Part shown: one piece after another, positions 1-41,776 of the stretch
Layout of the letters: each line of letters opens with the position of its first letter
How positions within the stretch are numbered: position 1 is the first letter of the stretch
IMG/VR virus record: IMGVR_UViG_3300037200_000089
Coordinates: 1 to 41,776 of that record
DNA from: a virus
Direction: 5' to 3' (one strand)
DNA length: 41,776 nucleotides
The notes under the pieces: model-generated
Told to the model about the DNA's origin: nothing
The model's database searches: none
What the model saw: the letters and a program-made list of their open reading frames with translations, nothing else
Position numbers and translations under genes: made by a program

Positions 1-138
1 CCGGCAGTAGCGGAGTGCGTCCATCACGTCTCCGTCTCCCCCACTAAGGGGCGACGCAAGATATTGCCTGACGATATGGATTGCTTGGGTTCGGCTCATA
101 TTTTTTGGAGTGACGTTGTTTTTCGTATCGGAGTTCAT
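1..138 (-). CDS. Leftward partial gene, unrecognised (46 residues visible)
   Basis: An open frame starts at an ATG on the minus strand at 138 and runs off the left edge without a stop. The visible N-terminus is polar (begins MNSDTKNNVTPKN) and then becomes helical with HIVRQYL. A GAGGGG sequence lies directly before the ATG, close for a Shine-Dalgarno site. A TTGACA-type promoter holding a perfect palindrome lies just upstream. It is divergent from the HTH gene at 232, which suggests an early or regulatory transcript. The family cannot be named from 46 residues. The reading frame is supported only by its start context and lack of stops. Confidence 0.5.
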   Translation of the reverse strand, partial: MNSDTKNNVTPKNMSRTQAIHIVRQYLASPLSGGDGDVMDALRYCR

Positions 139-153
139 CCCCTCGACACGATC

Positions 154-182
154 AATATTGTGCATTCCTTGCACAATGTCAA
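154..182 (-). promoter_or_regulatory. Leftward promoter with embedded operator palindrome
   Basis: On the minus strand TTGACA (182-177) is followed after 16-17 nt by CAATAT/AATATT. Between them lies a perfect inverted repeat, ATTGTGCA - 5 nt - TGCACAAT (157-177). A palindrome inside the -35/-10 spacer is a typical repressor site. The 69-residue HTH protein encoded at 232 is the obvious candidate ligand, by inference only. Confidence 0.5.
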
Positions 183-190
183 CAGATTAT

Positions 191-205
191 TTTACATTGC
201 GTAAA
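191..205. promoter_or_regulatory. Second short palindrome upstream of HTH gene
   Basis: TTTAC - 5 nt - GTAAA, centred at 198. Its centre is 31 bp from the centre (167) of the stronger palindrome, about three helical turns, and it has the same 5-nt spacer. It is followed by a T7 run (208-214), but the AT-rich 5-bp stem is too weak for a confident terminator call. Confidence 0.3.
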
Positions 206-231
206 GATTTTTTTCTGCCAGAGTCAAAAGC

Positions 232-441
232 ATGACCTGGAAAGAAAACCTCGAAGGAATGCAAGCCGGCGAGATCGCGCAAATCCTCGGCTGCTCGGTC
301 AACACAGCCTACCGATGGCTCGACGGCTCACGCAAGCCGCCTGCCTGGCAGTGGGCTCACTGGCTGCCCATTTTGCGCAAGGGGATGCGAAAACCATTGA
401 CTCCGAGCCAAAAATCAGTCAAGCCAGCGAAATCATGCTGA
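232..441 (+). CDS. Small HTH DNA-binding protein (Cro/XRE- or MerR-like)
   Basis: This 69-residue protein has a helix-turn-helix at about residues 14-33: EIAQILGCS, a turn, then NTAYRWLDGSRKPP. This is the pattern of Cro/C1-type or excisionase-type regulators, in which the recognition helix carries TAYRWL. The C-terminus is basic (RKGMRKPL). It lies beside two operator-like palindromes and faces a leftward gene, so a role as repressor or as terminase-module regulator is plausible. There is no strong Shine-Dalgarno before the ATG, only a weak GAG. The end overlaps the next start by 7 nt. An XRE repressor and a small terminase-associated HTH factor remain equally possible. Confidence 0.6.
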   Translation: MTWKENLEGMQAGEIAQILGCSVNTAYRWLDGSRKPPAWQWAHWLPILRKGMRKPLTPSQKSVKPAKSC

Positions 442-623
442 CCATCAAGTCCGTCCCACGAGCCAAGCCCACCGACCAGCCCACGGTGCAGGTCGGCGAT
501 GAAATCTACCCATTTCAGCCGCTCCAGATGGCCTTGCAGCAGGTCTCCGGCGCCGCGACCGGCACGGACTACACCGTCACGGTCCAGCCGGTCACTCCGA
601 CCGCGACCGCGCCAGCGAAGTAA
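435..623 (+). CDS. Small hypothetical protein, Thr/Val-rich
   Basis: This 62-residue protein starts at an ATG overlapping the stop of the HTH gene (ATGCTGA), which suggests translational coupling. The same frame is open further upstream to 315, but that part overlaps the HTH gene and I regard it as unused. The sequence is beta-rich and ends in a Thr/Pro/Ala tail (TVQPVTPTATAPAK). It has no signal peptide, membrane segment or motif. It is followed after 17 nt by the small terminase gene, which has a good Shine-Dalgarno. Function unknown. Confidence 0.5.
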   Translation: MLTIKSVPRAKPTDQPTVQVGDEIYPFQPLQMALQQVSGAATGTDYTVTVQPVTPTATAPAK

Positions 624-640
624 CGGGAGGCCCAAGGACC

Positions 641-1267
641 ATGCCGGGATCGTCGGCAGAGGCGAAGCCGCAACCTGTCGAGCCCGAATCAGCGTACGGT
701 TCCAGGGGGTCCAGCGCGGACGAATTAGAGTTGCTCATTCGCAGACGACCGCGCAACGAAATTCCCGAGAATCCCAATTCCAACGACGGCGCACATGATG
801 TCTGGATACCTGCGTTTCTCGCCGCTCTTGAGCAATCGCCGGCGTGGAGCGTAGCCGCTCGGGCCGCTGGCGTAGATCACCGGACGCCAGCCAGGCGCGC
901 CGAGCGAGACCCGGAATTTGCCAAACTCGCCGCAGAAGCCCAGGAGCGTGCCGTCGACTTGATTGAGGCAAGTGCTTACAAATCAGCGGTGTACGGCGAC
1001 TTGGAGCCGATTTACCAGCAGGGCGTGAGGGTCGGTGAAGTGGTGCGATATTCGGACAAGATGCGGGAGATGCTGCTGCGCGCGAAGCGGCCAGGGCAGT
1101 ACGGCCAAAAGCTGGCTGTCGATGCCACAATCCGAGGGTTGCGCCCGACGCTGACCGCCGAGGAGCGTCGCGACTTGGTGCTCGACCTGCTGCCGACTCT
1201 GGCCAGCTACGCGGAGATCGCGCGCATTGCGGGAGCGAAGCCAGTGCGGGAGATCGCGTCTTCCTGA
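641..1267 (+). CDS. terS: Terminase small subunit
   Basis: This 208-residue protein would recognise packaging-site DNA and load the large terminase. Residues 1-50 are a disordered, charged leader. An HTH-like block follows at about 55-90 (WIPAFLAALEQSPAWSVAAR, then AGVDHRTPARR). Next is the helical stretch with VGEVVRYSDKMREMLLRAKR at 131-150 and PGQYG, a pattern I know from many phage small terminases. GGGAGG lies about 12 nt before the ATG. The large subunit follows after about 260 bp. The assignment rests on this motif plus position. Confidence 0.75.
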   Translation: MPGSSAEAKPQPVEPESAYGSRGSSADELELLIRRRPRNEIPENPNSNDGAHDVWIPAFLAALEQSPAWSVAARAAGVDHRTPARRAERDPEFAKLAAEAQERAVDLIEASAYKSAVYGDLEPIYQQGVRVGEVVRYSDKMREMLLRAKRPGQYGQKLAVDATIRGLRPTLTAEERRDLVLDLLPTLASYAEIARIAGAKPVREIASS

Positions 1268-1408
1268 CTGGCCCTTTTTCGGCTGCGCTTCAAACCGTGT
1301 GCGCGCGAGGCCAGTTCCCGCGAGAAAGCGCAAAAACCGCTCGCCGGTCAACACTTTTCTTGCTTTTCTGGGCATGGCGGGTTGAAAAAAGTCTTGACCA
1401 ACACACAA

Positions 1409-1531
1409 ATGAATCAGTGGAAATCGACACGAAATACCCCCACCACCCGGGTAAGTATTAGTTTGGACCCCGTCGACCGACTGGATCAGGCCACACAACC
1501 AGAGATCGCGGACGACGACCCCGACGAATGA
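1409..1531 (+). CDS. Tiny ORF overlapping terL start
   Basis: This 40-residue frame begins MNQWKSTRNTPTTRVSISLD and ends in an acidic tail (ADDDPDE). It ends with TGA inside the terL start (ATGA overlap), the same junction used by most gene pairs here. The RVSISLDPVDRLD stretch recalls the beta-strand and first helix of ribbon-helix-helix proteins, but the protein is too short for a whole fold. It may be a leader peptide coupling terL translation. TTGACC lies 15 nt before its ATG. The preceding 140 bp (1268-1408) hold only a loose ACTGGCC/GGCCAGT inverted repeat with a long loop. Confidence 0.4.
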   Translation: MNQWKSTRNTPTTRVSISLDPVDRLDQATQPEIADDDPDE

Positions 1532-3570
1532 CCGAATCCATCGACGTGCTTGCCGAGCGGGATCCCGTCCTGGCTGCGGCTCGCCTGGGCATCCTGCCCG
1601 CCGGCGCGTATGATGCGGCGTACGACGCAATCGAGGCGCAATCCCCGGGACGCTATCGCCCGGCGCCGGAGGTCGAAGCGTTTCTGCGCGCGAACTGGGC
1701 GCGGATGCTTGGCGCGGATGAACCGGTGCCCAAGATCGAGACGCCCAGCGTGGCCGAGCTATCACTGGCCCGCGGCCAATCGACAGCCGAGGCCGACCGG
1801 TTGCTCGAGACTTTTCCAATGCTTCACTGGCAGGCGTGCTGCGAAATTCTCTCCAAGGACGCGGAATATATCAGGCCCGTGCCCAACGTGCTCCAGCAGC
1901 GCATGGACCAGGCGTACATCGCGTGCGTGTACGTGCTCGCGATTGCCTGTCGGATGCTGGTGCTCAAGCCGCGGCAGGTTGGCTGCACGACGTTCGCCGC
2001 GTACCTGTGTTATCACCACGCGCGCCGCGTGCCCGGCAACCTGCTGATGATGGCCGATGTCAACAAGCGGACGGACAAGCTTTGGGACATTTTCAACGGA
2101 TATTCGCAGCGCGACGTGTACCCGTGGAAATCGAAGTACTTATATAATACAGAGCGCGCGACCATGAGTCACCCGGGCGGCGTGGTCGTCGAGGTGGAGC
2201 GCGACACGGCGATGGACAGCAAGAGCGGCCGGGCTGGCACGCGCAACGCGATCCACTATTCGGAGGTCGCGCACTATGCGCGGGATGGCGCTGCGCAGGA
2301 TTCCAAGCTGATCGCGGGCTCGCTTAATTCACTGGTGAAGGGCAATAATTCGCTCGCGATTGCGGAGACGACGGCCAACGGGTCTGGTGGTTGGTTTTTT
2401 TCGTCCTGGCAGGGAGCGGTGACGGTCCAGCAGATGGCCGCCGGCGAGCGCGGCAACGGATGGATCAAGGTGTTCGCCGCGTGGTACGAGTTCACGATCC
2501 GGATGCTTTCGGGCCAGAAGCCGGCGTTGACAAAAGAGGAATTAGCTATTGTCAGGGATTCTCCCGATGACGTCGAGAAACGGCTGATTGCGCTGCACGG
2601 TAATGAGGGTCCGCAAGGCTTTCGGCTAGGCACGACCAACGCCGAGGACACGGCCTGGGAGCAACTCGCATGGCGCCGCCGAGTGATCCACGGCGAGTTC
2701 GGCGGGGACGCGCGCACTTTCGCGCAGGAGTTTCCGGCGGACCCGGAAGAAGCGTTCCTCTCGTCTGGATCGCCGCGGTTCGACAGCGCCGGCGTGACGC
2801 GCATCGAGCTTTTGGCCAGGCACGACACGGCGGGGCGGCGCGGGCGACTTGAAGAGCAGGCCGGGCGCCTGATGTGGATTGACGGCCAGGAAGGCGCATG
2901 GCTCTGGGTGTATGAGCGGCCAACGAGCGGCCATTGCTATCTGGGCTGGCTCGATCCCATGACCGGCGAGCAATCCGAGGGCTCCGTAGATAGCGACTGC
3001 CACACATTCGGCGTCTGGCGGCGCGGCTACATGGACTCGACCGCGCAGTACGCGCCGACCGAACTTGCGTGCGCGATCGATGTGCCCGGCGGATGCCGGT
3101 GGAAAGACGCGGATGTGCTGGCCGCCAGGATTGCGCGCGTGCTACGGTGGTATGGTGACTGCATGATCGTGCCCGAGGTGAACGTGGCTCTCGACATCGT
3201 GGCCGAGCTGCGACGCCTGGGCTGCACGATTTACCACCGGGAGAAGTTCGACGAGATCAACCCCGGGAAAAAATTACAGGTAATGGGATGGAAGACGACT
3301 GCTGGCGCAGGTGGCACGCGGCGAATCGTGGTCAACGCGATGGCGGTTGCAATTCGGGAGGGCACGGTGAACATCCGGTACAAGCCGTTCGCGGCGGAAC
3401 TTCGTACGTTTATCACGGATAAATACGGCGTGGACTGCGCGAAAGGCGGGTTTCACGACGACTGGATTTTTGGCGGCGGGATCGGTTTGGCTTGCCTCGA
3501 TTTCGCCAAAGCGTACGCTTCATCGGGACAGATAAGGGAGTCACGCCGCAAGCTGGGAGCAAACTCATGA
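1528..3570 (+). CDS. terL: Terminase large subunit (ATPase-nuclease)
   Basis: This 680-residue protein is the ATP-driven DNA-packaging motor and headful nuclease. An N-terminal extension of about 95 residues precedes the ATPase. The Walker A variant KPRQVGCTT is at 147-155, the Walker B-like IHYSEVAHY at 242-250 (S-E instead of D-E, as in many large terminases), and TTANGSGG (coupling motif) follows. The C-terminal RNase-H-like nuclease has YLGWLDP, AIDVPGG and the closing HDDWIFGGGIGLA (HDD at about 643-645). The start overlaps a 40-residue ORF and the stop overlaps the next start (ATGA). The length is typical for terminases of this group. Confidence 0.92.
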   Translation: MTESIDVLAERDPVLAAARLGILPAGAYDAAYDAIEAQSPGRYRPAPEVEAFLRANWARMLGADEPVPKIETPSVAELSLARGQSTAEADRLLETFPMLHWQACCEILSKDAEYIRPVPNVLQQRMDQAYIACVYVLAIACRMLVLKPRQVGCTTFAAYLCYHHARRVPGNLLMMADVNKRTDKLWDIFNGYSQRDVYPWKSKYLYNTERATMSHPGGVVVEVERDTAMDSKSGRAGTRNAIHYSEVAHYARDGAAQDSKLIAGSLNSLVKGNNSLAIAETTANGSGGWFFSSWQGAVTVQQMAAGERGNGWIKVFAAWYEFTIRMLSGQKPALTKEELAIVRDSPDDVEKRLIALHGNEGPQGFRLGTTNAEDTAWEQLAWRRRVIHGEFGGDARTFAQEFPADPEEAFLSSGSPRFDSAGVTRIELLARHDTAGRRGRLEEQAGRLMWIDGQEGAWLWVYERPTSGHCYLGWLDPMTGEQSEGSVDSDCHTFGVWRRGYMDSTAQYAPTELACAIDVPGGCRWKDADVLAARIARVLRWYGDCMIVPEVNVALDIVAELRRLGCTIYHREKFDEINPGKKLQVMGWKTTAGAGGTRRIVVNAMAVAIREGTVNIRYKPFAAELRTFITDKYGVDCAKGGFHDDWIFGGGIGLACLDFAKAYASSGQIRESRRKLGANS

Positions 3571-3791
3571 GCGAACGATTTACCATGAGTCCCGGCGACG
3601 TGGACTACGTAGAGATACCGGGCGACTTTCTCTGGGATGATGGTCATCCGGTCCGGTTCCAGGTCATCCGTTTAGGTGCGCGCGTAATATTTGCTCCGGT
3701 TTACTCGTCTGACCCGGGCTACGCAGCGGCGCCAATCGAAGAGGGCCGGCACATTGATCGAATCGACATTGCGAGGCGGCCGATGCCATGA
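3567..3791 (+). CDS. Small hypothetical protein after terL
   Basis: This 74-residue protein is coupled to terL by an ATGA overlap. It is acidic at the start (MSPGDVDYVEIPGDF) and basic at the end (IDRIDIARRPMP). The middle is beta-like (VRFQVIRLGARVIFAPVY). No family recognised. An accessory head or packaging factor is possible from position only. Confidence 0.5.
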   Translation: MSERFTMSPGDVDYVEIPGDFLWDDGHPVRFQVIRLGARVIFAPVYSSDPGYAAAPIEEGRHIDRIDIARRPMP

Positions 3792-3958
3792 ACAAGATCC
3801 TGCGCGAAATCACAGATCACCTCGACAGCATCCAGTGCCGGGTGGACATCCGGCTGCATTTTGGTGCAATCGAGGTCTCCGGCGGGACGTACGCGGACCG
3901 GCTGATAGCCAGAGCGGAGATTCGCAAGTACGGGCTGGAGTGCGAACTTGCGCCTTGA
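3788..3958 (+). CDS. Small hypothetical protein
   Basis: This 56-residue frame starts in an ATGA overlap with the preceding stop. Its stop lies inside the -35-like element of the next gene's promoter. The sequence mixes helix and strand (ILREITDHLDS, then VDIRLHFGAIEVSG) and ends with a basic helix. No motif recognised. Support comes from the overlap geometry shared with neighbouring gene pairs and a normal amino-acid composition. Confidence 0.5.
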   Translation: MNKILREITDHLDSIQCRVDIRLHFGAIEVSGGTYADRLIARAEIRKYGLECELAP

Positions 3959-3981
3959 CTGATAGCCCGATTTGGCAAATC
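3955..3981 (+). promoter_or_regulatory. Phage promoter, N15-spacer class (TTGACT/CAAATC)
   Basis: TTGACT (3955-3960), 15 nt, then CAAATC (3976-3981). The ATG at 3991 is 36 nt from the first T. The geometry matches the perfect copies upstream of 26499, 27906, 32562 and 35357. There is no Shine-Dalgarno before 3991. Confidence 0.5.
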
Positions 3982-3990
3982 AGCCTTTAA

Positions 3991-5658
3991 ATGGCCACTC
4001 GCTACAACCGGAACACCAACACGAGCTTCGACGATGGGATTCCGCCTGCGGGCAATGCGCGGTACCAGAAAGGCCAGGTGACGACGGTGCCGGGGCCGAA
4101 CGGACCGGTGTACCCGAACGGGAACGGGAATCCACCCGGTGCGTTTCCCTCGCGGTTCGCCACGCCGGTCGCTCCCGCGCGCCGCGGGCTCGTGGATGCG
4201 ACGCGACCAGGGGCCGTTGCGCCGACGCCCGTCCAACCGTTCGGCAATCCGTCCGATGCGAATGCCGCACTTCTACAGGCTGGTGCGCCGGGATTCGGCA
4301 ACGGTAACGTGCCGGCGGGATTGACCGGATCGTTTTCGGCCACTGTGCCAGCGCGCAACGCGGCGGGGTATATCACGGACGCAGGAGCACAGGCGGCAGC
4401 AAATCGAGCGGCTGAAGCGAGAGCCCCATCCCGAAATCCCAATGCGCAGCCCACCGGACTGATTGCCTCGGCGCCCGTGCCCATTGACCAGCAACCGGAG
4501 GCGGTGCGCGGTTTACGGGGCACGACGATTCTGCCTGGCGGCGGATCGGTGACGATTGGCGGCCCGACGCCGAAAGGTATTGTCGGTGGAGCGCCGGACG
4601 TGGCAGCGGGGACCGGCCCGGGGATTTACGTCAACGGCGTGCTCCAAAACAAGCAGGCTGACGGCACGTTTGCCGCTGGGGGTCCAGGCGGTAACGCGCC
4701 GCCCGCATTCAAGGATGGATTCACCGTCGCTCCGGGCGTGCAGACGGCGCTCATCCAGAAATATCCCAGTCTGGCCGTGGCGGGTAGCCCGCAGAACAAA
4801 GCCTTTCTCTCCACCTTGGCCGCGAGCGGTAGCGATGGATCGGACGCTGCGGACATCGCGGACAAGCTTTTTGGCGGCAAGAACGAGGCGACGCTTCGAC
4901 CGGACATCGGTGCGACCAACTTCAAGCCGGTCCCAACTTCATCTCAGCCGCAAGCGTTGACGTCTGACGCGAAAGCGTTCACTGGCGCTCCACTCGCGCT
5001 AAATACGGGAGCGGCGACGCCTTTGCCGACTGAAGGCGATCCGTTTGCCACGCGGCCATTGCCAGATTTAGCCAGCATCGCGCCGGTTGCTCCGAGTCCG
5101 GGTATGACCGCGCCACTGAGTCCGGGCGCGCAAGCCGCGCAGAACGCGAAAACCGCAGTAGGTAACGCCGCGAGCGCCGGGTATGGAGCGGTCGGCAACG
5201 CGCTGGGGTATGCAGCGGATTTTGCAAGTCAATTCGGGCTACACGGGATTGCGCCGGAACCCTTGACGCCGAGTGCGCCCACGGCGACTCCGCCCGTTGC
5301 ATCGCCTCCTCAGACGCCCGGTCTCGTGATGCCAACGCCCGGCAGTCCCGTGGCTGCCGCCGCGGCGAACGCGCAACCGAGTGCCGCTCCGGCCCAGCCC
5401 GCGACGAGCGCGCCGGTTGCGCCGGTCACAAATCCCGTTGCGGCGACAACTCCTGCCGCACCGCCGATTCCGCTTGCGCCCGATGGCTCCGCGCATCCGC
5501 TCATGCCGTTTACCGCGCCGAAGTTGGACAATGCGCTCCTGACGAGCGGCGGCACTGGCGCGACGACGGCAACTCCGAATCCCGACGACGACGAGCTAAA
5601 GCGCCGACAGGCCGCCGCGAGCACCGCGGGCCTTGTCACATCTGGTGCCGGTCAGTAA
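3991..5658 (+). CDS. Low-complexity Ala/Pro/Gly-rich protein, probably virion-associated
   Basis: This 555-residue protein is rich in Ala, Pro, Gly, Thr and Asn, with no recognisable enzyme motif. Residues 1-100 are Asn/Pro/Gly-rich. The middle has short folded-looking segments (KDGFTVAPGVQTALIQKYPS at about 240-260). The last 200 residues are Pro/Ala-rich and end in an acidic-basic cap (PDDDELKRRQAAAS). Codon use is ordinary for this genome (GCG, CCG), unlike the overprinted linkers in the next gene. It is read from an N15-class promoter without Shine-Dalgarno and ends 21 nt before the giant gene, so the two may work together. It could be a linker or adaptor for the polyvalent protein. Confidence 0.6.
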   Translation: MATRYNRNTNTSFDDGIPPAGNARYQKGQVTTVPGPNGPVYPNGNGNPPGAFPSRFATPVAPARRGLVDATRPGAVAPTPVQPFGNPSDANAALLQAGAPGFGNGNVPAGLTGSFSATVPARNAAGYITDAGAQAAANRAAEARAPSRNPNAQPTGLIASAPVPIDQQPEAVRGLRGTTILPGGGSVTIGGPTPKGIVGGAPDVAAGTGPGIYVNGVLQNKQADGTFAAGGPGGNAPPAFKDGFTVAPGVQTALIQKYPSLAVAGSPQNKAFLSTLAASGSDGSDAADIADKLFGGKNEATLRPDIGATNFKPVPTSSQPQALTSDAKAFTGAPLALNTGAATPLPTEGDPFATRPLPDLASIAPVAPSPGMTAPLSPGAQAAQNAKTAVGNAASAGYGAVGNALGYAADFASQFGLHGIAPEPLTPSAPTATPPVASPPQTPGLVMPTPGSPVAAAAANAQPSAAPAQPATSAPVAPVTNPVAATTPAAPPIPLAPDGSAHPLMPFTAPKLDNALLTSGGTGATTATPNPDDDELKRRQAAASTAGLVTSGAGQ

Positions 5659-5679
5659 TCTTGCGGTCACACCGCCAGA

Positions 5680-8600
5680 ATGGACCCGTTTGGAATCAAT
5701 CAGCCGGATCAGGCGAGCGTGCCGGGATTGCCATCGGCACCGGATCAGACTGGGCAAGAAACAGCGCCGTCGCCCACATTCCCCGCTCAAACTGCGACGC
5801 AGGAGCAATTACCCGCCCCGACACCACCAGCGGTTCAACCCCTTTCGTCTGGCCTGATTAGGGGCGTGCGTCCGGTTCGGGCGGGGGACTTGCAATACCA
5901 GCCCGGTCCCGCAGCGACTGACAGTCTGAGCACGGACACTCAAGTACCCAATCAGGGAGTTCTTTCGGCTGATCCGCTTGGGTCATTGCGTTCAGCCGGG
6001 CAATCTCCCGCTCAGCCCGCTCCCGTCGCCGCGTCTGTCCTCGGGCTTGAAGCGTCAGCGAATGGTTCCGGCGTCGCTCCCGCTCAACCAGGATTGTCAG
6101 CAGGCGCACAGCCGTACAGTCCGGACGGGAGGATGCCTGCTTTAGCAACTCCTGGTGCTCTCGCAGGAGCCAGCAATACCGGCGCTCAGCAACCCGCCGG
6201 GACAATCGCTCCTGACGCTGGCGCGTCCCCATCCACGTCCCCATCCACACCCCCCACAGAACAGCCGTCAACACAATTAACGCAACCAACGATTCCGGGT
6301 ATGCCATCGGCCCAGCCTGCCGGTTCCGCTGGCGCCGTTCAAGGAAAACCGTACTCGGTCGATGCGGGCGGCAATATCCAGTTTGCGCCCGGCAAAATTG
6401 CGGACGGATTGCTCGCGGCGCATCAGGATGGCGCGATAACGAGCCAGCAGATCAAGGACTTGCTGCCGAAGGCCGTGGACGCGGACAATGCAGCGGCAGC
6501 GCAGCAGACGGCGCTCAGCAATGCGGCGCAAGACCCGTTGTCATGGGAGAAAGCACTGGCGCATGGAGCAGCCAAAGGCGGATCATTCATCGCGGGCGCT
6601 CTGCCGGCGGCGGCTTTAGCGGCTCCCCTGGGCGCTGCGACATTTGGCGTCGCCCCGGTCGTGGCCGGTCTCGTCGGTGGCCTTATCAGCGAGCACGCAG
6701 CCAGCGCGGTCGGCACGGAACTTGCCAAGCACTCGGACACGATCAAATCGTTCGCGGACGCAGCACAGGCGCATCCGTACTACGACGCGGCGGGAAATCT
6801 GGTGAGCCTCGCGATCCCCGGTGTCGGCGCTGCGCAGAATCTGCTGGAGGCTGGCGGCGTGGCGGCGGAGGACGCGGCCAAGGCAGGGCTATCGTACGGC
6901 GGCCAGATTGGCGCGGGGATTAAAGCCGTTGCGCCAACCCTCGCCAAAGGTGCCGGTGCTGGCGCGCTGTTCGAGACCTACGGGCGGCAACCGGTGGAGA
7001 ACGTGTTCAACTCTGGGCTCGATGCGCTAGGCATATCGCACGACCCGAGCCAGGCACCGACCGCCGGGAGTGTGGCGCAGAATGCGCTGCTCGGCGCGAT
7101 GCTGGCCGGAGAAGGCGTTAAAACTTCCGACCTGCTCAACGTGGACATATCCGGCGTGATGCGGCGCGGTGCGGAACGTGAGAACGCAGGGATTCCGCTT
7201 GATGCGAAGTTCAACGACTCGCGGCAGGACGCAGTCAATCCTCCGCTCTCGCCAGCGGAACAGGCGCTCTATCAAAAGGGCAAGATTGCCGTCGTCAAAG
7301 ACGTGCAGAACGGCGGCGTGGCCGCGCAGGCTATTGCGGGGATGACCGGGCGGCAGGCGACCGATGCGGGCGGCAGGCCGATTGCGACGACGGTTGATCT
7401 TGCGCCGAAGGATGCGGGTGGACCCGCAACTCCGGGCGCGCCCGGTCCCGGTGCCGGTCCAGCGCTTCCTGGGCTTCCGTCCATACCGTCTCCAGTAGAT
7501 CAGCAGTCAGCTTCTGGTCTCGCCGGAACCAGCGCTCAAGCGCCAGGCGCTTCCTCCGCTCCCGGCGCCACAAAGCAAGCGTCGCCACAAACAGCGCCGA
7601 CAGGATCGTCGCAATCATCCATCGAGCCTGTCATCACGACGCCATCGGGTCCAGCCATTTCGCCGCCGGCCGATGTGGACGATGCGCGCACACGGCTGAC
7701 TCGCATCGGTTCGCCTACGGCCTTCGACTCGCTTCGAAGCATCGCCAAACTTCCAGCCGCCCAGCAACTTCCGGCGTATCAGGACGCGATTTCGGCAGAG
7801 GGCGGGAAGGTCGCGCAGAATCTTCCATCAGCATTTAGCCCGGGCGATACGCTCAGTGCCGGGCCGCAGCGCTTCAGCGTCTTGGGCGGCGACGAGACAA
7901 CGACGTTCGTCAGCGATCCGTCTCGTCCGGGCGCTCCTGCTCGACGGGTGGCGACGGCTGATTTACAGGCGGATGTGGTGAACGGGCGGCTGGCGTACGA
8001 GGCGGTTCCGGCAGCAGCAACCCCAGTAGGCGCCACGCAGAAGAGTACCCCATCTCCTTCCCACGCACCGAATGAGTCAACGTTAGTCTCGAAGCCATCC
8101 GCCGATCAAACACCCGCCACGCCGCAGAGTCAATCCAATGAGCCGAACACGAAAACGCAAGGAGCATCTGGAGCGCTTCCCGCGCAAGCCAAAGCGCCAC
8201 AACCACCAGAAAGCGCCGCCCGTACCAATGGACCCGTCATTGCGGGTCTCGACGCTCCGGTGCGGGAAGGTAGCGCGACAGGCCCGGCGGGAACTGCAAA
8301 GCCCGCTGCCGATGCTGGGAGCGCTGGGGCCGGGGCAACAGGCGATGCTGGACGGGTTGAAGCCGGTGCTGGACCCGTAGCGACCCGCGTACCGTTCGCG
8401 CCCGAGACCGGCACGCTCGGCGTCCCGCGCGATCAAATGCCGCAGGTTGCGAGCGAGCACCGGGGTGCGATGGCGAACTTCCTCTCCGCGCGCGGCATGG
8501 ACGTCTCGGCGGGCGAGATGCTGCCGGGGCAACTAAAGCCGTCGCAGGCCGACTACAACCCGGGCAAAGTCGCCAAGGCCGGCGAGATCCGGATGGCAGG

Positions 8601-11600
8601 CGAGGATAACCCGCGCCGCATCCTCGTGTCCAACGATGGCTACGTGATCGACGGCCATCATCAGTGGCTAGATCGGCTGCAAAACGATCCGCACGAGTTC
8701 ATGCCGGTCTTGAAGATTGATGCGCCCGCCGCTGAGATTCTCAAGCAAATCCACGAGTTCCCGAGCGCCGGGATGGAAAAGGCGCCGGACATTTCGCCAA
8801 TCCCGGGCTTGCCGGTGTCTAAAGATGCTGCCGAAAAGAAGTCCACGCGCCAACTACTGGAGGAGTTCATGGGCCGCGTTGCGCAGCGTCATGAAGACGA
8901 GGCGTCAGGCCAAGCCGTGTTGGACCATTTGGAGGACAATGATATTTCGCCGCAGACGGTCGTGAAGACGTTCTGGGCCAAGACGTACGACAATCTGCCG
9001 GACCATATCCAGAAACGCTTCCAACGCATGATAACGGCAGTCACGGGATTTACTCCTGGCGACCCGATCGCCAGCCAGAGGCAGCCCGATGGCAGCGTGA
9101 CTACTATTACTGCAAGGAACTGGCAGGACACCTTCGACCCGCCCGCCGCAGCCAGCAATGCCCGCGATCTTGAGGGCATAGAGCGAGGGTTGATCGTCAA
9201 CATGTATCTTGCGAATCAGGGCATGGGGGCATTAAAGCCAGCGTCAGCACCTGGGCCAACACCACTCTTGCCAGGAAAGCCTGAGCCTGCTAAAAAGACC
9301 CCAGATGAACCGGCCACCAAAAGCGACACACGCACAGAGGCAAGCGGTGTACGCCCGGATGAAGTCAGTCCGGCACAGCCCGGTGGGCGCGGCGGTGCAG
9401 ACATCGACCGCCCCGCAACTCCCGCAGCCGGAGGGCGAAAGCCAGCCCGCACCGACATTCGCGGGCGCGTCCGCTTTAGCGAATCCGATGCAACCCGCGT
9501 AGTCGAGGCCGCGCACGCCGAGCACTCATCGCTTGGCGAGGATTCGCCGACACTGGCCGCCAAGACGTTCGAGGCTCCGGCCCGGGTCGAAGCGCCGCGG
9601 CGCACAAAGGCGCAGCAGGTTCTCAACGACAGCGGGACGGGCTTCAAGGAGATTGCGCCCGACAGCGATCGCTTGGCTGCGGTTCGCACATGGCTCGCCG
9701 ATCAGCGCATGGGCGGCCTGAATCCGACGCCGGGAGACGTGGCGCGCGCCAAGCAGATTCCGCCGGCCACGGCAAAGCGGTTGATCCAGGACCAGCGCCA
9801 GGCTGAGTTCGAGGCGCGAGCGAACGCGAAGGGTTCCGGCATCAAGTACAACGACGCTACGCGCGAGATCAGTTACGACCCGGATCAGTTCGCGCAGTCA
9901 GTGCAGAATATCAACGACCACGGCGGAGATGGCGAAGGCTGGGCGCGCGCGAGCGTGCTCGAGGAACACAAGCACGACCTTGGGACGCAGGCCGCTACGT
10001 TCGCCGGCGGCATCGACAAGGTGCGCGACGAGATCGCAGCCGCGTTGCCGCAAGAGAGCTTCGACGCGATGCGGTCAGTCTACAGGACAATTCACCGGCC
10101 CGAGCATTTGAGCGACGAGCAGGCGGCCACGCACGAGCGCGAACTGATGGCCGAGGAATACATGGCCCGGTACGCGATGCGCCAGCAGGGCGAGAAGCTG
10201 CCCGAGGAGTTCTGGCAGCCGCCGGAGAAGGTTGCGCCGTTGCTCAAAGCTCTGGACGGTCCCCAGCCCGCGGCGGTCTTGGCTCAGTACGCCCGGATGG
10301 AGCACCTCGCGCCAGCCGCGAAGCCAGCGCCATCGTCGCCATCCGTTGCCACACCAGCGAGCGAACGTAAGCAAGCGGAGACTCCGACTCCTGCTGCATT
10401 ACCACGTCCGCCGCCGCGTCAAGCTGACGAGCCAGAGGTTGCAAGCCATAAAGAAAAGCCTGTGCCTGAGAAAAAGCAACGGACCTTCCGCATCCCGTAC
10501 GCGCCGGTTGGCGATCAGCCGGACGTGATCGACTACATTGTTGACCAAGGCGGCATCCAAGGCAGCACTGCGGCCAAGCGCATCGCGAAGGGCAAGGGCA
10601 TTATCGGCGGCGCTGCGGGAGACTACGACGACAGACCGAATCTGAAGGGCATTTACCAGTCTGCGGTTTTCGGCGGGCGCATGGCTGCGGACCAGATGGC
10701 TGAATTGCTCTACCGCGAGCACGCAATAGGCGACGGGACCATTGGCGCAATGTACGCGGCCATCGATCAGGCGATGCAGTCGCGCAAGAGCGGGCGCGTG
10801 GAGAATGCCCGGCAGGCGTTGGAGCAGAAACAAGCCGAACGCTTCCATCGCGACACCGGCACGGAGAAGAAGGGTGACAAGGTTGTTCACGCCGGCAACC
10901 TTGCCGTGGGCGACACGATCACGGTCGAAGGCCAGAAGCTCAAGGTGATCGATGTGGACCCGGAGAGTCTGGATGTCACGCTCGAAGACCACAGCGAATA
11001 TGGAGTTCAGAGGATCGCGAGCGGGAGCGTCATCTACGTCCAGAAGATGCAAAGGGCCACGAAACCCGTGGTCGAATCGCCGGTGTCGCCCGACAAGCTG
11101 ACTGAGCGCGAACAGTTCCGAAACTGGTTACACGTAGCGGCGGACAGCCCGCAAAAACTTCGCGCAATCGATGTTGACCGCGTGATGAGTACGGCGCGAG
11201 ACCCGGCACAGGTTGAGCGTTTGCGGTCCTACCTGCTCTCCGAAGCGCTTGGTGCTGAAGCTAAGGCGGAAGTGCGAAACTGGAAGCCTGACGACAATGT
11301 CCCCACCCTTCGCCGCAATGAAAATCAGGGCGACCTACTGTCCAAGCAAACCGAAGACCTGACGCTAACGGGCGAGACCGGGACCGACCACGAGAAAGTG
11401 CAACGCGCAAAAGAGGCAGCGGCTAAAGCAACTGCTGATGCCAAGGCCAAGCAGGACCGCGAGCAAATGGCGCTCCCGGGAACGACGGAAACACCTTTTA
11501 GCCCCGCGCTCAAAGAGCAGGCCCGCAAGGCGGGGATTTACGGCAAGATCGACGCACCGGCCAAACCGCAGATTACCTACGAGCAATTCGCGGCTCAGTA

Positions 11601-14600
11601 CCGCGACGCGTTCAAGCAGGGCAACAAGTACGATCCGAGGCTCCACGTCGGCTCGCAACACTTCAGTGACAAGATGGCCGCACTTGCCGACGCACATCCC
11701 GAATGGCTCGCGCGTCTGGAAGCGGAGGAAGAAGGGAAGGCTCCCACCCTCAAACCTGAATCATCCCCGCAGAAGAGGCCCAGTCAAAGGGTTGAGGACT
11801 TTAAGCGATTGCTTGCTGCTGGTTATTCACTGGTGCGCGGAGCTTGGTTCCGTCCTGGAGGCGGTGAAGTTGGGAATATGGAGGCGGCATTAGCTCACCT
11901 GAAAGCTGCCGAGGGCAAGTCGGCGGACGACATTCCAACCCCAGAGGTAAGCGTTAGAAAATCGTCCGAGAAGGAAGTGGGCGCCGGAAAGCATCCATTT
12001 CAAGCATTCGCGAACACGAATCAGGGCGGTCGGCTTTCCGTGTCTGGGGGCGGACCTTCTGAAGAAGATGCAAGGGCGGACGCAATCCGAGAGTTTCGTC
12101 AGCAATGGAAGCGGCGCGCCGATTCACGGGTTGCCACTACCCCCAAGGCCGATCCCGAGAATTTCTTCAATCGGTCCAAGCCGGATTTCATCGGCCAGAA
12201 CCGCGCTGGAAATAACGTGTTCGAGGACAAGCGAGGCGTTCGGTCCGTGGACGAAAACGGTGCGCGATCAACTCAATCCGTTGGCTTGCGTCCCGGCGGC
12301 GGGTTCAACATCGACAGCCCGGAGAAACTGTATCGCGCAGGTCATCATGAGTACTTGACCGCAGATGAGCACGGCACGTTCGACCAGATCATCGGTCCTC
12401 CAAAAGCCGCACTCGTAGAGGCCAAGACTCCGGCAACCGCGCCGATCAGCCAGAGCGACATGCAAAAAGGCGCGAGCGCTCTTGCCGATTGGGTGGGGCT
12501 ACGACTAGCCAAACAGCAGCCGTTCAGCCTGCAACAACTATACGACGATGCGGACATGGCTTTCGGAGGAACGCAGGCGAGCGGCGCCTACTCGTTCAAG
12601 GACGCGACCGATTCGCTAGAGCTGGCGGTCAACCGGTGGATCATCGCGCGGCGCGGATTAACCAACCCTGAAGGCTCCGACGATGTAGCTACGGCGCGAC
12701 GCACCATCCAAGACCTGCAAACGCTCCTGCTCGACAATCTTCCAACCCAAGGCCGCCAGCGTAATGAGGAGATGGAGAATTTCCAGCAGTTCTCGACACC
12801 GCCCACGCACGCCTTCCTTGCTAACTGGGTGGCCAATCTGAAGCCCGGAGACACCATGCTCGAACCATCGGCGGGCATTGGTGGACTGGCTGCGTTCGCC
12901 AAAGCGGCCGGCGCACAGGTGGTCGTCAACGAACTGTCGCCGCGGCGCCTGCAATTCCTGAAGACACTGCCTTTCGACCGGTTCTTTAACGAGGACGCAG
13001 AACAGATCAATAACATCCTGCCCGCTGACGTTCGCCCTACGGTCGTCGTGATGAACCCGCCATTTTCGCAAGCCGGCGACCGGATGGGCGGCAAAACCGA
13101 CCTGATGGTTGGCGCTCGCCATATCGAGGCCGCTCTCAAGCGATTGCAACCAGGCGGCAGGCTCGTGGCAATCGTGGGCCGCGGCATGGCGATGGACGCG
13201 CCGACGTTCCGCGAATGGTGGAAGCGCATCGCCGCGAGCAATCAGGTGCGCGCCAACATCGAAATTTCCGGCGACGAGTACAAAAAGTACGGCACCACCT
13301 TCGACAACCGCTTGCTGGTGATCGACAAAGTTGCGCCGGTTGTCGGACAGGAACTGGTCGGTGGGTCCGTCCAGAAGGTTGACGAACTGCCCGCGCTGCT
13401 CCAAGGTGTACGTGATGGGCGCCCAAGCACAGCAAGAATCTCCGATCAACATCCGGGCGCGCCAGCTCCTGCTCCAAGCGAAGTTCGACCCGATTCACGG
13501 CCAGCCAGCAGCGCTCCAAGTGCTACGCCTCGCCCTGGACGAACCGGACAAGGTGAAAGTTCGGCCCGACCTGGCGGAGCAAGCGGAAGCAGAAGTCCAA
13601 GCGCTCCTGTTGATGCCCCAGAACAAAGCCCAGAGCCTACTGAATCGCGCCGGCCTGACAGCGAGCAGGCTCGTGCAGACCAAGACGCTCTCGGAGTTCG
13701 CCCAGGAGCTTCTGGAGCAACTCCTGTCGGTGGTACAGGAAAACCAGCAACCAGCGCCCGAACAGGTTTACTGACGCCGGTCGATGCGGCTGACGTCAGC
13801 ACGCACGAAAAGATCGCCCACGACAAGGACACGCCGGACACTGTTTTCGACACGTATCAGCCGACCGTAAAGGTTGCTGGCGCAAAGGCCCACCCGGCGC
13901 CGTTGGCTGAGAGTTCGGCGATGGCGTCGATCAATCCGCCGGCCACGACGTACAAGCCGAAGATCGACCGCAAGTTGATTGCCGATGGGAGGCTGTCGGA
14001 CGCGCAACTCGAAAACATCGTCCTGGCAGGCGAGTCGCATTCCAAGTTATTGCCCGATGGCAGCCGCCGCGGGTTTTTCATCGGAGACGGTACGGGTGTC
14101 GGAAAGGGCCGTGAGATCGCCGGAACCCTGATGGACAACATGAACCAAGGCCGAAAGAAAGCGGTCTGGATTTCGTACAACTCGAGTCTTTTCAAAGACG
14201 CGCAGCGGGACATGGAAGGCGTAGGACTGGGTAAGGATCAACTCATTGACCATTCCAAAATAAAGAGTGGAGATATCATTGGACAAAAAGAGGGCGTCTT
14301 GTTTTCCACATATTCCACACTAGCGCGAACGACGAGCCAAGGAATTACCGCGCAAGAGAGGGATCGAGGATATCTATCGCCGGGAGATGTCGTCATGCCG
14401 GTGAACCCTTTTTCCTCGAATCCAGATGACGGCATAGATAATCCCAAGGTCCACTTTAGGATTACCGGAAGGAAAAGGGTGTTGCGCATTGGAGGCTCAG
14501 ACGCTGCTGCCTATCCAGCGGTGAACGTGGTGACGGGCGAAGCGGTGAGTCTCATGCACGCCGAGATCAATCACAATCGCTATGTCAGCCGTACAAAGGA

Positions 14601-17600
14601 GATTGCGGCGAGCCGGCTGGATCAGATCGTGAAGTGGCTGGGTCCAGACTTCGACGGCGTGATTGCGTTCGATGAGGCGCACTTGATGGGTAATGCAGTA
14701 TCCATCCGTGGCGCGCGCGGCATGAAGAAGCCGAGCCAGCGGGCGCTCGCGGGGGTTGAACTGCAAAAGGCGCTCCCGAAGGCGCGCATCCTTTACGTGT
14801 CGGCGACCGGTGCAACGGAGGTGTCGAATCTCTCCTACGCTGAACGGCTTGGCCTTTGGGGGCCGGGAACCGCATTTGAAGGCGGCAAAGGTCCATTTAT
14901 TTCTTCGATTGAAGGCGCCGGCGTGGCGGCGATGGAGATGGTTGCGCGTGATCTCAAGGCAATGGGGCTCTATATGGCCCGGTCCATATCCTACCACGGC
15001 GTTACATTCGAGCGATTGGAGCACAAGCTAAGCACCGATCAGACCGAAATTTACGACGAACTAGCCGGCGGTTGGCAGACTGTTCTGGCCAACATGGACT
15101 CGGCCCTGGGGGTGACCGGGCAGGCCAAGAATGGTAACGCAGTATCGCAAGCACGCAGCCAGTTCTGGGGAACGCACCAGCGGTTTTTCAGCCAGGTGAT
15201 GACGGCGATGCAGATGCCGAGTGTGATTGACAAGTTGGAGGAAGACCTGAAGGCCGGTTCGTCGCCGGTCATTCAACTGACCAATACAAACGAGGCGCAA
15301 CTCGCGCGCATCCTGACAGAAAAACAGAAGCAGGCCGAAGAAGATGACCAGGAAGTTGATCTTGAAACCCTGGACTTTACGCCACGGCAGGGGCTCATGG
15401 ATTACATCCAGCGCGGGTTCCCAACCCAACAGTACGAAGAATACACGGACGAGGAAGGCAATGTGCGCACGCGTCCGGCTAAAGACAGCGAGGGAAATCC
15501 AATCCAGAACGCCGAGGCCGTCGCGATGCGCGACCAGATGCTCGACAGCCTGGCATCCCTTCGAGTTCCTGAGAACCCGCTCGACATGATTATAAATCAC
15601 TTCGGCACAGACAATGTGGCGGAGGTCACTGGGCGCACCCGGCGTGTCGTAAAGAAAAAGGACAAGAACGGCGTGGAAAGGATGGTGCAAGAGCCGTGGG
15701 GAAAGACTCATAGCGAGGCCGACGCGGATTCCTTCCAAGCAGACAAAAAGCGAATCCTGGTGTTCTCTGCGGCCGGCGGAACCGGCAAGAGTTATCACGC
15801 CGACCTGAGCGCCAAGAATCAGCGCTTGCGCCAGCATTACATTCTCCAAAGCGGTTGGCGTGCGGACGGCGCGGTGCAAGGGCTGGGCCGAACCCATCGA
15901 TCCAACCAGGCGCAGCCACCCAATTACAGGTTGGTTTCTACCAATCTGAACGCACAGAAGCGGTTCATCTCCACTATCGCGCGTCGGATGGAAAGCCTGG
16001 GAGCTTTAACCAAGGGTCAGCGTGACAGCTCCAGCCAGGGAATGTTCTCGGCGGCGGACAACCTGGAGACTGAATACTCGCGGGACGCCATCCGCGATTT
16101 ATACGGAGACATCGCGCGGGATCACGTCCCTGGCGTGGATGCAGCGGACTTCCAGGCGCAAATGGGACTGCTTCTGAGTGCGGAACCCGACGTCAAGACG
16201 TTCCTGAACCGAATGCTCAACCTTAAGGTCGCCGACATGAATCGCGTCTGGGATGAGTTTTTTGAGCGGATGACTGACCGCGTGGAAATGGCTCGTCAGC
16301 GCGGCGAGCTGGATACCGGCATGGAGACAATCCGGGCGCTTAACGCTGAAGTCACCCAAAAGAGCCTATTGCACACCGATGCTGGGACGGGCGCAAAAAC
16401 GGAGTATCAGCGGGTTCAACTGACGCAGCCCGCGCGAGTAATGACCGTCAATGAGATGCTCAAGCGCGGGGCGAAGAGCGGGTTTGTACGCAACAGGAAA
16501 AGCGGCATGGTCTGGGCAAATCTGGGCGAGCGCAACGTCACGGCCAAGAGCGGCAAGGTTGAATTGCGCCTGATGTTGATGAACCACAAGTACGGCGTCA
16601 GCGACGCACTGCCTTACGACGTCAGCGAGTATTCCGATTCCAAGTACGAGCCCGTTACTTCCGATGCTGCGAAGCCTTTGATTCAAGAGGCGATTGACCG
16701 GACGCCAAAGACCTACGACGAGACCGCGCACATGATTACCGGGGCGCTCCTGCCCATCTGGGCTCGACTCAAGGGTGCTGGATCAGTTCAGCGCATCACG
16801 TTGGATAACGGCGAGCGGATTCTTGGCCGTCGCGAGAGTGAAGAGACAATCGGACCCTTGCTGCGAGACTTCCAGGTTGCACAACAGAACGCCGCAGTCA
16901 CGCCAGAGCGGGTTATTGAACATCTTTTAGCCAATGGGGGGCGAGTGCGGCTGGCGAACGGGACCACTATTACGCGCCGGTCCGTATACCAGGATCGCCG
17001 GTTGGAATTGCAAAACTTGAAGGTCGACCCGCGCGCGCTGACGCCGCTGGGAATGCAGAGCGAGCGCATAGGTTATGAAAGCCGCTACTTCATGCCAGAG
17101 GATAAGGCTGCGGCCATTCTCGCCCGCGTCATGCTCAATAACCCGGTCGTTGAGGGTATGTCGGGCGGCAACGAACTGCGCGCATCAATGCCGATCTTCG
17201 GTTCGACGTTCGACCAGGTCGCCGACGAATACGCGGCCCGCGGGTCCAAAGACCTTGTGGCTGCCGGATACGACGCGGCGCACACGAAAGCGGAGCTGGC
17301 CGGCGAGCAGGTTGCTTCGTCGATCCGGCAGGACCTGCCCGACAAATCGGACCGCGAGGCGATGCCGTTCGTCATCGAGGCCGGGGGCGACCCGCCGAAG
17401 CTTCTGGACTTCCGCGCGAAGGTCGCGGCGAGTAAGGATGCAAAGCTATCCAAGAAGTACGTGCCGGTCATCGATCACGCGATTTCCAACTTCCCGCGCC
17501 TTCAGGCTGCCCGCGCGAATCACGACAAGATCATGGCGGATAACCTGGCCGAACTGCGGGCGGCCGGCGTTGACGTGGGCGAGGTCATAGACTACGTGAC

Positions 17601-19878
17601 GCGCAAGCTCGGCCTGCCCGATGCGGTCAAAGACCTGCTGCCCAATCCGCTGTTTTCGATGGGAACGGGCAATGCCGGAGGATCCCGCTACTTCGCCAAG
17701 GGCCGCGTGTTTGAGTCCTTGGCCGATGCAATCGAGGCCGGATACCCGCCCAAGAGCACGGACCTGGCCGACCTGGACCGGCACCGGATCAGCGCGGCAA
17801 CGCGAATCCTGGAGCACAAGGCGTTCATCAATGCGCTCAAGGCCACGCCTTCGCCTACCGATGGAAAGCCGATCGTCGGCAAGTTCGAGCAGCGAAAGGT
17901 TCTGAGCGGCGAGACCGAGCGCGTGACGCCGAAGGGGTACACGAGCGTCCGCACGACCGCAGGCGAAGTGCCGATTCACGATCAGTTCGCCCATCTTTTT
18001 AAAGACCTGTACGGGGACAGCGCTGTGCGGCGGGTCGCGGCGTTCCGGGCGCTCTTGAAGGCGGCTGCAACGGTCAAGGTCTACACGCTGTTTGGCGACA
18101 CGTTCCACATTGGCCGGCAGCTTTACAAGATGGCGACCGGCGGCGGCGGCCTGCCTTTCACGATGGTCAACGGCAAGCCACAGGTGAATATCCGCAACGG
18201 TCTGGCGCTGATCGAGCGCACCGATGCCGATAACGCGCGGGCGGTCGCCAGCGGCGAGATCACGCAGCGCGAGGCGGATTACGCGCGGGATAATCGCCCG
18301 CAGTTCGAGGAATTGGTCAACGAAGGGCTAAACGTGGGCCGCGTGGCGGACAATTTGGTCCAGCAGGCGCACGCTCACATCCCGGGGATGCAATGGGTTA
18401 ACGACTGGATTTTCTCGAAGCTCTCGCGGTCGGCGATGGTCCAGACGGCGCTGGTGAACTACCAGCGCAATCTCAAGCAGTTCCCCGAGCGCAGCCAGCA
18501 GGAGAACGCGCGCCAGACGGCCAAGGAGATGAACGAGCTATTCGGCAACCTGCAAAATCAGGGGTTGTTCAAAAACAAGACGTTTCAGGACATCGCGCGT
18601 TTGGTTTTTCTGGCGCCGCAATGGGCGGAAAGCCAGTTGCGTTACGAGGGCCGAGCCTACGGGCAGTTCGGGCGCGCGGCCTATGACGCGGTGCGCGGAG
18701 TGCCTCCGGCTGGCGGCGGCGGCGGTAAGGGACCACCAGGACCGCCCGGCGGCCCGAACGGTGCGCCGATTGGCCCGCAGGACGACGCCAATGTTCCACG
18801 CGGAACGCGGGCGCGGCGGTTGCGCCTTGGCAACGCGGCTCGAGCAATGGCGGTTGGATTCACGAGCCTGTTCCTGGCAAATCAAGTCATCAACTGGCTG
18901 TCGCGCAAGCAGTTTACTTGGGACAACGAAGAGGACGGACACAAGCTCGACGCCTTCATTCCCGGCGGCAAACGTGGCTTCTGGTTCGATCCCTTCGAGA
19001 TCGCGGGCGAGTACGCGCACGCGGCGTTCAAGTACGCAGCCCAGCACGAGGACCCCGTGGACGTGGCGACGCACATCCTCAGCAACAAACTCTCTCCGAT
19101 TGGCCGCGGCGTGAAGGACGCGCTGACGGGACGCGATTACGCCGGGCGCCCATTCTTGAGCAACACGGACCGGTTTCGCGAGGCCGCGGTAGACGCCCTG
19201 CCATCGCCGATACCATTGGGGTCGGTCATGGAGAAAGACCCGCGTGCGCCGCTTGGGTATCGCCTGAGTCGCCAGCCTGGCAGCGTGGAAAAGCAGTTGC
19301 TCCAATCGTTCGGCGCAAAGGTGTCCTACGCGCAGTCGCCCCGCTCTCAGATGTTCGCGCTCGCCCAACCGTTCCGGGCTGACAAGGTGGGCACGGATTC
19401 GGCGGGCGAATACACAGCCCTCCGGGCCGCATTGGACAACGACGAAGAAAAATCTTCGCAGGCCGAGGTGCAATGGCTGCTGGGCCGGGGCAAGAGTATT
19501 CCACAGATCGAACGCGCGGTGAACATACAGACCGACCGGCGCGACGGGAGCAAGTACGTGAGGCCTGAGATGTTCGCCGGGAGCGCCGACCGCGAGCAGG
19601 AGTTCGTGAAGTCACTCTCGGCCGGTGACGCCAAGCTCTACGCGCAGGCCCAGCAGGACAACGTCGATAACGCGGTGAAATTCCTGACGTACACAAACGA
19701 CCTGCTCTCGACCAACGCCGACGCCGCCAAACTCGCGCGGATAAACGGCGGCGCGGCCGATGCGGCGAAGGCGCAGGCCAAGAGCATCAAGACTGCCGCG
19801 CCACCGCGCGTCCCGGTAGCCCCCGCGCCCGCAATGGCCGCATCAGGGCCGACGTTTGCGACAGCGTTCGGACGGTGA
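5680..19878 (+). CDS. Giant polyvalent protein: ParB-like, zincin-like, N6-adenine MTase, Strawberry-notch-like helicase
   Basis: This 4732-residue protein begins with a Pro/Ala-rich region (1-215) and a hydrophobic Ala/Gly stretch at about 299-340. The ParB-like motif YVIDGHHQW is at 988-996. A zincin-like segment has EEHKH at 1428-1432, where HExxH would be expected, so the first His is missing; MAEEY follows downstream. A DNA methyltransferase has LEPSAGIGG at 2394-2402 and NPPFS at 2459-2463 (N6-adenine type). The SF2 helicase has GDGTGVGK at 2802-2809, DEAH at 2998-3001 and QGLGRTHRSNQ at 3400-3410, diagnostic of the Strawberry-notch family. About 1300 helical residues follow, with a possible membrane segment near 4390-4410. 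Such architectures are described as polyvalent proteins of phages and conjugative elements, thought to be delivered with the DNA. It is the longest gene by far and several linkers are overprinted. Confidence 0.9.
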   Translation: MDPFGINQPDQASVPGLPSAPDQTGQETAPSPTFPAQTATQEQLPAPTPPAVQPLSSGLIRGVRPVRAGDLQYQPGPAATDSLSTDTQVPNQGVLSADPLGSLRSAGQSPAQPAPVAASVLGLEASANGSGVAPAQPGLSAGAQPYSPDGRMPALATPGALAGASNTGAQQPAGTIAPDAGASPSTSPSTPPTEQPSTQLTQPTIPGMPSAQPAGSAGAVQGKPYSVDAGGNIQFAPGKIADGLLAAHQDGAITSQQIKDLLPKAVDADNAAAAQQTALSNAAQDPLSWEKALAHGAAKGGSFIAGALPAAALAAPLGAATFGVAPVVAGLVGGLISEHAASAVGTELAKHSDTIKSFADAAQAHPYYDAAGNLVSLAIPGVGAAQNLLEAGGVAAEDAAKAGLSYGGQIGAGIKAVAPTLAKGAGAGALFETYGRQPVENVFNSGLDALGISHDPSQAPTAGSVAQNALLGAMLAGEGVKTSDLLNVDISGVMRRGAERENAGIPLDAKFNDSRQDAVNPPLSPAEQALYQKGKIAVVKDVQNGGVAAQAIAGMTGRQATDAGGRPIATTVDLAPKDAGGPATPGAPGPGAGPALPGLPSIPSPVDQQSASGLAGTSAQAPGASSAPGATKQASPQTAPTGSSQSSIEPVITTPSGPAISPPADVDDARTRLTRIGSPTAFDSLRSIAKLPAAQQLPAYQDAISAEGGKVAQNLPSAFSPGDTLSAGPQRFSVLGGDETTTFVSDPSRPGAPARRVATADLQADVVNGRLAYEAVPAAATPVGATQKSTPSPSHAPNESTLVSKPSADQTPATPQSQSNEPNTKTQGASGALPAQAKAPQPPESAARTNGPVIAGLDAPVREGSATGPAGTAKPAADAGSAGAGATGDAGRVEAGAGPVATRVPFAPETGTLGVPRDQMPQVASEHRGAMANFLSARGMDVSAGEMLPGQLKPSQADYNPGKVAKAGEIRMAGEDNPRRILVSNDGYVIDGHHQWLDRLQNDPHEFMPVLKIDAPAAEILKQIHEFPSAGMEKAPDISPIPGLPVSKDAAEKKSTRQLLEEFMGRVAQRHEDEASGQAVLDHLEDNDISPQTVVKTFWAKTYDNLPDHIQKRFQRMITAVTGFTPGDPIASQRQPDGSVTTITARNWQDTFDPPAAASNARDLEGIERGLIVNMYLANQGMGALKPASAPGPTPLLPGKPEPAKKTPDEPATKSDTRTEASGVRPDEVSPAQPGGRGGADIDRPATPAAGGRKPARTDIRGRVRFSESDATRVVEAAHAEHSSLGEDSPTLAAKTFEAPARVEAPRRTKAQQVLNDSGTGFKEIAPDSDRLAAVRTWLADQRMGGLNPTPGDVARAKQIPPATAKRLIQDQRQAEFEARANAKGSGIKYNDATREISYDPDQFAQSVQNINDHGGDGEGWARASVLEEHKHDLGTQAATFAGGIDKVRDEIAAALPQESFDAMRSVYRTIHRPEHLSDEQAATHERELMAEEYMARYAMRQQGEKLPEEFWQPPEKVAPLLKALDGPQPAAVLAQYARMEHLAPAAKPAPSSPSVATPASERKQAETPTPAALPRPPPRQADEPEVASHKEKPVPEKKQRTFRIPYAPVGDQPDVIDYIVDQGGIQGSTAAKRIAKGKGIIGGAAGDYDDRPNLKGIYQSAVFGGRMAADQMAELLYREHAIGDGTIGAMYAAIDQAMQSRKSGRVENARQALEQKQAERFHRDTGTEKKGDKVVHAGNLAVGDTITVEGQKLKVIDVDPESLDVTLEDHSEYGVQRIASGSVIYVQKMQRATKPVVESPVSPDKLTEREQFRNWLHVAADSPQKLRAIDVDRVMSTARDPAQVERLRSYLLSEALGAEAKAEVRNWKPDDNVPTLRRNENQGDLLSKQTEDLTLTGETGTDHEKVQRAKEAAAKATADAKAKQDREQMALPGTTETPFSPALKEQARKAGIYGKIDAPAKPQITYEQFAAQYRDAFKQGNKYDPRLHVGSQHFSDKMAALADAHPEWLARLEAEEEGKAPTLKPESSPQKRPSQRVEDFKRLLAAGYSLVRGAWFRPGGGEVGNMEAALAHLKAAEGKSADDIPTPEVSVRKSSEKEVGAGKHPFQAFANTNQGGRLSVSGGGPSEEDARADAIREFRQQWKRRADSRVATTPKADPENFFNRSKPDFIGQNRAGNNVFEDKRGVRSVDENGARSTQSVGLRPGGGFNIDSPEKLYRAGHHEYLTADEHGTFDQIIGPPKAALVEAKTPATAPISQSDMQKGASALADWVGLRLAKQQPFSLQQLYDDADMAFGGTQASGAYSFKDATDSLELAVNRWIIARRGLTNPEGSDDVATARRTIQDLQTLLLDNLPTQGRQRNEEMENFQQFSTPPTHAFLANWVANLKPGDTMLEPSAGIGGLAAFAKAAGAQVVVNELSPRRLQFLKTLPFDRFFNEDAEQINNILPADVRPTVVVMNPPFSQAGDRMGGKTDLMVGARHIEAALKRLQPGGRLVAIVGRGMAMDAPTFREWWKRIAASNQVRANIEISGDEYKKYGTTFDNRLLVIDKVAPVVGQELVGGSVQKVDELPALLQGVRDGRPSTARISDQHPGAPAPAPSEVRPDSRPASSAPSATPRPGRTGQGESSARPGGASGSRSPSAPVDAPEQSPEPTESRRPDSEQARADQDALGVRPGASGATPVGGTGKPATSARTGLLTPVDAADVSTHEKIAHDKDTPDTVFDTYQPTVKVAGAKAHPAPLAESSAMASINPPATTYKPKIDRKLIADGRLSDAQLENIVLAGESHSKLLPDGSRRGFFIGDGTGVGKGREIAGTLMDNMNQGRKKAVWISYNSSLFKDAQRDMEGVGLGKDQLIDHSKIKSGDIIGQKEGVLFSTYSTLARTTSQGITAQERDRGYLSPGDVVMPVNPFSSNPDDGIDNPKVHFRITGRKRVLRIGGSDAAAYPAVNVVTGEAVSLMHAEINHNRYVSRTKEIAASRLDQIVKWLGPDFDGVIAFDEAHLMGNAVSIRGARGMKKPSQRALAGVELQKALPKARILYVSATGATEVSNLSYAERLGLWGPGTAFEGGKGPFISSIEGAGVAAMEMVARDLKAMGLYMARSISYHGVTFERLEHKLSTDQTEIYDELAGGWQTVLANMDSALGVTGQAKNGNAVSQARSQFWGTHQRFFSQVMTAMQMPSVIDKLEEDLKAGSSPVIQLTNTNEAQLARILTEKQKQAEEDDQEVDLETLDFTPRQGLMDYIQRGFPTQQYEEYTDEEGNVRTRPAKDSEGNPIQNAEAVAMRDQMLDSLASLRVPENPLDMIINHFGTDNVAEVTGRTRRVVKKKDKNGVERMVQEPWGKTHSEADADSFQADKKRILVFSAAGGTGKSYHADLSAKNQRLRQHYILQSGWRADGAVQGLGRTHRSNQAQPPNYRLVSTNLNAQKRFISTIARRMESLGALTKGQRDSSSQGMFSAADNLETEYSRDAIRDLYGDIARDHVPGVDAADFQAQMGLLLSAEPDVKTFLNRMLNLKVADMNRVWDEFFERMTDRVEMARQRGELDTGMETIRALNAEVTQKSLLHTDAGTGAKTEYQRVQLTQPARVMTVNEMLKRGAKSGFVRNRKSGMVWANLGERNVTAKSGKVELRLMLMNHKYGVSDALPYDVSEYSDSKYEPVTSDAAKPLIQEAIDRTPKTYDETAHMITGALLPIWARLKGAGSVQRITLDNGERILGRRESEETIGPLLRDFQVAQQNAAVTPERVIEHLLANGGRVRLANGTTITRRSVYQDRRLELQNLKVDPRALTPLGMQSERIGYESRYFMPEDKAAAILARVMLNNPVVEGMSGGNELRASMPIFGSTFDQVADEYAARGSKDLVAAGYDAAHTKAELAGEQVASSIRQDLPDKSDREAMPFVIEAGGDPPKLLDFRAKVAASKDAKLSKKYVPVIDHAISNFPRLQAARANHDKIMADNLAELRAAGVDVGEVIDYVTRKLGLPDAVKDLLPNPLFSMGTGNAGGSRYFAKGRVFESLADAIEAGYPPKSTDLADLDRHRISAATRILEHKAFINALKATPSPTDGKPIVGKFEQRKVLSGETERVTPKGYTSVRTTAGEVPIHDQFAHLFKDLYGDSAVRRVAAFRALLKAAATVKVYTLFGDTFHIGRQLYKMATGGGGLPFTMVNGKPQVNIRNGLALIERTDADNARAVASGEITQREADYARDNRPQFEELVNEGLNVGRVADNLVQQAHAHIPGMQWVNDWIFSKLSRSAMVQTALVNYQRNLKQFPERSQQENARQTAKEMNELFGNLQNQGLFKNKTFQDIARLVFLAPQWAESQLRYEGRAYGQFGRAAYDAVRGVPPAGGGGGKGPPGPPGGPNGAPIGPQDDANVPRGTRARRLRLGNAARAMAVGFTSLFLANQVINWLSRKQFTWDNEEDGHKLDAFIPGGKRGFWFDPFEIAGEYAHAAFKYAAQHEDPVDVATHILSNKLSPIGRGVKDALTGRDYAGRPFLSNTDRFREAAVDALPSPIPLGSVMEKDPRAPLGYRLSRQPGSVEKQLLQSFGAKVSYAQSPRSQMFALAQPFRADKVGTDSAGEYTALRAALDNDEEKSSQAEVQWLLGRGKSIPQIERAVNIQTDRRDGSKYVRPEMFAGSADREQEFVKSLSAGDAKLYAQAQQDNVDNAVKFLTYTNDLLSTNADAAKLARINGGAADAAKAQAKSIKTAAPPRVPVAPAPAMAASGPTFATAFGR
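5858..6307 (-). CDS. Possible antisense gene: one TM segment plus coiled coil (spanin-like shape)
   Basis: This 149-residue frame lies antisense to the first linker of the giant gene. It starts MAYPESLVALIVLTAVLWGV, a good single membrane segment, followed by a long basic/acidic helix (QERLSRRVAERR and later ERERRRNHSLTLQARGQTRR) and a CPCSDC cluster. This shape fits an inner-membrane spanin (Rz-like). AGG lies 8 nt before the ATG. Caution: in this antisense phase, Ala/Pro-rich sense codons automatically give CNG/GNG codons (Leu, Arg, Gln, Glu, Val), which look helical. No promoter is evident. Real expression is uncertain. Confidence 0.35.
   Translation of the reverse strand: MAYPESLVALIVLTAVLWGVWMGTWMGTRQRQERLSRRVAERRYCWLLREHQELLKQASSRPDCTAVRLLTILVERERRRNHSLTLQARGQTRRRERAEREIARLNAMTQADQPKELPDWVLECPCSDCQSLRDRAGIASPPPEPDARP
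7331..7618 (-). CDS. Possible antisense gene: TM segment plus basic helix
   Basis: This 95-residue frame lies antisense to the second Ala/Pro-rich linker of the giant gene. It begins MIATILSALFVATLALW, then RRERRKRLALERWF and a helical LTADLLETVWTEAQEALDRH. The last 35 residues are Pro/Ser/His-rich and less convincing. It is in the same antisense phase as the frame at 5858-6307 and has the same TM-then-helix design. Either the two are paralogous-looking membrane proteins or both are products of the codon-table effect on Ala/Pro-rich sense codons. A CAGGCTCGATGG context precedes the start. Confidence 0.28.
   Translation of the reverse strand: MIATILSALFVATLALWRRERRKRLALERWFRRDQKLTADLLETVWTEAQEALDRHRDRARPELRVHPHPSAQDQPSSQSACRPHRSPAARSSPQ
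8138..8380 (+). CDS. Possible overprinted gene: small basic protein (+1 frame)
   Basis: This 80-residue frame is nested in the third linker of the giant gene, in the +1 frame. It begins MSRTRKRKEHLERFPRKPKR and ends MLGALGPGQQAMLDGLKPVL. The nested frame uses codons typical of this genome (CTG, CGC, AAG, GCG, CCG). The giant-gene frame at the same place drifts to GCT, CCT, GGA and CAA. No Shine-Dalgarno is seen before the ATG. A highly basic small protein could bind nucleic acid, but no family is recognised. Less certain than the nested frame at 13415. Confidence 0.4.
   Translation: MSRTRKRKEHLERFPRKPKRHNHQKAPPVPMDPSLRVSTLRCGKVARQARRELQSPLPMLGALGPGQQAMLDGLKPVLDP
9305..9502 (+). CDS. Possible overprinted small gene (+1 frame)
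   Basis: This 65-residue frame is nested in another Ala/Pro-rich linker of the giant gene, in the same +1 phase as those at 8138 and 13415. It starts MNRPPKATHAQRQAVYARMK and becomes Pro/Gln/Ala-rich. Codon use in the nested frame is normal, but the host frame is not clearly distorted here. No Shine-Dalgarno. I list it because of its position and phase, with low confidence. Confidence 0.25.
   Translation: MNRPPKATHAQRQAVYARMKSVRHSPVGAAVQTSTAPQLPQPEGESQPAPTFAGASALANPMQPA
13415..13774 (+). CDS. Overprinted gene inside the giant gene (+1 frame), helical protein
   Basis: This 119-residue frame lies in the linker between the methyltransferase and helicase domains. AAGGTG (13402-13407) sits 7 nt before its ATG, a good Shine-Dalgarno. 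The product has a balanced composition and predicted amphipathic helices (INIRARQLLLQAKFDPIHGQ, DLAEQAEAEVQALLLMPQNK, TLSEFAQELLEQLLSVVQEN). Its codons are those of the rest of the genome (CTG, CTC, GCG, GAC, AAG, CAG). In the giant-gene frame the same bases give a Pro/Ala/Ser/Gly linker written with unusual GCT, CCT, CCA and GGA codons. That bias swap indicates the nested frame is the constrained one. Function unknown; a partner of the flanking methyltransferase or helicase is an inference. Confidence 0.65.
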   Translation: MGAQAQQESPINIRARQLLLQAKFDPIHGQPAALQVLRLALDEPDKVKVRPDLAEQAEAEVQALLLMPQNKAQSLLNRAGLTASRLVQTKTLSEFAQELLEQLLSVVQENQQPAPEQVY

Positions 19879-19881
19879 GGC

Positions 19882-19908
19882 TTGACGAATATCGCCAGCA
19901 CGCAATAG
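19882..19908 (+). promoter_or_regulatory. Phage promoter, N15-spacer class (TTGACG/CAATAG)
   Basis: TTGACG (19882-19887), 15 nt, CAATAG (19903-19908). The ATG at 19920 is 38 nt from the first T. It is preceded by GG and C as in the perfect copies (GGCTTGAC). It starts within 4 nt of the giant gene's stop codon. Confidence 0.45.
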
Positions 19909-19919
19909 CATCCGCACCA

Positions 19920-20195
19920 ATGCGCAGCGCGCTCGCCGACACGACCGACAGCCTGCCGCATGGGTATGCCAAAGGCATGAACGCCCGGCTGACCGAGGCG
20001 CTAAATAGACTGGACCCGGTGGGCCAGCGGATGCGCAAGCAGCGGAGCCCCGGCGTCCGGCACAAGGCGAACGTGATTCACGGGCTGGGCGAGATCGAGT
20101 TACTGCGGGAGTTGCTTCGTCGGGCGAGCGAGACGCGGAGGCGCAAGCTGACCCGCCAGCGCGTAGCGGCGCATCGGGAACGGAAGGCGACGTAG
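19920..20195 (+). CDS. Small charged helical protein, unrecognised
   Basis: This 91-residue protein is predicted to be helical and basic, ending RRRKLTRQRVAAHRERKAT. A GTG at 19875 overlapping the giant gene's stop (GTGA) would add 15 residues and is an alternative start. I prefer the ATG because it sits 38 nt from a promoter of the N15 class, like seven other genes here. No domain recognised. The basic C-terminus would suit contact with DNA or with the capsid interior. It converges with the minus-strand gene at 20233. Confidence 0.55.
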   Translation: MRSALADTTDSLPHGYAKGMNARLTEALNRLDPVGQRMRKQRSPGVRHKANVIHGLGEIELLRELLRRASETRRRKLTRQRVAAHRERKAT

Positions 20196-20236
20196 CGTTA
20201 CGCGCAAGAGGCGGATGTAACGCGAAAGTGCGTTAC
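20195..20236. repeat. Three-arm inverted/direct repeat between convergent genes
   Basis: GCGTTAC (20195-20201), 15 nt, GTAACGC (20217-20223), 6 nt, GCGTTAC (20230-20236). The middle arm can pair with either outer arm, giving two exclusive hairpins. It spans the stop codons of the rightward gene ending at 20195 and the leftward gene ending at 20233, so it may be a bidirectional terminator. No T-run is present. Confidence 0.4.
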
Positions 20237-20832
20237 CGACATCCAGCGAATATCTCGTCGTAACATGTTCCGCAAACGTCCCGGATGTGGCCGGGGTAAC
20301 TGACTGGGAGGTACCTTCCGGACTCGGACCCGCCGCACTGGAAGCAAACTTTCTTCACCCGTACGGCTTTTGGCTCTGGATGTGGAATTGGAGGTCGGCA
20401 ACCAACGGTGCGCTTCTTTCCCATCCCTCGAACTTGGGTTTGCCATCCATGTTGCGAGTGAAGCATCCAAACGTACCACCTTAGCATCTGGCTAATGCGT
20501 TGTTTGCTCACGCCGAGCGCCTCGGAAATCTCTCGGAGGGTATGCCCAGACTCCCGCATGTTGAGCGCCCTACGGAATCTGTCATGCCGCTCTATAACCA
20601 AGGGGTGCAACCCCTTCGTGCGGCGATTCCAAATCTCCGCACGAAACAAAAGGTCAACCGCGCGCTCCGTGGCGACCGGGAATGTTGGTGACGCTCCAAC
20701 GCTAGTAGCGCCCCGCATTGGAAGTTCGCCCTCCAACACGTTCTGCAAGTAGTCCGCAGCGGTCTCCCGGTATGTTCCGGCCATCTTGTAATTTTTTACC
20801 GAATCCGCTTTACAAGTCGAGCATTTCCGCAA
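20233..20832 (-). CDS. Minus-strand HTH and zinc-ribbon regulator-like protein
   Basis: This 199-residue protein has an HTH at about 92-117 (RESGHTLREISEALGVSKQR, then ISQMLRW), like sigma-factor region 4 or a Trp-repressor-type HTH. It also has cysteine pairs: CSTC at 4-7, CFQC at 163-166 and CGTC at 187-190, a zinc-ribbon arrangement. I use the TTG at 20832 because GAGGG lies about 7 nt upstream and it retains the first Cys pair; an ATG at 20784 is the alternative. The start faces the scaffold gene only 13 bp away, so its promoter must lie inside that gene. It is the one convincing long leftward gene inside the head module. Role likely transcriptional, inferred. Confidence 0.7.
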   Translation of the reverse strand: MRKCSTCKADSVKNYKMAGTYRETAADYLQNVLEGELPMRGATSVGASPTFPVATERAVDLLFRAEIWNRRTKGLHPLVIERHDRFRRALNMRESGHTLREISEALGVSKQRISQMLRWYVWMLHSQHGWQTQVRGMGKKRTVGCRPPIPHPEPKAVRVKKVCFQCGGSESGRYLPVSYPGHIRDVCGTCYDEIFAGCR

Positions 20833-20835
20833 ACG
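20809..20835 (+). promoter_or_regulatory. Phage promoter, N15-spacer class (TTTACA/CAAACG)
   Basis: TTTACA (20809-20814), 15 nt, CAAACG (20830-20835). The ATG at 20846 is 37 nt from the first T. TTTCCGCAAACG resembles TTTTCCTAAACG before the gene at 26499. It overlaps the start of the leftward regulator. Confidence 0.45.
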
Positions 20836-20845
20836 AGCGCCCTCA

Positions 20846-22021
20846 ATGGCACTCGAAACCGATCAGGCGCAAGCCGATCCAATCACACCAGCAACGGCAC
20901 CCGGCGAGTCCGCGCAAGCGGCGGTCGAGGTGGTAGGATCTCCTTCGTCACGCGAGAAATTGCAGGCCGATAAACGGGAAGCCTTCAAAAGCTTCTACGA
21001 CCGGCAAGTGGTCTCCGATGGACTGAGGACTGAGGAACCGCCGGCAGTCACGGCAGAAGTTGCCGCGGCCGATGCGACACCGACTCCCGAGCAGGCGCAA
21101 GCCGCTCAAGACGAAGCTGCCGAGATCGAAGCCGTTCGGGAGCAGATGCGGCCCCGGCTCAAGAACCCGGTGGACATCGCCATCGCGTCAATCGCCAAGC
21201 GGGACAATATCTCGCTCGCAGAAGCCACGGACGTTTTCCGTGCTGAAGCGGCGGCGAAGATTCCCGGCATGGAGCGCACGACGGCCAGCCAACCAGCCGC
21301 GACAGCCAGCCAGCAGATCGAAGCCAGCATCGCCACGACCAACACGGAGATTGAAGCCTTGCAGGCTGAGATCACCGCGGCTCGCGGCACTGACGACTAT
21401 CTGACGGCGGAGTTCGACGAGAAGCGCGAAAAGCTGAGTGATTTGAAACTCGCCCGGGCCGGGCTCCAGGGAGACCTGAAGTTCGCCAAGGCTCAGGAAG
21501 ATCAATCGGCCAAGTCGCAGCAACAGACCGCCGATCAAGCCTTCGAGGCGGACCGCAAGGCGCGCGTCGAGACGGCTTACCGGACGTATCCGAGCTTGAC
21601 CGACCCCAAGAGCCTGCTCTGCAAGAACGCGAACGCGAAGCTCGCCGAGTGGACCGCCGATCCCGAGATGGCGCGGATCATGAGATCGCCAGAAGCCCCG
21701 GAAGAAATCGTGAAGGCTGCCGTCCACGAGACAGCCTTGGAATTGTCCAGGCTGGGTAAATACCCGGACTACAAGTCGGCACTCGCTTCGCTCAAGGTCG
21801 CGTCCATTGCCGCCACGCCTGCCGTTCCTCAGCCCAAAGCCGCACCGGTGCCGGTCTCTGCCGCGCGCCGCGTGACTCCCGCCCCTGGCAATAAAAGCCA
21901 GGCGAACGGGCAATCTCAACCGACCAGCTTCGCGCAAGCGGCAGCGGGTCTCACCAAGGGGCAGGCGAAAGAAGCCAATAGCCTCCTTCGTTCGTTCTAC
22001 GACCGGCAAGCTGCCGCGTAA
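20846..22021 (+). CDS. Putative scaffolding protein
   Basis: This 391-residue, Ala/Glu/Gln-rich, mostly helical protein lies directly upstream of the major capsid gene, the usual place for a scaffold. The N-terminal 100 residues are disordered and acidic. A coiled coil covers about 155-235 (TTNTEIEALQAEITAARG, then FDEKREKLSDLKLARAGLQG). A Pro-rich linker at about 325-365 leads to a C-terminal helix. The peptide FYDRQ occurs at 50-54 and again at 384-388, encoded by an identical 16-nt stretch. Scaffolds often bind capsid through a C-terminal helix, so these repeats may be docking tags. No Shine-Dalgarno; promoter of the N15 class. A capsid-maturation protease substrate is the alternative. Confidence 0.6.
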   Translation: MALETDQAQADPITPATAPGESAQAAVEVVGSPSSREKLQADKREAFKSFYDRQVVSDGLRTEEPPAVTAEVAAADATPTPEQAQAAQDEAAEIEAVREQMRPRLKNPVDIAIASIAKRDNISLAEATDVFRAEAAAKIPGMERTTASQPAATASQQIEASIATTNTEIEALQAEITAARGTDDYLTAEFDEKREKLSDLKLARAGLQGDLKFAKAQEDQSAKSQQQTADQAFEADRKARVETAYRTYPSLTDPKSLLCKNANAKLAEWTADPEMARIMRSPEAPEEIVKAAVHETALELSRLGKYPDYKSALASLKVASIAATPAVPQPKAAPVPVSAARRVTPAPGNKSQANGQSQPTSFAQAAAGLTKGQAKEANSLLRSFYDRQAAA

Positions 22022-22053
22022 AGAGCGCCCGGTAGGTACGGATTCTTCCTCTC

Positions 22054-22096
22054 TTTGGTTTTCGGTCAATTCGCAAAACCAAACCGTCAGTTTTTT
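22054..22096 (+). other. Stem-loop with T6 run before the capsid gene
   Basis: TTTGGTTTT (22054-22062), 12-nt loop, AAAACCAAA (22075-22083), a perfect 9-bp stem, then T6 at 22091-22096. It could be a weak terminator or attenuator, or a protective 5' structure on the capsid mRNA. The 7-nt gap between stem and T-run is long for an intrinsic terminator. Nothing resembling a Shine-Dalgarno precedes the capsid ATG at 22108. Confidence 0.4.
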
Positions 22097-22107
22097 CACA
22101 CAAATCC

Positions 22108-23790
22108 ATGAATCCGTTCCTTTACCGTTTCGGCTCCCGCACCCGGGTAGCCAGAGTCGCCGGGCTGCTCTACGCAACCCTGGCGGTCGCCGCGTCCCTG
22201 TGCTTTGCCGGTCTTCTGGCGGGCGCGGGCGCAAATCCATTCGTTGCCACGCTTCTGCCGGTCGCTCTCTGGGCGTTCGCGGTTTCGAAGCCCAACCGCG
22301 CCGTTCTCGGCCTGAGTTACCCGGAAGCCAATGCGCTGACCAAGGCGCAGATGGTCGCCGACACGCCTGCGGTCGAGCAGGTGCTTTGGACGCAGACCTT
22401 GTTTTTAAACGAGGACATGCAGTACGAGGAAAACCCGTTCGTCGATAACATGACGGGCAAGTCGGACCAGAAGAAAGCCATCCTCGAAATCCTCGATACC
22501 AAGAAGGTCCACGGAACGCTCGTCAACGTCCCGCTGCTCTCCGGCCTCGACGGCCAGGGCACGTTCGGAGACGGCACCCGGCAGGGCAACGACATGCAGT
22601 ATGTGCCGGGAAACTTCGCGATCAAAGTGGGGCGCACCTACTTTTCGGTCGCATGGACCGTTACGGCGGAGTCCGAGACCATGCAGGGCGGCGTGTTCAT
22701 GGAACGCGTCAACCGGGATCTGGCAGCCGTCATGGCTCGCCGGCGCGCGTCGGACATTTGCATGAACCTGCGCAGCGTGTGCTACACGACTGCGGGCGCG
22801 CCGAATCTGGTGTGGCCGCTCGGCGTATCTGGCACGGCCGCTCTGACCAATGCGAACGGCCTGCTCACCACAGCGATGGTCAGCGGCGTGAACGAGATTC
22901 TGCCCGGCCTGGGTGCTTCGCCGATGAACGTCGAGACGGAAGGCTCCGGATCGGAACGCCTGCGGTACATGGGCCTGATCCAGTCGGTCTCCCTCGGCAG
23001 CTTCAGCCAAGATCCGAAATATCTCGCGGCAGTTACGGGCGGCGATATCCGCGGTGACCAGAACGCGCTGTTCACCGGTGCAATCAAGGAGTGGGATTCG
23101 ACCTGGCTCTACCGGTGGAATAACAAGGACCAGAAGGTTGGCGCGATCGGTAATCCGTTCTGGGCGCGTGCCAAGCTCGGCGTGGCGATCACGGCGGCGG
23201 CCAGCGGAACAGTGGTCCAAGGCGGCGGCGTCAGCTATAATTCGACCGTCCAGGCGGGCCCGGCGCCCAAGCAGTACTTCCGGTACTTCAAGGCATCGCC
23301 GTACACGTGCTGGAACGGCGATGTGTTCGCGGCGACGAACAACGTCACGTACTACATTGCGATCATCAATCCGAACGGCACCTACGGGGTGTTTCCCTAC
23401 CAGGTCAACGATTCGATGCAGATCACGCTGACGGGCGGCCAGGTCGGCGGCATCGCGGCGCCCGGCGGACAGGCGCAGACGCTCAACTTCGTTGTGGGCG
23501 CGCTGATCCTGCAATGCAACGTGCTGGGCACGTACCTCAACTACAGCCTGTTCTTCGGTCAGAACATGATCGGCTCGGGCGTGGGTTCGCTCAATGGTGC
23601 CGACGAAGGATCGAGCAACCTGAAGATGGGCTCGCTCAAGAAGGGCGAGTTGGACGAAGGCTCGACGAAGTACGTGGGCTCGGAAGCGGTGTGGGGCTGC
23701 CGCGTGGTGAACGACTGGACGGGCGGATACCCGAACTTCCTGCTTCTCGAACACGCAATCCTGCCTGCGAACGCGCCGGCGCTCAACTAA
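22108..23790 (+). CDS. Major capsid protein, N4-gp56-like, with hydrophobic N-terminal extension
   Basis: This 560-residue protein is the likely shell protein. From about residue 71 it follows the N4-gp56 capsid pattern: EANALTKAQMVADTPAVEQV, then NPFVDNMTG, DGTRQGNDMQY and late YVGSEAVWGCRVVNDWTGGY. Residues 17-60 are unusual, with two strongly hydrophobic stretches (VAGLLYATLAVAASLCFAGL and PFVATLLPVALWAFAV) that look like membrane helices. No ATG, GTG or TTG occurs in frame between these and the conserved start of the fold, so the extension seems to be translated. It may be removed by processing. The gene lies between the scaffold and a hairpin at 23800, in the normal head order. Confidence 0.8.
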   Translation: MNPFLYRFGSRTRVARVAGLLYATLAVAASLCFAGLLAGAGANPFVATLLPVALWAFAVSKPNRAVLGLSYPEANALTKAQMVADTPAVEQVLWTQTLFLNEDMQYEENPFVDNMTGKSDQKKAILEILDTKKVHGTLVNVPLLSGLDGQGTFGDGTRQGNDMQYVPGNFAIKVGRTYFSVAWTVTAESETMQGGVFMERVNRDLAAVMARRRASDICMNLRSVCYTTAGAPNLVWPLGVSGTAALTNANGLLTTAMVSGVNEILPGLGASPMNVETEGSGSERLRYMGLIQSVSLGSFSQDPKYLAAVTGGDIRGDQNALFTGAIKEWDSTWLYRWNNKDQKVGAIGNPFWARAKLGVAITAAASGTVVQGGGVSYNSTVQAGPAPKQYFRYFKASPYTCWNGDVFAATNNVTYYIAIINPNGTYGVFPYQVNDSMQITLTGGQVGGIAAPGGQAQTLNFVVGALILQCNVLGTYLNYSLFFGQNMIGSGVGSLNGADEGSSNLKMGSLKKGELDEGSTKYVGSEAVWGCRVVNDWTGGYPNFLLLEHAILPANAPALN

Positions 23791-23799
23791 ATCTAGGTT

Positions 23800-23835
23800 G
23801 GTCCCGGTCGCTTTCGGGGGGAGGCGACCGGGGCC
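23800..23835 (+). terminator. Strong GC hairpin after the capsid gene
   Basis: GGTCCCGGTCGC (23800-23811) pairs with GCGACCGGGGCC (23824-23835), 12 bp with one G-T wobble and a 12-nt loop. It lies 10 nt after the capsid stop and 14 nt before the next start. There is no U-run, so it may stabilise the capsid mRNA 3' end or attenuate read-through rather than terminate fully. Confidence 0.5.
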
Positions 23836-23849
23836 GATCCCCCAAAAAC

Positions 23850-24965
23850 ATGTCTCACAAAATTCTACTGGTCAGCGTGGCGGATCACAGCCGCAACGCT
23901 CCTGCGGTCATTTACGGCCCGACTGGCCGCGCTTTCGGTCATGCCCGTTACGACGAGAAGCGGCGGGCGCACGTCCTCGAAGTCGATTATAAGGACTGGA
24001 TTGGCGGCCTGGGCAAGTTCGTCGTCGTAAACGGAACGATGCCGCAGACGCAATGGATGGTCGTCATCCCGGAGTTCGAGGAAGACGCCACGCCGAAAGA
24101 ACCGGTTGCGCCTGCCGAGAGCACGGAACCGGTTCCGGTCATGTCCACGGTGGACGAGATTCAGGCCGGGTTCATCCGCGAGATTCGCAGTGGCGAGTTT
24201 TCGACGTTTGAAGAGAACCGCACCGAGGAAGGTCCGGACGGAAAGATCATCCAGGTTACGCGCGAGTTGGTGCCGGCCTATCGGACGCGGCCATCCGGCG
24301 TGGGCACCGGGACGACGTTCATTCCCATCAGCCAGTTCGTTCATGTCGCCGAGACGCGCACGGTTTCCGACAAGCCGGGCGACACCGCGACTTCGACGTT
24401 TATCCAGGACGCCAAGGATAAGCTGGCGGCGGGTAAGCGGCCCAAGAAAGGCGCGCGGCCCGTGCAAACCGCTGCCGCTGCCGCTGCGGGTATTCCTGCC
24501 GGGTTCGCCACGCTGTCGAGCGTCGATCCGAGCGAGCCAATCGATCCGGCCGAGACGGGAACGTCGGCGGATGAACTGAACGTGACGGCCAATCATCCGC
24601 CGGGCGACGACGGCCAACCGCTCAGTGTGGATCAGGCGTCCAAGATCGAGTGGGAAGCGGGATCGAACATCGCGCGGGCTGGCGGCACGCTGCCGGACCT
24701 TGCGACCGATTCCGCGAAGGCGGGATTCAATTCGGTGCCGGAGAATGAGCGGGGGACGGTGGCGCCCCCAACCGTTGCACCGGCGGCACCAGTCACAACC
24801 GTCCATCCCGACCTTGACGCCGCGCGTAACGACGAGCAGGGCTATTTCCGCGCGTTGCGGAAAATCGCGCAGACGGAGAACGTGCCCGGGTACGAAGGCA
24901 TCACGGACGCGGACCAGATGCGCAAGGCCATCGAGGACAATCGGGCGACTGCGGCGCCAAAGTAA
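23850..24965 (+). CDS. Capsid-adjacent protein with Rho-N/HeH-like C-terminus
   Basis: This 371-residue protein starts at the ATG after the hairpin. The frame is open upstream into the capsid gene, but that part is shadow. Residues 1-75 look like a compact beta domain (HKILLVSVADHSRN, then LGKFVVVNGTMPQTQW). The middle is acidic and Pro/Ala-rich. The last 35 residues (YFRALRKIAQTENVPGYEGI, TDADQMRKAIEDNR) resemble the Rho-N/HeH-type helix-extended-loop-helix units often attached to phage head proteins. It is probably a minor capsid, decoration or head-completion protein; no exact family recognised. Confidence 0.6.
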   Translation: MSHKILLVSVADHSRNAPAVIYGPTGRAFGHARYDEKRRAHVLEVDYKDWIGGLGKFVVVNGTMPQTQWMVVIPEFEEDATPKEPVAPAESTEPVPVMSTVDEIQAGFIREIRSGEFSTFEENRTEEGPDGKIIQVTRELVPAYRTRPSGVGTGTTFIPISQFVHVAETRTVSDKPGDTATSTFIQDAKDKLAAGKRPKKGARPVQTAAAAAAGIPAGFATLSSVDPSEPIDPAETGTSADELNVTANHPPGDDGQPLSVDQASKIEWEAGSNIARAGGTLPDLATDSAKAGFNSVPENERGTVAPPTVAPAAPVTTVHPDLDAARNDEQGYFRALRKIAQTENVPGYEGITDADQMRKAIEDNRATAAPK

Positions 24966-25004
24966 TTTGGTGACAGGCGACGCGCGGCGTGGTTGGATGG
25001 CGGG

Positions 25005-25568
25005 GTGATTTTGCAATCGCCCCAGCCCCAGCAGAAAGAGCCAGTCGAGATCAAGTTGCTGCTGGTGGACTTGGATCAGACGGTACGCCGGAAGAAAAGC
25101 AGCCCGAACGGCTTTATCAACGAGCCTCTCGACCAGGAGATCATCCCGGCAGCCGCAGAGGCCCTCGAACGATGGAAGGGCTGCACGATCATCGCCTGCT
25201 CGAATCAGGCTGGCGTGGCTGCCGGTTACATGACGCTCGGCCAGTGCATCGATGCGATGGTTTACACGATGGAACTAGCGCCGCAGATCAAGAGTGTTTT
25301 CTTCTCGCCGGACTCTGACGGCAAGCGTTGTTTCTGCGTTCGCCCCGACGGATCAATCCAGACCGTCTTTTGCGAGACATTCAAGGATTTGTCCATCCGC
25401 ACGTTCCGCAAGCCGGGCTGCGGGATGCTGAAGCTCGCCATGTTCCGGTACGGTGCAAGCAATCTCGAAACCGGCATGATCGGCGACCGGGACGAGGATC
25501 GGTTGGCGGCAATCTCGGCGGGTGTCAACTTCATGCCGGAGACGCGGTGGTACGAGAGCGGGCCATGA
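25005..25568 (+). CDS. HAD-superfamily phosphatase (PNKP/HisB-like)
   Basis: This 187-residue protein has all four HAD motifs: DLDQT at 22-26 (nucleophile and acid Asp), CSNQAG at 65-70 (motif II Ser), K136 in FRKPGCGML, and GDRDED at 160-165. The SNQAGVAAG loop and the layout are those of the polynucleotide 3'-phosphatase/HisB-like branch. It would remove a phosphate from a sugar or a nucleic-acid 3' end. I chose the GTG at 25005; a TTG at 24993 would add four residues. No kinase domain is attached. It opens a run of overlapping small genes and may serve end repair during infection, which is inferred. Confidence 0.8.
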   Translation: MILQSPQPQQKEPVEIKLLLVDLDQTVRRKKSSPNGFINEPLDQEIIPAAAEALERWKGCTIIACSNQAGVAAGYMTLGQCIDAMVYTMELAPQIKSVFFSPDSDGKRCFCVRPDGSIQTVFCETFKDLSIRTFRKPGCGMLKLAMFRYGASNLETGMIGDRDEDRLAAISAGVNFMPETRWYESGP

Positions 25569-25783
25569 GTAAGGAGAATGAACCATCGAGCGGATGCGCA
25601 ATCTTCATCCTGCTTATACTCGTATTTTGGTCGCTTTTAACGGTGATAAGTCTCTTGAATAGGCGCGTCGATTCCCTGGAGCATAGAATGAAGGCGGTAG
25701 ATCATCAGAAAGTCATTGAGCCGGTGTTGACCTGGCACGGGTGGGATGCTCCCAGTCCAAGCCCCACCCAGACCGCCCCATGA
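25565..25783 (+). CDS. Small single-TM protein with coiled coil
   Basis: This 72-residue protein is joined to the phosphatase by an ATGA overlap. It has a short polar N-terminus, a membrane helix at about 11-31 (CAIFILLILVFWSLLTVISL), a short coiled coil (RRVDSLEHRMKAVDHQK) and a Pro/Ser tail. N-in/C-out with a helical ectodomain is likely. Such proteins in phages are often spanin- or holin-associated or superinfection factors; which one cannot be said. Confidence 0.6.
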   Translation: MSKENEPSSGCAIFILLILVFWSLLTVISLLNRRVDSLEHRMKAVDHQKVIEPVLTWHGWDAPSPSPTQTAP

Positions 25784-26028
25784 CCGACGCCGAACTATCC
25801 AGCCTCGTTGACCGGTGCGTTGCCGAACTGGGCGAGCACTGCGATGCCGTTGTCATCCTCGTCTCCCTTCCGCTCAATGACGGGACGGGCGGCACGGGGA
25901 TTATCCGCCGGGGCTGCGGTAATCACTACGCACGGCGCGGGATGGTGCAAGAGTACCAAGAGCGATACAGTGCGCTCGAAAACGCCGAGCTAATGGCCGC
26001 AGCCTTCAATCCGCCTCCGCCGCCATGA
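25780..26028 (+). CDS. Small hypothetical protein
   Basis: This 82-residue protein starts in an ATGA overlap. An N-terminal helix (LSSLVDRCVAELGEHC) leads to a hydrophobic strand (AVVILVSLPL) and a Gly-rich turn, then a helix and a terminal run of five prolines. No family recognised. It is part of the overlapping chain 25005-26458 and hence cotranslated. Confidence 0.55.
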   Translation: MTDAELSSLVDRCVAELGEHCDAVVILVSLPLNDGTGGTGIIRRGCGNHYARRGMVQEYQERYSALENAELMAAAFNPPPPP

Positions 26029-26225
26029 GCGACACGGGTAAGACGCAGGCGCAAGATTCCTTAGAATCTCATCCGATTACCGAATCGATTCTCAAGTGCG
26101 AGCGGTGCGGTCGAGCGGAGACTGTCATCTCATCGCGATATAGGAAGGCGCGCCACCATTCCGACCACTGCATCGATCCCCGCTGTCTTTGCGGAGGTCG
26201 CCAGATTCCGCTTTCTCCGCCATGA
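26025..26225 (+). CDS. Small zinc-finger-like protein
   Basis: This 66-residue protein starts in an ATGA overlap. It has CERCGR at about 25-30 and later HHSDHC, DPRCLCGG: CxxC, two His and a CxC cluster that could bind one zinc ion. The function is not recognised. A nucleic-acid or protein contact is the usual job of such fingers. Confidence 0.55.
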   Translation: MSDTGKTQAQDSLESHPITESILKCERCGRAETVISSRYRKARHHSDHCIDPRCLCGGRQIPLSPP

Positions 26226-26458
26226 AGATTTCCGAGTTCATCAAGGAATTAGAAGAAGCGCTAGCCCAGCATGGCGATGTCGAGGTTGTCGCGGACGCCG
26301 ACCCAGACGCGCGCCGTGGAGCGGATTTCCAGTCGGCTGACGGTGCGAAGGCAAAACGCGTTTCCAGATGCACATACGCTGATGGGTGGAACCGGGACGA
26401 TGCCGGTACGGGATACAGTTCTGTTGGTCGATGCGTACTGGTAGTGGAGCGGGTTTGA
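26222..26458 (+). CDS. Small hypothetical protein, immunity- or effector-like size
   Basis: This 78-residue protein starts in an ATGA overlap. It begins MKISEFIKELEEALAQHGDV, then VEVVADADPDARR, which resembles small phage proteins of the type that start with a KI-x-EFI-x-EL-x-x-L helix followed by a D/V strand. The rest is polar and ends in a strand (RCVLVVERV). It is the last gene of the overlapping chain. An N15-class promoter follows immediately. Confidence 0.55.
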   Translation: MKISEFIKELEEALAQHGDVEVVADADPDARRGADFQSADGAKAKRVSRCTYADGWNRDDAGTGYSSVGRCVLVVERV

Positions 26459-26461
26459 GGC

Positions 26462-26488
26462 TTGACCATCGCCCACTTTTCCTAAACG
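26462..26488 (+). promoter_or_regulatory. Phage promoter, N15-spacer class (perfect copy)
   Basis: TTGACC (26462-26467), 15 nt, TAAACG (26483-26488), preceded by GGC. The ATG at 26499 is 37 nt from the first T. There is no Shine-Dalgarno; the expected transcript would start only a few nucleotides before the ATG. Confidence 0.6.
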
Positions 26489-26498
26489 GCCACCCGCA

Positions 26499-27479
26499 AT
26501 GGCCAACCCCACCTACGGAAGTTGCCAGTGGGTGTGTATGCGCCTGCTGGAATACTGGGGCGTCACAAGCCTCGTGGCCGCCCCGGACGCGGTCAGCCCG
26601 GACGCGAACCTAATTTACCTGACGCCGGCCAACCTTCCGGGCATCGCGGGCATTATCAACGCCTCGATGCAGGACATCTTCGAGCAGGGACCGGCAGCGC
26701 TGTCCCAAGTGCGCCAAGGGGCAAACCTGTTCGCGCCGGCCAACATCACAATCAACGTCACGAGCGGCAGCACCACGACGACGCCAACCGGGTTTGTGAG
26801 TTGGATGAACGGATGCACGGTCGTCATCCAAGGCGATGCGTTCGCCAACGAGTTCGTGGACGGTGCCGGGACGCTCCTGCGGCCATACTTGGGCACTACG
26901 GCGACCGGTGTGCCCGCGGTCGTCTATTGCGACAGCGTGCAGCTCGCATCGAACGTCAAAAACGTGGTCGAGCCCGTCAACGTGGTGGATCCCGTTATCC
27001 CCGGCCCGTACCATCGGCCATTGCAAGCCTGTCTGAGTCGGGACGAATTCGACAACATCAGCTACCGCAACTTCCTTTGGGTGGGCCTGCCGGTACAGGT
27101 TGGCCGCCCGAGAATCTTCCTGGCCGAATCCCGCTACAACGCCGCGGTGAATTACCTGCCGATCTTCCTGCGCATTGCCCCGGCTCCGCTCTACGGGACC
27201 GCGCTTACGTTCGTGGCGAAGCTGCTACCGCCCACGATCGGCATTTCCGACCTTGGCACGGATTCCTCGGACCCCGGCACGATGCTGCCAATCCCCGGAG
27301 ACTGGGTGGATTCGATCCTCGTGCCTTACTGCCTGCAACGGATGACGGGTACGCCGCTATTCCGGCGGGAAGAACTGATTCCCGAGATCGGCCGGCAGTA
27401 CAAAGAAGCCCGGGCGAAGCTCGAATCGTTCAAGCCGCAGATTTCGGCGCGGGGCGGCCGGTTTGCGTTCAGGCCGTAG
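26499..27479 (+). CDS. Virion structural protein candidate (head-tail or tail)
   Basis: This 326-residue protein starts MANPTYGSCQWVCMRLLEYW. Its middle is beta-rich and Thr/Ser-rich (NITINVTSGSTTTTPTGFVS). A long C-terminal part has IPGDWVDSILVPYCLQRMTG and ends with a basic helix (EARAKLESFK). The composition and order, between the capsid and large tail-type genes, fit a head-tail connector or tail tube component. No signature lets me choose. It is read from its own perfect N15-class promoter. The last 11 bases overlap the tail of the convergent gene at 27469. Confidence 0.5.
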   Translation: MANPTYGSCQWVCMRLLEYWGVTSLVAAPDAVSPDANLIYLTPANLPGIAGIINASMQDIFEQGPAALSQVRQGANLFAPANITINVTSGSTTTTPTGFVSWMNGCTVVIQGDAFANEFVDGAGTLLRPYLGTTATGVPAVVYCDSVQLASNVKNVVEPVNVVDPVIPGPYHRPLQACLSRDEFDNISYRNFLWVGLPVQVGRPRIFLAESRYNAAVNYLPIFLRIAPAPLYGTALTFVAKLLPPTIGISDLGTDSSDPGTMLPIPGDWVDSILVPYCLQRMTGTPLFRREELIPEIGRQYKEARAKLESFKPQISARGGRFAFRP

Positions 27480-27717
27480 GTTTGGCGAATTTATCGCCCC
27501 AGTCGAAAACGTTCGAGGTAAACACGCCGACCATCTCCCGCCGGTGCGTGTAACCGAGGTCGATCATGCGCTGGATTGTTCGTGCCGAAAGATCGACTTC
27601 CCAGATGTGTGTGTCACCCCTCTCGCACGCTTCGGCGATCTTCTTGGCGATGTCCTCCATTTCCCGCTGAAAACGGACTAGTTCGCGGGCGAGGGCGGCG
27701 GTCATCATCTCAGTCAT
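27469..27717 (-). CDS. Small leftward gene, helical, unrecognised
   Basis: This 82-residue minus-strand protein starts at the ATG at 27717; a TTG at 27732 is possible. Residues 1-38 form an amphipathic helix (TAALARELVRFQREMEDIAK, then KIAEACERGD). A second part (HIWEVDLSARTIQRMIDLGY) could be a small alpha/beta or HTH-like unit. It lies tail to tail with the structural gene, sharing 11 bp. Its upstream region (27718-27865) holds no clear promoter or repeat that I can see. It may be a moron-type gene inserted between two promoter-gene units. Confidence 0.55.
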   Translation of the reverse strand: MTEMMTAALARELVRFQREMEDIAKKIAEACERGDTHIWEVDLSARTIQRMIDLGYTHRREMVGVFTSNVFDWGDKFAKPTA

Positions 27718-27865
27718 CCCGCCACTCAACACGCTCGCGACGGGTCTGTCGAGGTTTCTGAAGTGGGTTCCACACTTCCCGCGTACCCAGGATTTAAATT
27801 GTCAGAACTTTAATTCCGTCATTCCACGGACGTTTTGGACCGGCTTGTGCTGCCGCCCTTTCGCC

Positions 27866-27892
27866 TTGACCCCGCCGCCGTCTTCGTAAACG
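27866..27892 (+). promoter_or_regulatory. Phage promoter, N15-spacer class (perfect copy)
   Basis: TTGACC (27866-27871), 15 nt, TAAACG (27887-27892), preceded by GCC. The ATG at 27906 is 40 nt from the first T. No Shine-Dalgarno. The shared bases TTGACC/TAAACGGC with the promoter at 26462 stand out against unrelated spacers. Confidence 0.6.
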
Positions 27893-27905
27893 GCTCCCCC
27901 ACGCG

Positions 27906-30392
27906 ATGCCAGGCCCCTACCAGAATCGGTACGACCCGACCAATCCCCCGAAGGACGTCCTCGGCATCCCGGGCGTAAGCTACCCGACGCCGGTCATCGC
28001 GGACCTGGTTATCGTCCGCACCGTCCCCCTGCCGGTCGCCGGGTACACGCCGCTCGCCTACGGCACGCCGGACGAGACGTACCCGTCCGCCACGCTGATC
28101 GACCAGAAGAAGGCCAAGGGCGACAACAACGCGCTCCTGGTGGTTCGCACGTACGCGACCAATCCGCAGAACCAGCAGCTTTACGACGCGGCGATCAGCT
28201 ACACCGCCGAATCGACGTCGCACGCGATCTACATGCGCTCGTCGCTCGAGTTGCGGAGCACGTACGCGCCGCTGGCCGCGCTGACGCCTGATCCCGTCGA
28301 TTCGTCGGCGCTTTGCACGAAAGAGAGCGCCGAGAAGGCGGAAGACCCGTGGGGCAACCTGTACGTGCGGGTGACGCAGGTTTTCGAGAACATGGGCAGC
28401 CAGGCCCAGCAGGACGCGTGGAACGCCACGATCACGTATCCGTACATCTCCAATTCCTACCCGCGCACCGAGCGTAAATACCGGTTCCCGGCGACCGCGG
28501 TGCCGACGCTTACCATCGGCAGCTCGACGGACACGGTCACGGGCGGTATCCTGATCGACAAGACGCTTTCCAACGAAAGCTCCCGGGTGACGGCGATCGT
28601 GGCCACGTTCGACCCCCTTCCGGCGTATTCAGACCAGACGGGGCTCGGCGTGTCGGTGACGTATCCGTACGGCAACCCTTCCTACCCGGTGGTGACGTGG
28701 AAATATCGGGTGGCGAAAGGTTCGTACACGCCGTTCGCTGGACACGCAGCCTGTCCGGTTCCCGGCTATTCCACGCTGGTGCTGACCGACCAGGGCGAGG
28801 AACCCGACCCGCAGGCGCCGGAGGTTCTGATCGTTACCATCGAGTACGAAATCCTGCCGGGCTGCCTCGTCACTTCGACGGAGAACACGCGCATCTCCCG
28901 GTTTCTGTCTCTGATCCCGGCGAAGTTCTTGGGCGACGACACGCTGACGACGACGGTGCAAGTGGTCGATCCCAACCCGAGCGTCACTCAGCCGGACGCC
29001 ATCAGCGACGTCATTCTTTCGAGCATCGTCAAGGCGATCAACACGCTCAAGGGTACGAAGACGAACGTGACGCGGCCCGGCGGCCCGTTTCCGGTTCTGA
29101 CGGGCGGCGAAATGAGTAACACGGCTGGCGGACAGTCGGCGGTTGTCACGGATGCGGTGATCCTCCTGTCGGACCCGACAATGGCGTATCCCGACCCCGC
29201 GATTGCCGAAACGGGGTTCGGAGTGATCGCGAGCACATCGGAGGCCATTGATGCGCTCTATAACGAGATCCGTACGGTCGCCGTCGAGTCTTACCCAACA
29301 CTCAACGAAGCCCAGGATGAGGCGCTCCCGATCCCTGCCCGCTTTCTGGCTGGCGTTGGAACCACGACCACGATTGATACCGTAGATACAACGAGCACTC
29401 CGGCGGTGCCCGCAACCGGAGCTGGTGTGCTCAAGAGCACTGTGCGGCCGAAGGAAGGCAACAAGTACGAGGCCTTGGTAACGACGGAGAGCCTTGCGGG
29501 TTCAGCGGTTGTTGGAGGAACGACATTTAACGACCTGGGATTTTCCACTGATGCAGGTGCCCTGCCGATACTAGATGGCGTGGACCAAATCGCGAAGGAT
29601 GCTGATGGGGGCGCAGTCACGGAGTACGAGCAGACGATTTTGGCGGGTTCGGCGGCGGCGGCGGCAGTCCCGAGTCCACTGCCATTCCAGATGCTCGGAT
29701 ACAAAGATCAACCTCTTGGCAACGGACTACTGCTTCGCACGGCCAGAAAGGCCAATGGAGACTCTTTTCCCGTTCTGACTCGCATTGCGATGTTCGACCC
29801 AGAGTTACAAGTTCTGATGCGCGAGACGCAACAGATTATCGACGCGACAACTGTTCCAACTTACGCGAATCCGTACACGGTTGGAACGGCAGGATCGGTG
29901 ACAGAGTTTCATCCCTTGGACGCATTGCGTTCAATCCAGATAGTTCGCGAGTTGTTGATTCCATTGGCAATCACAATCCCATACACCTACGGGACCGCCG
30001 GATTTCACCGCCCGCTGCTAATTTCCAATGCTTACGCTTTCGGAACTGGCTATCTCATTACTGGAGACCAGGCTCGAAACTATGTTGCGAGCACGCGGAC
30101 TACGCGCACATTCGGGTCTGGGCCCGGGTTTTTACCAGACGCCGAGACACCTCCAATCGTTGGAGGGTATATTGATTTCAGCGCCGCGCACATCGAAGAT
30201 TTCCTTTGCGATAGCGATCTTACTCTTACCAGTGGATCAGATTCCTATGCGTACCCAGCTACGAATCCGACCGTCACGGGGTATCTTGCTGAGGTGGCTG
30301 CTGCTGCCTGGACCAGAATTTTCAAGAGCGAAGTGCGCGACTATCACTACGGTCTGATGCTCAAGGAGACGGTTGCTATACAACTACAGTGA
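27906..30392 (+). CDS. Large tail- or fibre-type virion protein with internal repeats
   Basis: This 828-residue beta-rich protein is Thr/Ser/Pro/Tyr-rich. The N-terminal half has a repeated unit: ITYPYISNSYPRTERKYRFP near residue 175 and VTYPYGNPSYPVVTWKYRVA near 250, each followed by a V/T/I-rich strand set ending in motifs such as YEILPG. The C-terminal part (from about residue 475) differs in sequence style and is written with lower GC, which suggests that this end was exchanged by recombination. The family is not recognised. Its size, repeats and place before the portal suggest a tail or baseplate protein or a receptor-binding fibre. Confidence 0.55.
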   Translation: MPGPYQNRYDPTNPPKDVLGIPGVSYPTPVIADLVIVRTVPLPVAGYTPLAYGTPDETYPSATLIDQKKAKGDNNALLVVRTYATNPQNQQLYDAAISYTAESTSHAIYMRSSLELRSTYAPLAALTPDPVDSSALCTKESAEKAEDPWGNLYVRVTQVFENMGSQAQQDAWNATITYPYISNSYPRTERKYRFPATAVPTLTIGSSTDTVTGGILIDKTLSNESSRVTAIVATFDPLPAYSDQTGLGVSVTYPYGNPSYPVVTWKYRVAKGSYTPFAGHAACPVPGYSTLVLTDQGEEPDPQAPEVLIVTIEYEILPGCLVTSTENTRISRFLSLIPAKFLGDDTLTTTVQVVDPNPSVTQPDAISDVILSSIVKAINTLKGTKTNVTRPGGPFPVLTGGEMSNTAGGQSAVVTDAVILLSDPTMAYPDPAIAETGFGVIASTSEAIDALYNEIRTVAVESYPTLNEAQDEALPIPARFLAGVGTTTTIDTVDTTSTPAVPATGAGVLKSTVRPKEGNKYEALVTTESLAGSAVVGGTTFNDLGFSTDAGALPILDGVDQIAKDADGGAVTEYEQTILAGSAAAAAVPSPLPFQMLGYKDQPLGNGLLLRTARKANGDSFPVLTRIAMFDPELQVLMRETQQIIDATTVPTYANPYTVGTAGSVTEFHPLDALRSIQIVRELLIPLAITIPYTYGTAGFHRPLLISNAYAFGTGYLITGDQARNYVASTRTTRTFGSGPGFLPDAETPPIVGGYIDFSAAHIEDFLCDSDLTLTSGSDSYAYPATNPTVTGYLAEVAAAAWTRIFKSEVRDYHYGLMLKETVAIQLQ

Positions 30393-30399
30393 TAATAAT

Positions 30400-30762
30400 A
30401 TGGCTGACGACATTCTATCAGACGATGAAGCAATGGCGGCTCTACGTGGAAGCGCTTCGAAGCCGTTGCCCACCGTTGACACGCTTGCCCCAGTTGGCCG
30501 CGACGTGAATGCGCAACCCATTGGTTCGCCGCATAGGAATCAATCTCAACAGGACCCGGTGATAGTTGGCGTGACACAGGGAAGTCAGGGCGGAATTGTG
30601 GATCAATTAACTGGAACCGGGCAGAATGGGCAGAATGGCGGCGGCGCGCTCGGCCCCAACTGGTTCAACTGCGCGGCCAACGGCCTGCCCGCGGTTGTCC
30701 TGGTCAACGCCGACGTACCGGTCTACGTTCTGCCCGATGGAGCGTCAGTCGTGGGAGGGTAA
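30400..30762 (+). CDS. Gln/Gly/Asn-rich virion-type protein
   Basis: This 120-residue protein starts 8 nt after the large virion gene. It has an acidic start (MADDILSDDEAMAALRG), a polar Gln/Gly/Asn-rich middle (QGSQGGIVDQLTGTGQNGQN) and a hydrophobic end (LPAVVLVNADVPVYVLPDGA). It looks like a tail-fibre assembly or fibre-tip partner. No motif recognised. It lies in the lower-GC stretch. Confidence 0.5.
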   Translation: MADDILSDDEAMAALRGSASKPLPTVDTLAPVGRDVNAQPIGSPHRNQSQQDPVIVGVTQGSQGGIVDQLTGTGQNGQNGGGALGPNWFNCAANGLPAVVLVNADVPVYVLPDGASVVGG

Positions 30763-30772
30763 GGGGTTCGCC

Positions 30773-31612
30773 ATGTCCCGCTGCCGCCACATTGGCCTAT
30801 TTCCAGATGGCCTAATTTCCACAGGTGGCGTCGCCTCCGGTCTGACACTCGCGCAGGCCATGAAGTGGTACTGGCGCGTTGCCCAGTGGGACGTAAACGT
30901 AAGTTTCGGCACAGTTACAGACACGGATTTTGACACCGGGGAAACGGCCACTTTCGGAGATTTCGGAGTCACCAATGTTGCGCGGAAGTATTTCGGTTAC
31001 GGGTACAGCCCCATCGACTTTAGCTATAATGCCATTCCGGACACGGAACGCAGCATGGTGGTTCCGACTGCATTCACGATTTCCACGCCCGTTGCCCCCC
31101 CCGGAGTGGTAACCGGAGACTTTAGCGCTTTTGTGAGCGATCAGTTCGCTTCTGGCCAATCGGCACTGGGTCTTTTTTCCACATTCCTTTATGGTCCCTG
31201 TGTGGACGGCCTGACTTACGATTCCACGACCGGTCTGTATTTACCGGGTTTTGCCGCCAGCGCCTCTTTTGACGGCGGGGGATTCGGAGTCGGAGGCACA
31301 TATTTCGAGTTGCAATACAACTCCGGCACTTCTCCCGGCGGCCCGGGCTACTTGAGCAAGGCGATGACCGTTATTGTGGACGGCGTGACCATGGGCGTAG
31401 TCCCTGGCTACTATTTTTCCAGCGTAGGGGAAGCGTATGGAGACTACCAGACCTTGAGCGCGCCCGACCCCGTCGTCATGACCTGCACGCCAAGTACCCC
31501 TGGTGGTTTTTGGGCGTATGCGGACGACGCGACGGCAACATCACTCTACGACGTGGACACCGGCGCCGCGCTTTTCACCGACGCGGAAATCGTCGGCGCG
31601 TCGTGGCCGTAA
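30773..31612 (+). CDS. Beta-rich protein, possible fibre or tip protein
   Basis: This 279-residue protein has a clear Shine-Dalgarno-like AAGGGG about 8 nt before the ATG, unlike the N15-promoter genes. The frame is open further upstream, but that overlaps the previous gene. It is rich in Gly, Ser, Thr, Phe and Tyr (NVSFGTVTDTDFDTGETATF) with few charged residues, typical of beta-helical or fibre folds. Base composition is clearly lower in GC than the head module. No family recognised. Receptor-binding function is a guess from composition and position. Confidence 0.5.
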   Translation: MSRCRHIGLFPDGLISTGGVASGLTLAQAMKWYWRVAQWDVNVSFGTVTDTDFDTGETATFGDFGVTNVARKYFGYGYSPIDFSYNAIPDTERSMVVPTAFTISTPVAPPGVVTGDFSAFVSDQFASGQSALGLFSTFLYGPCVDGLTYDSTTGLYLPGFAASASFDGGGFGVGGTYFELQYNSGTSPGGPGYLSKAMTVIVDGVTMGVVPGYYFSSVGEAYGDYQTLSAPDPVVMTCTPSTPGGFWAYADDATATSLYDVDTGAALFTDAEIVGASWP

Positions 31613-31654
31613 AAACCTCTTGCATCAATCGGCGTCAAACTGCATCTTTCGTGC

Positions 31655-31993
31655 ATGATCTACGAAACCTACAGGACGAACGCGGCGGGCGAGGAGCTTC
31701 TCGTCACGACGCAAATCGAAGTGCTGGAAATCGACCGGTACGGAAACGTCGATCTGGACGAGGCGCGCGTGACGAAGGTCGAGAACGGGGACACGACCAT
31801 TCCCGGCGTGACGGTCGGGGAGTTGCTGGTGCTGACCAAACAGGAGCACGATGCGGCGATTGACTGGGCGCTGCGCGAAAACGAGCGGGAGGCGGTCCGA
31901 GCCGAACTGGACGATGACGACAATCCCTACGACGACATGCCGTTCAGCGAGCGCTACAACCTGCAAGACGACGGCCCGATGCACTATGTCTAA
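31655..31993 (+). CDS. Small acidic protein
   Basis: This 112-residue acidic protein starts MIYETYRTNAAGEELLVTTQ and ends in Asp/Glu-rich helices (ELDDDDNPYDDMPFSER). GC content returns to the high level of the head module here. It is coupled to the RHH-like gene by an 8-nt overlap (ATGTCTAA). An anti-repressor or DNA-mimic role could be imagined from the charge, but there is no direct support. Confidence 0.5.
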   Translation: MIYETYRTNAAGEELLVTTQIEVLEIDRYGNVDLDEARVTKVENGDTTIPGVTVGELLVLTKQEHDAAIDWALRENEREAVRAELDDDDNPYDDMPFSERYNLQDDGPMHYV

Positions 31994-32207
31994 ATCGATC
32001 CGCACAACGCTCACGATGCAGGAGGCCGTTCACGAGATGGCGCTCGCAGGGATGACGCAAGGCAAGTTTCGCAGCTTGTCGCTTTACTTGGAGGACTTGG
32101 TGATCCGGCACGCCGATGCGCGCGCCAACCGATCCAACTACGCGGCAGCCCGCAAAAATAGCTTGTTGTGTGGTTCGGCGTCTGGTATTCGCAAAACAGC
32201 AGGGTAG
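31986..32207 (+). CDS. RHH (CopG/Arc)-like small DNA-binding protein
   Basis: This 73-residue protein has the pattern SIRTTLTMQEAVHEMALAGM, then KFRSLSLYLEDLVIRHAD, like the second helix of ribbon-helix-helix regulators (F-S-x-Y-x-x-x-L-I). It overlaps the stop of the acidic protein by 8 nt. Its own last ten bases are also the first ten bases of the tRNA at 32198. RHH proteins bind operators as dimers, so it may control the surrounding tRNA/portal region. The assignment rests on motif shape alone. Confidence 0.5.
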   Translation: MSKSIRTTLTMQEAVHEMALAGMTQGKFRSLSLYLEDLVIRHADARANRSNYAAARKNSLLCGSASGIRKTAG

Positions 32208-32276
32208 AGAAGTCTGGTCGTTCTCGTCAGGCCCATAACCTGAAAATCGTCGGTTCAAATCCGACCCCTGCCACCA
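32198..32276 (+). tRNA. tRNA-Met (CAT) with initiator features
   Basis: A full cloverleaf with encoded CCA can be drawn. Acceptor GCAGGG pairs with CCCTGC, with an A1-C72 mismatch. D stem GAGA/TCTC includes A11-U24. Anticodon stem TCAGG/CCTGA encloses loop CCCATAA (anticodon CAT), and T stem GTCGG/CCGAC follows. A 1-72 mismatch and A11-U24 are hallmarks of bacterial initiator tRNA. The third hallmark, three G-C pairs in the anticodon stem, is only two of three (A29-U41). The D loop AGTCTGGTC and the CGTCGGTTCAAATCCG segment read like bacterial tRNA-fMet. Position 33 is C instead of U. The 5' end overlaps the stop of the preceding gene. Confidence 0.85.
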
Positions 32277-32291
32277 ATCTTTCAAACCTTT

Positions 32292-32438
32292 ATGTCTTTT
32301 AAAACCGCGCAAAAATCCATCGCCAAGAAAGACGGTGTGCCCATGAAAAATGCGGCTGCAATATTGGCGTCGGCATCGAGGAAGGCTTCGCCCGCTGCGG
32401 TGAAAGCGAACCCGAAACTACTCAAGGTCCGCAGATAA
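32292..32438 (+). CDS. Tiny basic protein between tRNA genes
   Basis: This 48-residue protein begins MSFKTAQKSIAKKDGVPMKN and ends ASPAAVKANPKLLKVRR. I recall similar endings (ASRKASPAAKKANP-type) in many short phage proteins of unknown role. It is highly basic (about 12 Lys/Arg) and likely binds nucleic acid. It begins 15 nt after the first tRNA and ends 6 nt before the second, so all three may be one transcript. Confidence 0.6.
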   Translation: MSFKTAQKSIAKKDGVPMKNAAAILASASRKASPAAVKANPKLLKVRR

Positions 32439-32444
32439 TTTTCC

Positions 32445-32516
32445 CGGGATTTAGCCCGGAGGCAGGGCGCGCGGCCTGGGACCGCGACATCGCAGGTTCG
32501 AGTCCTGCAATCCCGA
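32445..32516 (+). tRNA. tRNA-Pro (TGG)
   Basis: Acceptor CGGGATT/AATCCCG, D stem GCCC/GGGC with a 7-nt loop, anticodon stem CGCGG/CCGCG with loop CCTGGGA (anticodon TGG), 5-nt variable loop, T stem GCAGG/CCTGC with loop TTCGAGT, discriminator A. CCA is not encoded. As in the other tRNA, position 33 is C instead of the near-universal U. It would read proline codons, abundant in the giant protein's linkers. A promoter begins 6 nt downstream. Confidence 0.85.
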
Positions 32517-32522
32517 ATCGGC

Positions 32523-32549
32523 TTGACCTGCCGCCAGTTTCGCTAAACG
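32523..32549 (+). promoter_or_regulatory. Phage promoter, N15-spacer class (perfect copy)
   Basis: TTGACC (32523-32528), 15 nt, TAAACG (32544-32549), preceded by GGC. The ATG of the portal gene at 32562 is 39 nt from the first T. No Shine-Dalgarno. Confidence 0.6.
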
Positions 32550-32561
32550 CGCGTCCGGCAG

Positions 32562-35030
32562 ATGGACGCAGGACCAGACGCCAATTCCCTCCCGCCCGGT
32601 TCAGGCGGTTCACCGCCGGACCCCACATCGGCGCGCTTTAGCCCAAGCGGACCGATTACTCTCGGGCTGCCCGGCGCACAGCCTTCGGGCGACCCCACGC
32701 CGCCGGTCTACGATCAGACGACGCTCGTCCTGACGCCGGATCAGGAGTCGCGCTTTGCGTCCTACGTTCACGCGCGGATCGACGAGTGCCGGCAGGAGAT
32801 GGGGCTCAATATGTATTCCAGCCGCGGCACTGCGGTCATGGCCAGCGGCATGAGCCTGCATTCGAGCCGGTGGAGCACGGGGATTGATTCGGTCGAGGAT
32901 AGCTGGGCGTTCCGGCGCGAACTCAACCAGCGGCACTACGACGGCGATTACTCTGACCGAAAGCGCGAGGTGGGCAGCGTCTTCCAGGCGAGCAATCATT
33001 CGTTCAACCTGCCCAAGCACTGGACGCGCACGCTCGCGTCCAAGCTGGATGAGGTGCAACTGCTCACAGAACCGTTCTGGGCCGCCATGCCGCAGCGGAC
33101 GACTTCCGAGGATCGGTCGAAGGCGGTCGAAGCGTATCTACAGGACCAGCTTTCGCAGAGCAATGTGCGCGGCACCCTCCAAGAGGCGCGGCAGGCCGGC
33201 TTGATTCGCAACGAGGCGCCAGTCAAGGTTTCCTGGGTGCGGCGCGCGTCCACGTTCAAGGGGCCGGCGCGCGTGCTGGTGAACTCCGAAGTGGCGCCAG
33301 CGGCCGGAGCAGACGGCTATCCGGTCACGCTCCCCGATGGCTCGCCCATGCTCAATCCCGTGCCACTGGCCATGTCGGACGGCAGCGCGATCGATCCCGG
33401 CGCACCCGTGCGCCTGCCCAACGGAGACTACATTTTCGAGCATGACGACGTGATCCCGGCGGTTCCCAAACCCGGCCAGGTCTTGCCGCCGGGCGCGATG
33501 TGCCTGCTCAAAGAGCCGAGCTTTATCATGCCGCCGCAGGGACAGGCGGTCTACCAGGACTTCCCGGCCTTGGAACAGGTCGAGGTGGATTACGAGGGGT
33601 TGCAGGCGGACACGCTGTATTTCAAGGACTTCCTCTGGCCGGTGCGCGCTGCGTCGCTCGATAACGCGGACATCATGGTCCACGTCTACGATGCGTCCTT
33701 GGGTGAGCTGCGGCGCACGTTCGGCGGGTTCGACACGTTCGAAGTCTACGCTTCGAGTTTTGGGACCGCCGAGGTTTCGCGCGGCAAGCAGGAGCAGGGC
33801 GAGATCGAGCGGGGATCGATCCGGGAACTGGTCGGCGTCCACGAGTGCTACGTGCTGGGCGACCCCGACGAGACCGGAGAGGACAAGTGGATTTTCTGCC
33901 CATACGACTACCAGCGCAAAAAGTTCATCTTCCGCGACTACCTCAAAAATCACACGAAGAAGCCGCCCTTCGTTCTGATCCCCGGCGTCGAGAAGGTCCA
34001 GAATCGGGCCTACGGGGCCGGCGTCTACGAGATGTCCCGGGACAAATCGCACTACGTCGATCTGATGTTCAACCGGGTGAACTTCTCGGCGTCGCGCTCC
34101 GGAGTGGCAGACTTCCTGTGCGAGGACGCGCTCGTGGCGACGCAGGACGGAGCCTTGGCATTCACGGTGGGCGACGGCAATATTTGGAAGATCAAGATGA
34201 ACTCCGGCTACGGGCCGGACAAGCCGCCGCTGTTTCGCGTGAAGCTCGAAGACGTGCCGGAGGCCGCCTTGGAGTTGATGGAGAAGATGATCCAAGCCGG
34301 GCAACTGGAATTTGGCATCGTAACCGCCGGCGACACCGCGGCGAGCAACCTGCCTTCGCAAAACACGGCGACCGGCATCATCGACATCCAGCAGACGGGC
34401 AACGCGCTTCAGAACAAGATCGGCGACGTCCACGCGCGGGCGTTCACGGACGTGCTCGAACTCTGCATGGACATTGCGCTCGAAAACATGCCGGACAACG
34501 TGGCGTTCATGATGCCAGACGGCCAGACGCTCGCGATGCTCAATCGGGAAGAGATTCGGGCGATGCCGCGGGATGTGCGCCTGTTGCTGACTCGGGCGCG
34601 GTCCGCCGACAGCCTCCAAAAGAACGCGCAGGCGACGCAGTTGGTGCTGCAATACTTGGGGCTGCCGAAGTGGCAACAGAAGCTGGTGCGGCCCTTTTTC
34701 ATCAACCAGCTTTCCAGCTTGGACGTGCAGGACGCCGACGAGCGGTTGCCGGATCCCACGCCGGAGCAAATTCAGGCCGAGGCGCAGCAGTTGGCGCAAG
34801 GCGCCGCAGCGCCCCAGAAGCCAGCGGCGGCAAGCGTGGTCGCCAAGCTCACGGACTTCGCGCCGTCCGAGCAGCAGCAGCTCAAGGCGAACGACTACAA
34901 GATCACGCCCGCGAGCCCGCAGGAACTGGCGCAGATGGCCGCCACGGCGGCGCAGAACCGCGAGACCCCGGCACCGGCGCATTCGCTCGGGGCGGGTTTG
35001 CACTCGCTACCGCCGCCGGCCGCCGCGTAG
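32562..35030 (+). CDS. Portal protein
   Basis: This 822-residue protein would form the dodecameric ring at the capsid vertex. A disordered Pro/Gly-rich start (1-55) precedes a long alpha-rich body. Features of P22/N4-type portals are RSKAVEAYLQDQL, APVKVSWVRR, VHECYVLGD, PFVLIPGVEKVQNRAYGAGV with a following YVDLMFNRVN helix, and a long C-terminal helical region (AFTDVLELCMDIALENMP). The tail is Ala/Gln-rich. Its size is typical of portals with a long barrel. Unusually, it lies about 29 kb from the terminase and 9 kb after the capsid gene. It has its own N15-class promoter. Confidence 0.8.
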   Translation: MDAGPDANSLPPGSGGSPPDPTSARFSPSGPITLGLPGAQPSGDPTPPVYDQTTLVLTPDQESRFASYVHARIDECRQEMGLNMYSSRGTAVMASGMSLHSSRWSTGIDSVEDSWAFRRELNQRHYDGDYSDRKREVGSVFQASNHSFNLPKHWTRTLASKLDEVQLLTEPFWAAMPQRTTSEDRSKAVEAYLQDQLSQSNVRGTLQEARQAGLIRNEAPVKVSWVRRASTFKGPARVLVNSEVAPAAGADGYPVTLPDGSPMLNPVPLAMSDGSAIDPGAPVRLPNGDYIFEHDDVIPAVPKPGQVLPPGAMCLLKEPSFIMPPQGQAVYQDFPALEQVEVDYEGLQADTLYFKDFLWPVRAASLDNADIMVHVYDASLGELRRTFGGFDTFEVYASSFGTAEVSRGKQEQGEIERGSIRELVGVHECYVLGDPDETGEDKWIFCPYDYQRKKFIFRDYLKNHTKKPPFVLIPGVEKVQNRAYGAGVYEMSRDKSHYVDLMFNRVNFSASRSGVADFLCEDALVATQDGALAFTVGDGNIWKIKMNSGYGPDKPPLFRVKLEDVPEAALELMEKMIQAGQLEFGIVTAGDTAASNLPSQNTATGIIDIQQTGNALQNKIGDVHARAFTDVLELCMDIALENMPDNVAFMMPDGQTLAMLNREEIRAMPRDVRLLLTRARSADSLQKNAQATQLVLQYLGLPKWQQKLVRPFFINQLSSLDVQDADERLPDPTPEQIQAEAQQLAQGAAAPQKPAAASVVAKLTDFAPSEQQQLKANDYKITPASPQELAQMAATAAQNRETPAPAHSLGAGLHSLPPPAAA

Positions 35031-35039
35031 TGTACGCCG

Positions 35040-35309
35040 ATGGACTTCACCCAGCCGACTCCCACCTCCAACCAGTCCCATGCCCGCGTGGCGATGGTCC
35101 ACATTGCGGCGTTGGAAGTCGATCCCCACTTCAAATGGTTCGTCGAGAACGTGCTCGAACGAGAGCGGGATGTGCAACGGGATGCGGCCCTGGCGCTCAC
35201 CAAGACGCCGCTCGAACGTGATTACGCGGCTCACTCGCACGCGGTCATGCTGGACCTTTGCAGGCGGCTGAAGTCGTTGCGGGACACCATCGAACCGCTC
35301 TCCCGGTAG
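35040..35309 (+). CDS. Small helical protein after the portal
   Basis: This 89-residue protein starts 9 nt after the portal stop. It is helical and charged (VENVLERERDVQRDAALALT, then LDLCRRLKSLRDTI) with a polar N-terminus. No motif recognised. A portal partner or head-completion role fits the position only. Confidence 0.55.
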   Translation: MDFTQPTPTSNQSHARVAMVHIAALEVDPHFKWFVENVLERERDVQRDAALALTKTPLERDYAAHSHAVMLDLCRRLKSLRDTIEPLSR

Positions 35310-35316
35310 ATTCGGC

Positions 35317-35343
35317 TTGACCGGTGGGCGATTTTGGTAAACC
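35317..35343 (+). promoter_or_regulatory. Phage promoter, N15-spacer class (perfect copy)
   Basis: TTGACC (35317-35322), 15 nt, TAAACC (35338-35343), preceded by GGC. The ATG at 35357 is 40 nt from the first T. An upstream GTG in the same frame at 35324 would start inside this promoter and is rejected for that reason and because the signal peptide begins at 35357. Confidence 0.6.
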
Positions 35344-35356
35344 GCCCCTCAGGCAG

Positions 35357-35773
35357 ATGAAATCAATCTTTGCTCTTTTTGCCTGCCTGCTTTGCCTGGG
35401 CACCGTCGCTCGCGGCCAGGGGGACCAGGTCCTCGTTGGGCAGGCGCTCAAGCCGGTCAGCCCGGTTCAAATCTGGACTCTGACGAGCGGTACATGGTCG
35501 CAGGTAACATCGTTTGGGGGTGGTGGCGGCGGTGGCGCCGACACAGTTCTCGCGCTGACGACGGTTGATCACACAACCAGCGGGACAGTGTCCGCCGGCG
35601 CCCGTGCGCTGATATTCGGATTCTCTTCGGACTTCACCGGCAGCTTCAACGGGCTGGACGGCGCGAAGTACGCCGGGGGGTCCGTACAAATCCCGGTGGC
35701 TTCTGGATGTACGTTGCCAGCGGTTGCATACATCGTCACGACCGGCACCTGCACTGAGATTTCGACTCGATGA
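35357..35773 (+). CDS. Exported small beta-rich protein (signal peptide)
   Basis: This 138-residue protein starts with a Sec signal peptide: MKSIFALFACLLCLGTVARG, with cleavage likely before QGDQ. The mature part is beta-rich with a poly-Gly run (seven Gly) at about 55-61 and a paired-Cys end (SGCTLPAVAYIVTTGTC). It has no enzyme motif. It is the first of three consecutive exported proteins. In a phage this suggests action in the host envelope, such as surface modification or superinfection exclusion, or virion parts that fold outside the cytoplasm. ATGA overlap with the next gene. Confidence 0.6.
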   Translation: MKSIFALFACLLCLGTVARGQGDQVLVGQALKPVSPVQIWTLTSGTWSQVTSFGGGGGGGADTVLALTTVDHTTSGTVSAGARALIFGFSSDFTGSFNGLDGAKYAGGSVQIPVASGCTLPAVAYIVTTGTCTEISTR

Positions 35774-36660
35774 AAAGAACGCTCCAAATCTTCGCAGCGC
35801 TGGCCTGTTTGACGCCGGCATGGCTCGGCGCGCAGATCACGCCCCCGCCCGCGAAGAACGCCATCCAGCAGGCGCCCAGCACGGGCTACATCATCTTGCC
35901 GAACGGCACGTCTCTAGTCCTGCAAAGCGGCCAGACTGTTGACCTGTCGGGTGGCACGGTCATCCTGCCGTCGAGCACTTCGATCCCAGGTGTACTAGAT
36001 TCGACCAACCGCCTGTTGATCGACCAATTCGGCGAACCCGCAGTAAATTGGCAGTCAGACACGCAATCAGACGGAACGTCCACACTCAAGATCGACCCAG
36101 ACTACGGTTGGGTCACGCTCAATAATGCGACCTTGTTTGGTGACTCAGGGGCTGACAACCACATCTGGTCGATTGGTCCCGATGGCAGCGCATCGATGGC
36201 TGGTGGGAATCTCACTTGGGACTCCACTGGAGATTTGACCGTGGGCAACTCACTGACCGTTGCCGGCAACCTCGTCTCGGGAGGTAGCCTCTACGCGAGC
36301 GACAGCCTCTACGCGAACTACAACCTCGTCGCGGACGGCGACGACCTCTACGCGAACGACAGCATCTGCGCGGGCGGTAGCCTCTACGTGGGCGGCTACA
36401 CCGTCGCGGACGGCGGCGGCAACTTCTACGCGAACGGCGGTAGCTACCAGTGGTCCGACGGAAACTTCATCAGCAGCAACGGAGCCGGGTCCGGGCTGAA
36501 CTTCAATGGGGAGGGTGGTACCAACGGAAGCGGCGGATTGAGCATGTACGGAGGTATTGTGGGATCAGTTGGCACATCATCTGTCATTTTCAATATCAAC
36601 GGAACCCCCTACTACCCGCACGTCACAGCGGGAGTTCTCACATTCACATCAACGCCATAA
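35770..36660 (+). CDS. Exported Gly/Ser-rich repeat protein (signal peptide)
   Basis: This 296-residue protein starts MKRTLQIFAALACLTPAWLG, with cleavage likely before QITPPP. After a Pro/Ser-rich stretch it becomes a beta-solenoid-like sequence with imperfect repeats of SLYA/NLVADGDDLYAND type (nt 36283-36447). The end is Gly/Ser/Asn-rich. The pattern of repeated Gly-Asn/Asp turns fits an autotransporter-like or fibre-like solenoid. It is second in the exported trio. It could be an adhesin-like moron or a head fibre; signal peptides are not normal for virion proteins. Confidence 0.6.
   Translation: MKRTLQIFAALACLTPAWLGAQITPPPAKNAIQQAPSTGYIILPNGTSLVLQSGQTVDLSGGTVILPSSTSIPGVLDSTNRLLIDQFGEPAVNWQSDTQSDGTSTLKIDPDYGWVTLNNATLFGDSGADNHIWSIGPDGSASMAGGNLTWDSTGDLTVGNSLTVAGNLVSGGSLYASDSLYANYNLVADGDDLYANDSICAGGSLYVGGYTVADGGGNFYANGGSYQWSDGNFISSNGAGSGLNFNGEGGTNGSGGLSMYGGIVGSVGTSSVIFNINGTPYYPHVTAGVLTFTSTP
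36283..36447 (+). repeat. Imperfect coding repeats (GGTAGCCTCTAC-type)
   Basis: The stem CTCTACGCGA or a close variant recurs about every 18-42 nt: AGCCTCTACGCGAGCGAC, AGCCTCTACGCGAAC, GACCTCTACGCGAACGAC, AGCCTCTACGTGGGCGG, AACTTCTACGCGAACGG. They encode the (S/D/N)-(L/F)-Y-A-(N/S) strands of the exported protein. Repeat number may vary between relatives. Confidence 0.6.
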
Positions 36661-36664
36661 AACC

Positions 36665-37150
36665 ATGAAAACACTGCTCACAATCCTCACCAGCTTCGCG
36701 CTGACATTCACCGCAACGGCCCAAACTCCAACCCCGAGCCCGACTCCATCGGCGCCCGACTACATCCAGCAGCTTGCGCCTACGCCCGGCAACCCAGCGT
36801 TCGCCGTCGCGGATCAGACGGTCTCCCAAATCCCGGTGCAGACACACATGCTGTTCGGCACAATCCTGCGATTTGCCAAGAGCCTTTGGGCAGACCCGAC
36901 GCAGGCCCAAAGCATTGTCGATCACCTGGCGGAAAAGGCGGCCCCACTCTTCATTGCGTACGGCGAGTTTGCCGGTCCGCTGGCCGTCATTGATCCCGTC
37001 AGCTACGCCAAGTTGCCGCCAATCCCGCCCGGCTACGGATGGACCATCTCCGCCCCACAAGCGAACGGAACATGGATCGCGGGCCAGCGCAGCGTGACGA
37101 TCACTTACGCCGCCCCCAGCCCAACGCCTTCGCCAAGTCCAAGCCCATAA
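36665..37150 (+). CDS. Exported protein with Pro/Ser/Thr tails (signal peptide)
   Basis: This 161-residue protein starts MKTLLTILTSFALTFTATAQ, with cleavage likely after TATA. A short Pro/Thr linker follows, then a folded middle (MLFGTILRFAKSLWADPTQA, then APLFIAYGEFAGPLAVIDPV) and a C-terminal Pro/Ser repeat (PSPTPSPSPSP). Proline-rich ends on exported proteins often span or bind the cell wall. Third in the exported trio. No family recognised. Confidence 0.6.
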   Translation: MKTLLTILTSFALTFTATAQTPTPSPTPSAPDYIQQLAPTPGNPAFAVADQTVSQIPVQTHMLFGTILRFAKSLWADPTQAQSIVDHLAEKAAPLFIAYGEFAGPLAVIDPVSYAKLPPIPPGYGWTISAPQANGTWIAGQRSVTITYAAPSPTPSPSPSP

Positions 37151-37154
37151 TCCT

Positions 37155-37298
37155 ATGCCATCCCTCCTAATCGTCCTCCTGATTTGCCTGGTGCTCTTTG
37201 GCGGCGGCGGAGCCTACTACGGCGGCCCGCACATCGGTGGCGGCATTGGCTTGCTGTTTATCATCCTGATTGTACTGGTGCTTTGCGGCAGGCTTTAA
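37155..37298 (+). CDS. Small two-helix hydrophobic protein (DUF3309-like), possible holin
   Basis: This 47-residue protein has two very hydrophobic segments (SLLIVLLICLVLFGGGG and IGLLFIILIVLVLCGRL) joined by a Gly-rich turn with YYGGPHIGGG. This is the DUF3309 pattern found in many bacterial genomes. In this position, ahead of two TM/coiled-coil proteins and a wall hydrolase, it could act as a small holin; that is inference. Its ATG is 5 nt after the previous stop. Confidence 0.6.
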   Translation: MPSLLIVLLICLVLFGGGGAYYGGPHIGGGIGLLFIILIVLVLCGRL

Positions 37299-37304
37299 CC
37301 CTTC

Positions 37305-37712
37305 ATGTGGATGCACACATCGCCTCAATGGTTCCCGCAGACCTGGGAAGCGTGGGCCGCAGCAATCACGCTGATCGTGGTGTTATGGGGACTCATCATT
37401 GTGCCGCTGGGCAAGTTGTTTCACCGCGCTTGGGTGTTGGCTCCAGTGCTTTCGAGTGCCGATAAATCTCTCGTCCGCATCGAGGGCAATGTCGCTCGCA
37501 TCGAGTCGAAGATTGCAGACATGGCCAAGGAGTTGACCTGCAACGGCGGCGCGACCCTGAAAGACGAGATCATCAAGATTCGCACGCAGTCGGTCGATAA
37601 CGGGACCGAATTACAAGCGGTCAAGGTACTCGCGCAAGGAGCCAAGGAATCGGCGTCTCGCGCCGAGGAAACTGCGAGTCAGGCGCTTCGATTGCTGGGC
37701 GGAAACCGGTAG
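37305..37712 (+). CDS. TM plus coiled-coil protein, lysis or membrane accessory
   Basis: This 135-residue protein has one strong membrane helix at about 18-38 (AAAITLIVVLWGLIIVPLG). A long coiled coil follows (VRIEGNVARIESKIADMAKE, then TELQAVKVLAQGAKESASRA). This resembles phage membrane proteins of the holin/antiholin or spanin-like class. It starts 6 nt after the DUF3309-like gene and is followed by a second protein of the same design. Confidence 0.6.
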   Translation: MWMHTSPQWFPQTWEAWAAAITLIVVLWGLIIVPLGKLFHRAWVLAPVLSSADKSLVRIEGNVARIESKIADMAKELTCNGGATLKDEIIKIRTQSVDNGTELQAVKVLAQGAKESASRAEETASQALRLLGGNR

Positions 37713-37718
37713 TGACCC

Positions 37719-38000
37719 GTGACGGACCCAGCCTTCATCGCGCTGATGGGCCTGCTCGGAACGATCTTCACCACGGCCTGCACCGTTGGGACGACTGTCT
37801 ACATGGGGCGCCACGTCGCCGACATCGGCAACGGCAATCGCGATAGGCTGGAAAAAGTGGCCAAGGAAATCGACGGGATGCAGGAAAAGCTCGTGGCATC
37901 CGAAAAGAAGCTGTCGCGCGCTGAAGGCGTGGCCGAGGGCAACATCGAGGGGCAGGCCCGGGAGAAGCAGCGCACGCAGTCAATCCCGCAGCCGGATTGA
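37719..38000 (+). CDS. Second TM plus coiled-coil small protein
   Basis: This 93-residue protein starts at a GTG 6 nt after the preceding stop. Membrane helix at about 5-28 (FIALMGLLGTIFTTACTVGT), then a charged coiled coil (DRLEKVAKEIDGMQEKLVAS) and a polar tail. Same architecture as its neighbour, so the pair may work together in lysis or at the membrane. The adjacent 98 bp to 38097 hold an inverted repeat and promoter. Confidence 0.55.
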   Translation: MTDPAFIALMGLLGTIFTTACTVGTTVYMGRHVADIGNGNRDRLEKVAKEIDGMQEKLVASEKKLSRAEGVAEGNIEGQAREKQRTQSIPQPD

Positions 38001-38044
38001 GGGTCGATTCGCCGGGGATGATCCTGTGGCAGCGCTTCTGCCGC

Positions 38045-38085
38045 TGTCAAGCGGGAACTTGACACCGGCCCGGCGAGTCCGATAG
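38045..38085 (+). promoter_or_regulatory. Promoter with operator-like inverted repeat
   Basis: TGTCAAG (38045-38051), 6 nt, CTTGACA (38058-38064): perfect 7-bp arms overlapping the -35-like TTGACA (38059-38064). CGATAG follows after 15 nt (38080-38085), and the ATG at 38098 is 39 nt from the first T. This is the N15 geometry with an added operator. Confidence 0.45.
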
Positions 38086-38097
38086 AAAGAATCAATC

Positions 38098-39012
38098 ATG
38101 ACCGCAATCAAGAAATTCTACGCGGGACTGACTGGCGCGCAAAAGGCCAAGCTCTGGACGCTGATTCTCTCCGGCATGACGATCATTGCGGGATCCGCCG
38201 ACAAGATCGTCTCCATCCCGGGGTTCCCCGCGTGGCTCGCGACGATCTGGCCGGCGTTCGTCGGTGTGGATATTTTCGTTCTCAAGCTGATTTCCATTTT
38301 CTCGAATCCGAACGCGGTGGCCGCAGGGGCAATTCCCCCGCCGATGGAACCGCCCTTCCCGCCCAAGCCGCCGCCTTTCACCGGCGGCCAGCCCGTGCCG
38401 AGCACGCTGGCGCCGGGAGCGCGCGCGTTACCTGGCCAGAGCATTCTTGGCCCGCGAACGCAGCTTCGCGAGGGCATGAGCACCGGGCACGAGAATACCA
38501 ACCTTGGGGATCAACCGCCAAGGTCGATTGACCGCACGATGGGCGGATGGGCAGACGAATGGCCGAAGGGCGTCCACTGCTGGCTAGCGAGCATCGGCAT
38601 GATGGGGCTCGTCGGATGCGCAGCGCTGACAACCGTCTGGCGCGACGCTTCAAGCGATGCCGCTTCCCCGGCCGGTCAGCAACTTTTGGCCGATGTCACC
38701 ACTGCGGCAACGAACATCGGGTTGGACGCGGCAAGCGGCAATGACGTCGGCGCCGTGCTGGCCGGCATTTCCGGCGGGGTGAGCGGGCTCAGGGATTACG
38801 AGGGGCTCCCGTACACCGTTTCATCGGCGACACTCAAGACCGCGATTGCACAAGGCTCTGGCGTGCAAGCTGTGGCCGCGAAGGTCGCGCCCGCCGTGTC
38901 CGCACTCATCTCGAGCCGCGCGGGCCAAGGCGTGCCGCTGGATGCGCTGATCGAGGCCAGCGCGAAAGGCTTGGACGCTGCGGTCGCGCAGAAAACGCAG
39001 GAGGCGCCGTGA
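38098..39012 (+). CDS. Holin-like two-TM protein fused to lipoprotein-like domain
   Basis: This 304-residue protein starts with about 75 residues holding two membrane helices (WTLILSGMTIIAGSA and WLATIWPAFVGVDIFVLKLI), a holin-like unit. A Pro-rich linker (80-115) follows. At 158-174 there is a lipoprotein-type signal inside the protein: GVHCWLASIGMMGLVGC, with lipobox LVGC at 171-174. The rest is Ala/Gly/Ser-rich and helical. An internal ATG at 38539 (M148) would give a separate lipoprotein with a normal signal. A dual-start holin/o-spanin-like gene is the best guess. Confidence 0.55.
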   Translation: MTAIKKFYAGLTGAQKAKLWTLILSGMTIIAGSADKIVSIPGFPAWLATIWPAFVGVDIFVLKLISIFSNPNAVAAGAIPPPMEPPFPPKPPPFTGGQPVPSTLAPGARALPGQSILGPRTQLREGMSTGHENTNLGDQPPRSIDRTMGGWADEWPKGVHCWLASIGMMGLVGCAALTTVWRDASSDAASPAGQQLLADVTTAATNIGLDAASGNDVGAVLAGISGGVSGLRDYEGLPYTVSSATLKTAIAQGSGVQAVAAKVAPAVSALISSRAGQGVPLDALIEASAKGLDAAVAQKTQEAP

Positions 39013-39275
39013 GCCACGAACTGATCGAGCCTTTCGACGTGGATGACGGCCAGCTTGACGGCATCGCTCCGCACGAAGCGTTCGCTATGGGCGCCGAGTT
39101 TGCCATGTTTCGGCGCCTATTGGTGTCGAGCGAACCATTCACTCGTCTTTGCCTCGCGAGCAACGCGGATCGGCTGGTAAAGATGGTCGAGAGACGCGGT
39201 CGATTCGTAGAGGACAGGCCAACGAATTGCGAAGGTTGGCGAGAGATTTGGGTGGGAGATTTTATCAAGCCATGA
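39009..39275 (+). CDS. Small acidic hypothetical protein
   Basis: This 88-residue protein starts at a GTG in a GTGA overlap, with GGAGG 4 nt ahead. It has an acidic N-terminus (IEPFDVDDGQLDG) and a helical middle (EFAMFRRLLVSSEPFTRL), ending in a Trp-rich strand (GWREIWVGDFIKP). No family recognised. Part of the overlapping chain 38098-39516. Confidence 0.55.
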   Translation: MSHELIEPFDVDDGQLDGIAPHEAFAMGAEFAMFRRLLVSSEPFTRLCLASNADRLVKMVERRGRFVEDRPTNCEGWREIWVGDFIKP

Positions 39276-39424
39276 GCCAGCAAGAGATCAACGACGCGCT
39301 GCGGGCGCACGCGGCGAAGACGTACGGCGCAATCCCCATGCCGCCGGCAAAAATTGACGCGATTGCCGCACGGTTGCGCGCGAGGCGCATCGAGTGTCTT
39401 GCGCGCCGATGCAAGCCGAGATGA
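39272..39424 (+). CDS. Small helical basic protein
   Basis: This 50-residue protein starts in an ATGA overlap. The N-terminal helix (SQQEINDALRAHAAKT) is followed by a basic Arg-rich helix (IAARLRARRIECLARRC). No domain recognised; a nucleic-acid or regulatory contact is possible. Confidence 0.5.
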   Translation: MSQQEINDALRAHAAKTYGAIPMPPAKIDAIAARLRARRIECLARRCKPR

Positions 39425-39516
39425 CCTGGCTCCAGCAACTCTGGTCGTTCCTCGGATTCGACCAGCCAAAAATATATGAGCGCACCTTTCACCGCCGCAA
39501 CCGTCGCAGGAATTGA
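39421..39516 (+). CDS. Tiny amphipathic ORF before the hydrolase
   Basis: This 31-residue frame starts in an ATGA overlap and ends inside the next gene. It has an aromatic, amphipathic start (MTWLQQLWSFLGFDQP) and a basic end (RRNRRRN). The junction geometry matches other pairs here. It may be a translational coupler or a membrane-active peptide. Its length gives little statistical support. Confidence 0.35.
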   Translation: MTWLQQLWSFLGFDQPKIYERTFHRRNRRRN

Positions 39517-39985
39517 CATTATCTCGCACGACGAGCCCGGACCCGATTGGCCCGATGGCGCGACGGTTAAACTGACGGCCATTGCGGGCGCGGAGATCGA
39601 CGGCGATGGCTCCGGTCCGTCTCACGGAGATCCCGACTTCGATCCCGATACAACCCTCCACGACGCGGAGGGCAACGCGCTGAATGCGGACGTTGTCCCG
39701 TGGTGCGTTGTCCCGCCGGCGGTCCGCGATTGTACGCCGGGAATCGTCTTGGGCTGCCAGGCGCGGCTGCGTAATCTGCGGACGGGCGCCGTGATCGACG
39801 CGGTCGTTGCCGACGTGGGGCCGTCGCGCAAACTGGGCGAGATTAGCATTGCCGCAGCCGCCGCGCTCGGAATCGACTCGTCGCCGACGACCGGCGGAAC
39901 GTCCGAGATGATCGTCCATTACGCCATCTGGCCGGGCGTACCGGCAATCGTCAACGGCGTCCAGTACGCGCTGCTCGCCGTCTAA
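39476..39985 (+). CDS. GH75-like hydrolase, putative endolysin
   Basis: This 169-residue protein recalls the GH75 (fungal-type chitosanase) fold in compact form: DGDGSG at 42-47, a VVPWCVVPP strand at 73-81, then VVADVGPSRKLGEISIAAAA at 110-129, with D113 and E122 as candidate catalytic pair. GH75 enzymes cleave glucosamine-containing glycans by an inverting mechanism. It lacks a signal peptide, so it would need a holin. Position after membrane proteins supports an endolysin or wall-hydrolase role. A non-catalytic virion part is the alternative. Confidence 0.55.
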   Translation: MSAPFTAATVAGIDIISHDEPGPDWPDGATVKLTAIAGAEIDGDGSGPSHGDPDFDPDTTLHDAEGNALNADVVPWCVVPPAVRDCTPGIVLGCQARLRNLRTGAVIDAVVADVGPSRKLGEISIAAAAALGIDSSPTTGGTSEMIVHYAIWPGVPAIVNGVQYALLAV

Positions 39986-40070
39986 GGCGCTCAACCCGTA
40001 ATTTCCACGCGGTGTAAACGGTTTGTTTCCAGACCGTTGCAAGGAAAATGCAAAGCGCATACAATTTTTG

Positions 40071-40099
40071 TTGACCGTTGTAGGTCCGCTGTGCAATCT
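40071..40099 (+). promoter_or_regulatory. Promoter, TTGACC with CAATCT
   Basis: TTGACC (40071-40076) and CAATCT (40094-40099) with a 17-nt spacer. The ATG at 40107 is 36 nt from the first T, like the N15 class. A palindrome overlaps its -10 end. The 85 bp before it (39986-40070) contain only TTGCA-N7-TGCAA and an AT-rich stretch. Confidence 0.4.
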
Positions 40100-40116
40100 T
40101 GTGGACATGCCACAAG
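40098..40116. promoter_or_regulatory. Perfect palindrome across a start codon
   Basis: CTTGTGG (40098-40104), 5 nt ACATG, CCACAAG (40110-40116). The loop contains the ATG at 40107. It could be a repressor site at the promoter or an RNA hairpin presenting or hiding the start codon. The arm length and 5-nt spacer resemble the operator at 157-177. Confidence 0.5.
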
Positions 40117-40352
40117 AACCAGTCCGGTCGATCATCGACCGCCTGCGGAGGAAGTACAACCTCCCGGAAGGCGGTCAGCAAGTATACGGGGTGTACCAGG
40201 CTTGGTCGGCGCGCCCGACCAAGCGGGGCACGCCGGAGAGGAATCGGGCCGAGGCCGCGCTGGCCGTGGCCCAGGTCGAGCACCAGGAGGCGCTTGGGCC
40301 GTGCCCTGGCGGCAGGGAGCAACAACTGCGCGAACGCGCGAAGGGTCTGTAA
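40107..40352 (+). CDS. Small basic helical protein
   Basis: This 81-residue protein begins PVRSIIDRLRRKYNLPEGGQ and has a Tyr-rich turn and a long basic/acidic C-terminal helix. No Shine-Dalgarno; the start lies in the loop of a palindrome. It is coupled to the RHH gene by a TAATG overlap. The function is not recognised. Such gene pairs (small partner plus RHH) recall toxin-antitoxin or autoregulatory units, but no toxin motif is visible. Confidence 0.55.
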   Translation: MPQEPVRSIIDRLRRKYNLPEGGQQVYGVYQAWSARPTKRGTPERNRAEAALAVAQVEHQEALGPCPGGREQQLRERAKGL

Positions 40353-40540
40353 TGGAAGGCGAGAACACCGACCCAATGACGTTTCTCAACGTCAGCCTGC
40401 CGCAGTCTCTCAAGGAGCGGCTTCAGCGGCTCGCGGAATTAGAGGACCGGCCGCTTTCCAGTTTTGCTCGGATCATCCTCGCCAGGGCCGCTGATCAAAT
40501 CGAGGCCGGCGGCAACCCGGAAAGCGGAGGCGCGCGATGA
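40352..40540 (+). CDS. RHH (CopG/Arc-like) DNA-binding protein
   Basis: This 62-residue protein follows the ribbon-helix-helix plan: strand TFLNVSLPQ, helix SLKERLQRLAELED, helix PLSSFARIILARAAD. RHH dimers bind palindromic operators, and perfect palindromes occur just upstream (40098-40116). It overlaps the preceding stop by 1 nt and the next start by ATGA. Likely an autoregulator of this operon. Confidence 0.7.
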   Translation: MEGENTDPMTFLNVSLPQSLKERLQRLAELEDRPLSSFARIILARAADQIEAGGNPESGGAR

Positions 40541-41022
40541 GCGAGCACGCCTCACCTGTCGGCGCCGACGTTGTCGAACTCTACAACGTCACGCAGGCCG
40601 CCGGATTGCAGAAGGTGGGCGAGCGTCCGGCGACGCGCGAGGAACTCGCGACTGAGAAGCTGCGGGCGCTCCGCGAGGGGTATCAGCGCAAGATCGACTT
40701 CTGCGACCGGGCCGCTGTGGTTCTGATCCGTTTCCCCGCGGATGTAATCGCGCGCGCAAACATCTGCGAAACCGATGAGGATGTTGTGACCATTTTTAAC
40801 CTGACGCGAGAACAGGTCGTCGCGGCGATTCGCGCATCGGGCGCCAGCTGGAAGAAGGAAATCAATGCGGCCCACTCTCACCGCATCGACTACCTGACCG
40901 AAATCGATGGCGTCAAGATCGAGCTTTGGGCGGCCCCTCCCCCGCCATCCTGCCGAATCGAGGAAGAAGTAATCGACGTGCCGGCGCACCAGGAAATCAA
41001 GCGGACCATCGTCTGCCATTGA
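40537..41022 (+). CDS. Hypothetical alpha/beta protein
   Basis: This 161-residue protein starts in an ATGA overlap. The N-terminal half is helical (TREELATEKLRALREGYQRK, then IDFCDRAAVVLIRF). A possible helical unit follows (FNLTREQVVAAIRASG), and the C-terminal strands (GVKIELWAAPPPPSCRI) end in an acidic tail. No family recognised. It is the last gene of the overlapping chain 40107-41022. Confidence 0.6.
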   Translation: MSEHASPVGADVVELYNVTQAAGLQKVGERPATREELATEKLRALREGYQRKIDFCDRAAVVLIRFPADVIARANICETDEDVVTIFNLTREQVVAAIRASGASWKKEINAAHSHRIDYLTEIDGVKIELWAAPPPPSCRIEEEVIDVPAHQEIKRTIVCH

Positions 41023-41055
41023 GTAGTTCCAAACAAGAGTCATATCCAAAAACAC

Positions 41056-41385
41056 ATGAAGATGAAATCCAGCAGACCTCAAACCTACAGACAGGGCGAT
41101 GTCCTCATCGTTCGAGTCGATTCCATCCCCGACGACGCTCAACGCGCCAAGCCGGGCAACCCCGTCCTGGCCTACGGTGAGGTAACAGGTCACCACCACC
41201 AAGTTCAGAGCGGCGGCACCGCATGTCTGCTCGAGACTCCCGCCAAAGTCGTATTCCTCGACTTGCGCGAAGCGTCCCTGCTGACGCACCAGGAGCACGC
41301 GACGATCACGTTGCCGCCTGGCAAATACCGGATCGGGCACCAACGGGAATACTCGCCCGCCGAGATCCGACGCGTGGTCGACTGA
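41056..41385 (+). CDS. Conserved hypothetical, GEVTGH/QREY family
   Basis: This 109-residue beta-rich protein has GDVLIVRVD, YGEVTGHHHQV, HQEHATITLPPGKYRIGHQR and EY. I recall similar proteins (gene for a QGDVLL...GEVTGHxH...HxEHxxIxLPxGxYxxxxQREY protein) in phages and bacteria next to DUF6745 genes, as here. The His cluster could bind metal. Function unknown. TTGAGT-N15-TCATAT (41019-41045) before the ATG may be a weak promoter. Confidence 0.65.
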   Translation: MKMKSSRPQTYRQGDVLIVRVDSIPDDAQRAKPGNPVLAYGEVTGHHHQVQSGGTACLLETPAKVVFLDLREASLLTHQEHATITLPPGKYRIGHQREYSPAEIRRVVD

Positions 41386-41394
41386 CTTCCCGCA

Positions 41395-41776
41395 ATGAAA
41401 CGAATTGACCGACTTACGCCCGCGCAAGAAGCGCGCATGCCAGAATGGCGCGATCGCTGGATTAACATCGGGTTAAGCACTGCGCCAGCGGACCGGGCTA
41501 CCTTCGAGCGCGGAGTATTGCGCTGTTACCAAGCGGCTGGTTTGCAGCCTCCGAAGCGCATTGTGTGGGTCACCTCGCCGCTGGCGTTGGCAATCGCTGC
41601 GCCCACTGCGGCTCTGGTGATCCAGCTTTTGCGCCAGCCAAAGCTGGATCGCGGCGCGGTTGGCGACGCGGTTCACGACGCGGTTGGCGGCGCGGTTCGC
41701 GGCGCGGTTCACGGCGCGGTTCGCGGCGCGGTTGGCGACGCGGTTCACGACGCGGTTGGCGGCGCGGTTCGCGACG
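41395..41776 (+). CDS. DUF6745-like protein with AVxx tetrapeptide repeats, partial
   Basis: The frame starts at 41395 and runs off the right edge (127 residues visible). The start matches the DUF6745 style: LTPAQEARMPEWRDRWINIG, LSTAPADRATFERG, CYQAAGLQPPKRIVWVTSPL. From about residue 88 it becomes a tandem A-V-x-x repeat written in 12-nt units. Such repeats are seen in other members of this group as I recall. The preceding gene is its usual companion. Function unknown. Confidence 0.6.
   Translation, partial: MKRIDRLTPAQEARMPEWRDRWINIGLSTAPADRATFERGVLRCYQAAGLQPPKRIVWVTSPLALAIAAPTAALVIQLLRQPKLDRGAVGDAVHDAVGGAVRGAVHGAVRGAVGDAVHDAVGGAVRD
41656..41776 (+). repeat. 12-nt tandem coding repeat
   Basis: About ten units of GCGGTT plus CGC/GGC/CAC and GGC/GAC run to the window edge. 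A 72-nt (six-unit) higher-order period is visible: the block starting at 41656 recurs at 41728. The unit encodes A-V-(G/H/R)-(D/G). Copy number can vary by slippage. Confidence 0.85.

Follow-up and report, generated by a model that had tools for sequence, protein, structure and literature searches.

How a virus makes use of a single gene that takes up about one third of the DNA recovered from it is the question raised by this locus. The gene (5680-19878, + strand) encodes a protein of 4732 aa and lies in the window, that is, the whole stretch of 41,776 b analysed in this study, which is the linear IMG/VR virus contig IMGVR_UViG_3300037200_000089 (62% GC) and is probably incomplete. No near DNA match to the record was found among 50,697 phage records, and no close relatives of the phage were found via its large terminase subunit (TerL), the C-terminal region of the giant or single-sequence helicase patterns. 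Judged by its sequence, the giant is a polyvalent protein organised around a DarB-like methylase-helicase dyad; it is another member of a kind already known, here equipped with a Strawberry-notch (Sbno) motor.

An intact giant gene among late genes

The ORF of 4,732 aa is genuine and uninterrupted, starting with ATG and containing no internal stop. Given the composition of the window, a stop-free run of 4732 codons has a log10 P of about -63; codon-position GC is steady along the gene and gives no hint of a broken frame. The extreme size alone, in a record that is a metagenomic contig, might suggest that separate genes were fused by an assembly artefact. This is extremely improbable given the stop-free frame with its steady codon-position GC, the 58 complete single ORFs of like build in other viral contigs and the two cultured phages that carry giants of 4650 and 5391 aa.

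The predicted location between the terminase and head genes was verified, all of the genes concerned being on the + strand. Upstream are the genes for the terminase small subunit (641-1267; phrog_4044, E=2.9e-24) and the terminase-like large subunit TerL (1528-3570; recognised by PHROG match and position), and downstream are those for a probable major capsid protein (22108-23790; phrog_334 E=5e-5, with Phage_capsid_3 below the Pfam cut-off) and then a portal protein of the SU10, short-tailed phage type (32562-35030; SU10_portal E=1.4e-11, phrog_1216). Given this SU10-type portal, the virus is probably short-tailed. The giant is thereby encoded among phage late or virion genes, a setting that marks polyvalent proteins.

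Several other features of the window were observed. Directly upstream of the portal gene are tRNA-Met (32198-32276) and tRNA-Pro (32445-32516) genes, and a HAD-like hydrolase (24993-25568; Hydrolase_like E 2e-6) is encoded amid the structural genes. A 106-aa ORF (19875-20195) starts within the stop codon of the giant (GTGA overlap) and is perhaps translationally coupled to it. On the other side, separated from the giant by a gap of 21 bases, a P/A/G-rich low-complexity protein of 555 aa (3991-5658) gave no family match and resembles in composition the N-terminal 900 residues of the giant.

Domain organisation of the giant protein

Membership of the polyvalent class, as originally predicted, was borne out by the combination of unlike domains (ParB-like, methyltransferase and Sbno helicase) within one late-encoded polypeptide. 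Residues 1-900 (5680-8379, +) are mainly of low complexity, rich in P/A/G/S/T/Q, and gave no family match; a single hydrophobic stretch is found in this region at residues 314-336 (nt 6619-6687). The ParB-like motif that had been proposed proved to be a module of the F116 type (residues 906-1030; 8395-8769, +) with the ParB/sulfiredoxin-like core SNDGYVIDGHHQW, residues 906-1032 being matched by phrog_11358 and phrog_2859. This module was found in 440 phage records, the best matches being the F116 group, and its carriers include Burkholderia podovirus DC1 and many enterobacterial phages of 140-160 kb. It does not belong with the DdrB-like ParB family, as there was no Pfam match to ddrB-ParB (PF18763) and profile comparison was weak. 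In that weak profile alignment, Q994 lies opposite the conserved active-site arginine of DdrB-like ParB domains. The same glutamine is present in the copies of F116, DC1 and the viral contig L023, indeed in every copy aligned, so that it looks like a subfamily trait. The module probably serves to bind DNA or nucleotides rather than to act as a nuclease.

A degenerate zincin-like segment had also been proposed, and it could be upheld only as a motif-level impression (residues 1362-1502; 9763-10185, +). The sequence EEHKH (residues 1428-1432; nt 9961-9975) falls within a long predicted helix, a predicted beta hairpin preceding it and a helix containing ERELMAEEYMARY coming next. Such an order would be that of a zincin minus its first zinc ligand. 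HExxH occurs nowhere in the 4732 residues. The AF2 model of residues 1281-1534 was poor (pLDDT 54) and gave no significant Foldseek or other fold match, so a zincin fold is not established; an active zincin was rejected. No plasmid homologues of residues 1241-2287 were found.

The dyad itself is preceded by a conserved region that starts at residues 2287-2315 (12538-12624, +), an LPD36-like position in both viral and plasmid dyads. The stretch AFGGTQASGAY in front of the methyltransferase aligns in plasmids and phages, and Pfam scans gave no LPD36 match. Both halves of the dyad were confirmed with their motifs intact, in agreement with the original prediction of an N6-adenine methyltransferase and a Strawberry-notch-like helicase. 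The methyltransferase (residues 2316-2566; 12625-13377, +) contains STP (2372-2374), the motif I sequence EPSAGIG (2395-2401) and NPPF (2459-2462); the first and last of these correspond to the N-terminal TP motif and NPP(Y/F) of gamma-class adenine methyltransferases. Pfam MTS gave a weak match, and PHROG DNA-methyltransferase families gave clear ones at residues 2358-2551.

Lobe 1 of the helicase (AAA_34; residues 2720-3127; 13837-15060, +) carries Walker A around K2809, DEAH at 2998-3001 and SAT at 3041-3043, together with an insert of about 90 aa before the Walker B motif (residues 2890-2975; 14347-14604, +) that is missing from the plasmid dyads and from most viral ones. Lobe 2 (Helicase_C_4; residues 3299-3549; 15574-16326, +) carries motif VI, QGLGRTHR (3400-3407). 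The scores for AAA_34 (E=6.5e-110, 367 bits) and Helicase_C_4 (E=2.9e-80, 270 bits) far surpass the curated Pfam cut-offs of 27 and 30.5 bits, and the occurrence of the two together places the protein in the Strawberry-notch family; it also makes this a SWI2/SNF2-related SF2 helicase fused C-terminally. Unwinding of DNA, which had been suggested, is doubtful, because motors of the SWI2/SNF2 type are thought to move along double-stranded DNA without pulling its strands apart (PMC5512222). A search by sequence found no solved structure of the dyad, and comparison with defence systems gave a sole match, at the level of the methylase, to mad2 of MADS.

A winged HTH (SnoC) at the C-terminus is characteristic of Strawberry-notch helicases; in the giant, lobe 2 is followed by a conserved C-terminal dyad extension (residues 3550-3829; 16327-17166, +) that runs co-linearly with the Sbno proteins of plasmids and viruses. 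Since dyad homology thus extends to about residue 3830, the C-terminal stretch comprises about 900 residues (3830-4732; 17167-19875, +) instead of the roughly 1300 estimated earlier. It has no Pfam or PHROG match and is related only to the C-terminus of the giant of one viral contig, L069 (22% identity, E 1e-9), in which a lysozyme-like gene and small membrane-protein-like ORFs come after the giant gene (the small ORFs being read by eye). This is the place where relatives carry LPD38. That domain (PF18857) was not detected in the window's giant, with no Pfam match and an hhalign probability of 0.9%, though relatives, DC1 and Bacteroides phage BS-TP4 carry it. The AF2 model of the region had a pLDDT of 34.5. 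A function in the virion or in ejection is probable for this region.

Relatives in phages and plasmids

Dyad relatives are encoded by at least 362 IMG/VR viral contigs according to a profile scan, and the best 80 of these, being the top-scoring ones rather than a random sample, were retained. In nearly all of these 80, a single giant ORF contains the complete dyad. Fifty-eight of the ORFs are complete; their median length is 3,995 aa and their maximum 6160 aa, and 13 of the 58 exceed 4,732 aa; the window's giant is a typical member in size. The order ParB-methyltransferase-Sbno also recurs, in the uncultivated viral giants of L023 (5215 aa) and L029 (5333 aa), which have the F116-type ParB module as in the window, and, with another ParB domain, in BS-TP4. 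The unusual size and domain order originally suspected were therefore not substantiated, and neither a record size nor a unique order can be claimed. The dyads of L023 and L029 are 44-46% identical to that of the window, whereas their C-termini are unlike it by BLAST.

Pfam domains carried by relatives include LPD38, ART-PolyVal, InPase, GGDEF, LPD1 and DUF6908, all but the last of which are polyvalent-protein domains of Iyer et al. (PMC5512222); in several relatives the LPD38 module, typical of phage polyvalent proteins, is C-terminal. Fifty viral records were surveyed for phage genes. Terminase_6N was present in 18 and the phrog_1216 portal in 20, so that 28 had one or the other and 22 had neither. 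In all 20 records with the portal, portal and giant share a strand, and in 16 of them the portal is upstream of the giant.

Active-site conservation, the absence of which had been named as counting against the original prediction, was clearly found. Counting only those relatives whose aligned row has letters at the position concerned, NPPF occurs in 163/163, the DExH residues in 168/168 and the motif VI residues Q3400, G3403, R3404 and R3407 in 167/167, against a mean match to the window of 45% over all dyad columns. K2809 is present in 71 of 75 viral rows, the local alignment being gappy there.

BS-TP4 was the only match when phage isolates were searched with the helicase. Its gp3 (PQ571277.1, 5391 aa) is likewise a single giant, adjoining the portal gene, in which a ParB-superfamily domain, methyltransferase, Sbno helicase and long C-terminus follow one another as in the window; the full order is ddrB-ParB, InPase, methyltransferase, Sbno helicase and LPD38. 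It differs from the window in the classical ddrB-ParB, the added InPase and the LPD38 C-terminus, and its helicase is only 23% identical. The DarB-like giants of the Lessievirus phages of Burkholderia (DC1 gp67, 4650 aa; JC1 gp69, 4515 aa; Bcep22 gp75) are also late gene products of similar length. In DC1 gp67, which consists of SLT, the ParB-like module, methyltransferase, SNF2-type helicase, LPD3 and LPD38, the ParB-like module is shared with the window (40% identity) and the order ParB-methyltransferase-SF2 helicase-C-terminus is alike. In contrast to the window, these giants have a helicase of the SNF2/ResIII rather than the Sbno type and possess SLT, LPD3 and LPD38, and their methyltransferase is remotely alike. 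Pseudomonas phage F116 p59 (2129 aa) has a ParB-like module 38% identical to that of the window and no match to the Sbno helicase.

The virion association of such proteins is documented for JC1 gp69 (4515 aa), the homologue of DC1 gp67, for which 51 unique peptides were obtained by mass spectrometry of CsCl-purified virions (PMC9144972); the closest giants so proven thus have an SNF2-type helicase, not Sbno. DarB of phage P1 (2255 aa), compared here through the literature only, has a predicted methyltransferase and helicase and is packaged into the capsid via an N-terminal signal (PMC9024508). It acts in antirestriction, being required against EcoB and EcoK (PMC9024508, PMC12810830), and the Dar proteins are ejected along with the DNA, which they protect (PMC12810830). 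One study found that plasmid-borne darB still conferred protection when it bore catalytic mutations or a stop codon, and ascribed this to plasmid-induced restriction alleviation, an artefact (PMC11109961). The methylase-helicase dyad was named in 2017 by Iyer et al., who predicted a DNA-protection mechanism and described DarB-like giants of the Strawberry-notch type only 'in a few instances' (PMC5512222).

The helicase region was matched by 566 plasmids, and residues 2287-3830 can be aligned over their full length with proteobacterial plasmid methyltransferase-Sbno proteins at 40-48% identity over about 1540 residues. On conjugative plasmids of Methylotuvimicrobium, Methylomonas and Martelella the whole dyad is co-linear with the window but stands without the N- and C-terminal parts of the phage proteins; the copy from Methylotuvimicrobium continues past the dyad into other modules, and a Methylomonas example had been named by Iyer et al. 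in 2017 (PMC5512222). The short dyads of alphaproteobacterial plasmids are about 1450 aa long. In a quick tree of 69 dyads under a simple model, the window was placed among viral sequences and the plasmid dyads formed two groups nested among viral ones, one alphaproteobacterial/Azospirillum/Nostoc and the other gammaproteobacterial (Methylococcales and Thioflavicoccus). Mapped onto this tree, the labels virus and plasmid have to change twice, which indicates at least two exchanges, in either direction. Recent capture of the window's dyad from a plasmid, hinted at by plasmid helicases 55% identical to it, was rejected by the tree, the window lying among phage dyads.

The surroundings of the plasmid copies vary. 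On Azospirillum plasmid p7 (L009, 1-9976) the methyltransferase-Sbno gene is flanked by type I-E cas genes on one side and, on the other, by a restriction endonuclease that binds phosphorothioated DNA, and four alphaproteobacterial plasmids (L003, L010, L011 and L012) share a recurrent cassette of methyltransferase-Sbno, Toprim (primase-like) and then, in the annotated ones, DUF2493. On the Thioflavicoccus plasmid (L008, 4000-11000) the Sbno region is split over two ORFs (5420-9355 and 9030-10502), suggesting a frameshifted or decaying copy.

A putative role in DNA protection at entry

The preferred reading, with a probability of about two in three, is that the short-tailed phage encodes, in this giant, a polyvalent protein of the DarB-like kind which is packaged, ejected with the DNA and protects that DNA from restriction in cis. 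It is most likely packaged with the DNA, as suggested by its late-gene context and by analogy with JC1 gp69, which is present in virions (PMC9144972). The giant would be expressed with the late genes, packed into the capsid and, we infer, ejected into the new cell together with the genome. There the ATP-driven Sbno motor would move along the duplex as it arrives, while the fused N6-adenine methyltransferase may mark the incoming DNA and/or the bound complex may block restriction translocases. By marking, blocking or both, the genome would survive type I-like restriction. The presence of the same dyad on conjugative plasmids without virion genes fits a role in protecting DNA on transfer.

Two other roles have to be weighed against this. 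Certain phage proteins, among them the N4 vRNAP and P22-type ejection proteins, are packed into the virion and ejected. The giant might likewise be mainly a structural or ejection protein whose enzymes start replication or transcription rather than counter restriction, in keeping with its late position and its long low-complexity N-terminus with a hydrophobic stretch. As the giant of DC1 begins with a lytic transglycosylase (SLT) domain, such proteins can act in entry, and as the 41.8-kb record has no recognised replication genes, the helicase might serve replication. That record is probably incomplete, however, and the pairing of an adenine methyltransferase with a SWI2/SNF2-related motor, both with invariant active sites, is the DarB pattern; the plasmid dyads without virion genes also argue against this role, which is considered unlikely.

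Alternatively, the giant could be a late modification enzyme, made during infection, that methylates the phage DNA ahead of its packaging and is itself absent from the virion. The plasmid dyads of about 1450 aa, having no virion part, must indeed work in the cell or by conjugative transfer. But viral copies have N- and C-extensions, typically of 1000-1600 residues, that are missing from those short plasmid dyads, several have the C-terminal LPD38 of phage polyvalent proteins, and the Lessievirus giant is present in virions (PMC9144972), all of which makes a purely intracellular enzyme quite improbable. Protection of the entering DNA by a packaged, DarB-like giant is thus the reading retained.

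More tentatively, and with a good deal of doubt, these proteins may constitute a second lineage of DarB-like virion giants, one with Strawberry-notch motors, that is widespread in uncultivated short-tailed phages and has been exchanged more than once with conjugative plasmids; it would deliver a working, ATP-driven methylating machine that marks the genome at entry. No demonstration of entry-time methylation by any DarB-like protein was found in the literature. The dyad of about 1450 residues from alphaproteobacterial plasmids is a tractable form for biochemical tests. Strawberry-notch DarB-like giants are common in uncultivated phages and have invariant active sites, and their dyad is found in phages and in conjugative plasmids alike, each of which needs to protect its DNA on entry into a new cell.

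Follow-up and report, generated by a model that had tools for sequence, protein, structure and literature searches.

A conserved small gene probably overprinted in the +1 frame on the methyltransferase–helicase linker of a giant phage protein

Positions 13415-13774 (plus strand) of the IMG/VR virus record analysed here, a stretch of 41,776 bases referred to below as the window, very probably (with a probability of about 0.93, judged from sequence comparison) form a translated and selected +1-frame gene, contained entirely in the sequence that encodes the linker of a giant protein, between its methyltransferase and helicase regions. The nested gene comprises 119 codons and a stop, and its product is acidic (pI 5.1) and predicted to be all-helical. 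Overlapping genes are well known in tiny viruses; what is unusual is an out-of-frame gene that is long, widely conserved and embedded in a giant gene of a tailed phage. The product represents a protein family not described before, whose fold is predicted with confidence and for which the databases gave no match, and the finding offers a handle on how the methylase-helicase proteins that guard incoming DNA may be assisted or controlled. The original prediction had placed an overprinted gene in this linker, and it is now supported by homology within a family, by an inversion (flip) of the GC content at the codon positions, and by the pattern of substitutions.

The host of the nested gene is the largest ORF of the record (5680-19878, plus strand), which encodes a polyvalent-type protein of 4,732 amino acids. 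Its methyltransferase region (12763-13332, plus strand; host residues 2362-2551) contains an NPPF motif and matches phrog_9133 (E=5e-19) and the DNA methyltransferase phrog_6263 (E=3.5e-11), while the match to Pfam MTS (E=0.0018) is below the cut-off of that family. After it come the Pro/Ala/Ser/Gly-rich frame-0 linker with atypical codons (13414-13776, plus strand), overlapped by the nested gene, and two Strawberry-notch regions, namely the AAA_34 NTPase, whose best-matched stretch is found at 14584-15060 (plus strand; E=6.5e-110), and the C-terminal Helicase_C_4 (15574-16326, plus strand; E=2.9e-80). The host protein combines in one polypeptide an adenine methyltransferase with an NPP[FY] motif and, after it, an SF2/SNF2-type helicase, as is typical of the DarB type. 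This methylase-helicase dyad of polyvalent proteins, including a Strawberry-notch variant cited from Methylomonas, has been described (PMC5512222), and the host gene shares the architecture, with that variant, as far as it is set out in the relevant part of that work. According to the same part, P1 DarB is located in the virion head and host-type proteins protect incoming DNA (PMC5512222). The contig also has a match to a terminase and weak ones to head and portal proteins, which would be consistent with carriage of the host protein in the virion.

Codon use clearly distinguishes the overlap from the rest of the giant gene. In frame 0, A or T is the third base of 81% of the Ala, Pro and Gly codons over the overlap. 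The corresponding shares are 31% for the remainder of the giant gene and 27% for the low-complexity protein at 3991-5658; both the codon swap that had been proposed for the linker and the normal codons that had been noted in the low-complexity protein were thus recovered. The GC contents at the frame-0 codon positions 1, 2 and 3 of the overlap are 0.74, 0.77 and 0.35, and both sides are normal. A codon model trained on the genes of the window assigns 0.37 bits/codon to the +1 ORF, inside the range of those genes (0.26-0.45), in agreement with the earlier claim that its codon use is normal for the genome. The same model gives -0.41 bits/codon for frame 0 over the same DNA, and at most -0.13 bits/codon for 433 further +1 windows taken from the giant gene; a second nested gene elsewhere in it was rejected for this reason. 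As a separate observation, the N-terminal Pro/Ala/Ser-rich part of the giant gene (5860-6400 in the window) is likewise low in GC3 and, apart from the overlap, is where the frame-0 coding score falls lowest; no +1 frame scores as coding within it.

Relatives were collected by a protein search with the methyltransferase-to-helicase stretch (one viral contig, two Defluviitaleaceae contigs and plasmid records) and by an alignment-based search, from which 80 viral loci were kept out of 159 relatives. For 93 loci, the sequence could be anchored to either side of the linker and frame 0 stays in register throughout; one of them, the alphaproteobacterial L011, has a frame-0 stop in the linker. Stop codons in the +1 frame of relatives, named beforehand as evidence that would speak against the gene, were looked for, and the frame proved to be open over 88-166 linker codons in all 78 distinct relatives outside five alphaproteobacterial plasmids; the median open length at these loci is 133.5 codons in the +1 frame versus 35 in the +2 frame. 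One of them (L092) was left out because it has no recognisable homologue, and the remaining 77, which were those analysed, all have the +1 ORF in their methyltransferase-helicase linker. At these 77 distinct loci, frame 0 crosses the linker without a break, alongside an open +1 frame. The carriers of the nested gene are phage contigs, four gammaproteobacterial plasmids, and Clostridia MAG contigs. The gene is absent from twelve alphaproteobacterial-type relatives, which are more distant than the carriers, and on a tree of the conserved parts the presence or absence of the gene requires two changes. The nearest relative of the window by path is L014, and the highest identity over the conserved parts is 62%.

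No stand-alone copy of the family was found with two tblastn queries in phages and plasmids and in one class of genomes. The nested-family profile gave two matches in 291 genomes (the class of G001), both of them nested, and the plasmid search returned only the four nested copies and one partial match (E=0.9) on a Rhizobium plasmid. Direct searches with single nested proteins against viral_contigs, and with that of L029 against phages and plasmids, gave no match, probably due to the fast divergence of these proteins. In Vibrio phage D274 (L098), no +1 ORF of at least 70 codons occurs in the region examined. The nested gene is listed in none of the annotated carrier records (L005 and L006, and L099 for the Bacteroides type described below); disordered linkers of polyvalent proteins can therefore hold genes that the pipelines behind these records do not list.

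Across the family, the nested start has a fixed position where frame 0 encodes L-L-E-G-[IV]-R-[ND]. In the window, the Shine-Dalgarno-like sequence AAGGTG (13403-13408, plus strand) falls within the frame-0 codons of this peptide, in the conserved form L-L-x-G-[VI]-R-[ND], and 6 nt before the ATG of the 119-residue ORF; the original prediction had noted a Shine-Dalgarno at the right distance. The start codon is ATG in 74 of the 77 distinct loci, GTG in two, and ACG in one (L087). A 4-base Shine-Dalgarno-like word precedes the start in 74 of the 77 loci and, in frame 0, the codon that overlaps the start is AAT or GAT in 73 (the flanking Asn and Asp codons being 1,318 NAT versus 1,607 NAC), although these counts are partly circular, since the starts were chosen using a Shine-Dalgarno score and six were set by hand. 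The homology, the GC flip and the substitution pattern are independent of this choice. Ribosomes would begin the nested protein independently, at its own ATG, the Shine-Dalgarno sequence being presumably built from the frame-0 codons of the conserved L-L-E-G-I-R-[ND] peptide, and a single mRNA would in this way yield both the giant enzyme and the small protein.

Signs of selection come from the codon positions and from the substitutions. The codon-position GC check that had been suggested was applied to the family: frame-0 GC3 is lower than GC2 over the overlap in 77 of 77 loci, and only in 6 of the 77 left flanks and 11 of the 77 right flanks. Three of the twelve gene-free controls (L013, L110 and L113) also have GC3 below GC2, by a margin of 0.05-0.09, the smallest margin among the 77 carriers being 0.16. 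In all eight alignable pairs, the most substituted frame-0 position is the first in the overlap, which is the third of the nested frame, and the third in the flanks. The substitutions pooled from six non-overlapping pairs number 222, 158 and 116 at positions 1, 2 and 3 of the overlap versus 92, 46 and 333 in the flanks (chi-square p=2e-48); in the gene-free alphaproteobacterial linkers, all six pairs have most changes at position 3. Over the same DNA, the amino acid identity is higher in the nested frame than in frame 0 in 12 of 12 pairs. The phase of the substitutions points to purifying selection on the second frame, and these comparisons indicate a stronger constraint on the +1 frame than on frame 0 within the overlap. 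It is important to note that the copy in the window has no close relative, so that selection on it is deduced from the family.

The products of the family (n=77) have 87-145 amino acids, with a median net charge of -6 and a median pI of 4.8; 71 of them are net negative and 66 have a pI below 5.5. Their homology was assessed with a leave-out profile, from which the tested protein and all relatives sharing at least 35% identity with it had been removed. In this way, 65 of the 77 nested proteins are found at E<1e-3 (E=8e-12 for that of the window), the best of 1,001 shuffled control proteins reaching E=0.014. Two proteins outside the training set are also found, L117 with E=1.3e-23 and L097 with E=4.6e-17. 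Four loci (L050, L051, L063 and L091) have no match to the leave-out profile at E<1 and nevertheless keep the start, the GC flip and the open frame, while L041, the tree neighbour of L051, matches the profile well; in these four, the product may either have diverged very fast or have been replaced. AlphaFold, with 52 diverse rows, produced a six-helix model of the window protein (pLDDT 86.2, pTM 0.80). Among eight nested proteins, including that of the window, none reached a curated cut-off in Pfam/NCBIfam and the best PHROG match had E=0.11; a PDB profile search with the nested protein gave only E values of 0.034 or higher, and Foldseek found no match to the model at E<=0.001 in PDB and BFVD (best VIA-align Z 5.2). 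Given the acidity of the family, a DNA-mimic antirestriction protein was considered and set aside, as the charge (median -6) seemed too weak in comparison with DNA mimics of the Ocr kind.

A second, unrelated +1 gene seems to exist in Bacteroides phages. In the phage BS-TP4 (L099:3761-4120) and in eight related viral contigs (L100-L107), a +1 ORF of 104-125 codons, starting near MEQKYY, follows the methyltransferase (nine of nine), and the GC flip extends over it in all nine. According to profile comparison, the BS-TP4 nested protein is unrelated to the first family, and no Shine-Dalgarno-like sequence common to the nine starts was seen. When the most distant locus, L107, is left out, frame-0 position 3 is never the most substituted in the overlap and always is in the flank. 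This gene looks as if it occupied the same linker as the first family.

Regarding which frame is older, codon usage has been employed as a criterion for the ancestral frame of an overlapping pair (PMC3744397). By this criterion, as given in the part of that source that deals with it, a better codon fit in the +1 frame would make the +1 frame the ancestral one; codon usage fits the genome better in +1 at only 55 of the 77 loci by counts and at 50 of the 77 by RSCU. On the contrary, the existence of fused relatives without the nested gene argues against the +1 frame being older. A broader scenario, which we consider possible but doubtful, is that the linker acts as a recurrent gene nursery, with at least two unrelated small +1 genes (one in Proteobacteria/Clostridia-type elements and another in Bacteroides phages), and that the small gene may predate the linker frame in the first lineage, the linker being the overprinted one, so that read-through of the small gene would have helped to fuse both enzymes or to keep them fused.

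Several other explanations of the +1 ORF have to be weighed. It might be a chance open frame, in which a GC-rich Pro/Ala/Ser/Gly linker simply lacks +1 stops and nothing is translated. The length of the ORF is what such an account predicts: when the frame-0 linker of the window is reshuffled synonymously, a +1 frame as long as the observed one arises with p=0.40 using the codon usage of the flanks and with p=0.39 using the linker's own codons, and some gene-free alphaproteobacterial linkers contain open +1 frames of 110-134 codons (134 in L112 and 128 in L011). Length was accordingly rejected as evidence, since by itself it cannot justify the claim of a gene, and the case relies instead on codon use, position, homology and substitution pattern. 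Chance leaves the homology, the codon-position flip, the conservation of the start and the substitution pattern unexplained, and the gene-free linkers have neither nested homology nor the +1 substitution pattern, so that we find this account hardly credible. A programmed ribosomal frameshift out of the methyltransferase, giving a methyltransferase-nested fusion and no separate protein, would agree with a +1 frame that most loci keep open for a few codons upstream of the ATG; in three, the open stretch measures about 120 codons. Nonetheless, that frame closes at a median of 8 codons upstream of the nested start (within 10 codons in 45 of the 77 loci and within 30 in 71), which favours an own start and independent initiation, and the nested ATG and the Shine-Dalgarno-like sequence are conserved; frameshifting thus appears very unlikely.

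A different matter is what a separately translated product does. We tentatively propose, at somewhat less than even odds, that the nested protein serves the methyltransferase-helicase as an accessory partner, since copies of the family were found only inside the gene for that enzyme. The small protein, made beside the methyltransferase-helicase from a shared message, would assist it as an adaptor, a chaperone or an activity switch, and the partner would act in DNA protection or entry. The main competing view accepts the gene as real and takes its product to be independent of the methyltransferase-helicase, with a role for example in host takeover, virion assembly or regulation, its location being explained by the tolerance of disordered linkers to a second frame. 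Indeed, the frame-0 linker shows weak conservation and a composition typical of disorder, which makes it permissive, and a different +1 protein in what seems to be the same linker of Bacteroides phages is as a permissive slot predicts. A gene with such a free role would, however, be expected to stand alone somewhere, and the two tblastn queries and the one genome class covered revealed no copy of the first family outside this slot; we judge an independent product to be a serious candidate, although less likely than not.

Out-of-frame embedded genes are known in phages, such as E within D of phiX174 and Rz1 within Rz of lambda, both of which encode lysis proteins. As in these two pairs, translation of the second protein in the present case would begin within a phage gene, in a frame other than that gene's own; unlike E and Rz1, the proteins of this family look soluble, are acidic and helical, and are encoded inside a methyltransferase-helicase gene. 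A parallel for the linker itself is provided by two eukaryotic viruses: in hepatitis B virus, the polymerase spacer overlaps the pre-S frame, and in apple stem grooving virus, the movement protein frame lies over the linker between replicase and coat, the second protein being the more conserved (PMC8227390). In these viruses, as outlined in the sections of that source that concern them, and in the window alike, a disordered inter-domain linker shares its DNA with a protein in another frame. Those viruses have small genomes, whereas the present case is a gene of dsDNA tailed phages and plasmids, with its own bacterial ribosome-binding site and from an unrelated family. Neither the term "overprint" nor "frameshift" occurs in PMC5512222, and the passages of it that were consulted mention no nested gene. 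A literature search that covered few subscription papers likewise retrieved no earlier description of the nested gene or of such an arrangement in phages. P1 DarB was considered as the host of a similar gene and discarded; unlike the window, its two long +1 ORFs tested (177 and 128 codons) have a normal GC pattern, with no codon-position flip.

Testable carriers are available in a cultured Bacteroides phage and in named Methylomonas and Methylotuvimicrobium plasmids. In the Methylotuvimicrobium plasmid (L005:1501-1590), an in-frame frame-0 stop is located just upstream of the methyltransferase motif; the host gene is annotated there as separate CDSs, and the nested gene is intact. In the Methylomonas AM2-LC plasmid (L007:2561-2900), the end of the nested gene is followed by about 100 extra frame-0 residues ahead of the helicase.

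Follow-up and report, generated by a model that had tools for sequence, protein, structure and literature searches.

The gene at positions 32198-32276 (plus strand) of the window, by which the whole analysed stretch of 41,776 nucleotides is meant, is a genuine tRNA-CAU gene. As judged from comparison with cellular and phage genes, its product is of the bacterial initiator type and is neither elongator tRNA-Met nor tRNA-Ile2. This product is probably functional as an initiator of the bacterial type. Its likeliest role would be to supplement the host initiator, or to take its place, while the phage infects; putative escape from a host nuclease is a reasonable alternative.

In the 41,776-base record ARAGORN calls two tRNAs, tRNA-CAU (32198-32276) and tRNA-Pro(UGG) (32445-32516). 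The former matches RF00005 in the Rfam search (52.5 bits, E 1.4e-8), and its cloverleaf folds at -26.7 kcal/mol (z = -3.36 versus shuffles). The gene call made by the initial annotation is confirmed. The features of the tRNA and of its surroundings are as follows.

31986..32207, plus strand: small ORF of 73 codons, in frame with ORF 31851-32207; its stop lies inside the 5' end of the tRNA
32198..32276, plus strand: initiator-type tRNA-CAU, 76 nt plus the encoded CCA (ARAGORN, Rfam, structural parse)
32198..32204, plus strand: acceptor 5' strand AGCAGGG; A1xC72, then G2:C71, C3:G70 and A4:U69 (structural parse)
32207..32225, plus strand: D arm GAGA-AGUCUGGUCGU-UCUC; A11:U24, a D loop of 11 nt, and A14:U21 as a possible fifth pair (parse, fold, covariation)
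32227..32243, plus strand: anticodon arm UCAGG-CCCAUAA-CCUGA with A29:U41, G30:C40, G31:C39 and C33 (structural parse)
32249..32265, plus strand: T arm GUCGG-UUCAAAU-CCGAC (structural parse)
32274..32276, plus strand: encoded CCA end (sequence, structural parse)
32292..32438, plus strand: small basic ORF, roughly 48 aa long, separating tRNA-CAU from tRNA-Pro (read from sequence)
32445..32516, plus strand: tRNA-Pro(UGG) (ARAGORN, Rfam)
32562..35030, plus strand: portal-like protein gene, downstream of tRNA-CAU (phrog_1216, E 9.3e-5)

In the structural parse A1xC72 is the sole mismatch of the acceptor stem (AGCAGGG/CCCUGCC), and base 73 is A. Both the A1-C72 mismatch and A11-U24, which the initial annotation had taken as initiator identity elements, are confirmed, as is an anticodon stem with two G-C pairs out of three (30:40 and 31:39 are G:C, 29:41 is A:U). 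The description of the D and T arms as fMet-like stands for the T arm, where position 64 is the only difference from E. coli metZ across positions 49-65, but not for the D arm, which is less fMet-like than claimed because of its 11-nt loop and the A13:U22 pair in its stem. These two features had been overlooked, and so had C33 in place of U33.

The CAU anticodon alone is compatible with an initiator, an elongator tRNA-Met and a lysidine-type tRNA-Ile2. From CAU tRNAs of the loci collected, position-wise log-odds were computed for an initiator-like set (A11:U24, unpaired 1-72; n=124) against an elongator-like set (C11:G24, G1 paired; n=43). On this scale the window tRNA reaches +58.7; hiding positions 1, 72, 11 and 24 lowers the score to +43.7, which still exceeds the leave-one-out initiator median of 32.9. 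With these positions hidden, each set has two misclassified members, so the set labels are imperfect. Alignment to E. coli genes gives identity at 49 of 60 positions for metZ, 28 of 60 for metU and 30 of 60 for ileX. Moreover, metU and ileX have G1:C72 and C11:G24, whereas the window tRNA has an unpaired 1-72 and A11:U24. The nearest annotated cellular gene (BLAST) is one of two tandem Salmonella tRNA-Met genes adjoining amiC, a neighbourhood that is annotated as holding metZWV in E. coli. On identity, log-odds and the absent G1:C72 and C11:G24, elongator tRNA-Met and tRNA-Ile2 were rejected as extremely improbable. The cloverleaf with CAU, the lack of a Watson-Crick pair at 1-72, R11:Y24, the formylation elements and the overall profile all agree with initiator membership, and the initiator-type reading of the initial annotation gains support from the log-odds and the metZ alignment. 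Archaeal initiator tRNAs carry an A1:U72 pair, in place of which the window tRNA has A1xC72.

The main determinant for the formyltransferase is C1xA72, and A73, G2:C71, C3:G70 and G4:C69 are minor ones (PMC9976931). The window tRNA agrees with this formylation set in A1xC72, A11:U24, G2:C71, C3:G70 and A73, with A4:U69 replacing the minor element G4:C69. Contacts with 16S are made at 29:41 and 30:40, and flipping of 30:40 causes a 20-fold loss (PMC11497404); G30:C40 is retained in the window tRNA. Among phage R11:Y24 tRNAs no pattern is more frequent than A29:U41 with G30:C40 and G31:C39 (53/123), which 25/54 of the cellular ones also have; A29:U41 is not odd. A matching U41 was found throughout the Verrucomicrobiota sample.

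These elements are consistent with the following course of events. The phage tRNA would be processed by host enzymes and charged by the host MetRS via the CAU anticodon. Host methionyl-tRNA formyltransferase could formylate it, since 1-72 is unpaired and 2:71 and 3:70 are preferred pairs. Entry into the 30S P site could be provided by G30:C40 and G31:C39, and the tRNA would then top up or partly replace the host initiator pool in infection, as thought for other phage tRNAs. Activity could be reduced by any of three departures: C33 for U33, U21 for A21, and A1xC72, the mismatch C1xA72 in reversed order.

U33 is nearly universal in tRNA anticodon loops. An exact-pattern scan of IMG/VR found 106 contigs with the C33 motif GCCCATAACC...GGTTCAAATCC. 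Most of these tRNAs parse as initiator-type with a varied, mostly unpaired 1-72, and A1xC72 is present in 12 of the 87 parsed. The cellular matches listed for this motif come from Weissella, Leuconostoc, Elusimicrobia, Saccharibacteria, archaea and others. In one Weissella and one Elusimicrobia genome, all initiator-motif matches found by the motif search are C33, with no U33 copy; C33 being the sole form among these matches, it appears compatible with initiation. In samples of Verrucomicrobiota and Actinomycetota, C33 accounts for 1/58 and 1/62 initiator-motif matches, both genomes having been chosen for C33. Phage contigs sharing one fixed T arm comprise 6 with C33 versus 72 with U33, the latter count including elongators. 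As far as these searches reach, C33 is a minority form common to phages and some bacteria. Bacteria carry C33 initiator-type genes, so that the proposals that C33 is phage-specific and that it breaks the tRNA were rejected and not upheld, respectively. An 8-kb contig of an Actinomycetota MAG (Trebonia, locus L353) carries an A1xC72, C33 initiator-type tRNA; the same genome also has a normal U33 initiator elsewhere, and L353 may be a binned phage contig.

The 11-nt D loop recurs, with the same or nearly the same letters, in initiator-type tRNAs of phapecoctavirus ESCO13 and of the Caulobacter phages CcrBL10 and CcrMagneto, and in several IMG/VR contigs; it was found in none of 54 cellular R11:Y24 tRNAs, a set chosen for C33. 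Across nine related phage tRNAs, 189 of 189 cells are paired and nine pairs are changed on both sides, a covariation score matched by 0 of 500 shuffles. Full pairing together with two-sided changes indicates that the fold is maintained. The common long D arm suggests a phage-borne lineage or convergence. Two phage contigs (L049, L061) hold GTC-anticodon tRNAs whose long D arm is that of the initiator-type tRNAs (GAGGAGUC.GG..GUCCUC). C33 and the long D loop are each seen in other tRNAs, and C33 initiators are present in some bacterial genomes, so neither feature rules out function.

No promoter or terminator near the tRNA-CAU gene rises above chance. Besides the portal-like protein, the virus encodes a terminase small subunit, a terminase-like large protein and a weak head-protein match. 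Peptide-pattern searches of IMG/VR found no relatives of the portal or terminase, and tblastn in phages gave distant terminase matches only, with the portal unmatched. One third of the record is occupied by an ORF of 4,732 aa (5680-19878) for a Strawberry-notch-type helicase, in which an AAA_34 domain (E 6.5e-110) is accompanied by a Helicase_C_4 domain (E 2.9e-80); a HAD-hydrolase-like protein is encoded at 24993-25568. The phage tRNA-Pro is UGG, while proline codon counts over 13 genes are led by CCG (357, versus 125 for CCA).

The initial annotation linked the tRNA to leaderless virion mRNAs, and a specialized role in selecting start codons on phage mRNAs that lack an SD or a leader was considered accordingly. 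A strong SD precedes 2 of 21 gene starts in the window and is absent from the other 19, start assignment being uncertain, and SD strength at the starts does not exceed background (median -2.1 versus -3.0 kcal/mol). Such SD-poor starts fit SD-independent initiation, which may simply mirror a host that is itself SD-poor. The leaderless link is not shown: only 2 of 25 starts have a TANNNT box within the 20 nt upstream, transcript ends are unreadable from sequence, and leaderless mRNA cannot be inferred. Furthermore, nothing about the window tRNA is known to give leaderless mRNAs an advantage, and phages with many other hosts, mycobacteria and Caulobacter among them, also carry initiator-type tRNAs. 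Specialization of this kind is improbable. Still less probable is that the gene is a passenger, or the remnant of a host tRNA gene left by integration (att). Some phages do use tRNA genes as integration sites, and lysogeny that depends on tRNA has been described (PMC10865867), but the window tRNA is full-length, including the 5' half and CCA, and paired throughout except at 1-72; its D arm resembles those of other phage tRNAs, and integrase is absent among the proteins scanned.

A nuclease-resistant replacement initiator, in which C33 and A29:U41 would let the phage copy survive VapC-type cutting of the anticodon stem-loop by the host, is the more credible of these alternatives, if still rather unlikely. 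Changes in the anticodon loop are frequent in phage tRNAs and are predicted to protect them from anticodon nucleases (PMC10264068), and tRNA-fMet is cut in the anticodon stem-loop by VapCs of several bacteria (PMC7180214, PMC8522696). The 106 C33-motif IMG/VR contigs, set against single C33 matches (1/58 and 1/62) in two bacterial phyla, each in a genome chosen for having it, point the same way. However, cells too frequently have A29:U41, C33 initiators are found in Weissella, Elusimicrobia and Saccharibacteria as well, and among phages that infect VapC-bearing Shigella, tRNA-fMet genes are reported to be generally avoided (PMC10264068). A broader version, in which a phage-lineage initiator (long D loop, reversed 1-72 mismatch, C33) would have been selected to replace a nuclease-cut host initiator and to keep SD-less phage translation running, is speculative and unlikely. 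Supplementing or replacing the host initiator remains the preferred role. The gene is a clean case of an initiator tRNA encoded by a little-known, SD-poor phage, and, with only two tRNA genes detected in the fragment, it does not simply belong to a large tRNA set. Concrete positions at which any tuning of phage initiators towards nuclease escape could be examined are provided by the C33 loop and the common 11-nt D loop.

Initiator tRNAs are already known in phages. Annotated phage records matching E. coli metZ number 345, three of which are short unannotated records of 89-100% identity that may be host DNA; 293 match over at least 80% of metZ length, and mycobacteriophages account for 127. A11:U24 is present in five of the six isolate phages parsed. 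Methionine and formylmethionine tRNAs of T5 (Chen et al. 1975, reference 49) and a cyanophage tRNA-fMet are both cited in PMC4810235. The metZ-matching records, the isolate examples and T5 in 1975 show that such genes are not unusual in phages, and the earlier statement that phage tRNA-Met genes are usually of elongator or Ile2 type is not supported as a ground for surprise.

Compared with E. coli metZ, from which it differs at 11 of the 60 aligned positions, the window tRNA lacks C1xA72, G29:C41, U33, C13:G22 and the 9-nt D loop. Phage T5 likewise encodes an initiator tRNA, but as part of a large tRNA set. The tRNA-Met of mycobacteriophage Khaleesi (MK112545, L426) shares A1xC72, A11:U24, A73 and initiator-type stems, and differs in its full GGG/CCC stem, U33 and 9-nt D loop. 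Caulobacter phage CcrBL10 (MH588544, L002; annotated tRNA-fMet) and related Ccr phages have A11:U24, an unpaired 1-72 and an 11-nt D loop with a GGAG-type arm, whereas C1xU72, U33, C73 and genomes of 220 kb set them apart. The tRNA-Met of phapecoctavirus ESCO13 (L001, 1507-1585) has the identical D loop AGUCUGGUCGU and initiator-like ends with A1xC72, yet its anticodon loop is UUCAUAU, with U31:G39 and U73. Apart from a few uncommon bases, the window tRNA is an ordinary phage initiator, of a type known since 1975.
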